Origin: Bryobacteraceae bacterium
GTDB lineage: Bacteria > Acidobacteriota > Terriglobia > Bryobacterales > Bryobacteraceae
Length of the DNA stretch: 52,297 nt
Direction: 5' to 3'
Assembly: GCA_025056865.1 (NCBI GenBank)
Contig: JANWVO010000021.1
Location: 1 to 52,297, forward strand
Under the pieces are notes generated by a model. It had not been told where the DNA came from. It was given only the letters and a program-made list of their open reading frames with translations, and did not search any database. Positions 1 through 52,297 of this stretch are shown one piece after another. Numbering within the stretch: the first letter of the stretch is position 1; each line of letters begins with the position of its first letter. The position numbers were made by a program, and so were the translations under genes.

Positions 1-384
1 GCCGTAGGCAAGCATGGCCAGCAGAGGCGCGGCGGCCCATACGGTGCGCCCGACGAGGCGGCTGATCATGGAGAACCCGCCCCAGAAGAACAGCAACACT
101 GCCCCGGCGACGGAGGACTTCTCAGCCAGCGCTGGGCCGCCGGCGCGCCAGAAGCCTTCCAGCCACCAGTCAAACAGGACGTTGGAATACTGCGGAACGA
201 TCTCGAGACCGAGCGGCTCTCCGGACTTCACGAGCAGAACCAGCCAAGTGTTGTAGAGGTGGCTGGAGAGGTCGCCGGCCTGGATGCGCGGCTGGAGAAG
301 CGCCGGGAGCAGCAGCAGCGCTGAAGTGCCCAGGATGGCCGCGGCAGAGCGGCCCGGCGCAGGGCGGGACGATTCCAACCTCAC
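1..384 (-). CDS. Polytopic membrane protein, N-terminal part (cut by window edge)
   Basis: Reading leftward from a GTG at 384, the frame stays open to the window edge, so only the N-terminal 128 residues are seen. It opens with a short basic stretch and a hydrophobic segment, then a periplasmic-looking loop containing SHLYNTWL, EIVPQ and SNVLFDWWLE. The same landmarks occur in the same order in the complete gene at 894-2351, so the two are clear paralogues. The family is not one I can name; multi-span proteins of this build with an early acidic loop are often annotated as glycosyltransferase-like (GT39/GT87-type) or simply hypothetical. The GTG start is chosen by alignment with the paralogue and is uncertain, since the frame stays open further upstream. 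Confidence 0.6.
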   Translation of the reverse strand, partial: MRLESSRPAPGRSAAAILGTSALLLLPALLQPRIQAGDLSSHLYNTWLVLLVKSGEPLGLEIVPQYSNVLFDWWLEGFWRAGGPALAEKSSVAGAVLLFFWGGFSMISRLVGRTVWAAAPLLAMLAYG

Positions 385-893
385 AACCCTACAACGGCGG
401 CCTGAGGCTCTGACTTTAGCGAGGCGGCGCAAGTTGCCCTTCGGCCGTTTGCTTTGAATCCGAACAGTGCAACCGTTCTCCCAACTCCGGCCAGGAGTAT
501 GAGCCCTGGGGTGCCTGGCCACGGCTGGGATACGGATGAGCGCCATGCCGGCAATTGGAGTTGAAGAGTAGATGTCTGCACCTGACGTGGAGCGAAAGCG
601 CCCCCGATCAGCAGCAGTCGAGGCGGGAACTTGGAACCCCGATTGGAATCCGGTACGGCCGGGGTGCGCCGGAGACGCTCCGGGGAGGAGGCAACTGCCC
701 GACCTCAGGGAGACAACCTAGACCCGCCAACCATTGCGCACGTGTGATGCCAATCGTAAGTGACTCATTAGCAAAGGCGATCCCAACGCCGCCCCAGTTT
801 TTCTACTGAAATCTGGAGGGTGTCGTATGGAAGTTGGAAACTGCTCGTCTTCATCACATCCCTGCTGCCGAGGGCCATTGGAGCTCGCCCAGC
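385..893. other. Intergenic region, no gene recognised
   Basis: About 510 bases between the two paralogous membrane-protein genes. Short frames exist on both strands but none has a convincing ribosome site or recognisable protein. No tRNA, terminator hairpin with T-run or repeat was seen. Confidence 0.5.
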
Positions 894-2351
894 TCAGAAC
901 CAATCCGGCGGGATCCGGACGCCCTGCCGGGGGATTGTCTCTCCGGCTTTCAGCGGGCGAGCCTCGAGACGGAATGGTTCCGCGGAGACGAGGAAGATTC
1001 CGAACAGGGGAACGTCCCGCGGACGGACGACGAATCGACCCGCCTGGAGCCGGTCCACATCAAGGCTATCATCGAGGACGACGGGGCTGAGAGGTTTCGA
1101 CCGAACTCGGAACTGGCGGGAGGATGGGGCGTAGGAACCATAGCTGAAGCACCGGCCAATGCAGGCCTTGCTGACCATGTGATTGAGCGGGTTCAGGCTC
1201 AATGGCAGTCCGGAGACGGTGGAAACGACCCGGCTACCCGGAGGAACCTGTTGCGCGGCGCGGACGAACTCGTCCTGGGTTCGGATCCAAGCCCGGTAGT
1301 CGTGGGCCAGGAATCCGAAGTAAGCCACAGTCAGGAGGAAGAACGCGCCCCTGGCAGCACGATGTGCGCCGGGCGGTCCGGACGAAACCGACGCCTCCAG
1401 AAATACGGCCAGAAACATCGCAATGCGGATGCCAATGAAATGAAGCGGCCAGGCAGTGCCAGGCAGTTGGACGGATTGTGGCAGCAGGACGATGGCCGCT
1501 GCCACGGTGCAGGCCAGCCAGAAGGCGAGGTCCTGGCGGAGGTTCTCCCACCGGCCCAACGCCCGCCAGCCGAGCATCGCCAGCCAGATCATGGGAATGG
1601 CCAGAAGGAAGATACCGTATTTGGCTCCGAAAGGCCGGAATTGCAGCCCGAACAAAGCGACCGCAAGGCCATTCTGGATCTCCCACCGGCACGGCAACAA
1701 CCTTTGCAGGAGGAACGAGAAGCCAGCCAGACCCGCCACGGCAGCGGCGACCAGCAGCGGAAGCCGCTCCCGCGCGGTCTTTCGAAGGACCAAAAGGAAG
1801 GCGGCCAGCCCGGCAGCAGCGGCGGCGCCAAGCGGGTGGGCGAGTCCGGACAGGACGAGCGCGGCGCCCGCAGGCGCCCATCTGACCGGCTGTCTCCACA
1901 CGCACGCCAGAACCCAGAAGCCGAACCCGCAGGAGAGGTAGTAGTTGAAGAAGCCCATGTGGTAGGTCCAACCATAGGCCAGCATGGCCAGCACGGGCGC
2001 GGAGACCCAGGCAGGCCGCTGCTGGATGGCGCTGGCCAGCGCGAAGGCGCCCCAGAAAAACACGAGCACTGCCGCGGCGACAGCGCCTTTCTCCGCCAGG
2101 GCGGGGCCGCCGAGCCGCCACAGCGCTTCCAGCCACCAGTCGAACAGGACGTTCGACCATTGCGGGACGATCTCCACGCCCGGTGCGCGTCCCTCGCGGA
2201 CAAGCAACGCCAGCCAGGTGTTGTAAAGATGCGAGGGCAGATCGGCCGCCGGCACGTGCCTGGGCAGGAGCACGGGCAGCAGCAGGAGGGCCGAGGCGGC
2301 CGCGTAGGCGGCTGTCCGCGGCAGCTTCGGGAAGCCTCCAGATGGGGGCAT
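894..2351 (-). CDS. Polytopic inner-membrane protein of unknown function
   Basis: About 485 residues. Many hydrophobic segments are separated by short Arg-rich loops, giving roughly ten membrane spans, with a soluble C-terminal tail of about 130 residues. The first loop has the landmarks SHLYNTWLALL, EIVPQWSNVLFDWW and GGPALAEK shared with the truncated gene at the window start. The overall plan resembles multi-span glycosyltransferases, but I see no clear DxD catalytic motif in the first loop, so no enzyme is assigned. ATG 2351 is preferred over an upstream frame start at 2414 because it aligns with the paralogue start and leaves a 94-base divergent gap to the transporter at 2446. Confidence 0.7.
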   Translation of the reverse strand: MPPSGGFPKLPRTAAYAAASALLLLPVLLPRHVPAADLPSHLYNTWLALLVREGRAPGVEIVPQWSNVLFDWWLEALWRLGGPALAEKGAVAAAVLVFFWGAFALASAIQQRPAWVSAPVLAMLAYGWTYHMGFFNYYLSCGFGFWVLACVWRQPVRWAPAGAALVLSGLAHPLGAAAAAGLAAFLLVLRKTARERLPLLVAAAVAGLAGFSFLLQRLLPCRWEIQNGLAVALFGLQFRPFGAKYGIFLLAIPMIWLAMLGWRALGRWENLRQDLAFWLACTVAAAIVLLPQSVQLPGTAWPLHFIGIRIAMFLAVFLEASVSSGPPGAHRAARGAFFLLTVAYFGFLAHDYRAWIRTQDEFVRAAQQVPPGSRVVSTVSGLPLSLNPLNHMVSKACIGRCFSYGSYAPSSRQFRVRSKPLSPVVLDDSLDVDRLQAGRFVVRPRDVPLFGIFLVSAEPFRLEARPLKAGETIPRQGVRIPPDWF

Positions 2352-2445
2352 AGTGGCATTCTCGCATCGAACCGGGAGCGAAAGGAGAAGCAGGCCGTTT
2401 CCGGGGCTGTACAATACGGGGGATGCTACCCGGAGCGAAGAAAGG

Positions 2446-3624
2446 ATGAATGCAGCGGACGGTGCCGCGATGCAGGTGGCCCGGCGCGGCCTTTCCGCGC
2501 TGTTCTTCTCGGGCCTGTTGACCGCGCTTCTGGGCGCCGTGCTCCCCGTGTGGCGTTACCATCTCGAGCCGGACTACATTCAGATCGGCAATTATTTCCT
2601 GCTACAGAATCTGGGCATCCTCGCCGGGGCCGCATGGGGCGCGAAGCTGCTCGGCAGGAGAAGCATCGGGCACGTGCTCGCGCTGGGCTGCGGCATTGCG
2701 TGCGCCGCGCTGCTGGTGCTGGCGGCGTTCTGTCCGCCTGCCAGCGTCTGGGGCAGGCTCGCAGGGCTTCTGCTGACAGGAGCGGCTGCCGGCGTGATCA
2801 ATCAGGGAGGCATGCACGCGATCGCGCCCGCCTACGAACTGCACCGGACCGCGACGCTGAACCTGAGCGGGATTCTGTTCGGCGCCGGCTGCCTGGTTTG
2901 CGCCCTGTTTGTGTCCGGGACATTCTTCGTATACACGGCGCCGAGCCTGCTAGTGCTGCTGGCGGCGCTGCCGGGCCTGGCGGCAGGCGTGTACGCGCGG
3001 ATGCCTTCCGCCCCGGAAGTGCTGCTGCCGGAGCGCGGATGGCGGGAAGCGCTGGAAGAGTTCAAGACGCCCGCCGCGATCCTTTTCGCGGCGCTGCTTT
3101 TTTTTCAGTCCGGCAACGAGGGGGCGCTGGCCGGGTGGCTGGCCCTGTTCCTGACCCAGCGTCTGGGCACGAGCCCGGCGACGAGCCTCTCGCTTCTGGC
3201 GCTCTATTGGGCGGCGCTGCTGCTGGGCCGGGTGGCGGCGCAGTGGGCGCTGACGCGCATGCCGCACGGAAGGATGCTGGCCGGCGCGGTGGCAGCCCAG
3301 ATTTTCGGCTGCACGGCGCTGTTCTTCACCGATAACCTGTTCGGGGCGACAGTCGGCGTGCTGCTGGCCGGGGGCGGATTTTCGGTGATCCTGCCGCTGG
3401 TTCTGGAAAAAATCGGCGATCGTTTTCCCCGTTATCATCCGGCGTTGTTCAACGGCATTTTCTCGGTCGCGCTGACTGGAGGGCTGCTGGCGCCGGCCTC
3501 GCTCGGCTATCTGGCGCATTTCGCCGGCGTCGGGGTAGTGATGGGCCTGCCCGTGCTGGGGGCGATGATGGTGGTGCTGCTCTCGCTGGCGATCTGGCTG
3601 GAGGCGAAACTCAGCGCAGCCTGA
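2446..3624 (+). CDS. Major facilitator superfamily transporter
   Basis: A 392-residue protein with about twelve hydrophobic segments in two halves joined by a polar region around residue 190, the MFS plan. The first loop after TM2 carries the basic GRR patch of MFS motif A, and the family's small-residue-rich helices are evident. The substrate cannot be read from sequence; the layout is like that of the fucose/hexose-type permeases (FucP/Bypass of stop codon-like group). ATG 2446 follows a GAAAGG ribosome site; the in-frame ATG at 2353 would add 31 uncharacteristic residues antisense to the divergent gene. Its 3' end overlaps the convergent gene at 3611-4276 by 14 bases. Confidence 0.8.
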   Translation: MNAADGAAMQVARRGLSALFFSGLLTALLGAVLPVWRYHLEPDYIQIGNYFLLQNLGILAGAAWGAKLLGRRSIGHVLALGCGIACAALLVLAAFCPPASVWGRLAGLLLTGAAAGVINQGGMHAIAPAYELHRTATLNLSGILFGAGCLVCALFVSGTFFVYTAPSLLVLLAALPGLAAGVYARMPSAPEVLLPERGWREALEEFKTPAAILFAALLFFQSGNEGALAGWLALFLTQRLGTSPATSLSLLALYWAALLLGRVAAQWALTRMPHGRMLAGAVAAQIFGCTALFFTDNLFGATVGVLLAGGGFSVILPLVLEKIGDRFPRYHPALFNGIFSVALTGGLLAPASLGYLAHFAGVGVVMGLPVLGAMMVVLLSLAIWLEAKLSAA

Positions 3625-4276
3625 GCGTGGCCCTGCCGGCGGGGCCGTCGTAGATCAGTTCGATCTTCTTCAGCTTCGAGTGCTTGCCGCGCCAGTAGAA
3701 GTACACGAGGCCGGCCGCCCCGCCGCGTGGCGCCTCCACGCGGGAAAGCCCGAATCGCTCCGCCGCCTCCGCAGAGGCCACAAGCTCCTCGGCGGGCGAT
3801 GCCTGCCGCGTGCCGCTGGGGGAGGGGACCCGCGCTTCGGGATCCCCGGGAAACCGCTCCATAGGGCGGGGGCGTCCGAAGATCACCTGTCCGCCGCCCA
3901 CGCCTCCTCCGGCCACGACCTGCGGGCGCTGTTCGTATTGATCCGGATTGCGGATGGCGAGAGCGACCGTGCCCGGCGTGACCGGCAGGAGCTCAGGGCT
4001 GCGCCCGTTGAGCCGGAGGCGGAAGTGGGACGGGGCGAATTCCAATGGCGCTCCGGCGGGGAACAAAGCGGCTTCCACCACGAGGTAATCCTGCGTGAAA
4101 AAGCGCCCGGCCTGCGATTCGAAAGCCCGTCCATGGTATTCCGCGCCGAGGGATGCCGCGGCGAGCGCCGTGTGTTGCGGATAATCCTCCGCGCGGGCGC
4201 GCGGATCGAGGCCGCCCGCAAGAGCCTTGGAGGCAAGGAGGACCACAAGCAGCGGGAGCACGGCTTCAGGATACAC
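3611..4276 (-). CDS. Secreted or periplasmic protein of unknown function
   Basis: A 221-residue protein starting at a GTG. The first about 20 residues are a hydrophobic leader ending near ALAGG, consistent with a Sec signal peptide. The rest is soluble, with a Gly-rich patch (VVAGGGVGGGQVIFG) near residue 125 and a Lys/Arg-containing C-terminus. I do not recognise the family; similar short exported proteins with a beta-rich body are frequent in acidobacteria. The start lies only two bases from the start of the divergent PBP4-type gene, so each promoter must lie inside the other gene or one start is misplaced (a second GTG five codons in is possible). Confidence 0.6.
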   Translation of the reverse strand: MYPEAVLPLLVVLLASKALAGGLDPRARAEDYPQHTALAAASLGAEYHGRAFESQAGRFFTQDYLVVEAALFPAGAPLEFAPSHFRLRLNGRSPELLPVTPGTVALAIRNPDQYEQRPQVVAGGGVGGGQVIFGRPRPMERFPGDPEARVPSPSGTRQASPAEELVASAEAAERFGLSRVEAPRGGAAGLVYFYWRGKHSKLKKIELIYDGPAGRATLRLR

Positions 4277-4278
4277 TG

Positions 4279-5763
4279 ATGCGCATGAGGGGGCGAGCCT
4301 GGTTTGCGGCGGTGTGGGTGCTGGCGGCGGCGACAGCGGCGGGTCAGGGGCTGCGGGAACGGATCACCGCGCTGATGAACGAACCGGCGGGGCGGCGCGC
4401 CTCGTGGGGAATCCACGTTGTGCGGCTCGGCAGCGGCGAGATCCTTTATGCGCACAACGCGGCCGTACCCATGACGCCCGCATCGAACACAAAGCTCGTG
4501 AGCACAGCGCTGGCGCTGGTGCGGCTGGGGCCGGACTACCGCTTCGTCACGCGCGTGATGGCCGACACCGCGCCCGATGCGCAGGGGCGCGTCCGCGGCG
4601 CCCTGCGGCTGACGGGCGGCGGCGATCCGGCGCTTTCCGGACGTCCCGTGCCCTACGTCAAAGACGGCAGGGAGGGCGATCCCTTCGGGCCCCTCAAGGA
4701 ATTGGCTGATCAGGTGGCAGCGCGCGGCGTGAAGACGGTGGAGGGCGGCATTGTTGGCGACGCGACACGCTGGCCCTGGGCGCCATACCCCGCGGGCTGG
4801 GCCATCGGCGACATGGCGTGGGAGTACGGAGCGCCGGTGAGCGCGCTGACGGTGAACGACAACTCCGTGGGGTTGGTTGTCCGTCCCGGAAGGCGGGCAG
4901 GCGATCCTTCCCTGATCGAGTTCCGCCCTCCGGTGGAGTACTTCACCGTGATGAACCTGGCGAGGACGCTCGAAGGGGCGGAGCGGAGGATCATGGTGCA
5001 CCGCGCGCCGGGTTCCCGCGTGCTCGAGATCCGGGGAACGCTTCCGCCCGGAAGCGGCCCTGTCGTCCATACGCTGGCAGTGGATGACCCTCCCGCCTTC
5101 GCTGCCGAAGTGTTCGCCCTGCTGTTGCGGCAGCGGGGCATCGAGATCCGCGGGCGCGTCCGCGGCGAGGTGCGGATGGAAGGCTTGCCCTGGCAGGAGC
5201 CTCAGGGCGTAGAGCTGGCAAGGCGCGAGTCACCACCGCTGGCCGAACTGCTCCGCATCATCAACAAAGTGAGCCAGAACCTGCACGCAGAAATGGTGCT
5301 GCGGGAAACGGCGCACGTGATCCGGGGCGAGGGTTCGGCGCGCGCCGGAACCGAAGAGATGGCTGCGTTGCTGAAAGAGGCGGGCGCCGATGCGGCGGAG
5401 TTCGACCTGGAGGACGGCTCGGGACTATCGCGCCGCGGTCTGCTGTCCGCCCAGACGCTGACAGCGCTGCTGCGCTTCATGGATCAGACCGGCCGCGGAG
5501 AGCTTTTCCGGGCCCTTCTTCCCATAGCGGGAGAAGACGGTACGCTGGCCGGAAGGTTCCGGGGTATGGCGGAAGCGGCCCAGATCCGCGCCAAGACGGG
5601 AAGCCTCGCCCATGTGGCCGGGCTTTCGGGTTATGCCGGAGAAGATCCCCGTACAAGGGTGGCCTTCTCGATCCTCGTGAATGGGTTCACCGCGCCCGCG
5701 GGAGAAATCCGGGCGCTGGTTGATAAAATGGCAATAGCGATTCTGGAGGAAAGCAGGCGGTAA
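4279..5763 (+). CDS. dacB: D-alanyl-D-alanine carboxypeptidase/endopeptidase, PBP4 (S13) family
   Basis: A 494-residue periplasmic peptidoglycan hydrolase that trims pentapeptide stems and cuts cross-links. All three penicillin-interacting motifs are present: SNTK at residues 69-72 (nucleophile Ser, general-base Lys), SQN in the NKVSQN segment near residue 334, and KTG in RAKTGSLAHVAG near residue 442. A signal peptide covers roughly residues 1-22. Between SxxK and SxN lies the large insert typical of S13 enzymes. ATG 4279 has an AGGA site about eight bases upstream; ATG 4285 is an alternative. It is followed after three bases by the FmdB gene, suggesting one transcript. Confidence 0.92.
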   Translation: MRMRGRAWFAAVWVLAAATAAGQGLRERITALMNEPAGRRASWGIHVVRLGSGEILYAHNAAVPMTPASNTKLVSTALALVRLGPDYRFVTRVMADTAPDAQGRVRGALRLTGGGDPALSGRPVPYVKDGREGDPFGPLKELADQVAARGVKTVEGGIVGDATRWPWAPYPAGWAIGDMAWEYGAPVSALTVNDNSVGLVVRPGRRAGDPSLIEFRPPVEYFTVMNLARTLEGAERRIMVHRAPGSRVLEIRGTLPPGSGPVVHTLAVDDPPAFAAEVFALLLRQRGIEIRGRVRGEVRMEGLPWQEPQGVELARRESPPLAELLRIINKVSQNLHAEMVLRETAHVIRGEGSARAGTEEMAALLKEAGADAAEFDLEDGSGLSRRGLLSAQTLTALLRFMDQTGRGELFRALLPIAGEDGTLAGRFRGMAEAAQIRAKTGSLAHVAGLSGYAGEDPRTRVAFSILVNGFTAPAGEIRALVDKMAIAILEESRR

Positions 5764-5766
5764 ACC

Positions 5767-5994
5767 ATGCCGATTTTCGAGTACAGATGCGCGGGCTGCG
5801 GCCTGAAATTCGAAAAGCTGGTGCGCCGGCAGGACGAGGACGGACTGGCCTGCCCTTCGTGTGGGTCGGCGCAGCTCCAGAAGGAGCTGTCTGTCTTTGC
5901 GGCACATTCTTCGCAGGGCAAGGGCGGCAGTGAGATGCCCATGTGCCCGTCCGGCGGCGTCTGCCCGACGCCCGGAGCCTGCGGCCTCAATTAA
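5767..5994 (+). CDS. FmdB-family small zinc-ribbon protein
   Basis: A 75-residue protein with the FmdB signature: MPIFEYRC start, a first Cys pair at 8 and 11 (CAGC), and a second at CPSC about 25 residues later, which together would bind one zinc. The C-terminal third is low complexity and Cys/Gly-rich (CPSGGVCPTPGACG), a common tail in this family. FmdB proteins are putative regulatory proteins first seen in formamidase operons; their function remains unclear. The gene starts three bases after the PBP4-type gene and lies 64 bases before lexA. Confidence 0.88.
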   Translation: MPIFEYRCAGCGLKFEKLVRRQDEDGLACPSCGSAQLQKELSVFAAHSSQGKGGSEMPMCPSGGVCPTPGACGLN

Positions 5995-6023
5995 GAAATT
6001 TTCTTTCTCGTCTTAGAATCCGG

Positions 6024-6052
6024 TTGACTTTCGCTGAGTCTTCGCCAATAAT
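6024..6052 (+). promoter_or_regulatory. lexA promoter (sigma70-type)
   Basis: TTGACT at 6024-6029 and AATAAT at 6047-6052, separated by exactly 17 bases. The predicted start point, about seven bases after the -10 box, falls on or next to the A of the lexA ATG at 6059, which implies a leaderless or nearly leaderless message. No ribosome site is visible upstream of that ATG, which agrees. Confidence 0.6.
6026..6040. promoter_or_regulatory. Candidate LexA operator (inverted repeat in promoter spacer)
   Basis: An inverted repeat GACT-N7-AGTC lies inside the lexA promoter between the -35 and -10 boxes. LexA usually represses its own gene, and an operator there would block polymerase. The half-sites are only four bases long and do not match the E. 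coli CTG-N10-CAG or Gram-positive GAAC-N4-GTTC boxes, so this is tentative. Confidence 0.3.
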
Positions 6053-6058
6053 GTGGGC

Positions 6059-6721
6059 ATGGCACTCACGCCCCGGCAAAAAGAGGTCCTGGACTTCCTT
6101 GTGGACTACATCGGGCGGCACGGCTACAGTCCCAGCTTTGAAGAGATCGCGGCGGGGCTGAAGCTGTCCTCTTTGGCGACGGTTCACAAGCACATCTCGG
6201 CGCTCGAGCAGAAGGGCTACGTCCGGCGGCGTTTCAACGAGAGCCGCTCCATTGAGGTGTCGCGCAGCTACCTGGAGGCAGAACGCGAACGGCTCCAGGC
6301 GCGCCAGGGCGGGCAGCGGGAGGTGCCGCTGCTCGGACGGATTGCTGCGGGCATGCCGGTGGAGAGCGTTGCGACGCCGGAGAGCCTGAATCTGGGCGAG
6401 TTCGCGCAGTCGGAGGATATTTATGCGTTGCAGGTGAAAGGGGACTCGATGATCGAGGACCACATCTGTAGCGGCGACTACGTGCTGGTGGAGCGGGTGG
6501 CGGAGGTGCGCGACGGCGAGATTGTCGTCGCGCTTGTTGACGGAATGGAGACCACGCTGAAGCGGTTCTACCGGGAACCGGACGGCAGGATCCGGCTCCA
6601 GCCCGCCAACGCGGAGCTGGCATCGATTTATGTGGAGCCGGAGCGGCTCCAGATTCAGGGCCGGGTGCTGGCCGTGTTGCGGAAATTCCGCGGCCAGAGC
6701 ATGGCTCACCGGGCGGGATAA
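6059..6721 (+). CDS. lexA: LexA repressor, SOS response regulator
   Basis: A 220-residue protein with the LexA architecture. An N-terminal winged helix-turn-helix (residues 1-65; opening LTPRQKEVLDFLVDYI and a recognition helix around SSLATVHKHISALEQKG) binds DNA. A C-terminal S24 self-cleavage domain follows, with scissile Ala97-Gly98 in GRIAAGMP, nucleophile Ser130 in GDSMIED and general-base Lys168 in TTLKRFY. RecA filaments trigger cleavage and derepress SOS genes. ATG 6059 is preferred; a GTG at 6053 lies inside the end of the -10 box and could not be transcribed from that promoter. Nothing coding follows for about 660 bases. Confidence 0.95.
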   Translation: MALTPRQKEVLDFLVDYIGRHGYSPSFEEIAAGLKLSSLATVHKHISALEQKGYVRRRFNESRSIEVSRSYLEAERERLQARQGGQREVPLLGRIAAGMPVESVATPESLNLGEFAQSEDIYALQVKGDSMIEDHICSGDYVLVERVAEVRDGEIVVALVDGMETTLKRFYREPDGRIRLQPANAELASIYVEPERLQIQGRVLAVLRKFRGQSMAHRAG

Positions 6722-7385
6722 AAACCGCGGGACAGCAACGCGCCTGCGGTGGAGGAAAGGAGCGGAGCCGCGCCTGACGGCGGCCCCGCTTTCAGAACAA
6801 AACAGGCAGAACTGTTTTTGCCGGGCGGCGGCAAACCGGCCTGCCCCGCATCCGCCGTGGAAGTTGGCCGCATTTTCCGCGTTTTCGCAGTTTCGCCGGA
6901 ACAGGCCACTGGCCAAGGGGCTGCGCCGGGGTGAGGCGCGCCGTCATCCGGCCGGTTCCGGGTCCGCCATCCCCCGCCATGCCAATCCGGCGGGGAAGAT
7001 CAGGCCCCGCGGGGCCCGAGGCTCGGCCGATCATGGCAGGTGAGCAGACCGGAATGGTGTTCAGCCCGGGGGCCGGCCCTTTGACCCATGACGGGCGCGC
7101 CAGAGGCGGCTGCCGTCCTCCTTCTGGCGCGGACGCTGTCTACTTTTCCGCGCAGCCCTGGAGCGCGGGAAGCGGCTGACCACGCACCCGCCACGAGAGA
7201 GATGCCCATCGACGAGCCGGTATCCTCCGCAGAAGCGGCCCGTGGACCCGGCGCCAAAGCCCGCACGGCGGCTCCCTCGGGTGCCGGAGCGGGAGTCGAT
7301 CCGGCAATGGCCCGCGCCCATTTCCCCTGCATTGGGACGGTCCCGCGCCGGTTGACCGGATCCACGCCAGCCGGCTTGCCGGGCT
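6722..7385. other. Long intergenic region between lexA and the acetyltransferase gene
   Basis: About 660 bases without a supportable gene. Open frames on both strands are Pro/Arg/Ala-rich shadows without ribosome sites. One perfect 7-bp hairpin with a 5-base loop is present at 6817-6835 (TTTGCCG / CGGCAAA), but without a T-run, so it is not a clear terminator. A structured RNA is possible but I cannot identify one. Confidence 0.5.
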
Positions 7386-7871
7386 TCAGAGCTGTTTCCG
7401 CATCTCGACGCAGTTCAGCATGAGCGAGGGCACCAGACGGTAACGGATTAACGCGAGGTGCTGGTAGCCGTGGCGTGCGTAGAAGGATTCCGCATTCAGC
7501 GTCGAGCGGACCTTGAGCTCCTTAAGGCCGCATTCACGGGCGCGTGCTTCAAGGTGGCGGAGAATGGCGGACCCGATGCCGGCGCGCTCGGCGGCGGGAG
7601 ACACGTAGATGGCCTCGACCTCGCCCTCCTGTTCGTCGAGCCGGCCGAAGCCAAGAATGCGGCCTCCCCGCTCGGCGACCACGAAGTAGCGGTCGTGGAT
7701 GGCGTGGTAGGAGTCCGGCGAAAGGAGCCCTGCCCAGACCGTCACGTCTTCCTCGGGGTAGCTCCGGCGGCAGGTTTCGAGGATCGCCGAACGCTGGATT
7801 TCGTAGATCGCCTGGCGGTCTTCGAGAGTGGCCCTGCGGATAATGAGCTCGTCCGGAGTCGTCCCGCTCAT
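7386..7871 (-). CDS. GNAT-family N-acetyltransferase
   Basis: A 161-residue single-domain GNAT enzyme that would transfer an acetyl group from acetyl-CoA to an amine; the acceptor is unknown. Motif A is clear: VEAIYVSP strand, then RAGIGSAIL (the R/Q-x-x-G-x-G/A pyrophosphate loop) and the following helix LRHLEARARECG. The downstream motif ESFYARHGYQHLA matches the C-terminal 'yxxxGF' region of the family. ATG 7871 is chosen because it begins a normal GNAT N-terminus (DELIIRRATLEDRQAI) and avoids overlap with the divergent oxidoreductase gene 52 bases away. Confidence 0.85.
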   Translation of the reverse strand: MSGTTPDELIIRRATLEDRQAIYEIQRSAILETCRRSYPEEDVTVWAGLLSPDSYHAIHDRYFVVAERGGRILGFGRLDEQEGEVEAIYVSPAAERAGIGSAILRHLEARARECGLKELKVRSTLNAESFYARHGYQHLALIRYRLVPSLMLNCVEMRKQL

Positions 7872-7923
7872 GATTGTCCGAAGAAGAGCATACAATGGCA
7901 GAGGCATTGGAGGTTCAGTGGCA

Positions 7924-9246
7924 ATGGAAATGACGAGGCGCGGTTTCCTGGAGATGCAGGCGGCCATTGCGGCGTCGATGCAGTCGCGGGTGAGTGCGAA
8001 CGACCGCGTGCGCGTGGCATTCATCGGCTGCGGGGCGCGGGCGCACGAACTGATGGAGGCAATGATGGCGCATCCGCAGTTCGAGATCGCCGCCGTGAGC
8101 GATGCTTACCGCGGAAGGATCGAGCGGGCTCAGGACCGTGTCCGTGCAAGGCGGGGCGCCACGCCGCGCGTGCTGAAAGACTACCGCGAGGCCCTGGCCG
8201 ATAAGTCGATCGATGTGGCAGTAGTGGCCACGCCGGACCACTGGCACAAGCAGATGGTGGTGGAGGCGCTGGAGGCAGGCAAGGACGTCTATTGCGAGAA
8301 GCCGCTGACTTACCGCTCGAGCGAAGGCCTGGAGATCATCGCGGCCGCGAAGCGCACAGGACGGATCGTGCAGGTGGGCTCGCAGGGCATGTCGTCGATG
8401 ACCCAGAACCATGCGCGGGAGCTGATCCAGCAGGGCAGGCTGGGCAAGGTCACGCTGATCCGCGCCGCCTACAACCGCAACACGGCCTCCGGTGCGTGGA
8501 TCTACCCGATTCCGCCGGACGCCGGTCCGGACACCGTGAACTGGGAGATGTTTCTTGGCCCGGCGCCGAAGCGCCCGTTCAGCCTGGAGCGTTTCTTCCG
8601 CTGGCGGTGCTATGAGGACTACTCGGGTGGCATCGCGACGGACCTGTTCGTGCATCTGTGCACGACGATTCACTACCTGATGAACGCGAAGATGCCGAAG
8701 CGGGTGATGGCGATGGGGCAACTGTACCGGTGGAAGGAGTCCCGCGAGGTGCCGGACACGCTGAACGCGGTGCTCGAGTATCCCGAAGGATTCACGGTGA
8801 ATCTGTCATCGACGTTCAATAACCAGTCCTCCTCGGAGGCCAGCTTCCTGTTCCTTGGCACGGAAGGAACCGTGTCCGTCGGCTGGGGCGAACTCCGCTA
8901 CTGGCCGGAGAACGTGCGCGAGGACAACCGCTGGATCGTGGAAAGCTGGCCCCGGCGGCTGGAGGAGCAGTACTGGAAGGATCCGAAGGTGCAGCAGGAG
9001 GAGCTGCGTCATCTGAACAAGCCAAGGCTGATCGACGGAGGCAACGTCTGGCGCGAAGAAGGGCAGGACGCGACCATCATTCACTTCTGGCACTTCCTGA
9101 ACTCGATCCGCTCGCGGAAGCCTTACTGGCAGAACGAGGTTGCGGGCCACCACGCGGCCGCCTGCGCGCACATGGTGAACGAGAGCGTGAAGACGGGCCG
9201 GATGGTGGAGTGGGACTTCGAGCGGGACGACATCAAGCGCGCCTGA
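7924..9246 (+). CDS. Gfo/Idh/MocA-family oxidoreductase with Tat-like leader
   Basis: A 440-residue NAD(P)-dependent sugar/cyclitol dehydrogenase-type protein. The start MEMTRRGFLEM carries a twin-arginine motif followed by a moderately hydrophobic stretch, so export by Tat is likely, as for many acidobacterial and planctomycete members. The Rossmann fold begins at VRVAFIGCGARAHE, and the catalytic-lysine motif is CEKPLT near residue 125. The C-terminal half has the family's beta-sheet domain (GGIATDLFVHLCTTIHYLM). ATG 7924 has a GGAGG site at 7909-7913, ten bases upstream. A TACAAT box at 7891-7896 may be its -10. The substrate cannot be told. Confidence 0.9.
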   Translation: MEMTRRGFLEMQAAIAASMQSRVSANDRVRVAFIGCGARAHELMEAMMAHPQFEIAAVSDAYRGRIERAQDRVRARRGATPRVLKDYREALADKSIDVAVVATPDHWHKQMVVEALEAGKDVYCEKPLTYRSSEGLEIIAAAKRTGRIVQVGSQGMSSMTQNHARELIQQGRLGKVTLIRAAYNRNTASGAWIYPIPPDAGPDTVNWEMFLGPAPKRPFSLERFFRWRCYEDYSGGIATDLFVHLCTTIHYLMNAKMPKRVMAMGQLYRWKESREVPDTLNAVLEYPEGFTVNLSSTFNNQSSSEASFLFLGTEGTVSVGWGELRYWPENVREDNRWIVESWPRRLEEQYWKDPKVQQEELRHLNKPRLIDGGNVWREEGQDATIIHFWHFLNSIRSRKPYWQNEVAGHHAAACAHMVNESVKTGRMVEWDFERDDIKRA

Positions 9247-9259
9247 TGGGCAGGCCGGT

Positions 9260-11242
9260 CTAGAGCCGGACGGCCGAGCGGGCGCGCGAAATGGCAGCGG
9301 CGAGGTCCGGCCGGCCGTCGGCGAACTGAAGGAAGAGGTCGTACAGGCGGCGGGCCTCCTCCGTCCGGCCAGCGGCACGGGCGATCTCGGCGCGCGTGTA
9401 CAGCAGCGCGGGATAAACGAGGAAGTCGTAGAACAACATCTGGCCCGGCGCGAGGACGGGCCATGCCTTGCCGATCGTCTTCTCCGCCTGAGCCGTATCG
9501 CCGGCGTGGACGAGGCAGAGGGCGCGGAGTTCCCGGTAGGCAAAGTCCGTTCCGCCGGGCGAGGCCTGAATGACGGCCTGCCAGCCTTCGGCGGCGCGGT
9601 TCCATTCGCGGCGGCAGGTAAGCGAGAGCGCGCGCAGCTCGAGCTGGAGACGGTGGTCGCGGGCCTTCTCGATGGATGAAGGATCCAGAGCGGCTGCCGC
9701 GTAAGCACGGAACAGATCGTTGACGGGATCGCGTTGAGGCCCCGAAGGAAGCCAGCGTGCCGCTGCGGCAGGATCCAGGAAGGCGAGGCGAAGGGCGAGC
9801 ATGGAGGCCGCCTGAGGAGCCACCAGATCCGATGCGTCCCGAGCGGCGCGGGCGAAACGTGCGGTGGAGGCGCCGGTGCGTCCAAGGAGGAGTTCCCATC
9901 GCGCCTGTGCCAGCGCAGCCATCCGGTCACCGCGCTGAGCACGGTCCTGCACGAGGCGGGAGGCCGCTTCGGCGGCGCGGCCCGAATCGCCTTCGAGCAT
10001 CCAGCACAGGGCAGCCTTCTCCATGGCGGCGCCACCGTTGAAGGCCGGATCCTTCTGATAGCTTTGCCCGAAGGATTGTGCCGCTTCGCGAAAGCGTCCG
10101 GCCATCATGAGGATCTCGCCGCGGCTGTCGGCCGGATTGGGGCCAGGATCGAGTTCTTCATAGCGCCGGATGGCTGCGAGCGCTTCCTCAAACCGATTCT
10201 GGTAGGCCAACGCGTAAGCGAGCGAGTTCCACAGGGGAGCCATGCTGTCCGCCAAGGCCAGAGCATTCCGCAATGCCGCTTCAGCGCCTTTATAGTCGCG
10301 GTTCGCCACCAGGGCCTCGGAGTGTTGGAGCTGGATGAGAGGATCCGCCGGGCTTGCCGCGGCGACCCTGGCGGTGGCTGAAGCGGCCTCGAACCGGTTT
10401 CCAAGCAGATTGGCGGCCAGCAGGTCCAGACGGGCCAGGGTGAGCGGATCCATCTGGTCACGATGCTTTGAGCCTTCGCGAATCACGGCGAGCGCGGCCT
10501 CCCGTCCCTCTAGGACGGCGGCCGATTCGGCCCAGCCGAGCCAGCACCAGCCGCAGGCTGGATCTGCCTCTGCGGCAGACCGGAACGCGGACACAGCAGC
10601 GCCGGGAATGGAGGCAGAAAGGGCCTGCGCGAGATGGCGGGCGGCGGCCTCCGTGTGGACGCCGACAGGATTCAGTTTGCCGGACCGTTGCAAAGAGGAG
10701 GTCAGGAAGCCCGCTGCGTCTTCGAGCAGATGGCGCCACTGGCCCGCGGACCGGACAAAGACGCGGTGTAAGGCCAGTTTGTGCGATGGCAATTCGTAGA
10801 GGAACAGATGCGCTTCCAGCCTGTCCTGACCGGCGGCGACAAAGCCGGAGAGTTCGTGCGTGGCGGCAGGGAAGTCCGCGGCAAAGCGGGTCTCCGCCGC
10901 CTGGAGCAGCGGGATGCTCTCCAGTTGCCGCCGCAGCGCGAAGGGGGCGATCCGGGCGAGCCAGCCGGCGCCGGCGCCCAGGGATTGGTCCTCCCAAGGC
11001 AGCAACGCGACGCGGCGCACCGGAGACTGCCGTGTCTGCGTGCTCCGGCAGGAGACAGCAAACAGAGGGAGCGCACAAGCCAGCAGGATCCATGCGGCCA
11101 CACGCTGGCGGGCGGAAGCCGGGGGCAGGCAGGAGCGGAGGGAACGACGCACCGGGGCAGGGGCGGGCTGTGGTTCCCCAATTCCCTCGGGGTCGCGCTC
11201 AGCGTAAGTGTGCGGGAACACAGGACCTCGATTCTTTTCCAT
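9260..11242 (-). CDS. TPR-repeat lipoprotein of unknown function
   Basis: A protein of up to 660 residues. After a Pro-rich N-terminus comes a hydrophobic segment (residues 48-64) ending at VSC, a plausible lipobox with Cys65, so it is probably membrane anchored. Residues 75-180 form a domain beginning VRRVALLPWEDQSL, like the leading strand of the proteins that sense or build outer-membrane assemblies. The rest is alpha-helical, with many tetratricopeptide-like helix pairs (ALRNALALADSMAPLWNSLAYALAY and similar). The start at 11242 has no good ribosome site; an internal start closer to the hydrophobic segment is possible. It lies 60 bases downstream of the smaller TPR gene, probably in one operon. 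Confidence 0.7.
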   Translation of the reverse strand: MEKNRGPVFPHTYAERDPEGIGEPQPAPAPVRRSLRSCLPPASARQRVAAWILLACALPLFAVSCRSTQTRQSPVRRVALLPWEDQSLGAGAGWLARIAPFALRRQLESIPLLQAAETRFAADFPAATHELSGFVAAGQDRLEAHLFLYELPSHKLALHRVFVRSAGQWRHLLEDAAGFLTSSLQRSGKLNPVGVHTEAAARHLAQALSASIPGAAVSAFRSAAEADPACGWCWLGWAESAAVLEGREAALAVIREGSKHRDQMDPLTLARLDLLAANLLGNRFEAASATARVAAASPADPLIQLQHSEALVANRDYKGAEAALRNALALADSMAPLWNSLAYALAYQNRFEEALAAIRRYEELDPGPNPADSRGEILMMAGRFREAAQSFGQSYQKDPAFNGGAAMEKAALCWMLEGDSGRAAEAASRLVQDRAQRGDRMAALAQARWELLLGRTGASTARFARAARDASDLVAPQAASMLALRLAFLDPAAAARWLPSGPQRDPVNDLFRAYAAAALDPSSIEKARDHRLQLELRALSLTCRREWNRAAEGWQAVIQASPGGTDFAYRELRALCLVHAGDTAQAEKTIGKAWPVLAPGQMLFYDFLVYPALLYTRAEIARAAGRTEEARRLYDLFLQFADGRPDLAAAISRARSAVRL

Positions 11243-11302
11243 GACAGAGAACAGAAGAGCTCAGGGAGAATGCCCGCCCGCGGGCTCCCTTCCGGAAAAC
11301 TG

Positions 11303-12082
11303 TTACAGGATTCGGGGTTCGATTTTCATGATTTCTTCGAATTCCGGGAGTTTGCGGATTTCCGCGAATTCACTTTCCTCGAGATACCGGCGCTTTTCCC
11401 GGAAGCCTTCCTCGAGGGACTTGCGGATGTAGAAGAGGGCAAGGTCATTCCGGCCGTTCTTGGCGTAGACCTTGGCGAGGTGATAGTGAAATTTCGCGCG
11501 CTCCTCGACGCTGCGCTCCTGGAGCAGCACGCCGTGCGTGCCGCGGCGCTCGAAAACGTCCGGGTCGAGCGAGATGGCCTTTTCATAACATTCAATGGCC
11601 CGCTTGTAATCCTTCCGTGCAAAATAGGCTGTGCCGAGGTTGGAGTAGATGGAAGCTGAATCCGGATTGAGCTGCAACGCTTTCCTGTAGGCCGAAATGG
11701 CCCGCCGGTAGCTCTTGCGGGCATAGTGAATGGTGCCGAGATTGTTGATGGCCTCCGGATATTTCTTGTTGAGTTTCAGGGCCCGCTCGTACATCTTTTT
11801 CGCCGATTCAAGATCGCCCATCTGCTGGTAGGCGATCCCGATCTTGTTGAGGATGACGGCGGTGGGCGGCTGAACGGACTGGTAGGCTTCGATCGCTTCA
11901 CGGAACATCCGGCGCGCCATGTAGATGTCTCCGCGCATTTCGGGCGTGATCTGCGGCTTGGGAGGCTGAGATTCCTGCGCCGGAGGCTGGGCGGGCGATT
12001 GGGCCGCGTTCTGGGCGGCGGCAAGAAGCGGGAACAGGATGAGCGGGCTGGCGGAGATGAGTCGGCAGAGAGTGTTTCTCAT
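11303..12082 (-). CDS. Exported TPR-repeat protein
   Basis: A 259-residue protein with a Sec signal peptide (residues 1-23, ending LLAAAQ), a Gln/Pro-rich linker and at least four consecutive TPR units between residues 50 and 200. Their typical spacing is seen in AINNLGTIHYARKSYRRAISAYRKALQLNPDS followed by a nearly parallel unit (stated here as a pattern rather than a full alignment). TPRs mediate protein-protein contacts in the periplasm. ATG 12082 has a strong GGGAGGG site upstream. A longer frame start at 12229 would overlap the PBP1 gene antisense of nothing useful and is rejected. It sits between the PBP1 gene and the TPR lipoprotein, all on the same strand. Confidence 0.82.
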   Translation of the reverse strand: MRNTLCRLISASPLILFPLLAAAQNAAQSPAQPPAQESQPPKPQITPEMRGDIYMARRMFREAIEAYQSVQPPTAVILNKIGIAYQQMGDLESAKKMYERALKLNKKYPEAINNLGTIHYARKSYRRAISAYRKALQLNPDSASIYSNLGTAYFARKDYKRAIECYEKAISLDPDVFERRGTHGVLLQERSVEERAKFHYHLAKVYAKNGRNDLALFYIRKSLEEGFREKRRYLEESEFAEIRKLPEFEEIMKIEPRIL

Positions 12083-12104
12083 GGCGCCCTCCCTGGCAGA
12101 GAGC

Positions 12105-14588
12105 CTACCTAAATATAGCCCGAATGCGGCCCCAGAATCCGCGCTTCTGCTCGGGCTGGGGCGCGGGCTGGGGCTGGGTTGCGGCAGGCCGCTGCTGGGG
12201 CTGCACGGAAGCACGGTCAGCGGGCGCACCGGCAGACGGGGGCAATGGCGGACGGTGAGGCTGCGGAGGCGGATCTGACTCCCAACTGCTGATGATGGTG
12301 CGGCCCCCTCCGCCGTGGAGGCGGCAAAGCTCGACGGGCTGGGTGCCGGCGATGAAGACCTCGGACAAGGTCTTCGGGCAGGCGGCGGTAGCGAGCTGGC
12401 CCGTCTGGGGGTCGATGTCGACGATAGCGACTCCGTCGGGAGGAGAGAAGGGCTGGACGCCGCGGTACTCCCGGTGGCGGTGGGCGCGCTTCATGAACTC
12501 GGTCCAGATGGGGAGAGCGGCCTTGGCGCCCTCGAGAGGCAGCTCCTGGTTGTCATCGAAGCCGACCCAGACGACGCAGAGAAGCTTGGAAGTGAAGCCG
12601 GCGAACCAGGCGTCATGAGACGTACCGGTTTTGCCTGCCGCGGGGAGCAGGAAGCCGCGGGACCGCACTCCGGCGCCGGTGCCGGAGCGGAGCACTTCTT
12701 CCATCAGGTTGACGATCATGTAGGCGATGCGGGGATCGAGCACCTGGCGTGTGACGGGCTGGTACTGGTGGATAAGCGATCCGTCGGCCGAGCGGATCTC
12801 GCGGATGAGGTTGCGCTGGACCCACGTGCCCTCGTTGGAGAACACCGTGTAGGCGGAGGCGATGTCGAGAGGCGTCACCTCGTAGGCGCCGAGGGCGAGA
12901 GCGGGGGTTGGCTTGACGCCCTTGAGGCCCGCGGCCTCGGCCAGCTCCGCCACCGCCTGGTAGCCTGCCATTTCAGCGAACTTGACGGTTGGGATATTGA
13001 GAGACTTCGCGAGGGCGAAGCGCAGGGTCACCGGACCGTTGAACTGCTGGCGGAAGTTGTTGGGCGTATACTCGCGGTCTTCGTAGTAAAAGGTGGTAGG
13101 CTCGTCAACGACCTGGGTGACGGGCGTGATGACCGGGTCGCGGCCTTCGAGAGCGGTGTTGAGAGCCGCGGCGTAGACGAACGGCTTGAAGGCGGAGCCG
13201 GGCTGTCGGCGGGCCAGAGCGCGGTTGAGCTGGCTGGCGGCGTAACTGCGGCCGCCGATGAGAGCTTTCACTTCCGCGGTGTGCGGGTCGATGCAGACAA
13301 GAGCCACCTGCGGCTCGGGATACTTGCGACGCATCTTCGCAAGCTGCGCGTCGACTTCGCGGATGCCGATCTGGACGGCTTCGAGCGCGTCGCGCTGGAG
13401 CTTCATGTCAAGCGTGGTGTAGATGCGATAGGAGTTGGCCTGGAAGTCCAGCTCGGAGAAGTTGTCCTGGAGCTCGTCGTAGGCGAGGTCGACGAAGTAC
13501 GGGGCGTCGCTGGATTCCTCGCCGCCTTCAGCGAGCTTCAGCGGCGCCTTGACGGCCTCCATGTACTGAAGCTCGGTGATGTAGCCGTTCTCGCGCATCA
13601 GGCCGAGGACGATATTGCGGCGCTGGATGGCGCGCTCGGGGTGGCGGTAGGGGTTCAGGTAGTTGGGCCGCTGGATGAGCCCGGCCAGCAGCGCGGCTTC
13701 CTCGAGACGGAGATCGCGCACGTCCTTGCCGAAGTAGACCTGGGCGGCTTCGCCGAAGCCGTGGATGGCGAAGCTCTTGCGCTGGCCGAGGTCGACCTGG
13801 TTGGCGTAGTACTCGAAGATCTGTTCTTTGGTCAGCTTCTGCTCAAGCTGGAGCGTGATGAGAGCCTCGAGAGCCTTGCGCTTCCACGTCTTGTCGCGGG
13901 AGAGCCAGAGCAGGCGCGCGAGCTGCATGGAGATGGTGGAGGCGCCGTAGCGGCGGTTCTGGGTGATGTCGACCCACGCGGTGCGGAGGATGCGGATGGG
14001 GTCGAAGCCGGCGTGCTCGAAGAAGCGCTTGTCCTCGGCAGAAATGACGGCATGGACCAGGACCTTGGGAAGGTCGTTGAAACGGACGAGGCGGCGCTTC
14101 TCGCGGCGGCGGTCGTGGAGGTTGGTGACGAGCTCTGGGTCGAGGTAATAGCGGGGACGCTCGGTGTGGTCGCGGCTGGAGATGATGCGGGTGACGGAGT
14201 TGTTTTCGATGAAAATGACGCCGGGCTCGGAATGCGGGTAGGCGTCCACGCCGGGGAAGATTTCGATGCCGTCGGCACGGACGTGATACCAGCCGACGCG
14301 GTTGGAACGGTCCTCGGTGTATCCGCGCCGGCGGAGGGCGGCGACGATCTCCTCGATGGTGGCTTCGTCGCCGACGCTGACTGGTTCCGGAGTGGCGTAG
14401 AGCTGCGCGGTCTGTGTGAAGGGGCCCTTGCGGAGCTTCTCATCGACAAGCCGGGAGTAGTGGACCCAGATAACGGCGAAGGCGATGAGCCCGGTGATGA
14501 GAAGGAAAGACGCGAGCGCGACCAGAATTCTGAGAGGCGTCAGGCTCAGACGGCTCCGGGAGGGGGCGGATGCGGGTTTCTTGCGCAC
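12105..14588 (-). CDS. Bifunctional penicillin-binding protein 1 (GT51 + transpeptidase)
   Basis: An 827-residue class A PBP that polymerises lipid II and cross-links peptidoglycan. Order: short basic cytoplasmic tail, one membrane anchor (about residues 18-43), a UB2H-like domain (residues 58-115) as in PBP1B, then GT51 with catalytic Glu in AVISAEDKRFFEH near residue 183 and the second conserved motif in the QLEQKLTKEQIFEYYAN region. The transpeptidase domain has SxxK (GSAFKPF, about residue 463), SxN (KSLNIPT) and KTGT (GKTGTSHDAWFAG). A Pro/Gln-rich disordered tail ends the protein. The next gene on the strand starts 22 bases after its stop. Confidence 0.93.
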   Translation of the reverse strand: MRKKPASAPSRSRLSLTPLRILVALASFLLITGLIAFAVIWVHYSRLVDEKLRKGPFTQTAQLYATPEPVSVGDEATIEEIVAALRRRGYTEDRSNRVGWYHVRADGIEIFPGVDAYPHSEPGVIFIENNSVTRIISSRDHTERPRYYLDPELVTNLHDRRREKRRLVRFNDLPKVLVHAVISAEDKRFFEHAGFDPIRILRTAWVDITQNRRYGASTISMQLARLLWLSRDKTWKRKALEALITLQLEQKLTKEQIFEYYANQVDLGQRKSFAIHGFGEAAQVYFGKDVRDLRLEEAALLAGLIQRPNYLNPYRHPERAIQRRNIVLGLMRENGYITELQYMEAVKAPLKLAEGGEESSDAPYFVDLAYDELQDNFSELDFQANSYRIYTTLDMKLQRDALEAVQIGIREVDAQLAKMRRKYPEPQVALVCIDPHTAEVKALIGGRSYAASQLNRALARRQPGSAFKPFVYAAALNTALEGRDPVITPVTQVVDEPTTFYYEDREYTPNNFRQQFNGPVTLRFALAKSLNIPTVKFAEMAGYQAVAELAEAAGLKGVKPTPALALGAYEVTPLDIASAYTVFSNEGTWVQRNLIREIRSADGSLIHQYQPVTRQVLDPRIAYMIVNLMEEVLRSGTGAGVRSRGFLLPAAGKTGTSHDAWFAGFTSKLLCVVWVGFDDNQELPLEGAKAALPIWTEFMKRAHRHREYRGVQPFSPPDGVAIVDIDPQTGQLATAACPKTLSEVFIAGTQPVELCRLHGGGGRTIISSWESDPPPQPHRPPLPPSAGAPADRASVQPQQRPAATQPQPAPQPEQKRGFWGRIRAIFR

Positions 14589-14635
14589 GGGAATCAGCGG
14601 CGGACCAGACTCTCTCTTCTATTCTGGCATGGAGG

Positions 14636-15076
14636 CTAGCGGGAGTCCTTGTCGAGAGCCTCGAGCTCTTCCCAGATGTCGCGGTGGCGGTGCCATTCGG
14701 CGGGCGGCTGAGCGGAGACGTGGGCGACAGGCTCGTCAAGCGTGCCGTGGCCGTAGGGGCAGATCAGGGACTTGCGGGGCGGCGCGAACAGAGTGGCGCG
14801 GCTCCAACTGCCGCTCTCGACGGGCATGCGGAGGCGGCGCAGGCACGTGCGGCAGCGGATGCGCTGATCCCAGAGGATCAGAACAAGCAGCCCAAGGGCG
14901 AAGAGCCAGAAAACGAGAATGGCGACCGTCCAGGGCAGGTCGTTGGGGAAGCGGGGCAGGCGGGTGTAAAGGAAGATCTCCGGCTCGGGCAGGAGAAACT
15001 CGATCAGGAGCCAGGCGAGGCGCAGCACTGCGTACGCAGCGACGAGCTTGGCCACGAGATAGCCCCAGTACTTCAT
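14636..15076 (-). CDS. Small membrane protein with a Cys-rich C-terminal motif
   Basis: A 146-residue protein with two hydrophobic segments (residues 5-28 and 47-68) and a cytosol-facing tail containing CRTC about 24 residues before CPYGHG. The two Cys pairs could bind one metal ion, like a zinc ribbon. I do not recognise a named family. The gene lies 47 bases upstream of the PBP1 start and is read in the same direction, suggesting co-transcription and perhaps an envelope role, but this is inference. Confidence 0.65.
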   Translation of the reverse strand: MKYWGYLVAKLVAAYAVLRLAWLLIEFLLPEPEIFLYTRLPRFPNDLPWTVAILVFWLFALGLLVLILWDQRIRCRTCLRRLRMPVESGSWSRATLFAPPRKSLICPYGHGTLDEPVAHVSAQPPAEWHRHRDIWEELEALDKDSR

Positions 15077-15140
15077 CGCCTGGCCTGCCCCTCCGATTAG
15101 ACGCGGCCGGGGCGGCCGGAGTTCCGAAAGCTGGAGCCGT

Positions 15141-16052
15141 TCAGCGGCGGAAGAGGTTCTTCAGGATGAAGAAGACGTTGGCGGGCCGTTCGGCAAGACG
15201 GCGCATGAAGTAGGGATACCAGGCGTCGCCGTAGGGGACATACAGGCGAAGGCGGAAGCCGTTGGTGACCAGCATGCGCTGGAGGTCCCGGCGCACTCCG
15301 TACAGCATCTGGAATTCAAAGCTGGATGGGGCGCGGCCGTTGCGGGCGGAGTGCTCGAGGACGACGTCGATCATGCGCGGGTCGTGCGTGGCAAAGGCGG
15401 GCTCTTCTCCCTCGTCGAGGAGGATGCGGGCAAGGCGTGCGTAACTGGCGTTGACGTCGGTCTTCCTGGGCCACGCGACTGAGGGCGGCTCGTTGTAGGC
15501 CCCTTTGCAAAGGCGGACCGGGATGCGCAGGGCATTGAGGCGGCGCAGGTCTTCGTGGGTCCGGTAAAGGTAGGCCTGAAGGACAGCGCGGAGAGAGCCG
15601 TTGGCACGGTGGAGGTCCTCCACGAGGCGCAGGGTGCGGTCGACGTATTCGCTGGACTCCATGTCGATCTCGACGCGCGAGCCGATGGCCTTCGCTTTCA
15701 GCAGGACGGCTTCGACGTTGGAGCGGCAGAGGGAGTCGCTGATGTCGAGGCCGAACTGCGTGAGCTTGATGGAGACCGTGGAGGGGAGACCGGCGGCGGC
15801 GATGGCGTCCAGAGCATCCTCGATGCAGGCGCGCGCGGCGGCGGCTTCCTCGGCGGAGGTGACGTTCTCGCCGAGGTGGTCGAGGGTGGAGAGGATGTTT
15901 TCAGCCTGAAGGCGGCGGGCGACGGCGATGACGTCCTCCAGGCGCTGGCCTGCGATGAATCGGCTCGTGAGGCGGGCGGCGGCGGGAGAAGTTTCCATCC
16001 ACCGGCGGAGGGTACGGTTTCGGGAGAGGAAGAGAAACGCTTCTCTCAGCAT
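15141..16052 (-). CDS. Proline dehydrogenase
   Basis: About 303 residues, the length of stand-alone FAD-dependent proline dehydrogenases, which oxidise proline to pyrroline-5-carboxylate and pass electrons to quinone. Family landmarks are present in order: VSIKLTQFGLD, the flavin-contact strand RIPVRLCKGAYNEP, FEFQMLYGVR and the C-terminal substrate-binding helix RLRLYVPYGDAWYPYFMRRLAERPAN with the paired arginines. ATG 16052 (start MLREAFLFL) is preferred over ATG 16073 because it gives the normal N-terminus and has GGGGA upstream. No P5C dehydrogenase gene is in the window. Confidence 0.92.
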   Translation of the reverse strand: MLREAFLFLSRNRTLRRWMETSPAAARLTSRFIAGQRLEDVIAVARRLQAENILSTLDHLGENVTSAEEAAAARACIEDALDAIAAAGLPSTVSIKLTQFGLDISDSLCRSNVEAVLLKAKAIGSRVEIDMESSEYVDRTLRLVEDLHRANGSLRAVLQAYLYRTHEDLRRLNALRIPVRLCKGAYNEPPSVAWPRKTDVNASYARLARILLDEGEEPAFATHDPRMIDVVLEHSARNGRAPSSFEFQMLYGVRRDLQRMLVTNGFRLRLYVPYGDAWYPYFMRRLAERPANVFFILKNLFRR

Positions 16053-16225
16053 ACGTGGCTGATCCCCTCTCACGGTACCTGAAGCGGGGCGCGGAAGGGA
16101 AGGGGCGCCGTCACAGCGGGTGTGAGAGAAATTTTCCTTTTGTTTTTCAGCGGTTGCAACGGAACGGCAGGGAAATGTTTGCAGCCCCGGGCAAGCTCGA
16201 AGCCGGCGGGGGGATTTGGATCCTT

Positions 16226-16576
16226 ATGGCAGCACGTCAGACGACGAAGAAAGCGGCCCGCAAGAGGCCGCAGCCAGGGAAGGCAACGCGGGAAGCGCCG
16301 GCGAAAACGACGAAGCGAGCGGCAGAGAAGGCGCCGGAGCCAAAAGACGCCGGCGAGACGAAGCCGACGAAGAGGCGGACTGCGAAGAAGCTGGATCGCA
16401 AGAAGCTGGGCGAGATGGTGGACCGGATGCTCCTTCAGCTGGCCGAGCGTGTCGAAGAAGGCGAGTGCACGATCACGACCAGCGAAGGGATGAAGCTGAT
16501 CCAGTTGCGGGAGGCGCTCGGGCTGGAGCAGCCGAGCGCCGTGAAGGTGGAGTGGGTGGAGCCGAAAGGGGAATGA
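16226..16576 (+). CDS. Lys/Ala-rich DNA-binding-like protein, possible terminase small subunit
   Basis: A 116-residue protein. Residues 1-60 are a histone H1-like, Lys/Arg/Ala-rich tract (AARQTTKKAARKRPQ and similar); residues 62-116 form a compact helical part (KKLGEMVDRMLLQLAERVEEGE) ending in an acidic tail. It overlaps the large terminase gene by four bases (ATGA), the usual place for a terminase small subunit. A small subunit would recognise DNA and stimulate TerL, but a basic disordered N-terminus is unusual for one. It may instead be a nucleoid-like DNA-binding protein. ATG 16226 is used; upstream in-frame starts would add low-quality sequence. Confidence 0.6.
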   Translation: MAARQTTKKAARKRPQPGKATREAPAKTTKRAAEKAPEPKDAGETKPTKRRTAKKLDRKKLGEMVDRMLLQLAERVEEGECTITTSEGMKLIQLREALGLEQPSAVKVEWVEPKGE

Positions 16577-17856
16577 AAGTCCGGCGGTCCATTCCGTACG
16601 CGCCCCTGCCGTCGCAGCGGAAATTTCACGAGCTGACGGCGAGATTCAAGGGGTTTTCGGGGCCGATTGGTTCCGGAAAGAGCCAGGCGCTGTGTCACGA
16701 GGCGCTCAAGCTGGCTTACCTGAATCCCGGCAGGACGGGGCTGATCGGAGCTCCGACATACCCGATGCTGAGGGACGCGACACAGGCGGCGCTGTTTGAA
16801 GTGATGAGACAGAGCGGGATCCCGTTCGAGTTCAACAAAGCAGAAAACCAGGCGGTGCTGAAGGACACGCAGTCGAAGATCCTGTTCCGGTCGCTGGACG
16901 AATACGAGCGCCTGCGCGGGACGAATCTGGCGTGGTTCGGCGTGGACGAGCTGACCTACGCGACAGAGGAGGCGTGGGTGCGCCTCGAGGGACGACTGCG
17001 GGACCCGAAGGCGCAGCGGCTGTGCGGGTTCGCCGTGTGGACACCAAAGGGCTTCGACTGGGTGTGGGAGAGGTTCATCCACAAGCCGGTGGAGGGGTAT
17101 GCGTGCGTTCAGGCGCAGCCCTTCGAGAACCGCTACCTCCTCGAGAAAGTCCCGGACTTCTACGAGCGGCTGAAGCACAGCTATGACGAAACGTTCTACG
17201 CACAGGAAGTGCTGGGCGAGTATCTGAATCCGGCGCAGGGGCTGGTGTACCACGCGTTCGACCGGCGGATCCATGTGCAGGAGATCGAGGCGGATCCGGA
17301 GCGGGAGCTGCTGTGGGCGCTGGACTTCAACGTGGATCCGATGTCGAGCGTTGTGGTGCAGGAGAAGGACGGGCAGTTCTTCGTGATCGACGAAATCGTG
17401 CTGCGGCGGGCGAGCACGCGAGAGGCGTGCGAGGAGTTCGCGCGGCGGTACGGCGGCTGGAAGGCAGGGCTGGTGATATACGGCGATGCATGCGCGTCGC
17501 ATCTTCAGACCACAGGGACGACAGACCGGGAAATGATCGAGCAGTTTTTCGCCGAGCGCGGCGAGAGACCGTCTTACCGGATCCCGAGGAAGAACCCGCC
17601 GGTGCGGGAGCGCGCGTCGCTGGTGAACGCGAAGCTGAAGTCGGCGGCTGGCGAGGTGGGGCTGCTAGTGCATCCGCGGTGCAAGGAGCTGATTCTCGAT
17701 TTCGAGAGAGTCCAATGGGCCGAAGACAGCAGCGAAATCGACAAAGCGAAGGACCCGCGGCGGACGCATCTGAGCGATGCACTGGGATACCTGCTGTGGG
17801 CGCGATGCCAGGCGGAGCCGGCGGCGGGCGAACGGATGGAACGGCTGTACTGGTGA
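16573..17856 (+). CDS. terL: Phage-type terminase large subunit
   Basis: A 427-residue DNA-packaging motor. The N-terminal ATPase has Walker A GPIGSGKS (residues 30-37) and Walker B ending in FGVDEL with Asp125-Glu126. The C-terminal RNase H-like nuclease has three spaced acidic residues: Asp251 in ALDFNVDP, Asp305 in IYGDACAS and Asp402 in HLSDALGYLLW. All catalytic landmarks look intact. It overlaps the preceding gene by four bases and is followed ten bases later by the portal gene. The gene is in the first position of the head-tail module. Confidence 0.93.
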   Translation: MKVRRSIPYAPLPSQRKFHELTARFKGFSGPIGSGKSQALCHEALKLAYLNPGRTGLIGAPTYPMLRDATQAALFEVMRQSGIPFEFNKAENQAVLKDTQSKILFRSLDEYERLRGTNLAWFGVDELTYATEEAWVRLEGRLRDPKAQRLCGFAVWTPKGFDWVWERFIHKPVEGYACVQAQPFENRYLLEKVPDFYERLKHSYDETFYAQEVLGEYLNPAQGLVYHAFDRRIHVQEIEADPERELLWALDFNVDPMSSVVVQEKDGQFFVIDEIVLRRASTREACEEFARRYGGWKAGLVIYGDACASHLQTTGTTDREMIEQFFAERGERPSYRIPRKNPPVRERASLVNAKLKSAAGEVGLLVHPRCKELILDFERVQWAEDSSEIDKAKDPRRTHLSDALGYLLWARCQAEPAAGERMERLYW

Positions 17857-17866
17857 GGGTGAAACG

Positions 17867-19246
17867 ATGGAGCACATCAACCGCGAGCACGCGGAATATC
17901 AGGCGTGGAAGACGATCTGGCCGAAATACCGCGATCTGTACACGGGCGGGGAACAGTTCACTTCGAACGCGGACCGCTACCTGATTCCGCGTCAGAAAGA
18001 GCCGGCGGCGGTCTACCGGGAGCGGGTGAGCCGGGCGTTTTATGAAAACTACATCGGCTCGATCATCGACTGGTATGCGGCGACGCTGTTCCGGCGGGAG
18101 CCGATCCTGACGTTCGAGGGCCGGGACGAGGCGGCAAGGCGGTATTTCAACGAGCTGGCCGAGGACTGCGACCGGCGGGGGTCGTCGCTCAGCGATTTCT
18201 TCCGCAGGCAGGTGGTGGAAGCGCTGGTGATGGGGCGCAGCTACATCGTCATCGACTTCCCGAAGCGGACCCGGCCGGCAGGCAGCAGGGCAGAAGAGGA
18301 CGCGATGGGGCTGTCGCGGGGGTACTTCAGCGAGTATCCGGCGGAGAGCGTGATCAACTGGCAGAAGGACGAGCGCGGCGAGTACGAGTGGGTGGTGCTG
18401 CGGGGGGAGCGGGAGGTCTTCGACGAGACGGGCGGAGGGAAGCGCGTCCTCCGACAATGGGTGAAATACGACCGGCACCGGTATGAACTGTGGCGCCAGG
18501 TACAGGAGGGCATGAAACAGGGGCCGGCCACGCTGGAGGAGGAAGGCCTGCACGGGCTGGCAGGGATCGGGCGCGTGCCGGTGTTCGAGTTCACGCTGGG
18601 GGACGGGCTGTGGCTGATGAACAAGGCGGCTTCGTTGCAGCTTGAACACTTCAACAAATCAAACGCACTGGCGTGGGCGCTGACGATGGGGCTGTTCGCG
18701 ATGCCGGTGATTTACAGCGACAGCGAGTTCAAGCAAGTGGTTGGCGAGAGCTACTACGTGAAGCTCGGCAAGGACGACCGGTTCGGATGGACCGAGCCGG
18801 AGGGGCACGTTTACCGGATCGCGCTGGAGAATATCGACCGGCTGAAGGAAGAAATCTACCGGGTGTGCTACATGCTGCACCAGGCAGGCGGTGCGATGTC
18901 GAAGAACGCGGCGCTGACGGGAGTGAGCAAGCAGCGCGACTATCTGGTGACCCAGGAAGTCCTTCGCGGGATGGGCGACCGCGTGAAGGACATGATGAAG
19001 AGGCTGCTGCGCACGCTGGCGGAAGCCAGACAGGACGAGATTGCGATCGGCGTGGCAGGGCTTGACGAATTCGACATCGGAGAGTTTTCGAGCGAGCTGG
19101 AGGATGCGGAGCGGCTGTTGCGGCTGGGGGTGCCCTCGCCAACGCTGCGAGCGGAGGTCCAGAAGAAGCTCGCCATGAAGTATCTCTGCGACGCGAGCCA
19201 GGAGGTGAAAGACAGGATCGCGCGAGAGATCGACGCCGGGCAATAG
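17867..19246 (+). CDS. Phage portal protein
   Basis: A 459-residue protein of the SPP1 gp6/DUF4055-like portal type. Features: N-terminal helices with YRDLYTGGEQF, then ENYIGSIIDWYAATLF typical of the clip/stem entry, a beta-rich wing (residues 150-230) and a long C-terminal helical crown region with LKEEIYRVCYMLHQAGGAMSK near residue 330. Twelve copies would form the DNA entry channel and dock TerL. Start ATG 17867 has a GGTGA site. Position between TerL and a scaffold-like gene supports the call. Confidence 0.85.
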   Translation: MEHINREHAEYQAWKTIWPKYRDLYTGGEQFTSNADRYLIPRQKEPAAVYRERVSRAFYENYIGSIIDWYAATLFRREPILTFEGRDEAARRYFNELAEDCDRRGSSLSDFFRRQVVEALVMGRSYIVIDFPKRTRPAGSRAEEDAMGLSRGYFSEYPAESVINWQKDERGEYEWVVLRGEREVFDETGGGKRVLRQWVKYDRHRYELWRQVQEGMKQGPATLEEEGLHGLAGIGRVPVFEFTLGDGLWLMNKAASLQLEHFNKSNALAWALTMGLFAMPVIYSDSEFKQVVGESYYVKLGKDDRFGWTEPEGHVYRIALENIDRLKEEIYRVCYMLHQAGGAMSKNAALTGVSKQRDYLVTQEVLRGMGDRVKDMMKRLLRTLAEARQDEIAIGVAGLDEFDIGEFSSELEDAERLLRLGVPSPTLRAEVQKKLAMKYLCDASQEVKDRIAREIDAGQ

Positions 19247-19283
19247 CCGCGGCGAAAACAAACCACGACAAGCGAGGAGGGAC

Positions 19284-19874
19284 ATGGAGCAGGCACAGCA
19301 CGAAGAGACGCGTGCGTCCGCAGGCGCGCAGGCGGACGAAATCCGCAACGTGGTGCGGAGCGTAATTGAGGAATATCTGGATCTGCAAAAGCGTGCGAGC
19401 GAGCCGGCCTACAAGGCCGAGCTGGAGGAAGAACGCAAGCGGCGCGAGCAGCTCGAGCGCCGGCTGAACGAGCTGATCGAGGAGAACAAACGCAGCCGGC
19501 AGATGGCGGAGGAGAGCGACAGGCATGCGCAGATCCGGAGCGAGCTCCAGCGGCTCGGGGTGTCGAAGATCGATCTCGCTTTCAAGATCGTGAAGGACGA
19601 CATCGTCCGGGCGCCGGACGGGTCGCTGGTAGCGAAAACCCCGGAAGGAGAGAAGAATTTCCGCGAATATCTGTCGAGTTTCGTGCACGAGAATCCGGAG
19701 TTTCTGCCGGCGCGGATCGCCGGCGGCAGCGGAGTAGTGAGTCCGCCAAAGACGGCGTCCGGGGTGGGCGTGATCGACCTGGAGAAGATCCGGCCCGGAA
19801 TGAGCCGGGAGGAGTTGCAGAGGATCCGGGAGCAGATTTCCCAGGTGGCTCTGCAAAGCCTAAAGGGTGAATAG
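19284..19874 (+). CDS. Scaffold-like coiled-coil protein of the head module
   Basis: A 196-residue acidic protein. Residues 35-90 are a continuous charged coiled coil (AELEEERKRREQLERRL and following), and the C-terminus has a second short helix. No protease motif is seen. Portal-scaffold-capsid is a common gene order; scaffolds direct shell curvature and leave before DNA packaging. The start has a strong GAGGAGGG site. The assignment rests on composition, length and position. Confidence 0.7.
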   Translation: MEQAQHEETRASAGAQADEIRNVVRSVIEEYLDLQKRASEPAYKAELEEERKRREQLERRLNELIEENKRSRQMAEESDRHAQIRSELQRLGVSKIDLAFKIVKDDIVRAPDGSLVAKTPEGEKNFREYLSSFVHENPEFLPARIAGGSGVVSPPKTASGVGVIDLEKIRPGMSREELQRIREQISQVALQSLKGE

Positions 19875-19937
19875 CGCGGAGGCCGGAAGCCGCCGCGGAG
19901 GCGAGGCAGAAGAACAAGCAAGGAGAGGAAAGGGAGA

Positions 19938-20849
19938 ATGGCAGCAATCACTTCCGCCAATCTGGCGAACGCGATTGTGAAACTGGTGGCCGTGGACGCG
20001 CTTCCGGCGCTGATGGGCCACCTGGTGATGGGCAACCTGGTGAACCGGGACTTCGAGCCGCAACTCGCACAGGCCGGGGACACCGTGAACGTTCCGATTC
20101 CGCCGACGATGGTGGCGAACAACATTGCCGAGGGCGGAACTGTCCAGACGCAGAACCCGAACGTGGAGACGGCGCAGATCGTGCTGAACACGCACGCCGA
20201 GGCGACCTTCCAGATTCCAGACGTCACGAAGGTCATCGCGGTGCCGGATCTGCTGCGGCTCTACATGGAGCCGGCAATGATCGCACTGGCGGAGAAGGTG
20301 GAGAGCGACCTTTTGGGACTCTACAGCCAGTTTACGGCGAACACGCCTGTGGGCACCGGCGGCACGGCACTGACGGAAGCCGTGGTGGACGCCGCCGAGA
20401 CGGCGCTGTTTAACGCGAAGGTGCCTGCGAGCGAGCCGAAATACCTGGTGGTGGACGGCAACGCGTACTCGCAGCTGCGGCAGATCCCGCGGTTCAGTGA
20501 ATACCGGACGGCTGGCGAAGCGGGACTCCGGGCGCTGATCGACGGCAGCATCGGGCGGCTGAAGGACTTTTACGTGTTCCGGTCGCAGTTCGTGAAGAAG
20601 ACGGGTTCTTCGCCGGTGACGACCAACAACATCGCTTTCTCGCGGAATGCGATCGGGCTGGCGATCCGGCGGCTGCCGAAGCCGCTGCCGGGAACGGGCG
20701 CGATTGCGGAGTACGCCGAGGTGGGCAATTTCGGCATCCGCGTCGTGATGAGCTACCAGCCGAACACGCTGGCGCAGCAGTTCACAGTGGACATCCTGTA
20801 TGGCGTGGGCGTGCTGCGCAACAACCATGGCGTGCAGGTGCGGAGCTGA
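19938..20849 (+). CDS. Major capsid protein, P22 coat-like
   Basis: A 303-residue protein. It begins with an N-terminal helix (ITSANLANAIVKL), then GDTVNVPIPPTM and the ATFQIPDVTKVIAVPDLLRLYMEPAM region, followed by a nucleotide-free alpha/beta body with PKYLVVDGNAYSQLRQIP and a C-terminal beta strand region ending TVDILYGVGVLRNNHG. This pattern is seen in P22 gp5-type coat proteins with the HK97 fold. It has a strong GGAGAGG/AAGGGAG ribosome site, fitting a highly made protein, and a GC hairpin follows its stop. Confidence 0.85.
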   Translation: MAAITSANLANAIVKLVAVDALPALMGHLVMGNLVNRDFEPQLAQAGDTVNVPIPPTMVANNIAEGGTVQTQNPNVETAQIVLNTHAEATFQIPDVTKVIAVPDLLRLYMEPAMIALAEKVESDLLGLYSQFTANTPVGTGGTALTEAVVDAAETALFNAKVPASEPKYLVVDGNAYSQLRQIPRFSEYRTAGEAGLRALIDGSIGRLKDFYVFRSQFVKKTGSSPVTTNNIAFSRNAIGLAIRRLPKPLPGTGAIAEYAEVGNFGIRVVMSYQPNTLAQQFTVDILYGVGVLRNNHGVQVRS

Positions 20850-20859
20850 TCCAGCAGTT

Positions 20860-20881
20860 GGGGCGGCCCCCGGGCCGCCCC
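20860..20881 (+). other. GC-rich hairpin after the capsid gene
   Basis: GGGGCGGCCC and GGGCCGCCCC form a perfect 10-bp inverted repeat with two intervening bases (9 bp plus a 4-base loop in practice). There is no T-run, so it is more likely an RNA-stabilising or partial attenuating hairpin than an intrinsic terminator. Its place, 11 bases after the capsid stop, suits raising capsid message over downstream genes. Confidence 0.6.
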
Positions 20882-20924
20882 GAAACCGAACAGCCCAGGC
20901 CCAGGAAAGCCGGAAAGGAATGAT

Positions 20925-21239
20925 ATGGATCTGAAGCGTTACTACCAGGAATTGCGGAAGAAAGAGGCGGAGATCGAAGGCAAGGATGTCTACGTCGTCA
21001 GCCTGGACACGGCAGACGGCGGGCGCGCGGGCGTCATCACACAGGTTCCGAAGGAAATCGGCTGCAAGCTGATTGTCGAGGGGCGCGCCCGGCTGGCAAC
21101 AGCCGAAGAAGTGGAGAAATTCGAAAAAGAAGAGGCGGAAAAGCGGGCGGAATTCCAGAGCCAGGAATTCGCGCGGAAAATCCAGGTGCAGGTGGTGGCC
21201 GAGCCGCGGCAGGGGCGCGGCGGGAAAGAGCGGTCATAG
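20925..21239 (+). CDS. Small protein of the head module, unknown function
   Basis: A 104-residue protein. Residues 18-65 look like a small beta domain (KDVYVVSLDTADGGRAGVI), and residues 66-85 are a charged helix (AEEVEKFEKEEAEKRAEF). Proteins of this size directly after the capsid gene are often head decoration or connector proteins, but no family was recognised. It has a GGAAAGGAA ribosome site. Confidence 0.65.
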   Translation: MDLKRYYQELRKKEAEIEGKDVYVVSLDTADGGRAGVITQVPKEIGCKLIVEGRARLATAEEVEKFEKEEAEKRAEFQSQEFARKIQVQVVAEPRQGRGGKERS

Positions 21240-21251
21240 GAGGGAGCAGGC

Positions 21252-21992
21252 ATGGCGCTGCTGGTGGACGGCGACATCAACAGTCTGGGCGACCTGCGCG
21301 AGTGGGACAGCAGCATTCTGGATACGGCTGACGGGGAACGCATCGACCTGAACGCCAAGCTGCGCCGTGCGCAGGCGGAAGTAGAAGAAGAGATCGAGCG
21401 GTTCCTGCGAGAGCAGGAGCGCGGAACCCTGGATCAAGTCGTGGTGGACCGGGCGCTGCGCCACTGGCATGCGCTGAAGACGCTGGAGGCGACATACCGC
21501 GACGCCTATTTCAACCAGCTTAACGACCGCTATGGCGAGAAATGGAAGCTCTATCTGAGCCTGGCTGAACGGCAGGAAGAGCGATACTTTGACGCGGGCG
21601 TAGCCATCGTGTTCCAACCCCTGCGCCGTCCGGCGGAGTTGGAGGCGTCGTTGACCGAAGGCGAACTGGCGCCTACGACTTACCGCTTACAGGCGACCGC
21701 GGTTGACGGGATGGGCCGCGAAAGCGCGCCGAGTCCGGTGCAGGTAGTGTCAAGCCCGGTGCCCCATTCGCTGGAGGTGCGGCTTCCCTGGCTTCCGGCG
21801 GGGGCATCCGGCTGGAACATCTATGCGGGTTCTGCGGATGGTCCGCTTGCGCTTCAAAACGATGCGCCACTCGCCGGAGCTGCCGTGTGGCGGCCGGGAC
21901 GCGAGGGTCTGCGGAGCGGCCGACCGCCCGGCGACGGACAGCCGCCGGATGAAGTGATCCGGGCCGGTGGTTCGGTGCTGCTGCGGGGGTGA
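21252..21992 (+). CDS. Head-tail connector-like protein with C-terminal fibronectin-III-like module
   Basis: A 246-residue protein. Residues 1-125 are helical (LRRAQAEVEEEIERFLREQE and the RALRHWHALKTLEATYRDAYFNQLNDRYGEKW segment, given here only as landmarks), a pattern like helical adaptor proteins. Residues 132-220 are beta-rich with YRLQATAVDGMGRESAPS and WNIYAGS, which matches by eye a module in the tail-tip protein at 26066-29977. The two-part plan suggests an adaptor decorated with an Ig-like domain. It overlaps the next gene's possible GTG start. Confidence 0.6.
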   Translation: MALLVDGDINSLGDLREWDSSILDTADGERIDLNAKLRRAQAEVEEEIERFLREQERGTLDQVVVDRALRHWHALKTLEATYRDAYFNQLNDRYGEKWKLYLSLAERQEERYFDAGVAIVFQPLRRPAELEASLTEGELAPTTYRLQATAVDGMGRESAPSPVQVVSSPVPHSLEVRLPWLPAGASGWNIYAGSADGPLALQNDAPLAGAAVWRPGREGLRSGRPPGDGQPPDEVIRAGGSVLLRG

Positions 21993-21994
21993 GC

Positions 21995-22492
21995 ATGACT
22001 TTTACGACCCGAGAAGTGGTGGACAGGATCCTCGAGCTGCTGAGCGGAGAGGGGGGACTGGCCGAGGGCCTGGAGCAGATCAAGGCGGCTTACGGACAGG
22101 ATCCGGCACGGCCTGATCCCGCGACCGTACGTGTACTGAAAGCGGCACCGGAATTTGCCGAGAGGGCGTTGGGAGCGCGTTACCCCGAAGTGCGGGTTTA
22201 CTGGGACCGGATCCGGAGCCGGCCCACAGAAAAATTCCGGCGTTTTTCTGGCGAAATGCGGGTGGTTCTCGAGGCGAGGGTTTCTCAGGACCGGCTGGAA
22301 GGAATCACCGAGAGGCTTCAATATTACTGCGATGCGCTGAGGGATGTGCTGGAGCGACGTAGCGGCTGCATTGGCCCCGGGCTCTATTTGAGCGGTGAAT
22401 ACGAGGTGCAGGTCGAGCCAGTGAAGAAAGGCGGAAGCCAGTTCGTGCAGGCCGCGAAGGTGACGTGCACGGTGATCATAAACCGGACATGA
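21995..22492 (+). CDS. Neck or tail-terminator-like protein of the particle module
   Basis: A 165-residue protein, helix-rich at the N-terminus with a mixed C-terminal half ending in the strand FVQAAKVTCTVIINR. Size and position between the connector and the tail tube-like gene match tail-terminator or stopper proteins. No motif is decisive. ATG 21995 has GGGGGTGAG upstream; a GTG at 21989 overlapping the previous stop is an alternative. Confidence 0.55.
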   Translation: MTFTTREVVDRILELLSGEGGLAEGLEQIKAAYGQDPARPDPATVRVLKAAPEFAERALGARYPEVRVYWDRIRSRPTEKFRRFSGEMRVVLEARVSQDRLEGITERLQYYCDALRDVLERRSGCIGPGLYLSGEYEVQVEPVKKGGSQFVQAAKVTCTVIINRT

Positions 22493-22507
22493 AAAGGGAC
22501 GGGGAAA

Positions 22508-23674
22508 ATGGCGTGCTACATTTCGACGCGAGACAATCGATATTACGCGGCAGTGGAGGCTGAATACGGGCGCGTGGCACCAGTGACTGCGGCGCACCGC
22601 CTCAGCGGAGTGCGGCTGGACGTCGTGCAGAGATGGGAGGAGCCGCGGCGGCGCGACAAGACGGGCACGAGGACGTTTCAGGGCATTGCGGGCAGGCTGC
22701 GGAAGCACACGACCTTTGCCCTCACAACTTATCTCTACGCGCGGGAGGCGCCGACGGCATTGCCGCGGTGCGCAGCGCTGGTGGAGTGCGCGATGGGAGG
22801 GGCAGCCAGGGTGACGCCGGACGGGCTGCCCGTCGTGCAGGTGGAGGGTGTGCAGGCCAGGTTCGGCTCGGCACATGGTCTTGAGCCTGGCGATGCGATC
22901 ACGTTTGGAGGAGAGCTGCGGTTTGTAACTGCGTGCCCAGATCCTCTAACAGCCTGGCTGAGCGCTCCGCTGACAAGGAACGCCGGGGTTGCGGCCGGGG
23001 GCGCCGTTACCTACCGTCCTGCCTCCAGGCTGCCGAGTGCGAGCCTGTACGATTACTGGGCTCCTCATAGCGCTGTGCAACGCATTCTGCGCGGGTGCGT
23101 GGTTGATGAGCTGGAGCTGGAGCTCAACGGGGATTTCCACGAACTGACATTCCGGGGAGCGGCTGCGGGGATCGTCAACAGTGCGAGTTTCGAGCCGGGC
23201 GAAGGCGGGTTGAGCAGTTTTCCTGCGGAGCCGGAAGTGCAGCAGTTGATGGATTTGCCCGTTCCAGGACACCTGGGGCAGGTGTGGATCGGCACCAATG
23301 CGGCGCCGCTGGGGACATTGGCATCGGCGCGGATCCGAATCAGAAACCACATCGACATGCGGTGGAGAGATTTCGGGTTACTGGCTCCGCGCTGCGTCAC
23401 GCCAGGCGACCGCGAGGTGCGGATCGATCTCGAGATCTACAGCAACGACAGCGAAGTGTGCGAGGCCATCCATGCAAGTGCGGATCGTCGTGAACCCATG
23501 GCCCTCATGGTTCAAATGGGTGAAATTCCGGGCGCCCTGTGCGGGATCCATGTGGCGAATTTTGTTCCGGCTCCTCCTGAGTTTCTGGACGGAGAGGAGC
23601 GCCTGCGCTGGAGGCTCAGGGGATGCCAGGCCCAGGGATTCCGAGACGATGAGGTCTACCTTGCCTTTGGATGA
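22508..23674 (+). CDS. Tail tube-like structural protein
   Basis: A 388-residue protein, beta-rich, Cys-poor in its body. It has three visible parts: residues 1-85 (with RTFQGIAGRLRKHTTFALTTYLYA), an inserted beta module around 88-175, and a C-terminal part (residues 190-388) beginning VDELELELNGDFHELTFRG and ending RLRGCQAQGFRDDEVYLAFG. The paired halves suggest a duplicated tube domain as in trimeric tail-tube proteins. It lies directly upstream of the frameshifting chaperone genes, the conserved site of the major tail protein. Confidence 0.6.
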   Translation: MACYISTRDNRYYAAVEAEYGRVAPVTAAHRLSGVRLDVVQRWEEPRRRDKTGTRTFQGIAGRLRKHTTFALTTYLYAREAPTALPRCAALVECAMGGAARVTPDGLPVVQVEGVQARFGSAHGLEPGDAITFGGELRFVTACPDPLTAWLSAPLTRNAGVAAGGAVTYRPASRLPSASLYDYWAPHSAVQRILRGCVVDELELELNGDFHELTFRGAAAGIVNSASFEPGEGGLSSFPAEPEVQQLMDLPVPGHLGQVWIGTNAAPLGTLASARIRIRNHIDMRWRDFGLLAPRCVTPGDREVRIDLEIYSNDSEVCEAIHASADRREPMALMVQMGEIPGALCGIHVANFVPAPPEFLDGEERLRWRLRGCQAQGFRDDEVYLAFG

Positions 23675-23687
23675 GGAGCGACGGGAG

Positions 23688-24053
23688 ATGAACTACGAGA
23701 GCTCCGCGACGCGAGAGAGCACGGTATGTCCGGGCGTCCGATTCGTGGTGGTGCGACCATCACTGGCGAAGCGGGCGGAGATTACGGCGCGAGTGCGGCA
23801 ACTCCTGGCGGAGCTGGAATACCGCTCCGCCGGGGATACGCTGGAAGACCGGCTTGCAGCGGCCGAGCTGGAGAGCCGGATCGATGCGGCATACATTGAG
23901 TGGGGGCTTCTGCGGGTGGAAAACCTGCGGATTGACGGCGAAGAGTGTACGGCCCGCCTGCTGATCGAACGCGGGCCGGAAGAGCTGGCGAGGGAGATCG
24001 CTTCCGCCATCCGCAGCGAATGCCGGCTGAGCGGGGAAGAACGAAAAAACTGA
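23688..24053 (+). CDS. Tail assembly chaperone, short (zero-frame) product
   Basis: A 121-residue, mostly helical acidic protein (KRAEITARVRQLLAELEYRS, LREN-type segments) ending ERKN-stop. Its last codons form the slippery sequence A-AAA-AAC, so some ribosomes shift -1 and make a longer protein (next entry). This is the arrangement of lambda G/GT and of RcGTA, where the short form coats the tape measure and the long form recruits tube subunits. Start ATG 23688 follows GAGGAGCGACGGG. The chaperone role is inferred from position and the frameshift. Confidence 0.7.
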   Translation: MNYESSATRESTVCPGVRFVVVRPSLAKRAEITARVRQLLAELEYRSAGDTLEDRLAAAELESRIDAAYIEWGLLRVENLRIDGEECTARLLIERGPEELAREIASAIRSECRLSGEERKN

Positions 24054-24388
24054 TCCTCGCACTCCATTACTTTGCAGGAAATACCGCCGGGTGGCGGTGC
24101 GAGGATTGCCGGCGGCAGGGGCTGGAGGAGAAGCGGCGGTGCGGTTGGCGACCCGGCGGAGGCGCGGGCGGACGGATTGTCTGGGCGGGGCATGGATCGG
24201 CAACCGAGCAGTGCCCGAAGACAGCCATCCGTGGCGAGAGCGTGGCGTGGCTTGAGCTGTGGGTTACCTGGCGGGAGTGCGGCAAGCCCCTCACCGGGCA
24301 TTGGAGCGCGAAGGATCTGGAGGCGATGGCGGTGCTCGAGAGGGAGTGGGAGAGGATGCAGGATGAAGAGCGAAGACTTCGAGATTGA
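23688..24388 (+). CDS. Tail assembly chaperone, -1 frameshift fusion product
   Basis: Ribosomes that slip one base back at 24044-24050 read on from CTG at 24050 to the stop at 24386-24388. This gives about 233 residues: the chaperone domain joined to a 112-residue extension. The extension opens KLILALHYFAGNTAGW and carries several Cys (CEDCR, RCGW, EQCPKT), possibly a metal site. Without the shift this stretch has no usable start of its own near its beginning, yet it is open and protein-like throughout, which supports the fusion. It overlaps the next gene's start by 26 bases. Confidence 0.75.
24044..24050 (+). promoter_or_regulatory. -1 ribosomal frameshift slippery heptamer A-AAA-AAC
   Basis: In the zero frame the codons are CGA-AAA-AAC-TGA, so the heptamer A-AAA-AAC has the exact X-XXY-YYZ phasing needed for tandem slippage. 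A stop codon follows immediately. Both tRNALys and tRNAAsn re-pair in the -1 frame. Confidence 0.85.
24053..24106 (+). promoter_or_regulatory. Stem-loop stimulating the -1 frameshift
   Basis: ATCCTCGCAC (24053-24062) pairs perfectly with GTGCGAGGAT (24097-24106), a 10-bp stem closing a 34-base loop that itself contains a smaller GC hairpin (CGCC-GGGT-GGCG). The stem starts two bases after the slippery site; opening of the first two or three pairs would leave the usual 5-base spacer. It lies within coding sequence of the -1 frame. Confidence 0.75.
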
Positions 24389-24920
24389 CCGCAGGCTTGC
24401 GGAGGCGGTTCAGGCTGCTGCCGGCAGGCGCAGCGCAAAGGCTGAGACTATTGCGGAGGCAATCCTGGCCAGCAGGCCAGGGGCCGGAGAGGGCGGGGAC
24501 AGCCCCACCAGATTGATTGACGCGCTGACGGCGCGTCTGGAAGAGTTGGTCCGGCCTGTAGCGGCGCCGTCCTCGTCATGGCAGGTTGCGGCGGCAGGGA
24601 TAAATCCGCTGATTGGGGGATTGCTGCGTCTATTCGGCGGGGGGAATTCCCATGTTACGCTTCAGTTGCCTGCCGCAGCGCGACCCGAGGCTTCACGGTA
24701 CGAGGCTGCATTCGAGCCCAGCGGGCAAGGGATCTTCCTGACAGACCGCGACCAATTCGGCAGAATGCGGCCCGCTGGCAGCCTGGCGGCAGCGCCGATC
24801 GTGGTGCAGGTGGACGCCATCGACAGCCGCTCGTTCCTTGAAAGGGCGCCAGAAATCGCGGAATCGCTGAGGAAGATCCTGCTTGAATCCGACGGAATCC
24901 GGGCAGTTCTGGATGAATAA
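24363..24920 (+). CDS. Candidate short tape-measure or tail protein
   Basis: A 185-residue protein in the place where tailed particles carry the tape-measure gene. Residues 1-65 are helical and charged, residues 80-98 hold a hydrophobic Gly-rich segment (AGINPLIGGLLRLFGGG), and the C-terminus has a helix with ERAPEIAESLRKILLES. A normal tape measure is 600-2000 residues; at roughly 1.5 angstrom per residue this one would specify a tail under 30 nm. It could also be an unrelated minor tail protein. ATG 24363 overlaps the chaperone extension by 26 bases. Confidence 0.5.
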   Translation: MKSEDFEIDRRLAEAVQAAAGRRSAKAETIAEAILASRPGAGEGGDSPTRLIDALTARLEELVRPVAAPSSSWQVAAAGINPLIGGLLRLFGGGNSHVTLQLPAAARPEASRYEAAFEPSGQGIFLTDRDQFGRMRPAGSLAAAPIVVQVDAIDSRSFLERAPEIAESLRKILLESDGIRAVLDE

Positions 24921-24931
24921 AGGCGGCAGGC

Positions 24932-25288
24932 ATGTTACGGTTTCCCCTTTTAAAGAGTGGGGTGAGCGTGCAATACCCGCTCCAAAGGACGGTGGAATCT
25001 CCCATCCGCGTTTATACGTTCCTCGATGGAAAAGAGCAGAGATTTCCTGTGCGGCGTGGACGAAAAAGCTGGATCGTGCACCTCGATCAGCTTGACGAGC
25101 GGGAGGCGGCAGACATCGAAGCCTTTGCGAGAGCGCATCTGTTGACACTGGAGCCGTTCGAATTCATTGATCCCGGAACAGGGGTTGTGCACGGCCCCTG
25201 CCGGCTGGCTGGCAGCAGTTTCGCGGTACATGGCACCGGGCTAAAGAGGCTGGGAACCAGGCTCTTCATCGTGGAGCAAGGAGATTGA
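24932..25288 (+). CDS. Distal tail-like protein, first of a tandem pair
   Basis: A 118-residue protein. The opening LRFPLLKSGVSVQYPLQR matches the next gene's opening YFPVLRSGVIVQYPVSR, and both continue with a Trp/Leu strand, an acidic 'LD..DEREAA' helix and F-x-F near residue 85. In siphovirus-like particles the distal tail protein follows the tape measure and joins tube to tip. Family membership is inferred from order and length. It ends one base before the paralogue's ATG. Confidence 0.6.
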   Translation: MLRFPLLKSGVSVQYPLQRTVESPIRVYTFLDGKEQRFPVRRGRKSWIVHLDQLDEREAADIEAFARAHLLTLEPFEFIDPGTGVVHGPCRLAGSSFAVHGTGLKRLGTRLFIVEQGD

Positions 25289-25289
25289 C

Positions 25290-26069
25290 ATGTACTTTCC
25301 GGTGTTGCGCAGCGGCGTAATTGTCCAGTACCCAGTTTCGAGATCGACTGATTATGGGCTTGCAGAAGCCGAATCCCCGGGTGGCGCTTCCTGGCGGTCC
25401 TCGACCGGGAGGGTGCCGGTCCGGCGCTGGCGGCTCGAACTGGACGAGATCTCCGATGAGGAGGCCGCGACACTCGCGTCCTTCTATGAAGACTGCCGCG
25501 GTGGCTGGCGGACGTTCTGCTTCCCTGAACCGCTGGGCAATCTGCTGGTCTGGAGCGAGGATCTGGCAAGACCTGTCTGGGCGAAGAGTCCGGGAACTTC
25601 CATCATCCGAACTGGAACGACTTCAGAGGAGCCAGCGGAGTTTCTGATCGTCAATGCAAGCGGGGCTCCCGGCGGGGTGTGGCAGGAGGTGGATATGGCG
25701 CCGGGTGCGGCACTCTGCTTTTCCTGCGAGATTCAGGGATCCGCCGGACAGGAGGCCGTGATCATGGCCGCAGGGAACAGGAGGCAGCTGCTGACCACAG
25801 ACGCATGGCGTCTTGACTATGTCACGGGGGTGAGCGGCGGGGGGGCGCAACGCGTGGGGATCGAGCTAGCCGCGGGTGCAACAGCCCGGGTGCGGTGTTT
25901 GCAAGCAGAGATCCAGGTGATGCCTTCCGAGTATCAGCCGACGTATGAGACCGGCGGAGTCTTTCCGAAGACACGATTCGCACAGGATGGGCTGTCGATC
26001 GTGTCCATCGCCCCCGGCAGAAACCGGGCGATAGTGATCCTGGAGAGCCTGATGGAGAGCGGGTTGTGA
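25290..26069 (+). CDS. Distal tail-like protein with C-terminal extension, second of a tandem pair
   Basis: A 259-residue protein. Residues 1-95 repeat the fold of the preceding gene (WRLELDEISDEEAATLASFYEDCRG is the matching helix, cited only as a landmark), and residues 96-259 are an extra beta-rich domain that looks like a carbohydrate-binding jelly roll (PGGVWQEVDMAPGAALCFSCEI). Such added domains are common on distal tail proteins that bind cell-surface sugars. Overlaps the next gene by four bases (GTGA). Confidence 0.6.
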   Translation: MYFPVLRSGVIVQYPVSRSTDYGLAEAESPGGASWRSSTGRVPVRRWRLELDEISDEEAATLASFYEDCRGGWRTFCFPEPLGNLLVWSEDLARPVWAKSPGTSIIRTGTTSEEPAEFLIVNASGAPGGVWQEVDMAPGAALCFSCEIQGSAGQEAVIMAAGNRRQLLTTDAWRLDYVTGVSGGGAQRVGIELAAGATARVRCLQAEIQVMPSEYQPTYETGGVFPKTRFAQDGLSIVSIAPGRNRAIVILESLMESGL

Positions 26070-29000
26070 GCCTGATTGATGTCCTCAAGTCCCAAGAAGC
26101 GACGGAGACGCCGCTCCTGCTGTTTGAATGCATCCTGCGCAACGGCCTCGTTGAGAGATGGTGCACCCATCGAGTCCGCGTGGAAGGCCATGAATACGAG
26201 CCCAGAGTGCTGCGGCACAGCGGCTTTGAGATGCGCCTGGGCGCTGAGGATGGATTAGATCATGGCGCCAGGATGGCCGTAACTCTGGCGAACACGGATG
26301 GAAGGATCTCACAGCTTGACGCGACGATCGGATGGCGCGGTGCAAGGTTACGCGTGCGGTTCGGCTTCTTCGACCTGGAGAGCGGCGAGCCGGTGTCTGA
26401 ACTGGCTGCGGTATTCATGGGAATTGCCAACCCTGCCGAGGAGCTGACCGAGCGGGAAGCGCGCCTGAGCTTCCTGAACCGGCTGAGTCTCCAAAGGCTG
26501 CAGGTGCCTTCCATCCGAATCCAGAGCCGGTGCCCCTGGCGTTTTCCAGAGACGAGGGAAGAGAGGGAAGAGGCAGTTGCCGGAGGGAGCGCGGGAAGAT
26601 ACTCTTCGTTCTTTCGCTGCGGTTATTCCGCAGATGTGGAAGGAGGGCGGGGCAACCTGAACGGGGGCGAGCCGTACGAGTCCTGCGGATTCACTCGGGA
26701 AGACTGCCGGGCCAGAGGCATGTTCGATGCGGACGACCGAGGGAGGAAGACCGCACGGTTTGGCGGTTTCGCTTTCCTGCCGGCGAGCGTGCTGGTCCGC
26801 CCGCATGGAGCGCGGGAGAGTCAGTGGTCGGATCCGGTGGATGGACGCGGGCGTCCCAATGACGCCGTGCCCCTGGTGTACGGGACAGCATGGATTCAGG
26901 CACCAGTCATTTTCGCGCGCAACGACGGCAATCTGACGCATTGCGAGGTTCTCCTTGGACTAGGGCCGATTGAAGGGGTCCGCAAGGTCATCGCCAACGG
27001 CGTGGAAATTCCAATGGCGGATGATCGGAAGGACATGAGCGGGACCGGCTGGTACAGCGTGCTCACCGTGGGAGAGCGCGACGGCGGCTTCAACGCCGGC
27101 TTCACAGATGCTGAGGGCCGGCCGCAGGGAGACCCGCATGGAAGCATGGCGTGCCTGTCGGTGGTCCTGCCGAACCAGATTGTAGAGCGGGGCCGCCTGC
27201 CTCGAGTGGAAGTCCTGCTTGACGGTCTGAAGCTGCCGCGGTACAGCGAAAGCGGCCAACTGGTGGATGTCGTATTCACAAGAAACCCGGCTTGGGTTCT
27301 GCTGGACCTGTTGCGGATGTCGGGTTGGACCAAAGAGGAGATCGATTTCGGCAGTTTCTGGCGGACTGCGCAGTATTGCGACGAATTTATTCCGCAGCGG
27401 GCGCCGGGAGGCGAGCAGCTACTGGGTCCGCGATTCGAGGTGAACCTCGCGCTTACCCGCCGAAAAAGCCTCAGCGAAGTGGTGAGAGGCATCAGGACAG
27501 CGGCTGCATTGCTGATTACACTTGATGCGGAGGGCCGGGTTTCACTCCGCCCTGAGACAACCCTTGCACGGGAGGCTCCCACAAAACGGCCATCCAGCAA
27601 CGCGACGGGACCGATTCTGGGGGGCTGGCCTGCCTACGAATTCGGGGACGGATCAGGGGGGATATCGGGGATCCTGCGGCGACACGGCCGGGATTCCACA
27701 TTTCGCCTCTTCCGGCGCTCCTCCGCAGAAGTGCCCAATCGGCTCATCGCGGAATTTGCAGATTCTTTCCGGGATTACGCTCCTGACACCCTCGCCCTGA
27801 CGGATTATCGCGATGCACAACTGCAGGGTTGCGAAGTGACCGCTCCGCTCGGCGCACTGGGCCTGCCACATTTTGATCAGGCTGCCAGAATTCTCCGGCT
27901 CAATCTGGAGAAAAACACTGCTGGCAATCAGTTCATCGAGTTCGAGACGACGATGCAGGCTTTCGGCCTGCGTCCTGGCGACGTGATTGCAATTACGCAT
28001 CGCAGAGAGGGACTGGAAAGAGCTCTTTTCCGAGTTCTGAAGATCGTGGCCGGGCTCAACTTTGAAACGGTCCGGCTTGTGGCACAGAGGCACGAAGACC
28101 GCTGGTATGAAGCTGCAGCAGAGGGTGATGCTGGAGATTACCGGGACTCTTCATGGAGTGCGGGAATCCCTCGTTCGCTGGCGGGGCGGAGAATTCATCC
28201 CGACGGCCGGGAGGAATTCGATGCGGAAGTCCGCGGCGGAGGCGAGGAGGCACCGATCGAGGTTGCCGTCCGGTTCACGCCGCCCGCACGTCCGGCGACC
28301 GGCGCGCCAAGGCCCCCGAGTGTGAGTCTGGCGGCCCGGGTGCGCAGCGGCGAAGGGAACCTGGTCGGGGGCAGGACTTTGTACTACGCGGTGACCTGCT
28401 CGGACGAGTTGGGCAGAGAGTCGCCGCCATCATTCGTTATTGAGGCGCGCCTTCCCGGCGCTGCTACCGGGTATGCAGTAGAACTGAGCGGCATCCGGTG
28501 CAGCAAGGATGCGTCGGCTGTAACCATCTACAGAGGCGAAAGTCCATCGCTGCTGCGGAGGATCGGAACCGGCAGTGCCAGCGCGCTGACGTTCGTAGAC
28601 AACGGATTGCCGGCTGAGCCTGTTCCGCCTCCCGACCCGAATTATGACCATGCGAGGTTCCAATGGCGGTTTGAGCTGTTGCCAGAAACCGAGGCAGACC
28701 AATTTGGGGCGACTGTGATCGGCAACTCCGGACTTGGTTTGTTGCCGGACGAATACCGGGGCTGCGCGGTCCGGATCGTCAGCGGCAAAGGGGCCGGCCA
28801 AGAGCGGATCATCGAAGGCCACAACGCAACGGAGCTGCGGGTGTCGCCGGCATGGCGTGTTCCTCCGGACCAATCCAGCCGGTTTGTTGTTGCCGAATCA
28901 GGCTGGCGGCCGGCCGGAACAACGCGGTCTGGAGAAATCCGTTTCCTCGTCCCACAAGGAAGCGCGGGCACAGTACAATTTCTCGGACTGGCCGTGAGCG

Positions 29001-29977
29001 GACGTGGCGCTGAAAGCCCGGAGAGCGATGCGCTGCTGGGCCGGGTTGAGTTGACGGATACAGCAGCAGGCGATTCCGACGTCCCGCCGAAGCCGGATTT
29101 CGGCATCGCAGCGGCGGGAGAAGGCGGATTTCTGGTCAGTGGCATCGGCTTCCCGACGCTGCAGAACACGAGGACGATCCGCACAGGAACCTTGACAGTT
29201 CACTATTGGAATGAACTGGAAAGCCCCAGTCCGTGGCACCTGGCGGCCGATTTGCCAGCCGAAGAGTCAGTGATCTTCGTGAATCCAGCCCTGGGCGCAG
29301 GACCGGGCGACCTTTTGCAAATCGGCCGCGAACTCCTGAGGATCCTGGAAGTGAGAAACGCCGGGGCTGAGCTGCTGGTGGAGCGGGGAGTTCATGACAC
29401 TCCCACGGCCACCCACTCCGGCGGTGAAGCGATCTTCCCCCTGAAGCGACTTGTCGCGGTGTTTCCTTTCCAGAAGGGGTTTTTCGGGAGTCCGGCCAGC
29501 GGAAGTTACAATCAGCGGGTTGATCTTCCGTGGGCGAGAATTGCGGCGGCAGAGTTTTATGTTACGAACCAGCGCGGAAGCAGCCCGACCGCATTCGAAG
29601 CGTACACCAGCACGGCGGAGGCGGGGCTCAGGACAATGTCCGGCGGACAGTACACGATTCAGTACGACGGGCCTCTGGCTGTGATGAGCAGCGTGGCTCC
29701 CCCGCTCATCGTCGAGCGGCTTCGAGCCGTTCGGGACATTCAGGCCCACGTGGATCAGCCCCCTGTGGGGGAGCCAGTGCAGGTGCGGGTCCTTGTCGAC
29801 GGAGTGGCATATGCCGACCTGGTCATTCCGCCTGGAGCGCACGCCTCCGAAGTTGTGTCCTGTTTCGGGAGGCCCCCGCTGGCAGAGGGGGCCCTGCTGC
29901 ATGTGGCTATTGTGTCGGTTGGTACTGCAGTGGGAAGCTACCCGGGCCGCGGCCTGACCGTGACGATCAGACTCTAG
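26066..29977 (+). CDS. Tail-tip/hub protein: gpL-like Fe-S domain fused to gpJ-like hub and Ig-like modules
   Basis: A 1303-residue protein starting at GTG 26066. Residues 1-150 are a beta domain; residues 150-230 hold four Cys (156, 185, 207, 214) followed by KTARFGGFAFLP. This resembles the C-terminal Cys domain of lambda tail-tip protein L, which binds an iron-sulphur cluster and ends in an RFGGF-like motif. Residues 230-700 look like a hub/baseplate region (EVLLGLGPIEGVRKVIANG is a gpJ-type segment). Residues 755-850 are an Ig/FnIII-like module shared with the protein at 21252-21992; the rest is beta-rich. This is the last gene of the module, 45 bases before the tRNA. Confidence 0.7.
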   Translation: MSLIDVLKSQEATETPLLLFECILRNGLVERWCTHRVRVEGHEYEPRVLRHSGFEMRLGAEDGLDHGARMAVTLANTDGRISQLDATIGWRGARLRVRFGFFDLESGEPVSELAAVFMGIANPAEELTEREARLSFLNRLSLQRLQVPSIRIQSRCPWRFPETREEREEAVAGGSAGRYSSFFRCGYSADVEGGRGNLNGGEPYESCGFTREDCRARGMFDADDRGRKTARFGGFAFLPASVLVRPHGARESQWSDPVDGRGRPNDAVPLVYGTAWIQAPVIFARNDGNLTHCEVLLGLGPIEGVRKVIANGVEIPMADDRKDMSGTGWYSVLTVGERDGGFNAGFTDAEGRPQGDPHGSMACLSVVLPNQIVERGRLPRVEVLLDGLKLPRYSESGQLVDVVFTRNPAWVLLDLLRMSGWTKEEIDFGSFWRTAQYCDEFIPQRAPGGEQLLGPRFEVNLALTRRKSLSEVVRGIRTAAALLITLDAEGRVSLRPETTLAREAPTKRPSSNATGPILGGWPAYEFGDGSGGISGILRRHGRDSTFRLFRRSSAEVPNRLIAEFADSFRDYAPDTLALTDYRDAQLQGCEVTAPLGALGLPHFDQAARILRLNLEKNTAGNQFIEFETTMQAFGLRPGDVIAITHRREGLERALFRVLKIVAGLNFETVRLVAQRHEDRWYEAAAEGDAGDYRDSSWSAGIPRSLAGRRIHPDGREEFDAEVRGGGEEAPIEVAVRFTPPARPATGAPRPPSVSLAARVRSGEGNLVGGRTLYYAVTCSDELGRESPPSFVIEARLPGAATGYAVELSGIRCSKDASAVTIYRGESPSLLRRIGTGSASALTFVDNGLPAEPVPPPDPNYDHARFQWRFELLPETEADQFGATVIGNSGLGLLPDEYRGCAVRIVSGKGAGQERIIEGHNATELRVSPAWRVPPDQSSRFVVAESGWRPAGTTRSGEIRFLVPQGSAGTVQFLGLAVSGRGAESPESDALLGRVELTDTAAGDSDVPPKPDFGIAAAGEGGFLVSGIGFPTLQNTRTIRTGTLTVHYWNELESPSPWHLAADLPAEESVIFVNPALGAGPGDLLQIGRELLRILEVRNAGAELLVERGVHDTPTATHSGGEAIFPLKRLVAVFPFQKGFFGSPASGSYNQRVDLPWARIAAAEFYVTNQRGSSPTAFEAYTSTAEAGLRTMSGGQYTIQYDGPLAVMSSVAPPLIVERLRAVRDIQAHVDQPPVGEPVQVRVLVDGVAYADLVIPPGAHASEVVSCFGRPPLAEGALLHVAIVSVGTAVGSYPGRGLTVTIRL

Positions 29978-30003
29978 GCGAGGTTGCCGGCCCGTGGTTG
30001 TGC

Positions 30004-30009
30004 TATAAA
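30004..30009 (+). promoter_or_regulatory. -10 box for the tRNA-Val gene
   Basis: TATAAA, 14 bases upstream of the mature 5' end, giving a short leader. A matching -35 at 17-base spacing is weak (AGGTTG at 29981-29986). It lies after the tail-tip stop, so the tRNA probably has its own promoter. Confidence 0.4.
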
Positions 30010-30022
30010 GGAAGAGAGCTGA

Positions 30023-30099
30023 GGGCGCGTAGCTCAGCTGGTTAGAGCGCCTGCTTCACACGCAGGAGGTCATAGGTTCAAGTCCTGTCGCGCCCACCA
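30023..30099 (+). tRNA. tRNA-Val (anticodon CAC)
   Basis: A full cloverleaf: acceptor GGGCGCG pairs with CGCGCCC, the D arm begins AGCTCAG, the anticodon stem CCTGC/GCAGG encloses TTCACAC (anticodon CAC, reading GUG), and the T arm has GGTTCAAGTCC. The encoded 3' end is A-CCA. It sits 45 bases after the particle module, a usual neighbourhood for integrated elements, but no copy of its 3' end was seen near 16.1 kb. Confidence 0.95.
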
Positions 30100-30276
30100 C
30101 GCCGAACATCGGGCTCAGGGTTTTCTAATCCCATCAGAATCCACCAAGAAGGTGCCAGGCGGCCGTTTTCGTGCACTCTCCGGACGGCGCGGGAGGAGCG
30201 CGCAAATTGAACCTTGCGGCAACACGGACCTGTCACCCGGTGCTCTAACGAAGCATCTTCCACCCTGGGAACGGCA

Positions 30277-30723
30277 ATGAGCGCAGAAAGGCAGAGATTG
30301 TGTCCACGATGCGGCACATCCAATCGTGTACCCGTAACGAAGCTTGCTCACAAGGGGCGCTGTGGTGCCTGCAAGACACCCTTGCCGCCACCTCAGGAGC
30401 CCATCGACGTTGGCTCGGCCGAACTTGACCAGATCATCTCCTCATCTCCCGTGCCGGTCCTCGTAGATTTCTGGGCTCCCTGGTGTGGTCCATGCCGGAT
30501 GGCGGCTCCGGAGATCGAGGCGCTGGCAAGGCAGATGGCAGGCCGCGCATTGGTGCTCCGTGTGAACACAGAGCAGCATCCGGATCTCGCCGCGCGTTAC
30601 CGCGTGCTGGCGATCCCCAATTTCGCGGTATTCTCCGGCGGACGACTCCTTGTGCAGAGGGCCGGATTCGTGTCTCGTCAACAACTGGCAGCATGGCTCG
30701 AAAGCGCAGCGCAGGCTGCCTGA
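30277..30723 (+). CDS. trxC: Thioredoxin 2 with N-terminal zinc ribbon
   Basis: A 148-residue cytoplasmic thiol-disulphide reductase. The N-terminal zinc ribbon has CPRC (Cys9, Cys12) and CGAC (Cys29, Cys32), as in E. coli Trx2. The thioredoxin domain has VLVDFWAPWCGPCRM with redox Cys70 and Cys73 and the cis-Pro loop VLAIPNFAVF. Trx2-type proteins act in oxidative stress. ATG 30277 (MSAERQRLCPRCG) fits the family N-terminus; an upstream in-frame ATG at 30214 does not. Confidence 0.94.
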   Translation: MSAERQRLCPRCGTSNRVPVTKLAHKGRCGACKTPLPPPQEPIDVGSAELDQIISSSPVPVLVDFWAPWCGPCRMAAPEIEALARQMAGRALVLRVNTEQHPDLAARYRVLAIPNFAVFSGGRLLVQRAGFVSRQQLAAWLESAAQAA

Positions 30724-30844
30724 GAGACAGCGGAACACGGGCAGGCTTGCCCCAATGCAGGGCCAGATCAACCTTTTGCGTCCCGCTGCAAAGTCATGTC
30801 TGTTCAGGGGGGCCGAAAATTGAGAGGAACCGCCTTCTTGAGGC

Positions 30845-31825
30845 TCAAGGCAACAGTTGAGGCGCGAAAAGCAGATTCGCGCTCACGAACCGATCCCAGA
30901 GCGATTTCCGTTCCCGGAAGCTCGCCCAACGAAGGATGGACTGCTCCCCATCCGCCGCAAAAAAGCCTACGCCTCCCTTCACCAGCCTCGGGTCGGACCA
31001 TTCGTCAACAACCTTTCCATCGATCAGCGTGGTGAAGCGCGTGCCTGCGACGAGCATGGCGATACGATATGGCCGCTTCCGGTCCAGCGCTACAGGGAGT
31101 GGCAATGCCTTCCGGGCGAACACATTTTCGCCCTGCTTTCCGTAACGGACAATCATTGCGCCCGATGCAGCCCCTGGCCGAACCAGCTCAATCCGCGTGG
31201 CGTAGTATGAGCCCGTGTCTGCAGCCCGGTAAACCCAGCTGACACCCTTCTTCTCAATTTCCGCCTCGAATTCAAACTCGTAGTCCCGCGCGGACAACGT
31301 CGGCTTCCAGAGCCGCAGTTCTCCGATCCGTGCTGTTCCGTCCTTCACCACCCAGCCACGGGCGTTGCCGGTCCACTCCCCAAGGCTCGAAAGGAAATCA
31401 ACGCGGGCGCGAATCGCGCTCCTCCCGGGAAGGTAACTGTCCAGCCAGCGTGCCAGCGCGCTGTCACCCGTAATCCGCTCTCCGCCTTCACGCAAACCCT
31501 CCGGTGCTGTCATGGGGGCTGCACTTGCCACAGGGCTGGCGCCACCTCGCGCGGCACTATCGTCGGGAAACACCAACTTGGCGACCACAAGCGCTCCCAC
31601 AAGGCCGACCATCATGACGGCCATCATTCCTCCGGAAGTCTTCGCCTGCGATCTCCGACCGTCATCGGCTGGAGACTCGAAAACGGGGCCTTCGCCATTC
31701 TCGAGATCGCGGAGAAACCATGCGGACGCGCGAGGACCCTTCTTCCTGCAGCGCTCGCTGCAGAAGTCGCGGTCCGTCAGCAGCCGGAGCGGGCTGATTT
31801 CGCGCCCACATCGCTGGCACCGCAT
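30845..31825 (-). CDS. Zinc-ribbon membrane protein with a lectin/glycosidase-like C-terminal domain
   Basis: A 326-residue protein. Residues 1-30 are a treble-clef-like motif (CQRCGREI and CSERCRKK), a membrane segment lies at about 66-86 (MMAVMMVGLVGALVVAKLVF is 20 residues of it), and residues 145-315 form a beta-sandwich reminiscent of the DUF1080/concanavalin-like 3-keto-disaccharide-hydrolase fold (strand pattern ARDYEFEFEAEIEKKG, IDGKVVDEWSD). The zinc ribbon faces the cytoplasm and the beta domain would be outside. Substrate unknown. Starts 134 bases downstream of the large gene read in the same direction. Confidence 0.65.
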   Translation of the reverse strand: MRCQRCGREISPLRLLTDRDFCSERCRKKGPRASAWFLRDLENGEGPVFESPADDGRRSQAKTSGGMMAVMMVGLVGALVVAKLVFPDDSAARGGASPVASAAPMTAPEGLREGGERITGDSALARWLDSYLPGRSAIRARVDFLSSLGEWTGNARGWVVKDGTARIGELRLWKPTLSARDYEFEFEAEIEKKGVSWVYRAADTGSYYATRIELVRPGAASGAMIVRYGKQGENVFARKALPLPVALDRKRPYRIAMLVAGTRFTTLIDGKVVDEWSDPRLVKGGVGFFAADGEQSILRWASFRERKSLWDRFVSANLLFAPQLLP

Positions 31826-31959
31826 CTACACTCTCCCCTCTCTCACCTTCAAGGTTAAAGTCTTTTCTGCCACCCGGGAACAATCTAGGTACCAATTCTG
31901 CGAAAACACAGGTATCCCCCTCATCGCTTCTGATGATAGGTTCCCTGTGCTTCGCCCTT

Positions 31960-34900
31960 TCATCCCTGCGAAGACGCCCTGCCCGAACCCATTTCCCAGA
32001 CGTTCCAGCCGTAGATGCACACATGGTCGAACGCCCACAGGCTGACCCCGCCGTAACCGAGCTGATATGCGAAGGCGGCTTCTCTCTGCCATGGACAGCC
32101 TCCGCGGAACAGGGCGATCATCGCCCGGAGGGACGACCGCGGCCATGAGAGGCTCGCAGCGAATTCCAGCGTCGCCTGCACCAGGTCCAGGTTGCGCGAC
32201 CAGGCGCTGAAATCCAACGCTTCTACCTTAAATCGGTCGAAGGGCGCTGCAACTTTAGATCTCCATTCCACCGGAAGGTTGACGAAGTGGTTCAGGCGGC
32301 CGCCCAGACGGTGGATTCCCGCCGGCGCCGGATGGTTGACGTCGTAAGGAAACAGGATTTCGACTTCCGCCTCGGGCTGGCTCGCGCGGATGTGTGCAGC
32401 CAGCGCATCGGCATAATCCCGGAGCCGGTTGCGAAGGAAGAGCGCATCGCTTCCGCCATTGACCGCCGGGTCATCGTCCGGGTGCCGGAACACATGCAAT
32501 TCACGGCCCAGAGCAGCCACGGCGGCGGTCCGTGTTTCCGCATCATAGAACGCCATTCCTCCACCCGGGTTCGTCTCGCTCCTGTTCGTGAAATACCACC
32601 AGGTGAACTCGCCCATCTGGAGCCGTGGGCGAACGCCTGCGGCTGCCATCAGTCCAGCCACCTCCGCGAATGCCTTCTTGTGAAAATCGAGCATCGCGGA
32701 ACCGAACGAACAGTGGGTCGAGCGGAACCCCCCGAAACCCATATCGGTAACGACAGGGGTTCCGTCCGGGAATCGCGCTGCCAGGTGAGCAGGAGGCTCC
32801 ACCAGCTCCATGGAAAACGCGGTCAGCACCGGCCGGTTCTCTGCCGCACACAACCGATAAAGATCCTCATGCCAGGCCCGCGCGCCCGGATTGAGCGCCT
32901 GGGCGGCCTCCGCATCCACCTCCCACCGGCCCATGGTGCCACCGCGAATCCAGCCACCTCCGGCTGCGCCGCCCGTGGAGCCTTGCGCCCGCTCTACCCA
33001 GACGTCCACTTCGAACTCATAGGCGGGCGCGGCAGACCTGGCGCGCAGAATCAGCCTTGCTCCTTCTCTCCTCGCCCATAACCCGACTGAGGTGGCGTTG
33101 ACGATCATCTCAAAGTGTCGTGCAACCACTTCGGCCGGCTCATTCTGCAGCACCGCTTTGCCGATCACTTCCTGGCCAATGCGCAGAAAGATCCCGTCTC
33201 CGGGCACAAATGAACCGTGGAATTCCACTGTCGCCTCGGGCAGCCATCCTCCAACCCTTCGGCGCCGGTTCCACCAGAAGATGCCGATGTACTCATTCAG
33301 CTCGCCAACGCATCCAAGCTGTCTAAGGATCCACAGGATGCGCGCTGGCGGCAGCTTGTAGGCGTGGTCGGTTGAATAGTCCAGCGCTGGTGTCATCCAC
33401 GCCTGGGCAGGCGCCGGGTGGGGCACGTCGCTCTCCACGGCGGCTTCGATGCCGGCGAAGTAGAACGGCTGACCTGTGAGACTTGTCAGCCGCACGACGT
33501 GCTCTCCTGCCGCGAGCCCCTGGGCGAGTTTCCGCCGCGTCGGCACTTCGCCTGGCGTCTCCAGAGCGGCAGAGAATGTTCCAGACGCTACCCCATTGAT
33601 TTCCACGGCGACGGTGCCGCGCCCGCTTGCCAGCGACGTCCAGAGGTAGAGATCATGACCGTGCTCGCAGCGGTAGCGAACGGTCACGGTTGACCCAGCC
33701 ATGCGCGCCACCCGGGCGACACCTCCCGGAAAGAAGCCCGTCTCAAGCGGCCACACTCCCTGGTATTCGCAGGCTGCATCAACGCTTTCCACGCGCACGC
33801 TTCCCGGACCTGCCACGCGAAGCCTCCGCACATCCTCCGGGCCGTTCACCTTCCAGTTGAAGAAGGTTGCCATCCACTCGGCCGGCTCGAAGTCTTTGCC
33901 GTCTGCCAGGCGCGGGGCCAGCGTGAGCCACATCCGGCGGATCAGCGGCACTCCCAGCGCCGCAAAATCCAGCGAGACGCGGAGTACCGCCGTCGACGTC
34001 CCGCCCTCGAAATGGGTTTCGCTCTCGGCTGTCCGCAGGCGCTCGTTCTTCCACACCGAGTACATCCGCAGGAAGTTTGCATCGTAGCCCCCCTCCACGG
34101 TGCGGATGCGGAGTGTCGTGCCGTTGGCTTCCGCCCGTAGCGAGAACGGCGCGGCCGAGTAATTGGCCCCATTGATCTGTTCTGCCAAAGCGCGGCACAC
34201 CGTGGTCGCGCGGACATGGTGCAGCGTCTCGGCAGGATTCCCGCTTGCAGCCACCTGAACCGTGCTGCCATCGTCGCGCCGGGCGCGTAGCCGAACCTTC
34301 CATGGCTCCGAACCCAGGCTTGCCTCCACATCCGGATCCGGGCTTCCGCCGTTCCCTCCGTTGATCAGCGAAATCAGCGCAGCGGCCACTGCTGCCGACG
34401 AATCCCCGTCCTGTTCAAGATGGGCATAGGTCCGGCCAGCCACCGTGACTGTGTGCACTGTGCCAGGCGTTCCCGCGTAGAAGGCATATTCGGTGCTCAC
34501 CTTGCCCGGCACGACGTAGTCGAAGGCCATGTTCAGGTACCAGAGAGTCAGCCTGTCATAGCCTTCCAGCTCTTCGCCGACGATGTGAAACTCCGCCTGT
34601 GCCGGCTGGTCGGGTGTGGCCACCACCTCGGCGTGATCTGCAAGGCGGATGCGGACGGCATCGCCTTCCGGCGGCTGCACGTCGAGATAGGGCCAGTCGA
34701 TCGTCGGGTACTTCCGGCAGTTGAGCGGCATCAGATTTTCGTAGCGAACGTCGAATTGCAGGGTAATGCCGTTGAAGTTGAAGTCTGGAAGGTATCTGAT
34801 CCGGGGATGCTCGAAGAAGTTGTCGGCGTCGTACAGGACCACGACTGCGAAATCGGCCGCGTCCTGAAAGTGGCCACTCACTTTGAAACCGTCGGACGTG

Positions 34901-35034
34901 GCCTCGCTGATGGCAGCAGATGCTCCAAGGTGATCAAAACCCTGAAGGTAAACCGTCCGGTCCGGCTGAAGCTTGTAAATGCGTTCCGGCAAGGCTGCTT
35001 CTCCCGGCTTGCACTGTAGCGCGCCGTCTGACAC
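31960..35034 (-). CDS. Large virion-tail-like protein with C-terminal TIM-barrel-like domain
   Basis: A 1024-residue protein starting at GTG 35034 (GACAGGG site upstream). The N-terminal about 170 residues, with YLQGFDHLGASAA and YLPDFNFNGITLQFDVRYENL, are beta-rich. About residues 193-345 and 610-680 hold repeats of a small module (acid helix 'D-AA-VA-L---IN', then 'L-ARR'). Residues about 735-1010 look like a TIM barrel with ELVEPPAH, LQMGEFTWWYF and ILFPYDVNH. This plan resembles proteins annotated as non-contractile tail sheath with TIM barrel, and RcGTA gp15, whose N-terminal region also has a glycosidase-like barrel. Its role as a virion part is inference; a surface glycoside hydrolase is the alternative. 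Confidence 0.6.
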   Translation of the reverse strand: MSDGALQCKPGEAALPERIYKLQPDRTVYLQGFDHLGASAAISEATSDGFKVSGHFQDAADFAVVVLYDADNFFEHPRIRYLPDFNFNGITLQFDVRYENLMPLNCRKYPTIDWPYLDVQPPEGDAVRIRLADHAEVVATPDQPAQAEFHIVGEELEGYDRLTLWYLNMAFDYVVPGKVSTEYAFYAGTPGTVHTVTVAGRTYAHLEQDGDSSAAVAAALISLINGGNGGSPDPDVEASLGSEPWKVRLRARRDDGSTVQVAASGNPAETLHHVRATTVCRALAEQINGANYSAAPFSLRAEANGTTLRIRTVEGGYDANFLRMYSVWKNERLRTAESETHFEGGTSTAVLRVSLDFAALGVPLIRRMWLTLAPRLADGKDFEPAEWMATFFNWKVNGPEDVRRLRVAGPGSVRVESVDAACEYQGVWPLETGFFPGGVARVARMAGSTVTVRYRCEHGHDLYLWTSLASGRGTVAVEINGVASGTFSAALETPGEVPTRRKLAQGLAAGEHVVRLTSLTGQPFYFAGIEAAVESDVPHPAPAQAWMTPALDYSTDHAYKLPPARILWILRQLGCVGELNEYIGIFWWNRRRRVGGWLPEATVEFHGSFVPGDGIFLRIGQEVIGKAVLQNEPAEVVARHFEMIVNATSVGLWARREGARLILRARSAAPAYEFEVDVWVERAQGSTGGAAGGGWIRGGTMGRWEVDAEAAQALNPGARAWHEDLYRLCAAENRPVLTAFSMELVEPPAHLAARFPDGTPVVTDMGFGGFRSTHCSFGSAMLDFHKKAFAEVAGLMAAAGVRPRLQMGEFTWWYFTNRSETNPGGGMAFYDAETRTAAVAALGRELHVFRHPDDDPAVNGGSDALFLRNRLRDYADALAAHIRASQPEAEVEILFPYDVNHPAPAGIHRLGGRLNHFVNLPVEWRSKVAAPFDRFKVEALDFSAWSRNLDLVQATLEFAASLSWPRSSLRAMIALFRGGCPWQREAAFAYQLGYGGVSLWAFDHVCIYGWNVWEMGSGRASSQG

Positions 35035-35291
35035 ATCCCTGTCGCCCCCGGCCGGCGGCTTCGACTAACTGCCTGATAACTCAAGGCACAAAAAAAACGG
35101 TTCCCGCTGTGATGGCCTGTTCATTCCTTGCCGTCCTCGCGGCCCCAGGGAGACGCACCGATCCCGGATCAGCCAGGGCTCAGGCCAGCTTCCGCTCTCC
35201 GTCCCGGAGAGGCCGCCGCGCACTGAATGCCCCGGACTTCCGGGCGGGCGGACTCGCGCCGCCGGCCCGGATCTCCCGCCTCGTTTCGGGC

Positions 35292-35693
35292 TCAGCGGGC
35301 AGAGGCGCGCAGCATCCAGGCGGCCTTGTCGTGGAGCTGCACCGCCCGGGTCAGCAGGTCCACTGTGCCCGGATCGCCGCTGCTCTCGAACTCCGGAATG
35401 GCTTCTTGCCGCAGTTTCCGGCTCAGGCTCTCGTGGGCCTCTGCCAGCGCGGCCAGCATCTGCGGGGCGCTCCGTGCGCCATCGATGCGGACCACGACAT
35501 CGGTCTCGGGCCGCCCGCCCAGTGCGCGGATGCGCTCGGCCAGTTCGTCGATCAACGGTTGCAGCGCCCCATACTGCTGGGCGAACAGATCATGCAGGGC
35601 GGCGAACTGCGCGCCCTCTACGTTCCAGTGGTAGTTCCAGGTTGTCAGATAGAGGTTCAACTCCTCGTTCAGGATCTGGTTCAGCGTCCTCAT
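35292..35693 (-). CDS. dps: Dps-family ferritin-like DNA-protection protein
   Basis: A 133-residue four-helix-bundle protein, somewhat shorter than E. coli Dps (no long N-terminal tail). The intersubunit ferroxidase residues fit family spacing: His22 in NYHWNV, His34 in ALHDLF, Asp49 and Glu53 in IDELAERI. It would form a 12-subunit shell that oxidises iron with peroxide and shields DNA. The gene is divergent from dnaB with a 159-base gap that should hold both promoters; no OxyR or Fur site was recognised. Confidence 0.93.
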   Translation of the reverse strand: MRTLNQILNEELNLYLTTWNYHWNVEGAQFAALHDLFAQQYGALQPLIDELAERIRALGGRPETDVVVRIDGARSAPQMLAALAEAHESLSRKLRQEAIPEFESSGDPGTVDLLTRAVQLHDKAAWMLRASAR

Positions 35694-35852
35694 GGCACTT
35701 TGTTGGACGCAACCGGCCGCGGGCGGTTCATAGGGCACAACGATTCCACACATAGTCCACAGCCTAAGCTCCTGAAGCGGCGCGACCAGGAAATCCGCTG
35801 TTGCAGACACCGCGTGCCCCTGCGTTACCCTGAAGTCGATCCACCCTCCGCG

Positions 35853-37241
35853 ATGTCGACCACGCTGAAAGCTGATGCCGCATTCGAGCGGGGGCTCCCG
35901 TCGAATGTCTACGCCGAGCGCATGGTGCTCGGCAGCATCCTGCTCAACCCGAACGCGTTCGTCACCGCCGCCGCCACGCTCTCGCCGGAGGATTTTGCGC
36001 TGGAGAAGCACCGCATCATCTTCCGGCGGATGCTCGACCTGCACAACCGCGAAGAACGGATCGACCGCGTCACGCTTGCAAATGAACTGCTCCGTCATGG
36101 AGAGCTCGAAGCTGTCGACGGGCTGAGCTATCTCGCCTCGCTCGACGAGGGGCTGCCCGAGATCTACCACCTCGAGAGCTACGTCAACATCGTCCGTGAC
36201 AAGAGTCTCCTGCGGCGAATGATCTTCGCCGCCCAGCAGACCATCGAGCGCTGCATGCTTGGCGAGGACGATCCCGTCCAGATCCTTTCCGCGGCCGAAG
36301 AGAGCTTCCTTTCGCTCGGAGAAGCGCAGACGAAGAACACGCTGGCCAGCGCCCGCGAGGTGTTCGAATCCGCCGAGGGCGGCATCAACACCTTCCTTGA
36401 CCCCTCCCGCCGCGTGCGCGGCGTCAGCACCGGCTTCCTCCGCTTCGATGAGATGACGGGCGGCTTCCGTCCGGGCGAACTGATTATCCTCGCCGCGCGC
36501 CCTGCCATGGGGAAAACGGCGCTCGCCCTCAACATCGCCCTTCATGTGGCCACAAGGCGGGAAGGCAGGCGCGGCGTCGCCATCTTCTCGCTGGAAATGT
36601 CGAAAGAATCGCTGATGACGCGCCTGATCTGCTCCCGCGCCCGCGTCGATCAGCACCGTTTCCGCACCGGCCATCTTGGCCGCGAAGACCGCGCCCGCCT
36701 CAGCGAGGCCGCCGAGGCCCTGTACGAGGCGCCCCTGTTCATCGACGACAGCTCGGCCACGTCGCTGCTCGACATCAACGCCAAGATCCGCAAGCTGAAG
36801 CACACGCTCGATGTGCCGCTCGGCCTCGTCGTGGTCGACTATCTCCAGCTCATGCCCGCGCCCTCGCTCGGCCGAAACGCCAACCGCGTGCAGGAGGTGG
36901 GCGCGCTCAGCCGCGGCCTGAAGCTGCTCTCGAAAGACCTCGAGGTGCCGTTCCTTGTGCTCAGCCAGTTGAGCCGCGCGCCCGAGCAGCGCATGGGCGA
37001 CCACCGGCCCCAGCTTTCCGACCTCCGCGAGTCCGGCTCCATCGAGCAGGACGCCGACATGGTGGCCTTCATTTTCCGCCCGGAGGTCTACCACAAGGAC
37101 CGCGAAGACCTGCGCGGCAAGGCGGAGCTGATCATCGCCAAGCAGCGCAACGGCCCGACGGGCATCGTCCCGCTGGTCTTCCTGCACCAGTACACGCGCT
37201 TCGAGAACCCGGCCGAAGAGCTTGCCGAGCCGGCCGAGTGA
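35853..37241 (+). CDS. dnaB: Replicative DNA helicase DnaB
   Basis: A 462-residue hexameric helicase that unwinds DNA at the replication fork. The N-terminal primase-interacting domain (residues 15-120) begins NVYAERMVLGSILLNP. The RecA-like C-terminal domain has Walker A ARPAMGKTAL (Lys221), the DnaB motif FSLEMSKESLMTRL, VVVDYLQLM (Walker B) and the conserved SQLSRAPEQR arginine finger region. Length is normal, and no intein is present. ATG 35853 starts the family N-terminus; a longer in-frame extension upstream is rejected. Confidence 0.96.
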   Translation: MSTTLKADAAFERGLPSNVYAERMVLGSILLNPNAFVTAAATLSPEDFALEKHRIIFRRMLDLHNREERIDRVTLANELLRHGELEAVDGLSYLASLDEGLPEIYHLESYVNIVRDKSLLRRMIFAAQQTIERCMLGEDDPVQILSAAEESFLSLGEAQTKNTLASAREVFESAEGGINTFLDPSRRVRGVSTGFLRFDEMTGGFRPGELIILAARPAMGKTALALNIALHVATRREGRRGVAIFSLEMSKESLMTRLICSRARVDQHRFRTGHLGREDRARLSEAAEALYEAPLFIDDSSATSLLDINAKIRKLKHTLDVPLGLVVVDYLQLMPAPSLGRNANRVQEVGALSRGLKLLSKDLEVPFLVLSQLSRAPEQRMGDHRPQLSDLRESGSIEQDADMVAFIFRPEVYHKDREDLRGKAELIIAKQRNGPTGIVPLVFLHQYTRFENPAEELAEPAE

Positions 37242-37252
37242 GGCCGCGTTGT

Positions 37253-37726
37253 TCAGCGGGCCCCGCCTGCCAGCAACCGGACTCCGCAGGCTGCCGCGGT
37301 GCGGGCATGCCGCTCTGCAAACATTTTTCGCAACATGCGTTTTACGGCCCAGCCCGCGAGCCAGTCGGAAACGGGAGCCAGCGGAAGCGAGAACTCCACG
37401 TCGTCCGTCAGAAGGCAACGCCCGTCCGGCTGCCGCTCGAAGCCGTGCCGGTGCCGCCAGACGCGGAACGGTCCCTGCACCTGCTCATCGCAGAAGAACT
37501 GATTCTCGCGATATGCGGTGTGGCGGGCCGCCCAGCGCAGCCGCAAGGGGCCGAGCCGCAATTCGATGTCCACCTCGGAGCCCGGTTCCAGCCCGCCGCG
37601 GCGGGCGGCAACGCGTGCCGGCGGCCACGCGGGCAGCAGCCGCTCCAGTGCATCTGGCTCCCGGTGGAATGCAAACACCCGCTCCACAGGAGCATCGATC
37701 AGCGAGCTGTAGTGGAAACGGGGCAT
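37253..37726 (-). CDS. SRPBCC (polyketide cyclase/START-like) family protein
   Basis: A 157-residue protein beginning MPRFHYSSLIDAPVERVFAFH, the hallmark 'x-h-x-S-x-x-I-x-A-P-x-E-x-V-F' opening of SRPBCC proteins, followed by strands GSEVDIELRLGPLRLRWAARH and a C-terminal amphipathic helix (WLAGWAVKRMLRKMFAERHA). These bind hydrophobic ligands in a deep cavity; the ligand is unknown. It is convergent with dnaB with 11 bases between stops. Confidence 0.85.
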   Translation of the reverse strand: MPRFHYSSLIDAPVERVFAFHREPDALERLLPAWPPARVAARRGGLEPGSEVDIELRLGPLRLRWAARHTAYRENQFFCDEQVQGPFRVWRHRHGFERQPDGRCLLTDDVEFSLPLAPVSDWLAGWAVKRMLRKMFAERHARTAAACGVRLLAGGAR

Positions 37727-37869
37727 GGCTTCTCTTCTTCCAGATGCCCGGCCGGCTTGCCCGGCGGACTATCTGCACCCGCGGGCCTTCTTTGCCGGGC
37801 GTAGAATGACAACGGCTCTTCCGTGTCACGCACGCAAGCGGCCTGCATCAACACGAGCGAGGGGAACCT

Positions 37870-38049
37870 GTGACTGCCTTTTACGTTGCGCTCTGGGGCC
37901 TGGCTGCCGCGCTGGGCGCGACGGCCATCGGCGGGCTGGTCTGGGCCATCCGCCGCGGCGAATTCGACAACCTGCGCGAGGGCGCCGCCAGCATTTTCGA
38001 CGACGAGGAGCCCATCGGCCAGGCGACGGACCGCTTTCCCGGCGAATGA
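37870..38049 (+). CDS. ccoS: Cytochrome oxidase maturation protein CcoS (cbb3 type)
   Basis: A 59-residue protein starting at GTG. It has one membrane helix (FYVALWGLAAALGATAIGGL) followed by the CcoS signature VWAIRRGEFDNLREGA and an acidic FDDEEP segment. CcoS is a small assembly factor for metal insertion into CcoN. It is the first gene of the operon, with the ccoN ATG 21 bases after its stop. A GGGGAACC ribosome site precedes the GTG. Confidence 0.9.
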   Translation: MTAFYVALWGLAAALGATAIGGLVWAIRRGEFDNLREGAASIFDDEEPIGQATDRFPGE

Positions 38050-38069
38050 TCTCCATCAGGAGGAAGTGC

Positions 38070-39554
38070 ATGGACACGTCTCCCGACACCTCCGGGCCTT
38101 CCGCCACGCCTGCCGAGGAGCGCGAGCGGTTGACGCGGATCCAGATCGACCGTTCCTGCCGCCAGGCTGTCGTCTGGTATTACGCGAGCGCCGTCTTCTG
38201 GCTGCTTGTCGGCACCGTGCTGGCCCTGATCGCTTCGATCAAGATGCACTCGCCCGGATTCCTCGCCGGCTGGGAGTGGCTCACCTTCGGCCGCGTCCGT
38301 CCGGCGCACCTGGCCGCCATGATCTACGGCTGGGGATCCATGGCCGGCGTCGGCACGCTGCTGTGGCTTCAGGCTCGGCTCACGCGCAACCGCCTGCCTT
38401 TTCCCACGCTGCTGCCGGCCACGGCGGTGATCTGGAATCTCACCGTCGCCTACGGCCTCGTCGCGCTGTTCGCCGGCCGCAGCACGAGCATCGAGTGGAT
38501 CGAGATTCCGCCGGAAACAGCCATCCTGTTCGGCTTCTGCATCGCGGTCCTCATCGCGGCTTCCATCCGCATGCTCCGGCAACGCGAATCAAAGCACACC
38601 TACGTCTCGCAGTGGTACCTGTTCGGCGCCATTTTCTGGTTCCCGGTCCTGTACGTGTCGGCGCAGATCTTCCTCCACACGCCCGCGGCCCGGGGCGCGG
38701 TGAAAGCCGCCGCCAACTGGTGGTTCGCCCACAACGTCCTCGGGCTGTGGTTCACGCCCATCGGGCTGGCCACTGTCTACTACCTGATCCCCAAAGTGAT
38801 CGGCCGCCCGGTGCACAGCTACCATCTCTCCCTGCTCGGCTTCTGGACGCTGGCCATCTTTTACAACTGGGCGGGCACGCACCATCTGATCGGCGGGCCG
38901 CTGCCGGCCTGGCTGATCACCGTGGGCATCGTGGGCAGCGTGATGATGTTCGTGCCCGTCGTCACCGTGGCGGTGAATCACCACATGACGATGGTCGGCA
39001 ATTTCCACCACCTGAAGTACAGCCCCACGCTGCGCTTCGTCGTCTACGGCGCCGTGTGCTACACCGCGGTCAGCTTCCAGGGATCGCTCCAATCGTTGCG
39101 CTCGGTGAACGAGATCACCCACTTCACGCACTACACGATCGCCCACGCGCATCTCGGCGTGTATGCCTTCTTCACGATGGTGATGTTCGGCGCCATTTAC
39201 TACGTCGCGCCCCGCCTGCTGAACGCCGAATGGCATTCGGCCGGCTGGATCCGCGTCCACTTCTGGACCACCGCCGTGGGCATGGCCATCTACTGGCTGG
39301 GGCTCACCTGGGCGGGCTGGCAGCAGGGCCGCATGATGAACGACCCGCGCATCCCGTTCCTCGACATCGTCCGCTACACCGTGCCCTGGCTCTGGTCGCG
39401 CAGCTTTGCCGGCGTGCTGATGACCATCGGGCACCTGTCCTTCGCCTGGCTGTTCTGGAACATGCTCCGGCAGCGGGGCGCCTATCTGCCCGGACCCACG
39501 CTGCTGGTCCGCAGAAAGGAAGAGTCCGCCGTGGCGGCAGGAGGTGAAGGATGA
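38070..39554 (+). CDS. ccoN: cbb3-type cytochrome c oxidase subunit I (CcoN)
   Basis: A 494-residue, about 12-span catalytic subunit that reduces O2 at a haem b3-CuB centre. Haem and copper ligands are seen in context: low-spin haem b His in RVRPAHLAAMIYGW, CuB His in WWFAHNVLGLWF and in GTHHLIGG, and the paired His in HYTIAHAHLGVYAFF. The pre-ligand loop has YNWAG as in other CcoN. A 35-residue basic cytosolic tail starts the protein. CAGGAGGA precedes ATG 38070. Overlaps ccoO by four bases. Confidence 0.93.
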   Translation: MDTSPDTSGPSATPAEERERLTRIQIDRSCRQAVVWYYASAVFWLLVGTVLALIASIKMHSPGFLAGWEWLTFGRVRPAHLAAMIYGWGSMAGVGTLLWLQARLTRNRLPFPTLLPATAVIWNLTVAYGLVALFAGRSTSIEWIEIPPETAILFGFCIAVLIAASIRMLRQRESKHTYVSQWYLFGAIFWFPVLYVSAQIFLHTPAARGAVKAAANWWFAHNVLGLWFTPIGLATVYYLIPKVIGRPVHSYHLSLLGFWTLAIFYNWAGTHHLIGGPLPAWLITVGIVGSVMMFVPVVTVAVNHHMTMVGNFHHLKYSPTLRFVVYGAVCYTAVSFQGSLQSLRSVNEITHFTHYTIAHAHLGVYAFFTMVMFGAIYYVAPRLLNAEWHSAGWIRVHFWTTAVGMAIYWLGLTWAGWQQGRMMNDPRIPFLDIVRYTVPWLWSRSFAGVLMTIGHLSFAWLFWNMLRQRGAYLPGPTLLVRRKEESAVAAGGEG

Positions 39555-40162
39555 ACCGCGCCTGGATGCTCGCCCTTGGCGTGTTCGCCACGATCCTGGC
39601 TTCGATGGCCGGTCTGGTGCTCATTCCGGAGAAGCAGCTCCGGGCCACGGCGCCGGTGAAGGACGAGGAGCGTGACATCACGCTGCCGGCCGGTTATTAC
39701 GGCGACATCGAGGAAGGGCGCCGGGTCTACATGGACCTCGGCTGCATCTATTGCCACACCCAGCAGGTGCGCCCCGAAGGCTTCGGCGCGGACATCGACC
39801 GCGGTTGGGGCGTGCGCCGCAGCGTCGCCCGCGACTACATCTACGACGAGCCCCCGCTGATGGGCACCATGCGCACCGGCCCCGACCTGTTCAACATCGG
39901 CGCGCGCCAGCCCAGCGCGCAGTGGCACTACCTGCACCTGTACCAGCCGCAAATCACATCGCCCGGCTCCATCATGCCGCCGCACCGCTTTCTGTTTGAG
40001 GTCCGGCACTCGCCTGACGGTCTGCCGGAAGACGCCGTCCGGCTGCCGGATGAATTCGCAGAGAAGAAGCCGGCGTGGATCGTGCCCAAGGACCGCGCCC
40101 GCCGGCTTGTGGCTTACCTGCTCAGCCTGGATCACAACTACGAAGTGCCGGAGGCCCGCTGA
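39551..40162 (+). CDS. ccoO: cbb3-type oxidase monohaem cytochrome c subunit II (CcoO)
   Basis: A 203-residue protein. One N-terminal membrane anchor (residues 4-25) is followed by a periplasmic haem c domain with CIYCH at about 72-76 in the family context GCIYCHTQQVRPEGFG, the distal Met ligand in SIMPPHRFLF, and GTMRTGPDLFNIG. CcoO passes electrons from the next subunit to CcoN. It is a normal-length single-haem form. A strong GGAGGTGAAGG site precedes the ATG, inside ccoN. Confidence 0.93.
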   Translation: MNRAWMLALGVFATILASMAGLVLIPEKQLRATAPVKDEERDITLPAGYYGDIEEGRRVYMDLGCIYCHTQQVRPEGFGADIDRGWGVRRSVARDYIYDEPPLMGTMRTGPDLFNIGARQPSAQWHYLHLYQPQITSPGSIMPPHRFLFEVRHSPDGLPEDAVRLPDEFAEKKPAWIVPKDRARRLVAYLLSLDHNYEVPEAR

Positions 40163-40167
40163 CCGCC

Positions 40168-40842
40168 ATGCCAGATGAAAAGGACACCAGGCGCAGCGGC
40201 GAATTCCGCCTCAGCCTCGAAGCCGCCGAGCGGAAGACGCCTGACGTGATCCCCCTGCACCGCGCCGTGATGCGCGAGATGGCGGAGCCGCGCGACGGGC
40301 TCGAGCCGGTCCCTGTCTGGCTGATTCTCGGATTCCTCGCGCTGGCCGGCTGGGCCGGGTTCTACATCGCCATGAACTCCGGCGGATTCGCGCCCGACCA
40401 GTACAACGAACGGGCGCTGTTCGCGGCGAAACCCGCGGAATCGCCCAAACCGGTCGACCCGATGGTTCTCGGCCGCCGCACCTTCAGCAACTGCGTCACC
40501 TGCCACCAGCAGAACGGCGAAGGCGTCGAGGGCGCCTTTCCGCCGCTGGCGGGATCCGAATTCGTCAATGGCCCGCCAGAGCAGTTGGCGGCCCTTCTTC
40601 TGCATGGCATGAACGGCCCGCTGAGGGTCAAGGGCGCCACTTACAATGGCGAGATGCCCGAGTGGGGTTCGAAGCTGAAGGACGAGCAGATCGCTGCGGT
40701 TCTCACCTTCATCCGCGCCTCTTTCGGAAACAATGCCCCGCCGGTGAGCCCCGGGCTCGTCAGACAGGTCCGCGAGGCCACGGCTTCCCGCAACCGGCCC
40801 TGGACCGAGGCCGAGCTGAAACAGTTCCGGCTTGGCGGCTGA
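40168..40842 (+). CDS. Monohaem membrane cytochrome c, CcoP-like
   Basis: A 224-residue protein with a cytoplasmic N-terminus of about 50 residues, one membrane helix (VWLILGFLALAGWAGFYIAM) and a periplasmic c domain with CVTCH in RRTFSNCVTCHQQNGEGVEG, and a later Met ligand in NGEMPEWG. Typical CcoP has two CxxCH motifs; only one is present here. It takes CcoP's place after ccoO, five bases downstream. A closely related alternative is a caa3-like cytochrome c subunit. Confidence 0.85.
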   Translation: MPDEKDTRRSGEFRLSLEAAERKTPDVIPLHRAVMREMAEPRDGLEPVPVWLILGFLALAGWAGFYIAMNSGGFAPDQYNERALFAAKPAESPKPVDPMVLGRRTFSNCVTCHQQNGEGVEGAFPPLAGSEFVNGPPEQLAALLLHGMNGPLRVKGATYNGEMPEWGSKLKDEQIAAVLTFIRASFGNNAPPVSPGLVRQVREATASRNRPWTEAELKQFRLGG

Positions 40843-40872
40843 CGCGCGCCGGGCCCCAGGCGCAGGCACCCG

Positions 40873-42942
40873 ATGACGCCGCAAACTGCCGTTCCGACGT
40901 CCCTGCCGGCCGACTCGCGCGCGTCCGCCTGCGCCGCGCCCGCCTGCCACGCCCCGTGGCTGAGCCGGACGCCCGCCTCGCTGTGGTGGCGCATCGGCAT
41001 CGCGGCATTCCTCGCCATGAACACGATGACGCTCAGCCTCGCGGTGAATACGTCCGAGGCCTCGCCCGCGGAACGCCGAGCCATTCACGCCGTGCTGCTG
41101 GCGTTGACGCTCGGCGTCTTCGCCCTTCTCGGCAGGCCGCTCGCCGAAGGGCTCATCCAGAACTGGCGCGCGCGGCGGCTGTCGCTCGAGCCGCTGTTTG
41201 CGCTCGGCCTTGCCGGAGCCTTTGCTGCCAGCCTCGCAAGCACCCTCAGCACCGGAACGGGCCTTTTCCGTTCATTGTCATCGGGAGGCTTCGTCTACTA
41301 CGAAGTCAGCTCCATCCTGCTGGTCGTCTACAGCATCGGCCGGGTCGTCACCGGAGAGGCGGAGAGCCGCGCTTTGCAGGCGTTTTCGCTCCTCGCCGCG
41401 GCTGCCGAAAGATGCTACGTCCGCTCCGGGGACGGCAGCCTGCGCGAGACACGGGTGGCGGAGGTCCAGCCTGGCGACGTCATTGCCGTGCCTGCCGGAG
41501 AAATGGCTGCGGTCGACGGCATCGTCGAACAGGGCGAGGCGCTCTGCCGCGGAGAGGCCGTCACGGGCGAAAGTTTCCTCGTGGCGAAACGCCCCGGCGA
41601 TGCAATCCCCGCGGGCCTGATCCCCGTGGACGCGGCGCTGTGGATCCGTGCCACCGTTGCCGGCGCGCACCGCTCGCTGGACCGCATCGCCGAAGCGATC
41701 CGCCAGAGCCGGCTCCAGCCATCGCCGCTCGAAAGAACTGCGGCGCGCGCAGCCCTCTGGCTGACGCCCGCCGTCGCCTCGGCGGCCCTGCTGACAGCCG
41801 CCTGGTGGTATTTCCGGGCCGGGGCAGGGGCGGCGCTGATGAACGGCCTCGCCGTGCTCGTGGTGGCCTGCCCCTGCGCGCTCGGCTTCGCCACGCCGCT
41901 GGCCCTCTGGGCGGCCATGAGCCGTTTTGCCATCCGCGGAGCCTGGCTGCGCAACGGCGAGGCTCTGGAGCGGATCGCGGAGGCGGACATCGTGCTGCTG
42001 GACAAGACCGGCACGCTCACCCGCGTGGACCCGCGCCTCGAATCCTTCGTGACCGCTCCCGGAACTCCCGTGGACAGGCAGCGGCTGCTCGCGGGGCTCG
42101 CTCAAATCGAGCAGCTCAGCGGACATCCCATCGCCGCGGCTTTCCGGGCATGCCCCGCGGCGCATGCGTCCTCCATCCTTGTGCGGGAGGTCCGGCTGCT
42201 GCCCGGCCGCGGCGTGGCCGCACTGTGGGAAGACCCTGCGGATGGGCAACGCTTTTCCGTCGCCATTGGCCTGCCGGACGGCCTGGTCTCCTCCGCCGAG
42301 CAGCAGACATGGGGCCGGCTCGTCCAGACGGCCCGGCCGCCCGCAGGCGCGCGCCTTCTTGCGGTCGCCGTTGATGGCCGGGTCGCTGCGCTCGCCGCCA
42401 TCGGCGAGACCCCGCTGGCAGAACTGCAAGGGCTGTGGAAGGGGCTGAGCGACCTGGGCGTCGAATGCCGTGTCGTTTCCGGCGACGGGCCCGAACGCGT
42501 CGCCGCCCTTGGGCATCCGCAGTATCATGCGCCGCTGACACCGCTCGAAAAACTCGCGCTCGTTCGGCGCCTCCGCGCGGAAGGCCGCAAGGTGCTCTAC
42601 GTCGGCGACGGCATCAACGACGCCGCCGCGATGGCTGAAAGCCACGTGTCGCTGGCCGTGGAGGCAGGCGCCCCGTTGGCCCGCGAGACGGCGCACGGCG
42701 TCATCCGCGCCGGCGCCGCCGCGCAGCTCGCGGAACTCCTGCGCATCGCGCGCGCCGCCCGCAGCCTCGCCCGCACCAACCTTGCCTATGCGGCCGCATA
42801 CAACATCGCCGGCATGGCTGTGGCCGCCGCCGGCTGGCTCCATCCCGTCTTCGCCGCTCTGTTGATGACCTGCTCCAGCCTGATGGTCGTATGGCGCGCC
42901 GCCGCGTTTCTGGCTCCGGATCTGGAGGGCAACCCGGCATGA
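40873..42942 (+). CDS. ccoI: Copper-translocating P1B-type ATPase, CcoI type
   Basis: A 689-residue P-type ATPase for copper supply to the oxidase. Motifs in order: TGES in the actuator domain (AVTGESFLVAKRPG), the CPC metal motif in the membrane (VACPCALGF), phosphorylated DKTGT (LLDKTGTLTR), nucleotide-binding SGHPIA and hinge GDGIND. There is no N-terminal heavy-metal-associated domain, though two Cys are near the start (SACAAPACH). Start ATG 40873. The stop overlaps the next gene's ATG. Confidence 0.92.
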   Translation: MTPQTAVPTSLPADSRASACAAPACHAPWLSRTPASLWWRIGIAAFLAMNTMTLSLAVNTSEASPAERRAIHAVLLALTLGVFALLGRPLAEGLIQNWRARRLSLEPLFALGLAGAFAASLASTLSTGTGLFRSLSSGGFVYYEVSSILLVVYSIGRVVTGEAESRALQAFSLLAAAAERCYVRSGDGSLRETRVAEVQPGDVIAVPAGEMAAVDGIVEQGEALCRGEAVTGESFLVAKRPGDAIPAGLIPVDAALWIRATVAGAHRSLDRIAEAIRQSRLQPSPLERTAARAALWLTPAVASAALLTAAWWYFRAGAGAALMNGLAVLVVACPCALGFATPLALWAAMSRFAIRGAWLRNGEALERIAEADIVLLDKTGTLTRVDPRLESFVTAPGTPVDRQRLLAGLAQIEQLSGHPIAAAFRACPAAHASSILVREVRLLPGRGVAALWEDPADGQRFSVAIGLPDGLVSSAEQQTWGRLVQTARPPAGARLLAVAVDGRVAALAAIGETPLAELQGLWKGLSDLGVECRVVSGDGPERVAALGHPQYHAPLTPLEKLALVRRLRAEGRKVLYVGDGINDAAAMAESHVSLAVEAGAPLARETAHGVIRAGAAAQLAELLRIARAARSLARTNLAYAAAYNIAGMAVAAAGWLHPVFAALLMTCSSLMVVWRAAAFLAPDLEGNPA

Positions 42943-43601
42943 GTCCGCCACCGCGTCTGCCCCTCGAACGCCATGCAGCGCTCCTGCTGGCTGCAATGAC
43001 TGCGGCACAGGGCGCGCCTTTCGTTTACGCACGCTGGTCGTTGGGCATGCCCTGGCAGCCCGTCGCGCTCGGCACGGCTCTGGCCGTGCTGCTCGCAGCG
43101 GCTGCGTGGCGCGCCCGCTTCCTTCTCTCCTCGCACGCCGATATGCTCCTCGTGATGGCCGCCTTCGGCGGCTTTGGCATGTGGCTTGGCGGCCGGATGG
43201 ACCACTGGATGGATCCGAACGCGCCAATCTGCCCGCTGCACGACACGCGCGGCGTCCTGGCCCTGGCCGGGTCCTGGATGGCCTGGCTGATGTTGGCCTT
43301 CGCCATCCCCCCGTCGATTCTCTGGAGCCGCTGCCTCCAGCCCCTGCGGAGCACACCGGCGCGGCTCGCCCTGGCCTTGGCCCTTGACATGGCCGGTATG
43401 CTGGGGGGCATGACCGCCGCGCATTTCTGGCTCGGCCGCCTCTGGGCGGTGCGCATCCCGCCGCCGGAGCTGGGCATGCATCTGGCCATGCTCGTCGGGA
43501 TGCTCGCCGGGATGCTGCCCGCCATGTGGCTCCGCGATGCGCTGTTGGCAGCGTGGGCGCGGCGCGCCCCTTCGGCGCTTTCTTCCAGCGTGGCACCCTG
43601 A
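42939..43601 (+). CDS. Met/His-rich polytopic membrane protein of the cbb3 operon
   Basis: A 220-residue protein with about six membrane spans. Loops and helices are rich in Met and His (HADMLLVMAAFGGFGMW, GGRMDHWMDPNAPICPLHD and GMHLAMLVGMLAGMLPAM), a composition seen in copper-handling proteins. It overlaps ccoI by four bases (ATGA), so it is almost certainly translated with it. It occupies the place where other clusters carry ccoH or ccoG but resembles neither (no Fe-S Cys, no SCO fold). Function unknown; a copper chaperone or oxidase assembly factor is a guess. Confidence 0.65.
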   Translation: MSPPPRLPLERHAALLLAAMTAAQGAPFVYARWSLGMPWQPVALGTALAVLLAAAAWRARFLLSSHADMLLVMAAFGGFGMWLGGRMDHWMDPNAPICPLHDTRGVLALAGSWMAWLMLAFAIPPSILWSRCLQPLRSTPARLALALALDMAGMLGGMTAAHFWLGRLWAVRIPPPELGMHLAMLVGMLAGMLPAMWLRDALLAAWARRAPSALSSSVAP

Positions 43602-43681
43602 GCAGCGATCTGCGCTGCCATCTCCGCGCCTGACAAAACGGACGGCCCCCGCCGGGCCTTTCCGCTCCTTGCGGGGCGCTG

Positions 43682-43719
43682 AAAAAAGAAAGGCAGGCCG
43701 CGCCGAAGCACGGCCTGCC
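43682..43719 (-). terminator. Intrinsic terminator of lon
   Basis: On the minus strand, GGCAGGCCG pairs with CGGCCTGCC across a stem capped by a C(TTCG)G tetraloop, followed by TTTCTTTTTT. Stem of about 12 bp and a T-run directly after it; it begins 18 bases past the lon stop. Confidence 0.88.
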
Positions 43720-43737
43720 GCACAGCTCAGGAGTCTC

Positions 43738-46140
43738 TCACGCGCCGCCTTCGCCCGCCGCCACCGGCGCAGGCGCTTCTTCGGGCAACAGCCCGGGCAC
43801 CGCGTCGCGGAACACGTCGTCGATCGACTCGACGAAGACGAATTCCATCTCGTTGCGGACGTTCTCCGGCAGGTCGCGCAGATCCTTGGCGTTGCGTTTC
43901 GGCAGGATCACGCGGCGGATGCCCGCGCGGCGCGCCGCCAGCACTTTCTCTTTCACGCCGCCGATGGGCAGCACCCGCCCGGTCAGCGTGATCTCGCCTG
44001 TCATGGCCGTGTCGCTGCGCGCCGGCTTCTTCGTGTAGAGCGAGGCGAGCGCCACTGCAATCGTGATGCCTGCCGACGGGCCGTCTTTCGGAATCGCGCC
44101 CGACGGCACATGGATGTGCACGCCGTAGTCGCTGAACAGCGCCGGATCGATCCCGTACGACCCGGCATGCGCCCACAGATAGCTCTGCGCCGCCTTGGCC
44201 GACTCCTGCATCACGTCGCCGAGCTGCCCGGTCAGCGTCAGCCCTTTGCCCTTCGGCAGCAGCATCGCTTCCACGTAGAGCACATCGCCGCCCGACGGCG
44301 TCCACGCAAGACCCGTCGCCACGCCCGGCGGCAGCTCCCGGCGCGCCTCCTCGGGCAGGTAAACCTCCGGCCCGAGCAGCTCCACCACCATCTCCGGCGT
44401 CATCACGATCGGCTCCGTGCGCCCTTCGGCGAACTTCAGCGCCGCCTTGCGGCACAGGCTCGCGATGTTGCGCTCCAGGTTGCGCAGCCCCGCCTCGCGG
44501 GTGTAGCTCTCGATGATCTTGCGGACCCCTTCCTCGGGGAACTGCACCAGCTCCGCCGTCAACCCGGTCTCCTTGAGCTGCCGCGGAATCAGGTAGCGGT
44601 TGGCGATGGCGACCTTCTCTTCCTCGCTGTAGCCGGCCAGCCGGATCACCTCCATGCGGTCCAGCAGCGGCTGCGGAACCGTGTCCAGCGTGTTCGCCGT
44701 CGTGATGAACATCACCTTCGACAGGTCGAACGGCAGGTCCAGATAGTTGTCGCGGAACGTGGAGTTCTGCGCCGGGTCGAGCACTTCGAGCAGCGCCGAC
44801 GCCGGATCGCCGCGGAAATCGCGCCCGAGCTTGTCCACCTCGTCCAGCATCAGCACCGGGTTCTTGGCGCCGGCGCGGCGGATGGCATTAATCAGCCGGC
44901 CAGGCAGCGCGCCAATATAGGTCCGGCGGTGGCCGCGCAGCTCGCTCTCATCGTGCATGCCGCCCAGCGAGAAGCGCTCGAACTTGCGTCCCAGCGCCCG
45001 CGCGATGGACTGGCCCAGCGACGTCTTGCCCACCCCCGGCGGGCCCACAAAGCACAGGATCGGCGCCTTGGCCGAGGGGTTGCGTTGCAGCACGCCCAGA
45101 TGCTCGAGGATGCGCTCCTTGACGTCCTCCAGCCCGTAGTGGTCCTCGTTGAGGATCTGCCGCGCCCGCGCAATGTCAAGGTTGTCCTCCGTCTCCGCAT
45201 ACCAGGGGAGCTCGAGCACCAGGTCGAGCCACGTGCGGATCACATGCCGCTCCGGGCTCTGGTCCGGCAGCCGTTCGAAGCGCCGGAACTCGCGCTCGGC
45301 TTCCTTGCGGACCTCCTCGGGCAGCTTCGTCTCGTCCAGCCGCTTGCGCAGCTCTTCGGCTTCGGCCTTGGCCGGGTCTTCTTCTCCCAGTTCCTGCTGA
45401 ATCGCCTTGAGCTGCCGCCGCAGGAGGTACTCGCGCTGCTCCTTGGACATCTCCTCCTGCGCTTCGCTGACGATCTTCTGCCTCACCTCGAGGATGCGCG
45501 CCTCTTCGGTGATGTACTGCACCGCAAGCTGGAAGGCGTCCTTCAGCGTGGGCGACTCGAGCAGCTTCTGCAACTTGTCGGCGCCGAGGTTGAAGGCCGT
45601 CGCCAGCAGCCACATGAGCTGCTGCGGATCATCCGCGCTCGACAGCAGGTTCGAGATCTGCTCGGCCGCCTGCGGATTGATCCGCTCCAGCGTCTTCGCC
45701 GCCAGCTCGAACAGCGCTGTCTGCAACGCGCGCTCTTCGGTGGAATGGTCCGGCACCAGCGGCAGCGGCTGCGCCCTGGCCTGAAGGTACTGCCCCGTAT
45801 GCTCGATCGAGAGCACGCCCACGCGCTCGAGGCCCGAGGCGACGATCTCGATCAGCGAGGGCGTGGAACGCAGCACCTTGCGGATCTTGGCGTGCGTGCC
45901 GATCATGTGCAGATCGTCCGGAGTCGGCAGCTCGACGTCCGGGCTTTTCTGCGTCAGCAGGATCAGGTGGCCCTCATGGTGCTTGATGGCCGCCTCCACC
46001 GCGGCGCGGGAGGCGTCGCGGCCCACCGACAACGGCAGGATCAGCTTCGGGAACAGCACCACGTTCTTCAGCGGAAGAACGGGCAGCACGAGCACGTTCT
46101 GCTCCTGGCTCTGCGGATTCTGGACATTGGTCTCGCTCAT
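43738..46140 (-). CDS. lon: ATP-dependent protease La (Lon)
   Basis: An 800-residue LonA-type cytoplasmic protease. N-terminal substrate domain begins LPVLPLKNVVLFPKLILPL; the AAA+ module has Walker A GPPGVGKTSL near residue 363 and Walker B around VLMLDEVDKLG; the C-terminal serine protease has the catalytic dyad Ser in KDGPSAGITIAVAL (about residue 686) and Lys in GGVKEKVLAA. It degrades damaged and regulatory proteins. ATG 46140 (GAGGTGGCCC upstream) is chosen over a five-codon-longer start. Downstream of clpB by 74 bases, likely partly co-transcribed. Confidence 0.96.
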   Translation of the reverse strand: MSETNVQNPQSQEQNVLVLPVLPLKNVVLFPKLILPLSVGRDASRAAVEAAIKHHEGHLILLTQKSPDVELPTPDDLHMIGTHAKIRKVLRSTPSLIEIVASGLERVGVLSIEHTGQYLQARAQPLPLVPDHSTEERALQTALFELAAKTLERINPQAAEQISNLLSSADDPQQLMWLLATAFNLGADKLQKLLESPTLKDAFQLAVQYITEEARILEVRQKIVSEAQEEMSKEQREYLLRRQLKAIQQELGEEDPAKAEAEELRKRLDETKLPEEVRKEAEREFRRFERLPDQSPERHVIRTWLDLVLELPWYAETEDNLDIARARQILNEDHYGLEDVKERILEHLGVLQRNPSAKAPILCFVGPPGVGKTSLGQSIARALGRKFERFSLGGMHDESELRGHRRTYIGALPGRLINAIRRAGAKNPVLMLDEVDKLGRDFRGDPASALLEVLDPAQNSTFRDNYLDLPFDLSKVMFITTANTLDTVPQPLLDRMEVIRLAGYSEEEKVAIANRYLIPRQLKETGLTAELVQFPEEGVRKIIESYTREAGLRNLERNIASLCRKAALKFAEGRTEPIVMTPEMVVELLGPEVYLPEEARRELPPGVATGLAWTPSGGDVLYVEAMLLPKGKGLTLTGQLGDVMQESAKAAQSYLWAHAGSYGIDPALFSDYGVHIHVPSGAIPKDGPSAGITIAVALASLYTKKPARSDTAMTGEITLTGRVLPIGGVKEKVLAARRAGIRRVILPKRNAKDLRDLPENVRNEMEFVFVESIDDVFRDAVPGLLPEEAPAPVAAGEGGA

Positions 46141-46214
46141 GGGCCACCTCGTCAAGAGACTGTCATTCTGTCAGATGCGGCCGGCGCGCGCCGAGTTCGG
46201 CGAGCCGGCCCTCC

Positions 46215-48764
46215 TCACTGCATGCGCACCGGCTCGCGGACCTCGATCTCGAGCGCCCCCTTCGACGCCGAGACATACAGGTGCGCGCCGTCGCGGATCT
46301 TGCCCTCGAGGATCTGCCGCGCGATCAGCGTCTCCAGCTCGCGCTGGATGGCCCGCTTCAGCGGCCGCGCGCCGTACTCCGGCTCGTAGCCGACCAGGAT
46401 GAGATGGTCGCGCGCCTCGTCGCTCAGCTCGAGCGTGATGTGGCGGTCCGCCAGCCGCCTGCGCACGCGCTCGATCTGGATGTCCACGATCCGCCGCAGA
46501 TGCTCGTGCGTCAGCGCATGGAACACCACCACCTCGTCGATGCGGTTCAGGAACTCCGGCCGGAAGAACGAGCGCAGGTTCTCCGGCGGCAGGTTCGACG
46601 TCATGATCACGATCGTATTGCGGAAGTCCACCGTGCGGCCCTGCCCGTCGGTGAGGCGCCCGTCGTCGAGCACCTGCAACAGCACGTTGAACACGTCCGG
46701 ATGGGCCTTCTCGATCTCATCGAACAGGATCACCGAATACGGCCTGCGCCGCACGGCCTCGGTCAACTGGCCGCCCTCCTCGAAGCCCACGTAGCCCGGA
46801 GGCGCGCCAATCAGCCGCGCCACCGTGTGCTTCTCCTGGTACTCGCTCATGTCGATGCGGATCAGCGCCCGCTCGTCGTCGAACAGCGCTTCGGCCAGCG
46901 CCCGCGCCAGCTCCGTCTTGCCCACGCCGGTCGGCCCGAGGAAGAGGAACGAGCCGATCGGCCGGTTCGGGTCGCTCAGGCCCGCGCGGGAACGCTGCAC
47001 CGCTTCCACCACCGCGTTGACCGCCTCGTCCTGCCCCACCACGCGGCGGTGCAGCTCGCTCGACAGGTGCAGCAGCTTCTGCCGCTCGCCCTCCAGCAGG
47101 CGGCTCACCGGGATGCCCGTCCAGCGGGACACGACGCGCGCGATGTCCTCCTCGTCCACCTCCTCCTTGATCAGCCGCTCGCGCGAGTCCTGGCTGGCCA
47201 GCCGGCGCTCTTCCTCGAACAGCGCCCGCTCGAGCTGGATCAGCCTGCCGAACTTCAGCTCGGCCACGCGGTTCAGGTCATAGGCGCGCTCGGCGCGCTC
47301 GATCTCCAGCTTGGTCTGCTCGATCTCCTCGCGCAGCTTGCGCAGCTTCTGCACGGCCTCTTTCTCGGCCTTCCAGCGGGCCTCCAGCTCGGACACCTCG
47401 CGCGTCAGCGAGAACAGCTCCTCTTCGAGCTTCGCCAGCCGCTCGCGCGACGCTTCGTCGGTCTCCTTCTTCAGCGCCTCGCGCTCGATCTCGAGCTGCA
47501 TCTTGCGCCGCAGCTTCTCGTCCAGCTCCGCGGGCATCGAGTCGATCTCGGTGCGCAGCCTCGCCGCGGCCTCGTCGACCAGGTCGATCGCCTTGTCCGG
47601 CAGGAACCGGTCCGAGATGTAGCGGTGGGAAAGCACTGCCGCGGCCACCAGCGCCGAGTCCTTGATCCGCACGCCATGATGGACTTCATACCGCTCGCGC
47701 AGCCCGCGCAGGATCGAGATGGTGTCCTCCACCGAAGGCTGGTCCACCAGGATCGGCTGGAAGCGGCGCTCGAGCGCGGCGTCTTTCTCGATGTACTTGC
47801 GGTACTCATCCAGCGTCGTCGCGCCAATGCAGTGCAGCTCGCCGCGCGCCAGCATCGGCTTCAGCAGGTTGCCGGCGTCCATCGCGCCCTCGGCCTTGCC
47901 CGCGCCCACCACCGTGTGCAGCTCGTCGATGAACAGGATGATCTGCCCCTCGCTGGCGGCCACCTCCTTGAGCACCGCCTTCAGGCGCTCCTCGAACTCG
48001 CCGCGGTACTTGGCGCCCGCAATCAGCGCCCCCATGTCCAGCGCCACCACGCGCTTCGACTTCAGGCCCTCCGGCACGTCGCCGCGCACGATGCGCTGCG
48101 CCAGGCCCTCGACGATCGCCGTTTTGCCGACGCCCGGCTCGCCGATCAGCACCGGGTTGTTCTTCGTGCGCCGGCTCAGCACCTGGATCACCCGCCGGAT
48201 CTCATCGTCGCGCCCGATCACCGGATCGAGCTTGCCCTGCGCCGCCATCTGCGTCAGGTCGCGGCCATAATTCTCCAGCGCCTGGTAGGTCGCCTCCGGG
48301 TTCTGCGTCGTCACCCGCTGGCTGCCGCGCACTTCGCGGATCGCCTGCTCCAGCCGCTCCCGTGTGACGCCGTACTCGCGGAACATCTGCCCGGCCACCC
48401 CGTTGCCCGCCTGCAACGCCAGCAGCAGGTGCTCGACGCTGATGAAGTCGTCCTTCATCCGCTTGGCTTCCTGCTCGGCATTGCCCAGCACGGCGGCCAG
48501 CCGCTGGGTCATGTACATGCCCGAGGCGCCGCCGCTAACGGTCACCTTCGGCTGCCGCTCCAGCTCCGTCATCAGCCGCCGGTGGAGCTTCTCCAGATCA
48601 AAGCCCGCCCGCAAAAGAATGTTCGGCGCGATGCCCTGTTCCTGCTCGAGCAGCGCCACCAGCAGGTGTTCATTGTCGACGTGCTGATGCGACAGCCGCG
48701 CCGCCAGCGTCTGGGCCGAGCGCAGCGCATCCTGGGCCTTTTCGGTAAACCGGTTGAGATCCAT
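46215..48764 (-). CDS. clpB: ClpB disaggregase (heat-shock AAA+ chaperone)
   Basis: An 849-residue hexameric chaperone that pulls proteins from aggregates with DnaK. The N-domain has two repeats starting [21 protein letters not shown]1 Walker A is [13 protein letters not shown] (about residue 208); a long coiled-coil middle domain follows (residues about 400-520, [20 protein letters not shown] as landmark); NBD2 Walker A is [12 protein letters not shown] (about residue 607). The ClpP-binding tripeptide loop typical of ClpA is absent, agreeing with ClpB. Divergent, with a promoter and a HspR-like palindrome upstream. Confidence 0.95.
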
Positions 48765-48798
48765 ACGGGACTCCTCCGCTTGAGCCTCCCTGGGATTG

Positions 48799-48827
48799 AA
48801 GATACCAGATTAGTCAAGCGTTGTCTA
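48799..48827 (-). promoter_or_regulatory. clpB promoter (sigma70-like)
   Basis: On the minus strand, TAGACA (48822-48827) and TATCTT (48799-48804) are 17 bases apart and end 34 bases before the clpB start. Five of six and four of six matches to consensus. Confidence 0.5.
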
Positions 48828-48831
48828 GAAT

Positions 48832-48852
48832 CTTTAGTGTAAATCTATCAAG
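48832..48852. promoter_or_regulatory. HAIR-like inverted repeat upstream of clpB (possible HspR operator)
   Basis: CTTTAGT-N7-TATCAAG matches the HspR box CTTGAGT-N7-ACTCAAG at 11 of 14 positions with the right 7-base spacing. It abuts the -35 box. No hspR gene is in the window, so the link is only suggestive. Confidence 0.3.
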
Positions 48853-49150
48853 TTTGACTCCCGCACCCCTCCTCTGGTTCCGAAAATCCGCACGCCCCCA
48901 AACCTCGCCCATCTGTAGGGCCATCAACAGATTGCGCCTCGCCCAAGCCGTCGCTCCTCACCAGCCTCCCGCCTCCGGCCCGGCCATCCCGCAGGTTCAG
49001 GCAAGAAGTTCGAAGAATCCAGCATCCTCCCGCGCACCCGGCCCAAATAGGCTGAGGGCAGGGAGGTCTCTGAACGGCAGGCCCCTCGGGAGCGAAAGCC
49101 CCGGCCGGGCCTTGCCGGCCCGGCCTGGCGACGGGGCGGGCCTGCTGACC
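48853..49150. other. Intergenic region with a GC hairpin
   Basis: About 300 bases between the clpB control region and the hydrolase locus. No gene is supported. GGCCGGGC and GCCCGGCC at 49103-49110 and 49118-49125 form an 8-bp hairpin with a 7-base loop, without a T-run. Confidence 0.45.
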
Positions 49151-49300
49151 ATGCGACAGGCGTGGGCCATGATCCTGCTGGCGACGCACATGGCTGTAGC
49201 ACTGTCTCTGGCGGGTGAGTCCGGGGCGCGCCGCCGGCCCGCCCGGTGTGCGCCATTGATGGCCCGGAGCACGATCGGCGACCTCCTTGCCCACCCCTGA
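49151..49300 (+). pseudogene. Signal-peptide-like leader cut off by a TGA before the hydrolase
   Basis: ATG 49151 begins MRQAWAMILLATHMAVALSLAG, an excellent Sec signal peptide, in the same frame as the alpha/beta hydrolase that follows. The frame is closed by TGA at 49298-49300, 21 bases before the first usable downstream start. Either the original secreted enzyme acquired a nonsense mutation, or this is a leader peptide by chance. Sequence error is also possible. Confidence 0.4.
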
Positions 49301-49321
49301 CTGGCCGGATTCGCTCCCCTG

Positions 49322-50152
49322 TTGCTGCCACGGGAGGGCCAGGCCCCGGACCGGACGCTCCCGCTGTCGAGGATCGGCCTGTTGTTGCCATACCACCAGC
49401 ACGTTGCCGCGGAGGCCGTGGTGCGCGGTTTGAACCGCCTGCTTGGCGAGGTGGCAGAGGGGGCGGAGCCTTTCGTCCGGTTCTACCCGGAAGAGGAGAT
49501 CCGGCGCGACCCCGCGAAGGCGAACACCGGGTTGTTCCACCTGCGGGGGCGTCCGGGAGCGCCATTCGCCCTCGTCTGCCCGGGCGGCGGCTTCCAGTAT
49601 GTTGCTACCCTCCATGAAGGGCTTCCCGTGGCCGAGGCGATCGCGCGCTTCGGTTATCACGCGTTCGTGCTCCGCTACAGGGCAGGGCAGGGAGGCGCGG
49701 CGGCCACGGCGGATCTGGCCGCTGCCCTCGCATGGATCTTCCGCCACGCCGGCGCACTCGGCGTGAGCCGCCAGTCCTATTCGCTGTGGGGATTCTCGGC
49801 CGGTGCCCGGATGGCGGCGGCGGCCGCAACGCACGGCACGGCGCGGTTCGGCGGTGAAGACCTGCCCCGGCCTGCCGCGCTCATTCTGGCTTACACCGGG
49901 CACTCGGAAACCGGCAGCGCGGAGCCTGCCACTTTCGCGGTGGTCGGAAGCGAGGATGGCATCTCGCCTCCGGAAATCATGCAACGGCGCATCGACGCTC
50001 TGCGGCGTTCGGGCACAGAGGCCGTGCTGCGTGTTTTCCCCGGGGTGGGCCACGGTTTCGGCCTCGGCGAAGGCACCAGCGCCGCAGGGTGGGCGGAGGA
50101 GGCCGTCCGGTTCTGGGACCGGGCGAGACAATCGCAGAAGGAGTCCCGATGA
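49322..50152 (+). CDS. Alpha/beta hydrolase (esterase/lipase-like)
   Basis: A protein of up to 276 residues starting at an uncertain TTG (49322); an internal TTG/CTG start is possible. The catalytic triad is visible: nucleophile in GFSAGA (Ser in G-x-S-x-G form), acid in GSEDGISPP, His in GVGHGFG, and an oxyanion PGGGF upstream. It resembles the BD-FAE/acyl-esterase group. In-frame with an upstream signal-peptide-like piece but separated by a stop (see previous entry), so it may be a truncated secreted enzyme. Overlaps the next ORF by four bases. Confidence 0.75.
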   Translation: MLPREGQAPDRTLPLSRIGLLLPYHQHVAAEAVVRGLNRLLGEVAEGAEPFVRFYPEEEIRRDPAKANTGLFHLRGRPGAPFALVCPGGGFQYVATLHEGLPVAEAIARFGYHAFVLRYRAGQGGAAATADLAAALAWIFRHAGALGVSRQSYSLWGFSAGARMAAAAATHGTARFGGEDLPRPAALILAYTGHSETGSAEPATFAVVGSEDGISPPEIMQRRIDALRRSGTEAVLRVFPGVGHGFGLGEGTSAAGWAEEAVRFWDRARQSQKESR

Positions 50153-50622
50153 GCAGACACTGGATGTTCGCAAGATGTTCCATCGCCTTCTGCGCGGCGG
50201 TATTGGCCGCGCAGGAGCCCCCGCGGACGCCGCCCGCCGCGGCGCAGCCGCCGGCGGCAGGCGCGCCTTCGACAGCCGCCCAGAAGATCATGGGCGACGT
50301 CGCGCCCAAGCTCGCCGAACTCACGGATAACGTGCTGTTCGGCGATGTGTGGCAGCGGCCCGGGCTCTCGCAGCGGGACCGCAGCCTGATCACCGTGGCG
50401 GCGCTGATCGCCATGAACCGCCCCGAGCAGTTGCGCTCGCACATGGCGCGCGCCCGGGCCAACGGCGTCACGCGCGAGGAGATCGCCGAGATCATCACGC
50501 ATCTTGCCTTCTACACGGGATGGCCCAACGCGATCTCCGCCGTCGGCGTGGCCCGTGAGGTATTCCGGGATCCGCCGGCGCAGGCGCGCCCGGATCCCGC
50601 GCCGGACAGGCGGGAGCCGTGA
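50149..50622 (+). CDS. Secreted carboxymuconolactone-decarboxylase-family protein
   Basis: A 157-residue protein with a signal peptide (residues 1-22) and an Ala/Pro-rich linker, then a CMD domain (residues 55-135) containing LSQRDRSLITVAALIAMNRPEQLRSHMARARANGVTREEIAEII (landmark pieces only) and HLAFYTGWPNAISA. The usual E-x6-C-x2-C/H peroxidase-type active site of AhpD members is absent: no Cys lies in the domain, so it is likely a decarboxylase/isomerase-like or inactive member. ATG 50149 overlaps the hydrolase stop. Confidence 0.8.
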   Translation: MSRHWMFARCSIAFCAAVLAAQEPPRTPPAAAQPPAAGAPSTAAQKIMGDVAPKLAELTDNVLFGDVWQRPGLSQRDRSLITVAALIAMNRPEQLRSHMARARANGVTREEIAEIITHLAFYTGWPNAISAVGVAREVFRDPPAQARPDPAPDRREP

Positions 50623-50666
50623 ATCAACGCAACAGAAGCCACGAGTCCATCGCAGGAGAAGATCCC

Positions 50667-51791
50667 ATGAATCGCACGATCCTTTCTGGCTGCCTGCAAC
50701 GGACCCTCTGGACCGGGCTCGTGACGCTGGCATGGCTCGGCGCGCCGGGCTGGCTGGCCGCACAGTCCATCCGCGACCCGAAGATGCCGGACAAGCCGCT
50801 CGTGCTGGCCGCGCAGGGCAGCTTCTTCGTCGGCGGCCAGAAAGCGCGGCAGACGCGCAATGAGCTGGGCAATCTCGGCCCGGAGGGCAACATCACCGTC
50901 CACCAGATGTATGTCCGCTTCATGATCCCGAAAGGCGGGGAGAGGAACCCGCCGGTGGTCATGGTCCACGGGGCCACGCTGACGGGCAAGAGCTGGGAAA
51001 CGACGCCCGACGGGCGCATGGGCTGGGACGAATACTTCGTCCGCAAGGGGCATCCCGTCTATGTGCCGGACCAGGTGGGCCGCGGCCGTTCCGGCTTCAA
51101 CCAGGCCGTCTTCAACAATGTGCGCGCGGGGCTGGCGCCGCCGGCGTCGCAGCCGGGCTTCCTCCGCTTCAGCGACGAAATCGTCTGGCCCAACTTCCGC
51201 TTCGGAGCCAGGCCCGGCGAGCCGTACCCGGAGACGAAATTCCCCGTGTCGGCCGTCGACGAGCTCTCGAAACAGGGCGTGCCCGACCTCACCTTCGGCG
51301 GCGGGGTACCCATGCCGAATCCGACCCTGAGGGCGTTGGCCGAGCTGGGCCGCGAGCTGCGCGGCGCCATCCTGATGGGGCATTCGCAATCCGGGTCGTT
51401 CCCGCTCGAGGCGGCGCTGCTCGACCCGGCCGCCGCCCGAGGGCTCGTGCTCGTCGAGCCGGGCCGCTGTCCGGGCAACTACAACGACGAACAGATCCGG
51501 AAACTGGCGGCCATCCCCATCCTCGCCGTTTATGGCGACTATCTGGACACTTCCACCGGGATGTCGAACGACCACTTCTGGAAGCTCTCCTACGACTCCT
51601 GCCAGGCCCTCATTCAGCGCATCAACGCCGCGGGCGGCCGCGCGCAGATGCTCTATCCGCCGGAGCGGGGCATCCGCGGCAACAGCTACATGATCATGCA
51701 GGATACGAACAACCTCCAGATTGCGGACCTGATTCTTGCCTGGATCCGCAGCGTGGTGATGCGCCCGGCCGGTGCGCCGCGCCGAAAGTAG
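50667..51791 (+). CDS. Exported alpha/beta hydrolase
   Basis: A 374-residue protein with a signal peptide (residues 1-32, ending AAQS). The core has VVMVHGATLTGKSWE (oxyanion strand), DQVGRGRSG and nucleophile GHSQSGSFP (Ser in G-H-S-x-S), and a late His/Asp region after VYGDYLDTS. Length and order resemble the secreted MhpC-like or haloperoxidase-type hydrolases. GCAGGAGAAG precedes ATG 50667; a GTG at 50619 is an alternative. Forms a short run with the two genes before it (spacing 44 bases), which may share a pathway. Confidence 0.82.
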   Translation: MNRTILSGCLQRTLWTGLVTLAWLGAPGWLAAQSIRDPKMPDKPLVLAAQGSFFVGGQKARQTRNELGNLGPEGNITVHQMYVRFMIPKGGERNPPVVMVHGATLTGKSWETTPDGRMGWDEYFVRKGHPVYVPDQVGRGRSGFNQAVFNNVRAGLAPPASQPGFLRFSDEIVWPNFRFGARPGEPYPETKFPVSAVDELSKQGVPDLTFGGGVPMPNPTLRALAELGRELRGAILMGHSQSGSFPLEAALLDPAAARGLVLVEPGRCPGNYNDEQIRKLAAIPILAVYGDYLDTSTGMSNDHFWKLSYDSCQALIQRINAAGGRAQMLYPPERGIRGNSYMIMQDTNNLQIADLILAWIRSVVMRPAGAPRRK

Positions 51792-51904
51792 GCGGGTCCC
51801 GGCCGCCCGCGCTGCGGCCATCCGGCCGGCGGCGCGCCGGCGCAGGACCGCCGTGCGCGGCACAGGAGCTGCGGCCGCGCCAGCCACGCTACGCCGGATG
51901 CATC

Positions 51905-52297
51905 ATGACGCGCGCCCTTCTGCCTCTGGCGCCTTTCTGCCTGAGGATCGCGGCCGCTCCGCCGTTGCTGCCCTAAGGCGAGGACGCGCGGATTGCCGCC
52001 CGGCTCCACGCCGCCGCCTGCGCCCGGCAGGAAGCCTACAACTCCGGCGACCCGGAGCGGCTCGCCAGCCTCTACGGGCAGCATGCCCTGGATCTGACGC
52101 AGCCCTTCCCGGGCCGCCCATCGCCGGGCGGGAGGCGATCTGGAACTACTTCGCCAGCGGAATGCGCGCCGGTTTCCGCATCCGGTCCATCCGCGTCCTC
52201 TCCAGCGGGTGCTCGGGCAGCATGGCATGGACGGTCGGGACCTACGAGGCAGAGAACGCCGGGGCCAGGGTTTCGGGCGTCCATCTCGGCGTCCTGC
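51905..52297 (+). pseudogene. Broken SnoaL-like (NTF2-fold) gene, partial at window end
   Basis: ATG 51905 begins a signal-peptide-like stretch that meets TAA at 51974-51976. The same frame resumes with an NTF2/SnoaL pattern (QEAYNSGDPERLASLYGQ), then shifts frame near 52100-52125, after which the fold continues as GREAIWNYFASGMRAGFR and AWTVGTYEAENAG in the other frame. Two lesions in 200 bases indicate a pseudogene (or sequencing errors). The end lies beyond the window. Confidence 0.55.

What the first reader, a model, noticed from the sequence alone, without database searches (positions are those of the whole stretch)
16226..29977. Compact tailed-particle module without integration, lysis or replication genes: candidate GTA-like or domesticated element
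About 13.8 kb on one strand holds TerS-like, TerL, portal, scaffold-like, coat, connectors, tube-like, chaperone with frameshift, short tape-measure candidate, two distal-tail-like and a tip/hub protein. No integrase, repressor, replication, holin, endolysin or tail-fibre gene is seen in the flanks (proline dehydrogenase and tRNA). Order and size recall RcGTA (about 15 kb, order given from memory), and all visible catalytic residues of TerL are intact, which argues against simple decay. Composition is like that of the flanking genes.
Basis: partly seen in the sequence, partly recalled or inferred. Interest (0 to 1): 0.85.

Follow-up and report, generated by a model that had tools for sequence, protein, structure and literature searches.

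The report
Order-wide GTA-like element in Acidobacteria
The window carries a set of phage head-and-tail genes that a whole order of soil bacteria has largely kept, passed from parent to offspring and protected by selection, which suggests that these bacteria own a tamed virus particle, most likely for passing DNA between cells.

Summary
The module is real: 14 co-directional genes (16226-29977: TerS-like to a lambda-J-like hub), with no integrase, phage repressor or lysis gene recognised beside it. It is not a lone decaying prophage. In the Acidobacteriota order Bryobacterales TerL matches 152 of 200 genomes and the coat 152 of 200; in a phylum-wide sample the coat matches 4 of 396, only two strongly, both in this family. 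In 39 of 39 complete loci the core is collinear. Element and rpoB trees of 36 genomes share 21 of 33 splits, without well-supported conflict. In the closest pair dN/dS is 0.02-0.29. A -1 slippery heptamer is kept in 37 of 38 loci. The tape measure is shrunk to about 210 aa, as in RcGTA. Best reading: an independently domesticated, GTA-like viriform; packaging and transfer of host DNA are inferred. Complications: coat genes were exchanged with phages, and one genus keeps the particle genes without TerS/TerL. A 2025 paper probably saw the element as 'proviruses'; my searches found no report calling it a GTA.

The parts
16226..16576 (+). g1, TerS-like small basic protein (by position and size only)
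   Evidence: no family match; tblastn relatives in 14 of 40 loci; dN/dS 0.29
16573..17856 (+). g2, terminase large subunit (427 aa)
   Evidence: phrog_2 E 6e-39; 152 of 200 genomes of the order; motifs invariant in 21 rows
17867..19246 (+). g3, portal
   Evidence: phrog_145 E 2e-54; 39 of 39 complete loci
19284..19874 (+). g4, scaffold-like, charged protein
   Evidence: position between portal and coat; weak phrog_368; 39 of 39 loci
19938..20849 (+). g5, P22-type major coat protein (303 aa)
   Evidence: phrog_283 E 1e-44, PF11651 2e-16; 152 of 200 genomes
20925..21239 (+). g6, small head/connector-region protein
   Evidence: phrog_2616 E 0.004; 38 of 39 loci
21252..21992 (+). g7, head-closure / connector
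   Evidence: phrog_8040 'head closure Hc3' E 4e-7; 39 of 39 loci
21989..22492 (+). g8, connector or tail-terminator candidate
   Evidence: position; 38 of 39 loci
22508..23674 (+). g9, tail tube
   Evidence: Phage_tube_2 E 1.5e-4; 39 of 39 loci
23688..24053 (+). g10, tail assembly chaperone, frame 1 (by position and frameshift)
   Evidence: gene prediction; -1 heptamer at its 3' end in 37 of 38 loci; no family match
24044..24050 (+). slippery heptamer A AAA AAC for -1 frameshift
   Evidence: sequence; conserved
24050..24388 (+). g10', -1 frame extension of the chaperone
   Evidence: open -1 frame
24363..24920 (+). g11, truncated tape measure (185 aa)
   Evidence: C-terminal motif shared by 31 relatives; two relatives match positions 1174-1210 of tape-measure phrog_3779
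24932..25288 (+). g12, distal-tail-like protein
   Evidence: position; 38 of 39 loci; no family match
25290..26069 (+). g13, distal tail protein with carbohydrate-binding-module-like domain
   Evidence: NF048003 GTA_spike_fiber E 4e-6, below cut-off; AlphaFold pLDDT 91.5, CBM16/22/4-like matches
26066..29977 (+). g14, hub / central tip protein (1303 aa)
   Evidence: phrog_31 lambda J-type E 3e-16; PF13550; weak GTA_megatron NF048004 E 3e-4
31960..34992 (-). second locus: TIM-barrel tail protein with carbohydrate-binding-like modules (1010 aa); link to the element inferred
   Evidence: PF23845 E 2.5e-15; best fold match phage N4 tail chain 9yf5; the family was found in each of the 41 element-bearing genomes searched for it (23, 21, three in both)
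30845..31825 (-). conserved neighbour of the TIM gene (zinc-ribbon and membrane segment by eye), role unknown
   Evidence: next or next-but-one to the TIM gene in 7 of 7 genomes of genus g1 and g11 examined; no family match

Best explanation
A domesticated siphophage structural module, inherited vertically in Bryobacterales, that works like a gene transfer agent. Proposed steps. (1) Host control switches the block on in some cells (inferred). (2) TerS/TerL cut and pump DNA through the portal into a P22-type head (enzyme motifs shown, action inferred). (3) A short tube is built, with its length set by the shrunken tape measure and the frameshifted chaperone (genes and conservation shown). (4) Hub, distal proteins and the TIM-barrel protein bind cell-surface polysaccharide and open the way into a neighbour (fold similarity shown, role inferred). 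(5) The cargo is mostly host DNA, because the element has no replication or integration genes and is spread by descent (inferred). Release would need lysis genes elsewhere in the genome (not looked for systematically, none found).
For: Distribution: TerL in 152 of 200 genomes and 64 of 75 genera of the order; coat in 152 of 200 and 66 of 75 genera; 4 of 396 in the phylum-wide sample, two of them weak and outside the family. Synteny: TerL, portal, scaffold, coat, head closure, tube, g13 and hub in 39 of 39 complete loci, same order and strand. Phylogeny: 21 of 33 splits shared with rpoB, no conflict among splits with support of 95 or more. TerL and portal trees separate 41 and 40 elements from 12 and 13 related phages (support 1.0), which fits one domestication. 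Selection: dN/dS 0.02-0.29 for all 14 genes in the closest pair. Frameshift site kept. Isolated phages are at most 33% identical in TerL among the 20 hits listed. The longest element-type contig among the listed IMG/VR hits is 27.6 kb, against 66.6 kb for phage-type relatives. Tape measure 85-255 aa, median 212 in 31 relatives, against 944 aa in one related prophage; the parts given for RcGTA's add up to about 216 residues (PMC7296036, passages).
Against: No particle, packaged-DNA or transfer data. The coat tree is not purely vertical: phage coats nest among element coats (G010 with two phage contigs, support 99). Four genomes of genus g8, plus G054 and G194, have the block without TerS/TerL. 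About 39 of 200 genomes show neither coat nor a strong TerL match (my count; many are fragmented drafts). G054's block looks decayed; 5 of 37 hub genes are shortened (draft errors not excluded); one listed coat has an internal stop. In six other, more diverged pairs dN/dS runs from 0.01 to 0.85, highest for the tape measure and TerS. TerL and portal are richer, not poorer, in carbon than phage homologues and the coat is equal, unlike the amino-acid bias reported for RcGTA (PMC9662315, passages). No lysis or regulator locus was identified.
Confidence: 0.68

Rival explanations
1. A domesticated particle with a job other than DNA transfer: for example a tailocin-like weapon or a DNA-free delivery capsid, with the terminase kept only in some lineages.
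For: Genus g8 keeps portal to hub under purifying selection (portal dN/dS 0.07-0.08, coat 0.03-0.08 in two pairs with full-length genes) although the cluster starts at the portal in four g8 genomes and the TerL search found nothing in G018, G020, G050 or G061. Carbohydrate-binding tail parts.
Against: TerL is intact in most genomes and evolves more slowly than the tail genes. Tailocins lack coat, portal and terminase (recalled). All eight g8 genomes searched carry split terminases elsewhere that might act in trans, but so do 13 of 24 others.
Confidence: 0.17
2. A still-mobile satellite or defective prophage family whose helper functions lie elsewhere.
For: Flanks differ among genera. Coat exchange with phages. 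IMG/VR lists many such contigs as viral.
Against: Host-congruent tree; a single TerL match in 138 of the 152 positive genomes (my count); recurrent flank families are host genes; an M24 peptidase gene, with a Wzt-type ABC gene before it in eight of them, lies downstream in 9 of 24 genomes from eight genera, which fits an old shared site with later rearrangement.
Confidence: 0.1
3. Repeated, recent lysogeny by one host-restricted phage group that decays each time.
For: Related prophage-like regions exist in the same hosts (L351, L352, L354). A few damaged copies.
Against: The same gene content and similar gene lengths in 39 loci; no recurrent replication or lysis family beside the 26 examined; TerL and portal of elements separate from those of phages.
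Confidence: 0.05

Closest known systems
RcGTA and relatives (Rhodogtaviriformidae, Alphaproteobacteria)
   Same: One cluster of about 14 kb, single copy, vertical descent, scattered extra loci, a tape measure of about 210 aa, distal parts that look sugar-binding, no replication or integration genes in the cluster
   Different: P22-type coat with a scaffold-like gene instead of a prohead protease (RcGTA order recalled); separate TIM-barrel protein; only sub-threshold similarity to GTA_megatron and GTA_spike_fiber models; no cheap-amino-acid bias in TerL or portal
Bartonella and Brachyspira GTAs
   Same: Independently domesticated caudoviricete modules that are tied to a host clade (PMC9662315, passages)
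   Different: No homology was tested gene by gene here; different host phylum
'Group (i)' Bryobacterales proviruses of the Tunturi paper (PMC11924767, section 23 and search passages read)
   Same: Bryobacterales-specific, shared gene order, includes Ca. Solibacter usitatus Ellin6076 and Paludibaculum fermentans P105; probably this element
   Different: Described as proviruses; the parts read do not raise vertical descent, selection or a GTA role ('gene transfer' occurs 0 times in the main text). Identity of the sequences could not be checked here
Phage-type relatives in the same hosts (L351, L352, L354; IMG/VR contigs up to 66.6 kb)
   Same: Related coat (52-78% where present), TerL, portal, head closure, tube and chaperone
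   Different: Portal only 26-34% identical to the window, extra phage genes (methylases, dUTPase), 944-aa tape measure in L351

Membership tests
Gene transfer agent (viriform attributes of Kogay et al. 2022, PMC9662315, passages) | Genes for caudovirion-like particles | tested here: met
   terminase, portal, coat, connector, tube, hub by family match; chaperone and tape measure by motif
Gene transfer agent (viriform attributes of Kogay et al. 2022, PMC9662315, passages) | Fully endogenized in the host genome, often at several loci | tested here: met
   recurrent flank families are host genes; TIM-type tail gene at a separate locus in many genomes, its link to the element being inferred from co-occurrence
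Gene transfer agent (viriform attributes of Kogay et al. 2022, PMC9662315, passages) | Mostly vertical inheritance, co-diversification with the host | tested here: met
   21 of 33 splits shared with rpoB, no supported conflict, 36 genomes; exception: coat exchanged with phages
Gene transfer agent (viriform attributes of Kogay et al. 2022, PMC9662315, passages) | Packages mostly random host DNA | not testable with these tools
   needs sequencing of particle DNA
Gene transfer agent (viriform attributes of Kogay et al. 2022, PMC9662315, passages) | Head too small for the whole element | not testable with these tools
   head size unknown; element 13.8 kb plus the TIM gene
Gene transfer agent (viriform attributes of Kogay et al. 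2022, PMC9662315, passages) | Delivers DNA to other cells | not testable with these tools
   needs a transfer assay
Rhodogtaviriformidae (RcGTA-like) | Homologous core genes | tested here: not met
   GTA_megatron 18.5 bits against a cut-off of 800, GTA_spike_fiber 27.6 against 36; coat of P22 type
Rhodogtaviriformidae (RcGTA-like) | Proteins biased to cheap amino acids relative to phage homologues | tested here: not met
   carbon per residue higher in TerL and portal, equal in coat; 39-40 elements against 11-13 phages
Ordinary prophage | Integration, repressor, replication and lysis genes | tested here: not met
   window flanks (DnaB at 35.9 kb and LexA at 6.1 kb taken as host genes) and families recurrent in 26 neighbourhoods; genes found in one or two neighbourhoods only were not annotated

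The most novel reading that the evidence does not exclude
An ancient, order-wide gene-transfer system of Acidobacteriota that is a hub of capsid-gene exchange with resident phages. In at least one genus (g8) the particle cluster has lost its terminase yet stays under purifying selection, so it is either filled by a terminase acting in trans or has become a particle that works without packaging DNA.
Probability: 0.35. Interest if true: 0.88.

Novelty: new variant of a known kind. Interest (0 to 1): 0.8.

Why it matters
The review read here names GTAs outside Alphaproteobacteria in Brachyspira, Desulfovibrio and Methanococcus, and says that finding distant ones from sequence is an open problem (PMC11841831, part 1 of 5 read); a 2026 paper adds gut Oscillospiraceae and Ruminococcaceae (PMC12946183, passages). 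A single-origin, order-wide candidate in a dominant soil phylum gives another, independent comparative system with many genomes and at least some cultured members. It makes testable what is common to GTAs (short tail, loss of replication genes, scattered loci) and what is not (cheap amino acids). It also suggests that many 'viral' soil contigs in public collections are host genes of this kind.

Tried and rejected
LexA control: a 14-base string is shared by the regions upstream of lexA (5994-6007, one mismatch) and TerS (16127-16140) and, with up to 1 mismatch, occurs nowhere else in the 4.18 Mb genome. The pattern was taken from those two places, and lexA of the nearest relative G039 lacks it. 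Upstream of TerL it recurs with at most 2 mismatches in G039, G049, G030, G045 and G064, 5 of 40 loci. Not taken further.

tRNA-Val as attachment site: beside the hub only in three relatives of the genus and in G026, 4 of 39 loci. Rejected.

TIM gene as strictly either adjacent or detached: 20 of 20 genomes without an adjacent copy have a relative elsewhere, in G045 and G064 matched only in pieces. But at least 6 of 21 with an adjacent copy also have a detached-type one, some in pieces, and longer paralogues exist; of five genomes without a found coat, two have a TIM match. So the link is by co-occurrence, not exclusive.

phrog_2 as a terminase finder in genus g8: it picked up split terminases at other places, which are also common in genomes with an intact element TerL.

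A first rpoB comparison gave no correlation, because antisense frames had been picked; corrected (r 0.57, best of 1000 permutations 0.32).
Full report
WHAT IS THERE. Window 16226-29977 holds 14 genes on one strand: TerS-like, TerL, portal, scaffold-like, P22-type coat, four connector/tube genes, a frameshifted chaperone, a short tape measure, two distal proteins and a 1303-aa hub. On the left lie proline dehydrogenase and a penicillin-binding protein. GC content of the block (0.62-0.64) is close to that of its neighbours. Of the flanking ORFs scanned none matches an integrase or lysis family.

WHERE IT COMES FROM. The five named hits of a genome scan are MAGs labelled Bryobacteraceae, Bryobacterales, Acidobacteria, Ca. 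Solibacter usitatus and Arcobacter. The last is likely a mislabel, since that contig equals G030:C34 of the window's genus in length and match position. So the host order is Bryobacterales, Acidobacteriota.

HOW COMMON. TerL matches 152 of 200 genomes of the order and 64 of 75 genera; a handful of these matches are weak and phage-like (for instance G028, G054, G170, G194). The coat profile also matches 152 of 200. By my count of the two tables about 161 have one or the other. In a phylum-wide sample the coat profile matches 4 of 396, two of them weak and outside the family.

SAME BLOCK EVERYWHERE. Of 40 loci fetched, one is cut by a contig end. In the other 39, TerL, portal, scaffold, coat, head closure, tube, g13 and hub are present, collinear and on one strand; g6, g8, g10 and g12 are found in 38, the fast-evolving tape measure by tblastn in 31, TerS in 14 of 40. 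Gene lengths are nearly constant: coat mostly 303 aa, tube mostly 388-390, hub 1293-1317 in 32 of 37. I compared gene families around the element in 26 genomes. Those that recur in three or more and are not part of the element were annotated: Wzt-type ABC protein, M24 peptidase, short-chain dehydrogenase, enolase-like enzyme, TonB-type receptor, symporters and permeases, uracil-DNA glycosylase, sulfatase, redoxin, ilv genes and the like; LexA, in three neighbourhoods, is the only regulator. Families seen in one or two genomes were not annotated. The M24 gene follows the element in 9 of 24 genomes from eight genera, with the Wzt-type gene before it in eight of the nine, which fits an old common site.

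DESCENT. I compared rpoB (1217 columns) with five concatenated element genes in 36 genomes. Five of the 40 fetched genomes were left out because rpoB was missing (G065), partial (G036, G152), double (G161) or not searched (G083); the window genome was added. The trees share 21 of 33 splits, and none of the 16 and 17 splits with support of 95 or more conflict. TerL and portal separate 41 and 40 elements from 12 and 13 phage homologues with full support. The coat does not: two closely related phage contigs group with G010 (support 99), and four phage coats fall in a clade with those of G010, G065, genus g1 and genus g11 (support 100). So the capsid gene has passed between element and phages.

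SELECTION. In the closest pair (G000 and G039) dN/dS is 0.02-0.29 for all 14 genes, against 0.05-0.36 for flanking host genes; in six more diverged pairs it runs from 0.01 to 0.85, with the tape measure and TerS highest and dS often near saturation. Synonymous divergence in the closest pair rises from coat (0.5) to hub (3.2), which I cannot explain; recombination in the tail half is one option. The -1 heptamer stands at the end of the chaperone frame in 37 of 38 loci, directly before the stop in 35 and one codon earlier in two (36 AAAAAAC, one AAAAAAT).

SHORT TAIL. g11 keeps a hydrophobic stretch and the tape-measure C-terminal motif. Lengths are 85-255 aa, median 212 in 31 relatives. A related prophage in the same order has a 944-aa tape measure. 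The RcGTA paper gives parts that add to about 216 residues (PMC7296036, passages).

SECOND LOCUS. The TIM-barrel family lies directly after the hub, same strand, in 21 of 39 loci (20, one more). In 20 of 20 genomes without such a copy a diverged relative lies elsewhere, in two of them matched in pieces: in the window genome 2 kb away on the other strand, in G049 at 0.43 Mb against 4.41 Mb on a 4.86 Mb contig. DnaB lies near the TIM gene in G000, G039 and also G026, where the element is on another contig, so the closeness in the window may be chance. Of 21 genomes with an adjacent copy at least 6 also have a detached-type gene; of 5 genomes without a found coat 2 have a TIM match. The model (pLDDT 70) resembles a phage N4 tail protein and carbohydrate-binding modules; g13 (pLDDT 91.5) ends in a carbohydrate-binding-like jelly roll. 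Both point to polysaccharide on the target cell.

LOSS OF THE TERMINASE. In four genus-g8 genomes (G020, G050, G061, G187), and in G054 and G194, the cluster starts at the portal; in a fifth, G018, the contig begins inside the portal gene. In g8, g6 is not recognised either and G187's hub is split, but in G020, G050 and G061 portal to hub are otherwise present and under purifying selection. Split terminases occur elsewhere in all eight g8 genomes searched and in 13 of 24 others.

LIVING RELATIVES. Isolated phages are distant (TerL at most 33%, coat at most 30% among the 20 hits listed in each search). Among the 160 rows kept, the longest contig is 27.6 kb. Phage-type relatives with a portal only 26-34% identical reach 66.6 kb.

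PRIOR WORK. Eight searches of the paper library listed no paper that by title or abstract shown calls this element a GTA; subscription journals are mostly not held. PMC11924767 (section 23 and passages) describes Bryobacterales-specific proviruses that are probably the same. PMC5900883 (passages) lists predicted prophages in Solibacter and Bryobacter.

VERDICT. Domestication and vertical descent are well supported. The GTA function is the most economical reading of a kept terminase, short tail and lost replication genes, but it is an inference.

Noticed in passing
L417 (G061) 5946-7555, L416 (G020), L418 (G187), L419 (G189): Split terminases at separate places: a ~253-aa ATPase ORF (Terminase_6N) followed by a ~204-aa nuclease ORF (Terminase_6C), with no other phage gene recognised in the small stretches looked at; relatives of the ATPase in 21 of 32 genomes, up to ten matches in one, some weak. 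Function unknown.
   Followed up: partly
coat genes of L401, L410, L351, L352, L354, L408 against the element coats: Phages of the same hosts carry coat genes that nest among element coats, while portal and TerL do not: capsid exchange between a domesticated element and phages (support is high for L401/L410 and for the larger clade, low for L354/L408).
   Followed up: partly
21252-35000: Synonymous divergence between G000 and G039 is mostly above that of the flanking genes (0.5-1.0) over the tail half, thioredoxin and the TIM locus (1.1-3.2).
   Followed up: no
L032 (DYJN01000047.1): A contig of this genus is labelled Arcobacter in its public record; probably a mislabelled MAG.
   Followed up: no
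L053 (G013), between the tape measure and g12: About 3.5 kb of extra genes sit between the tape measure and g12 in this relative from another family.
   Followed up: no
6059-6721: LexA lies 10 kb upstream of the element in the window genome; no evidence that it controls it.
   Followed up: yes
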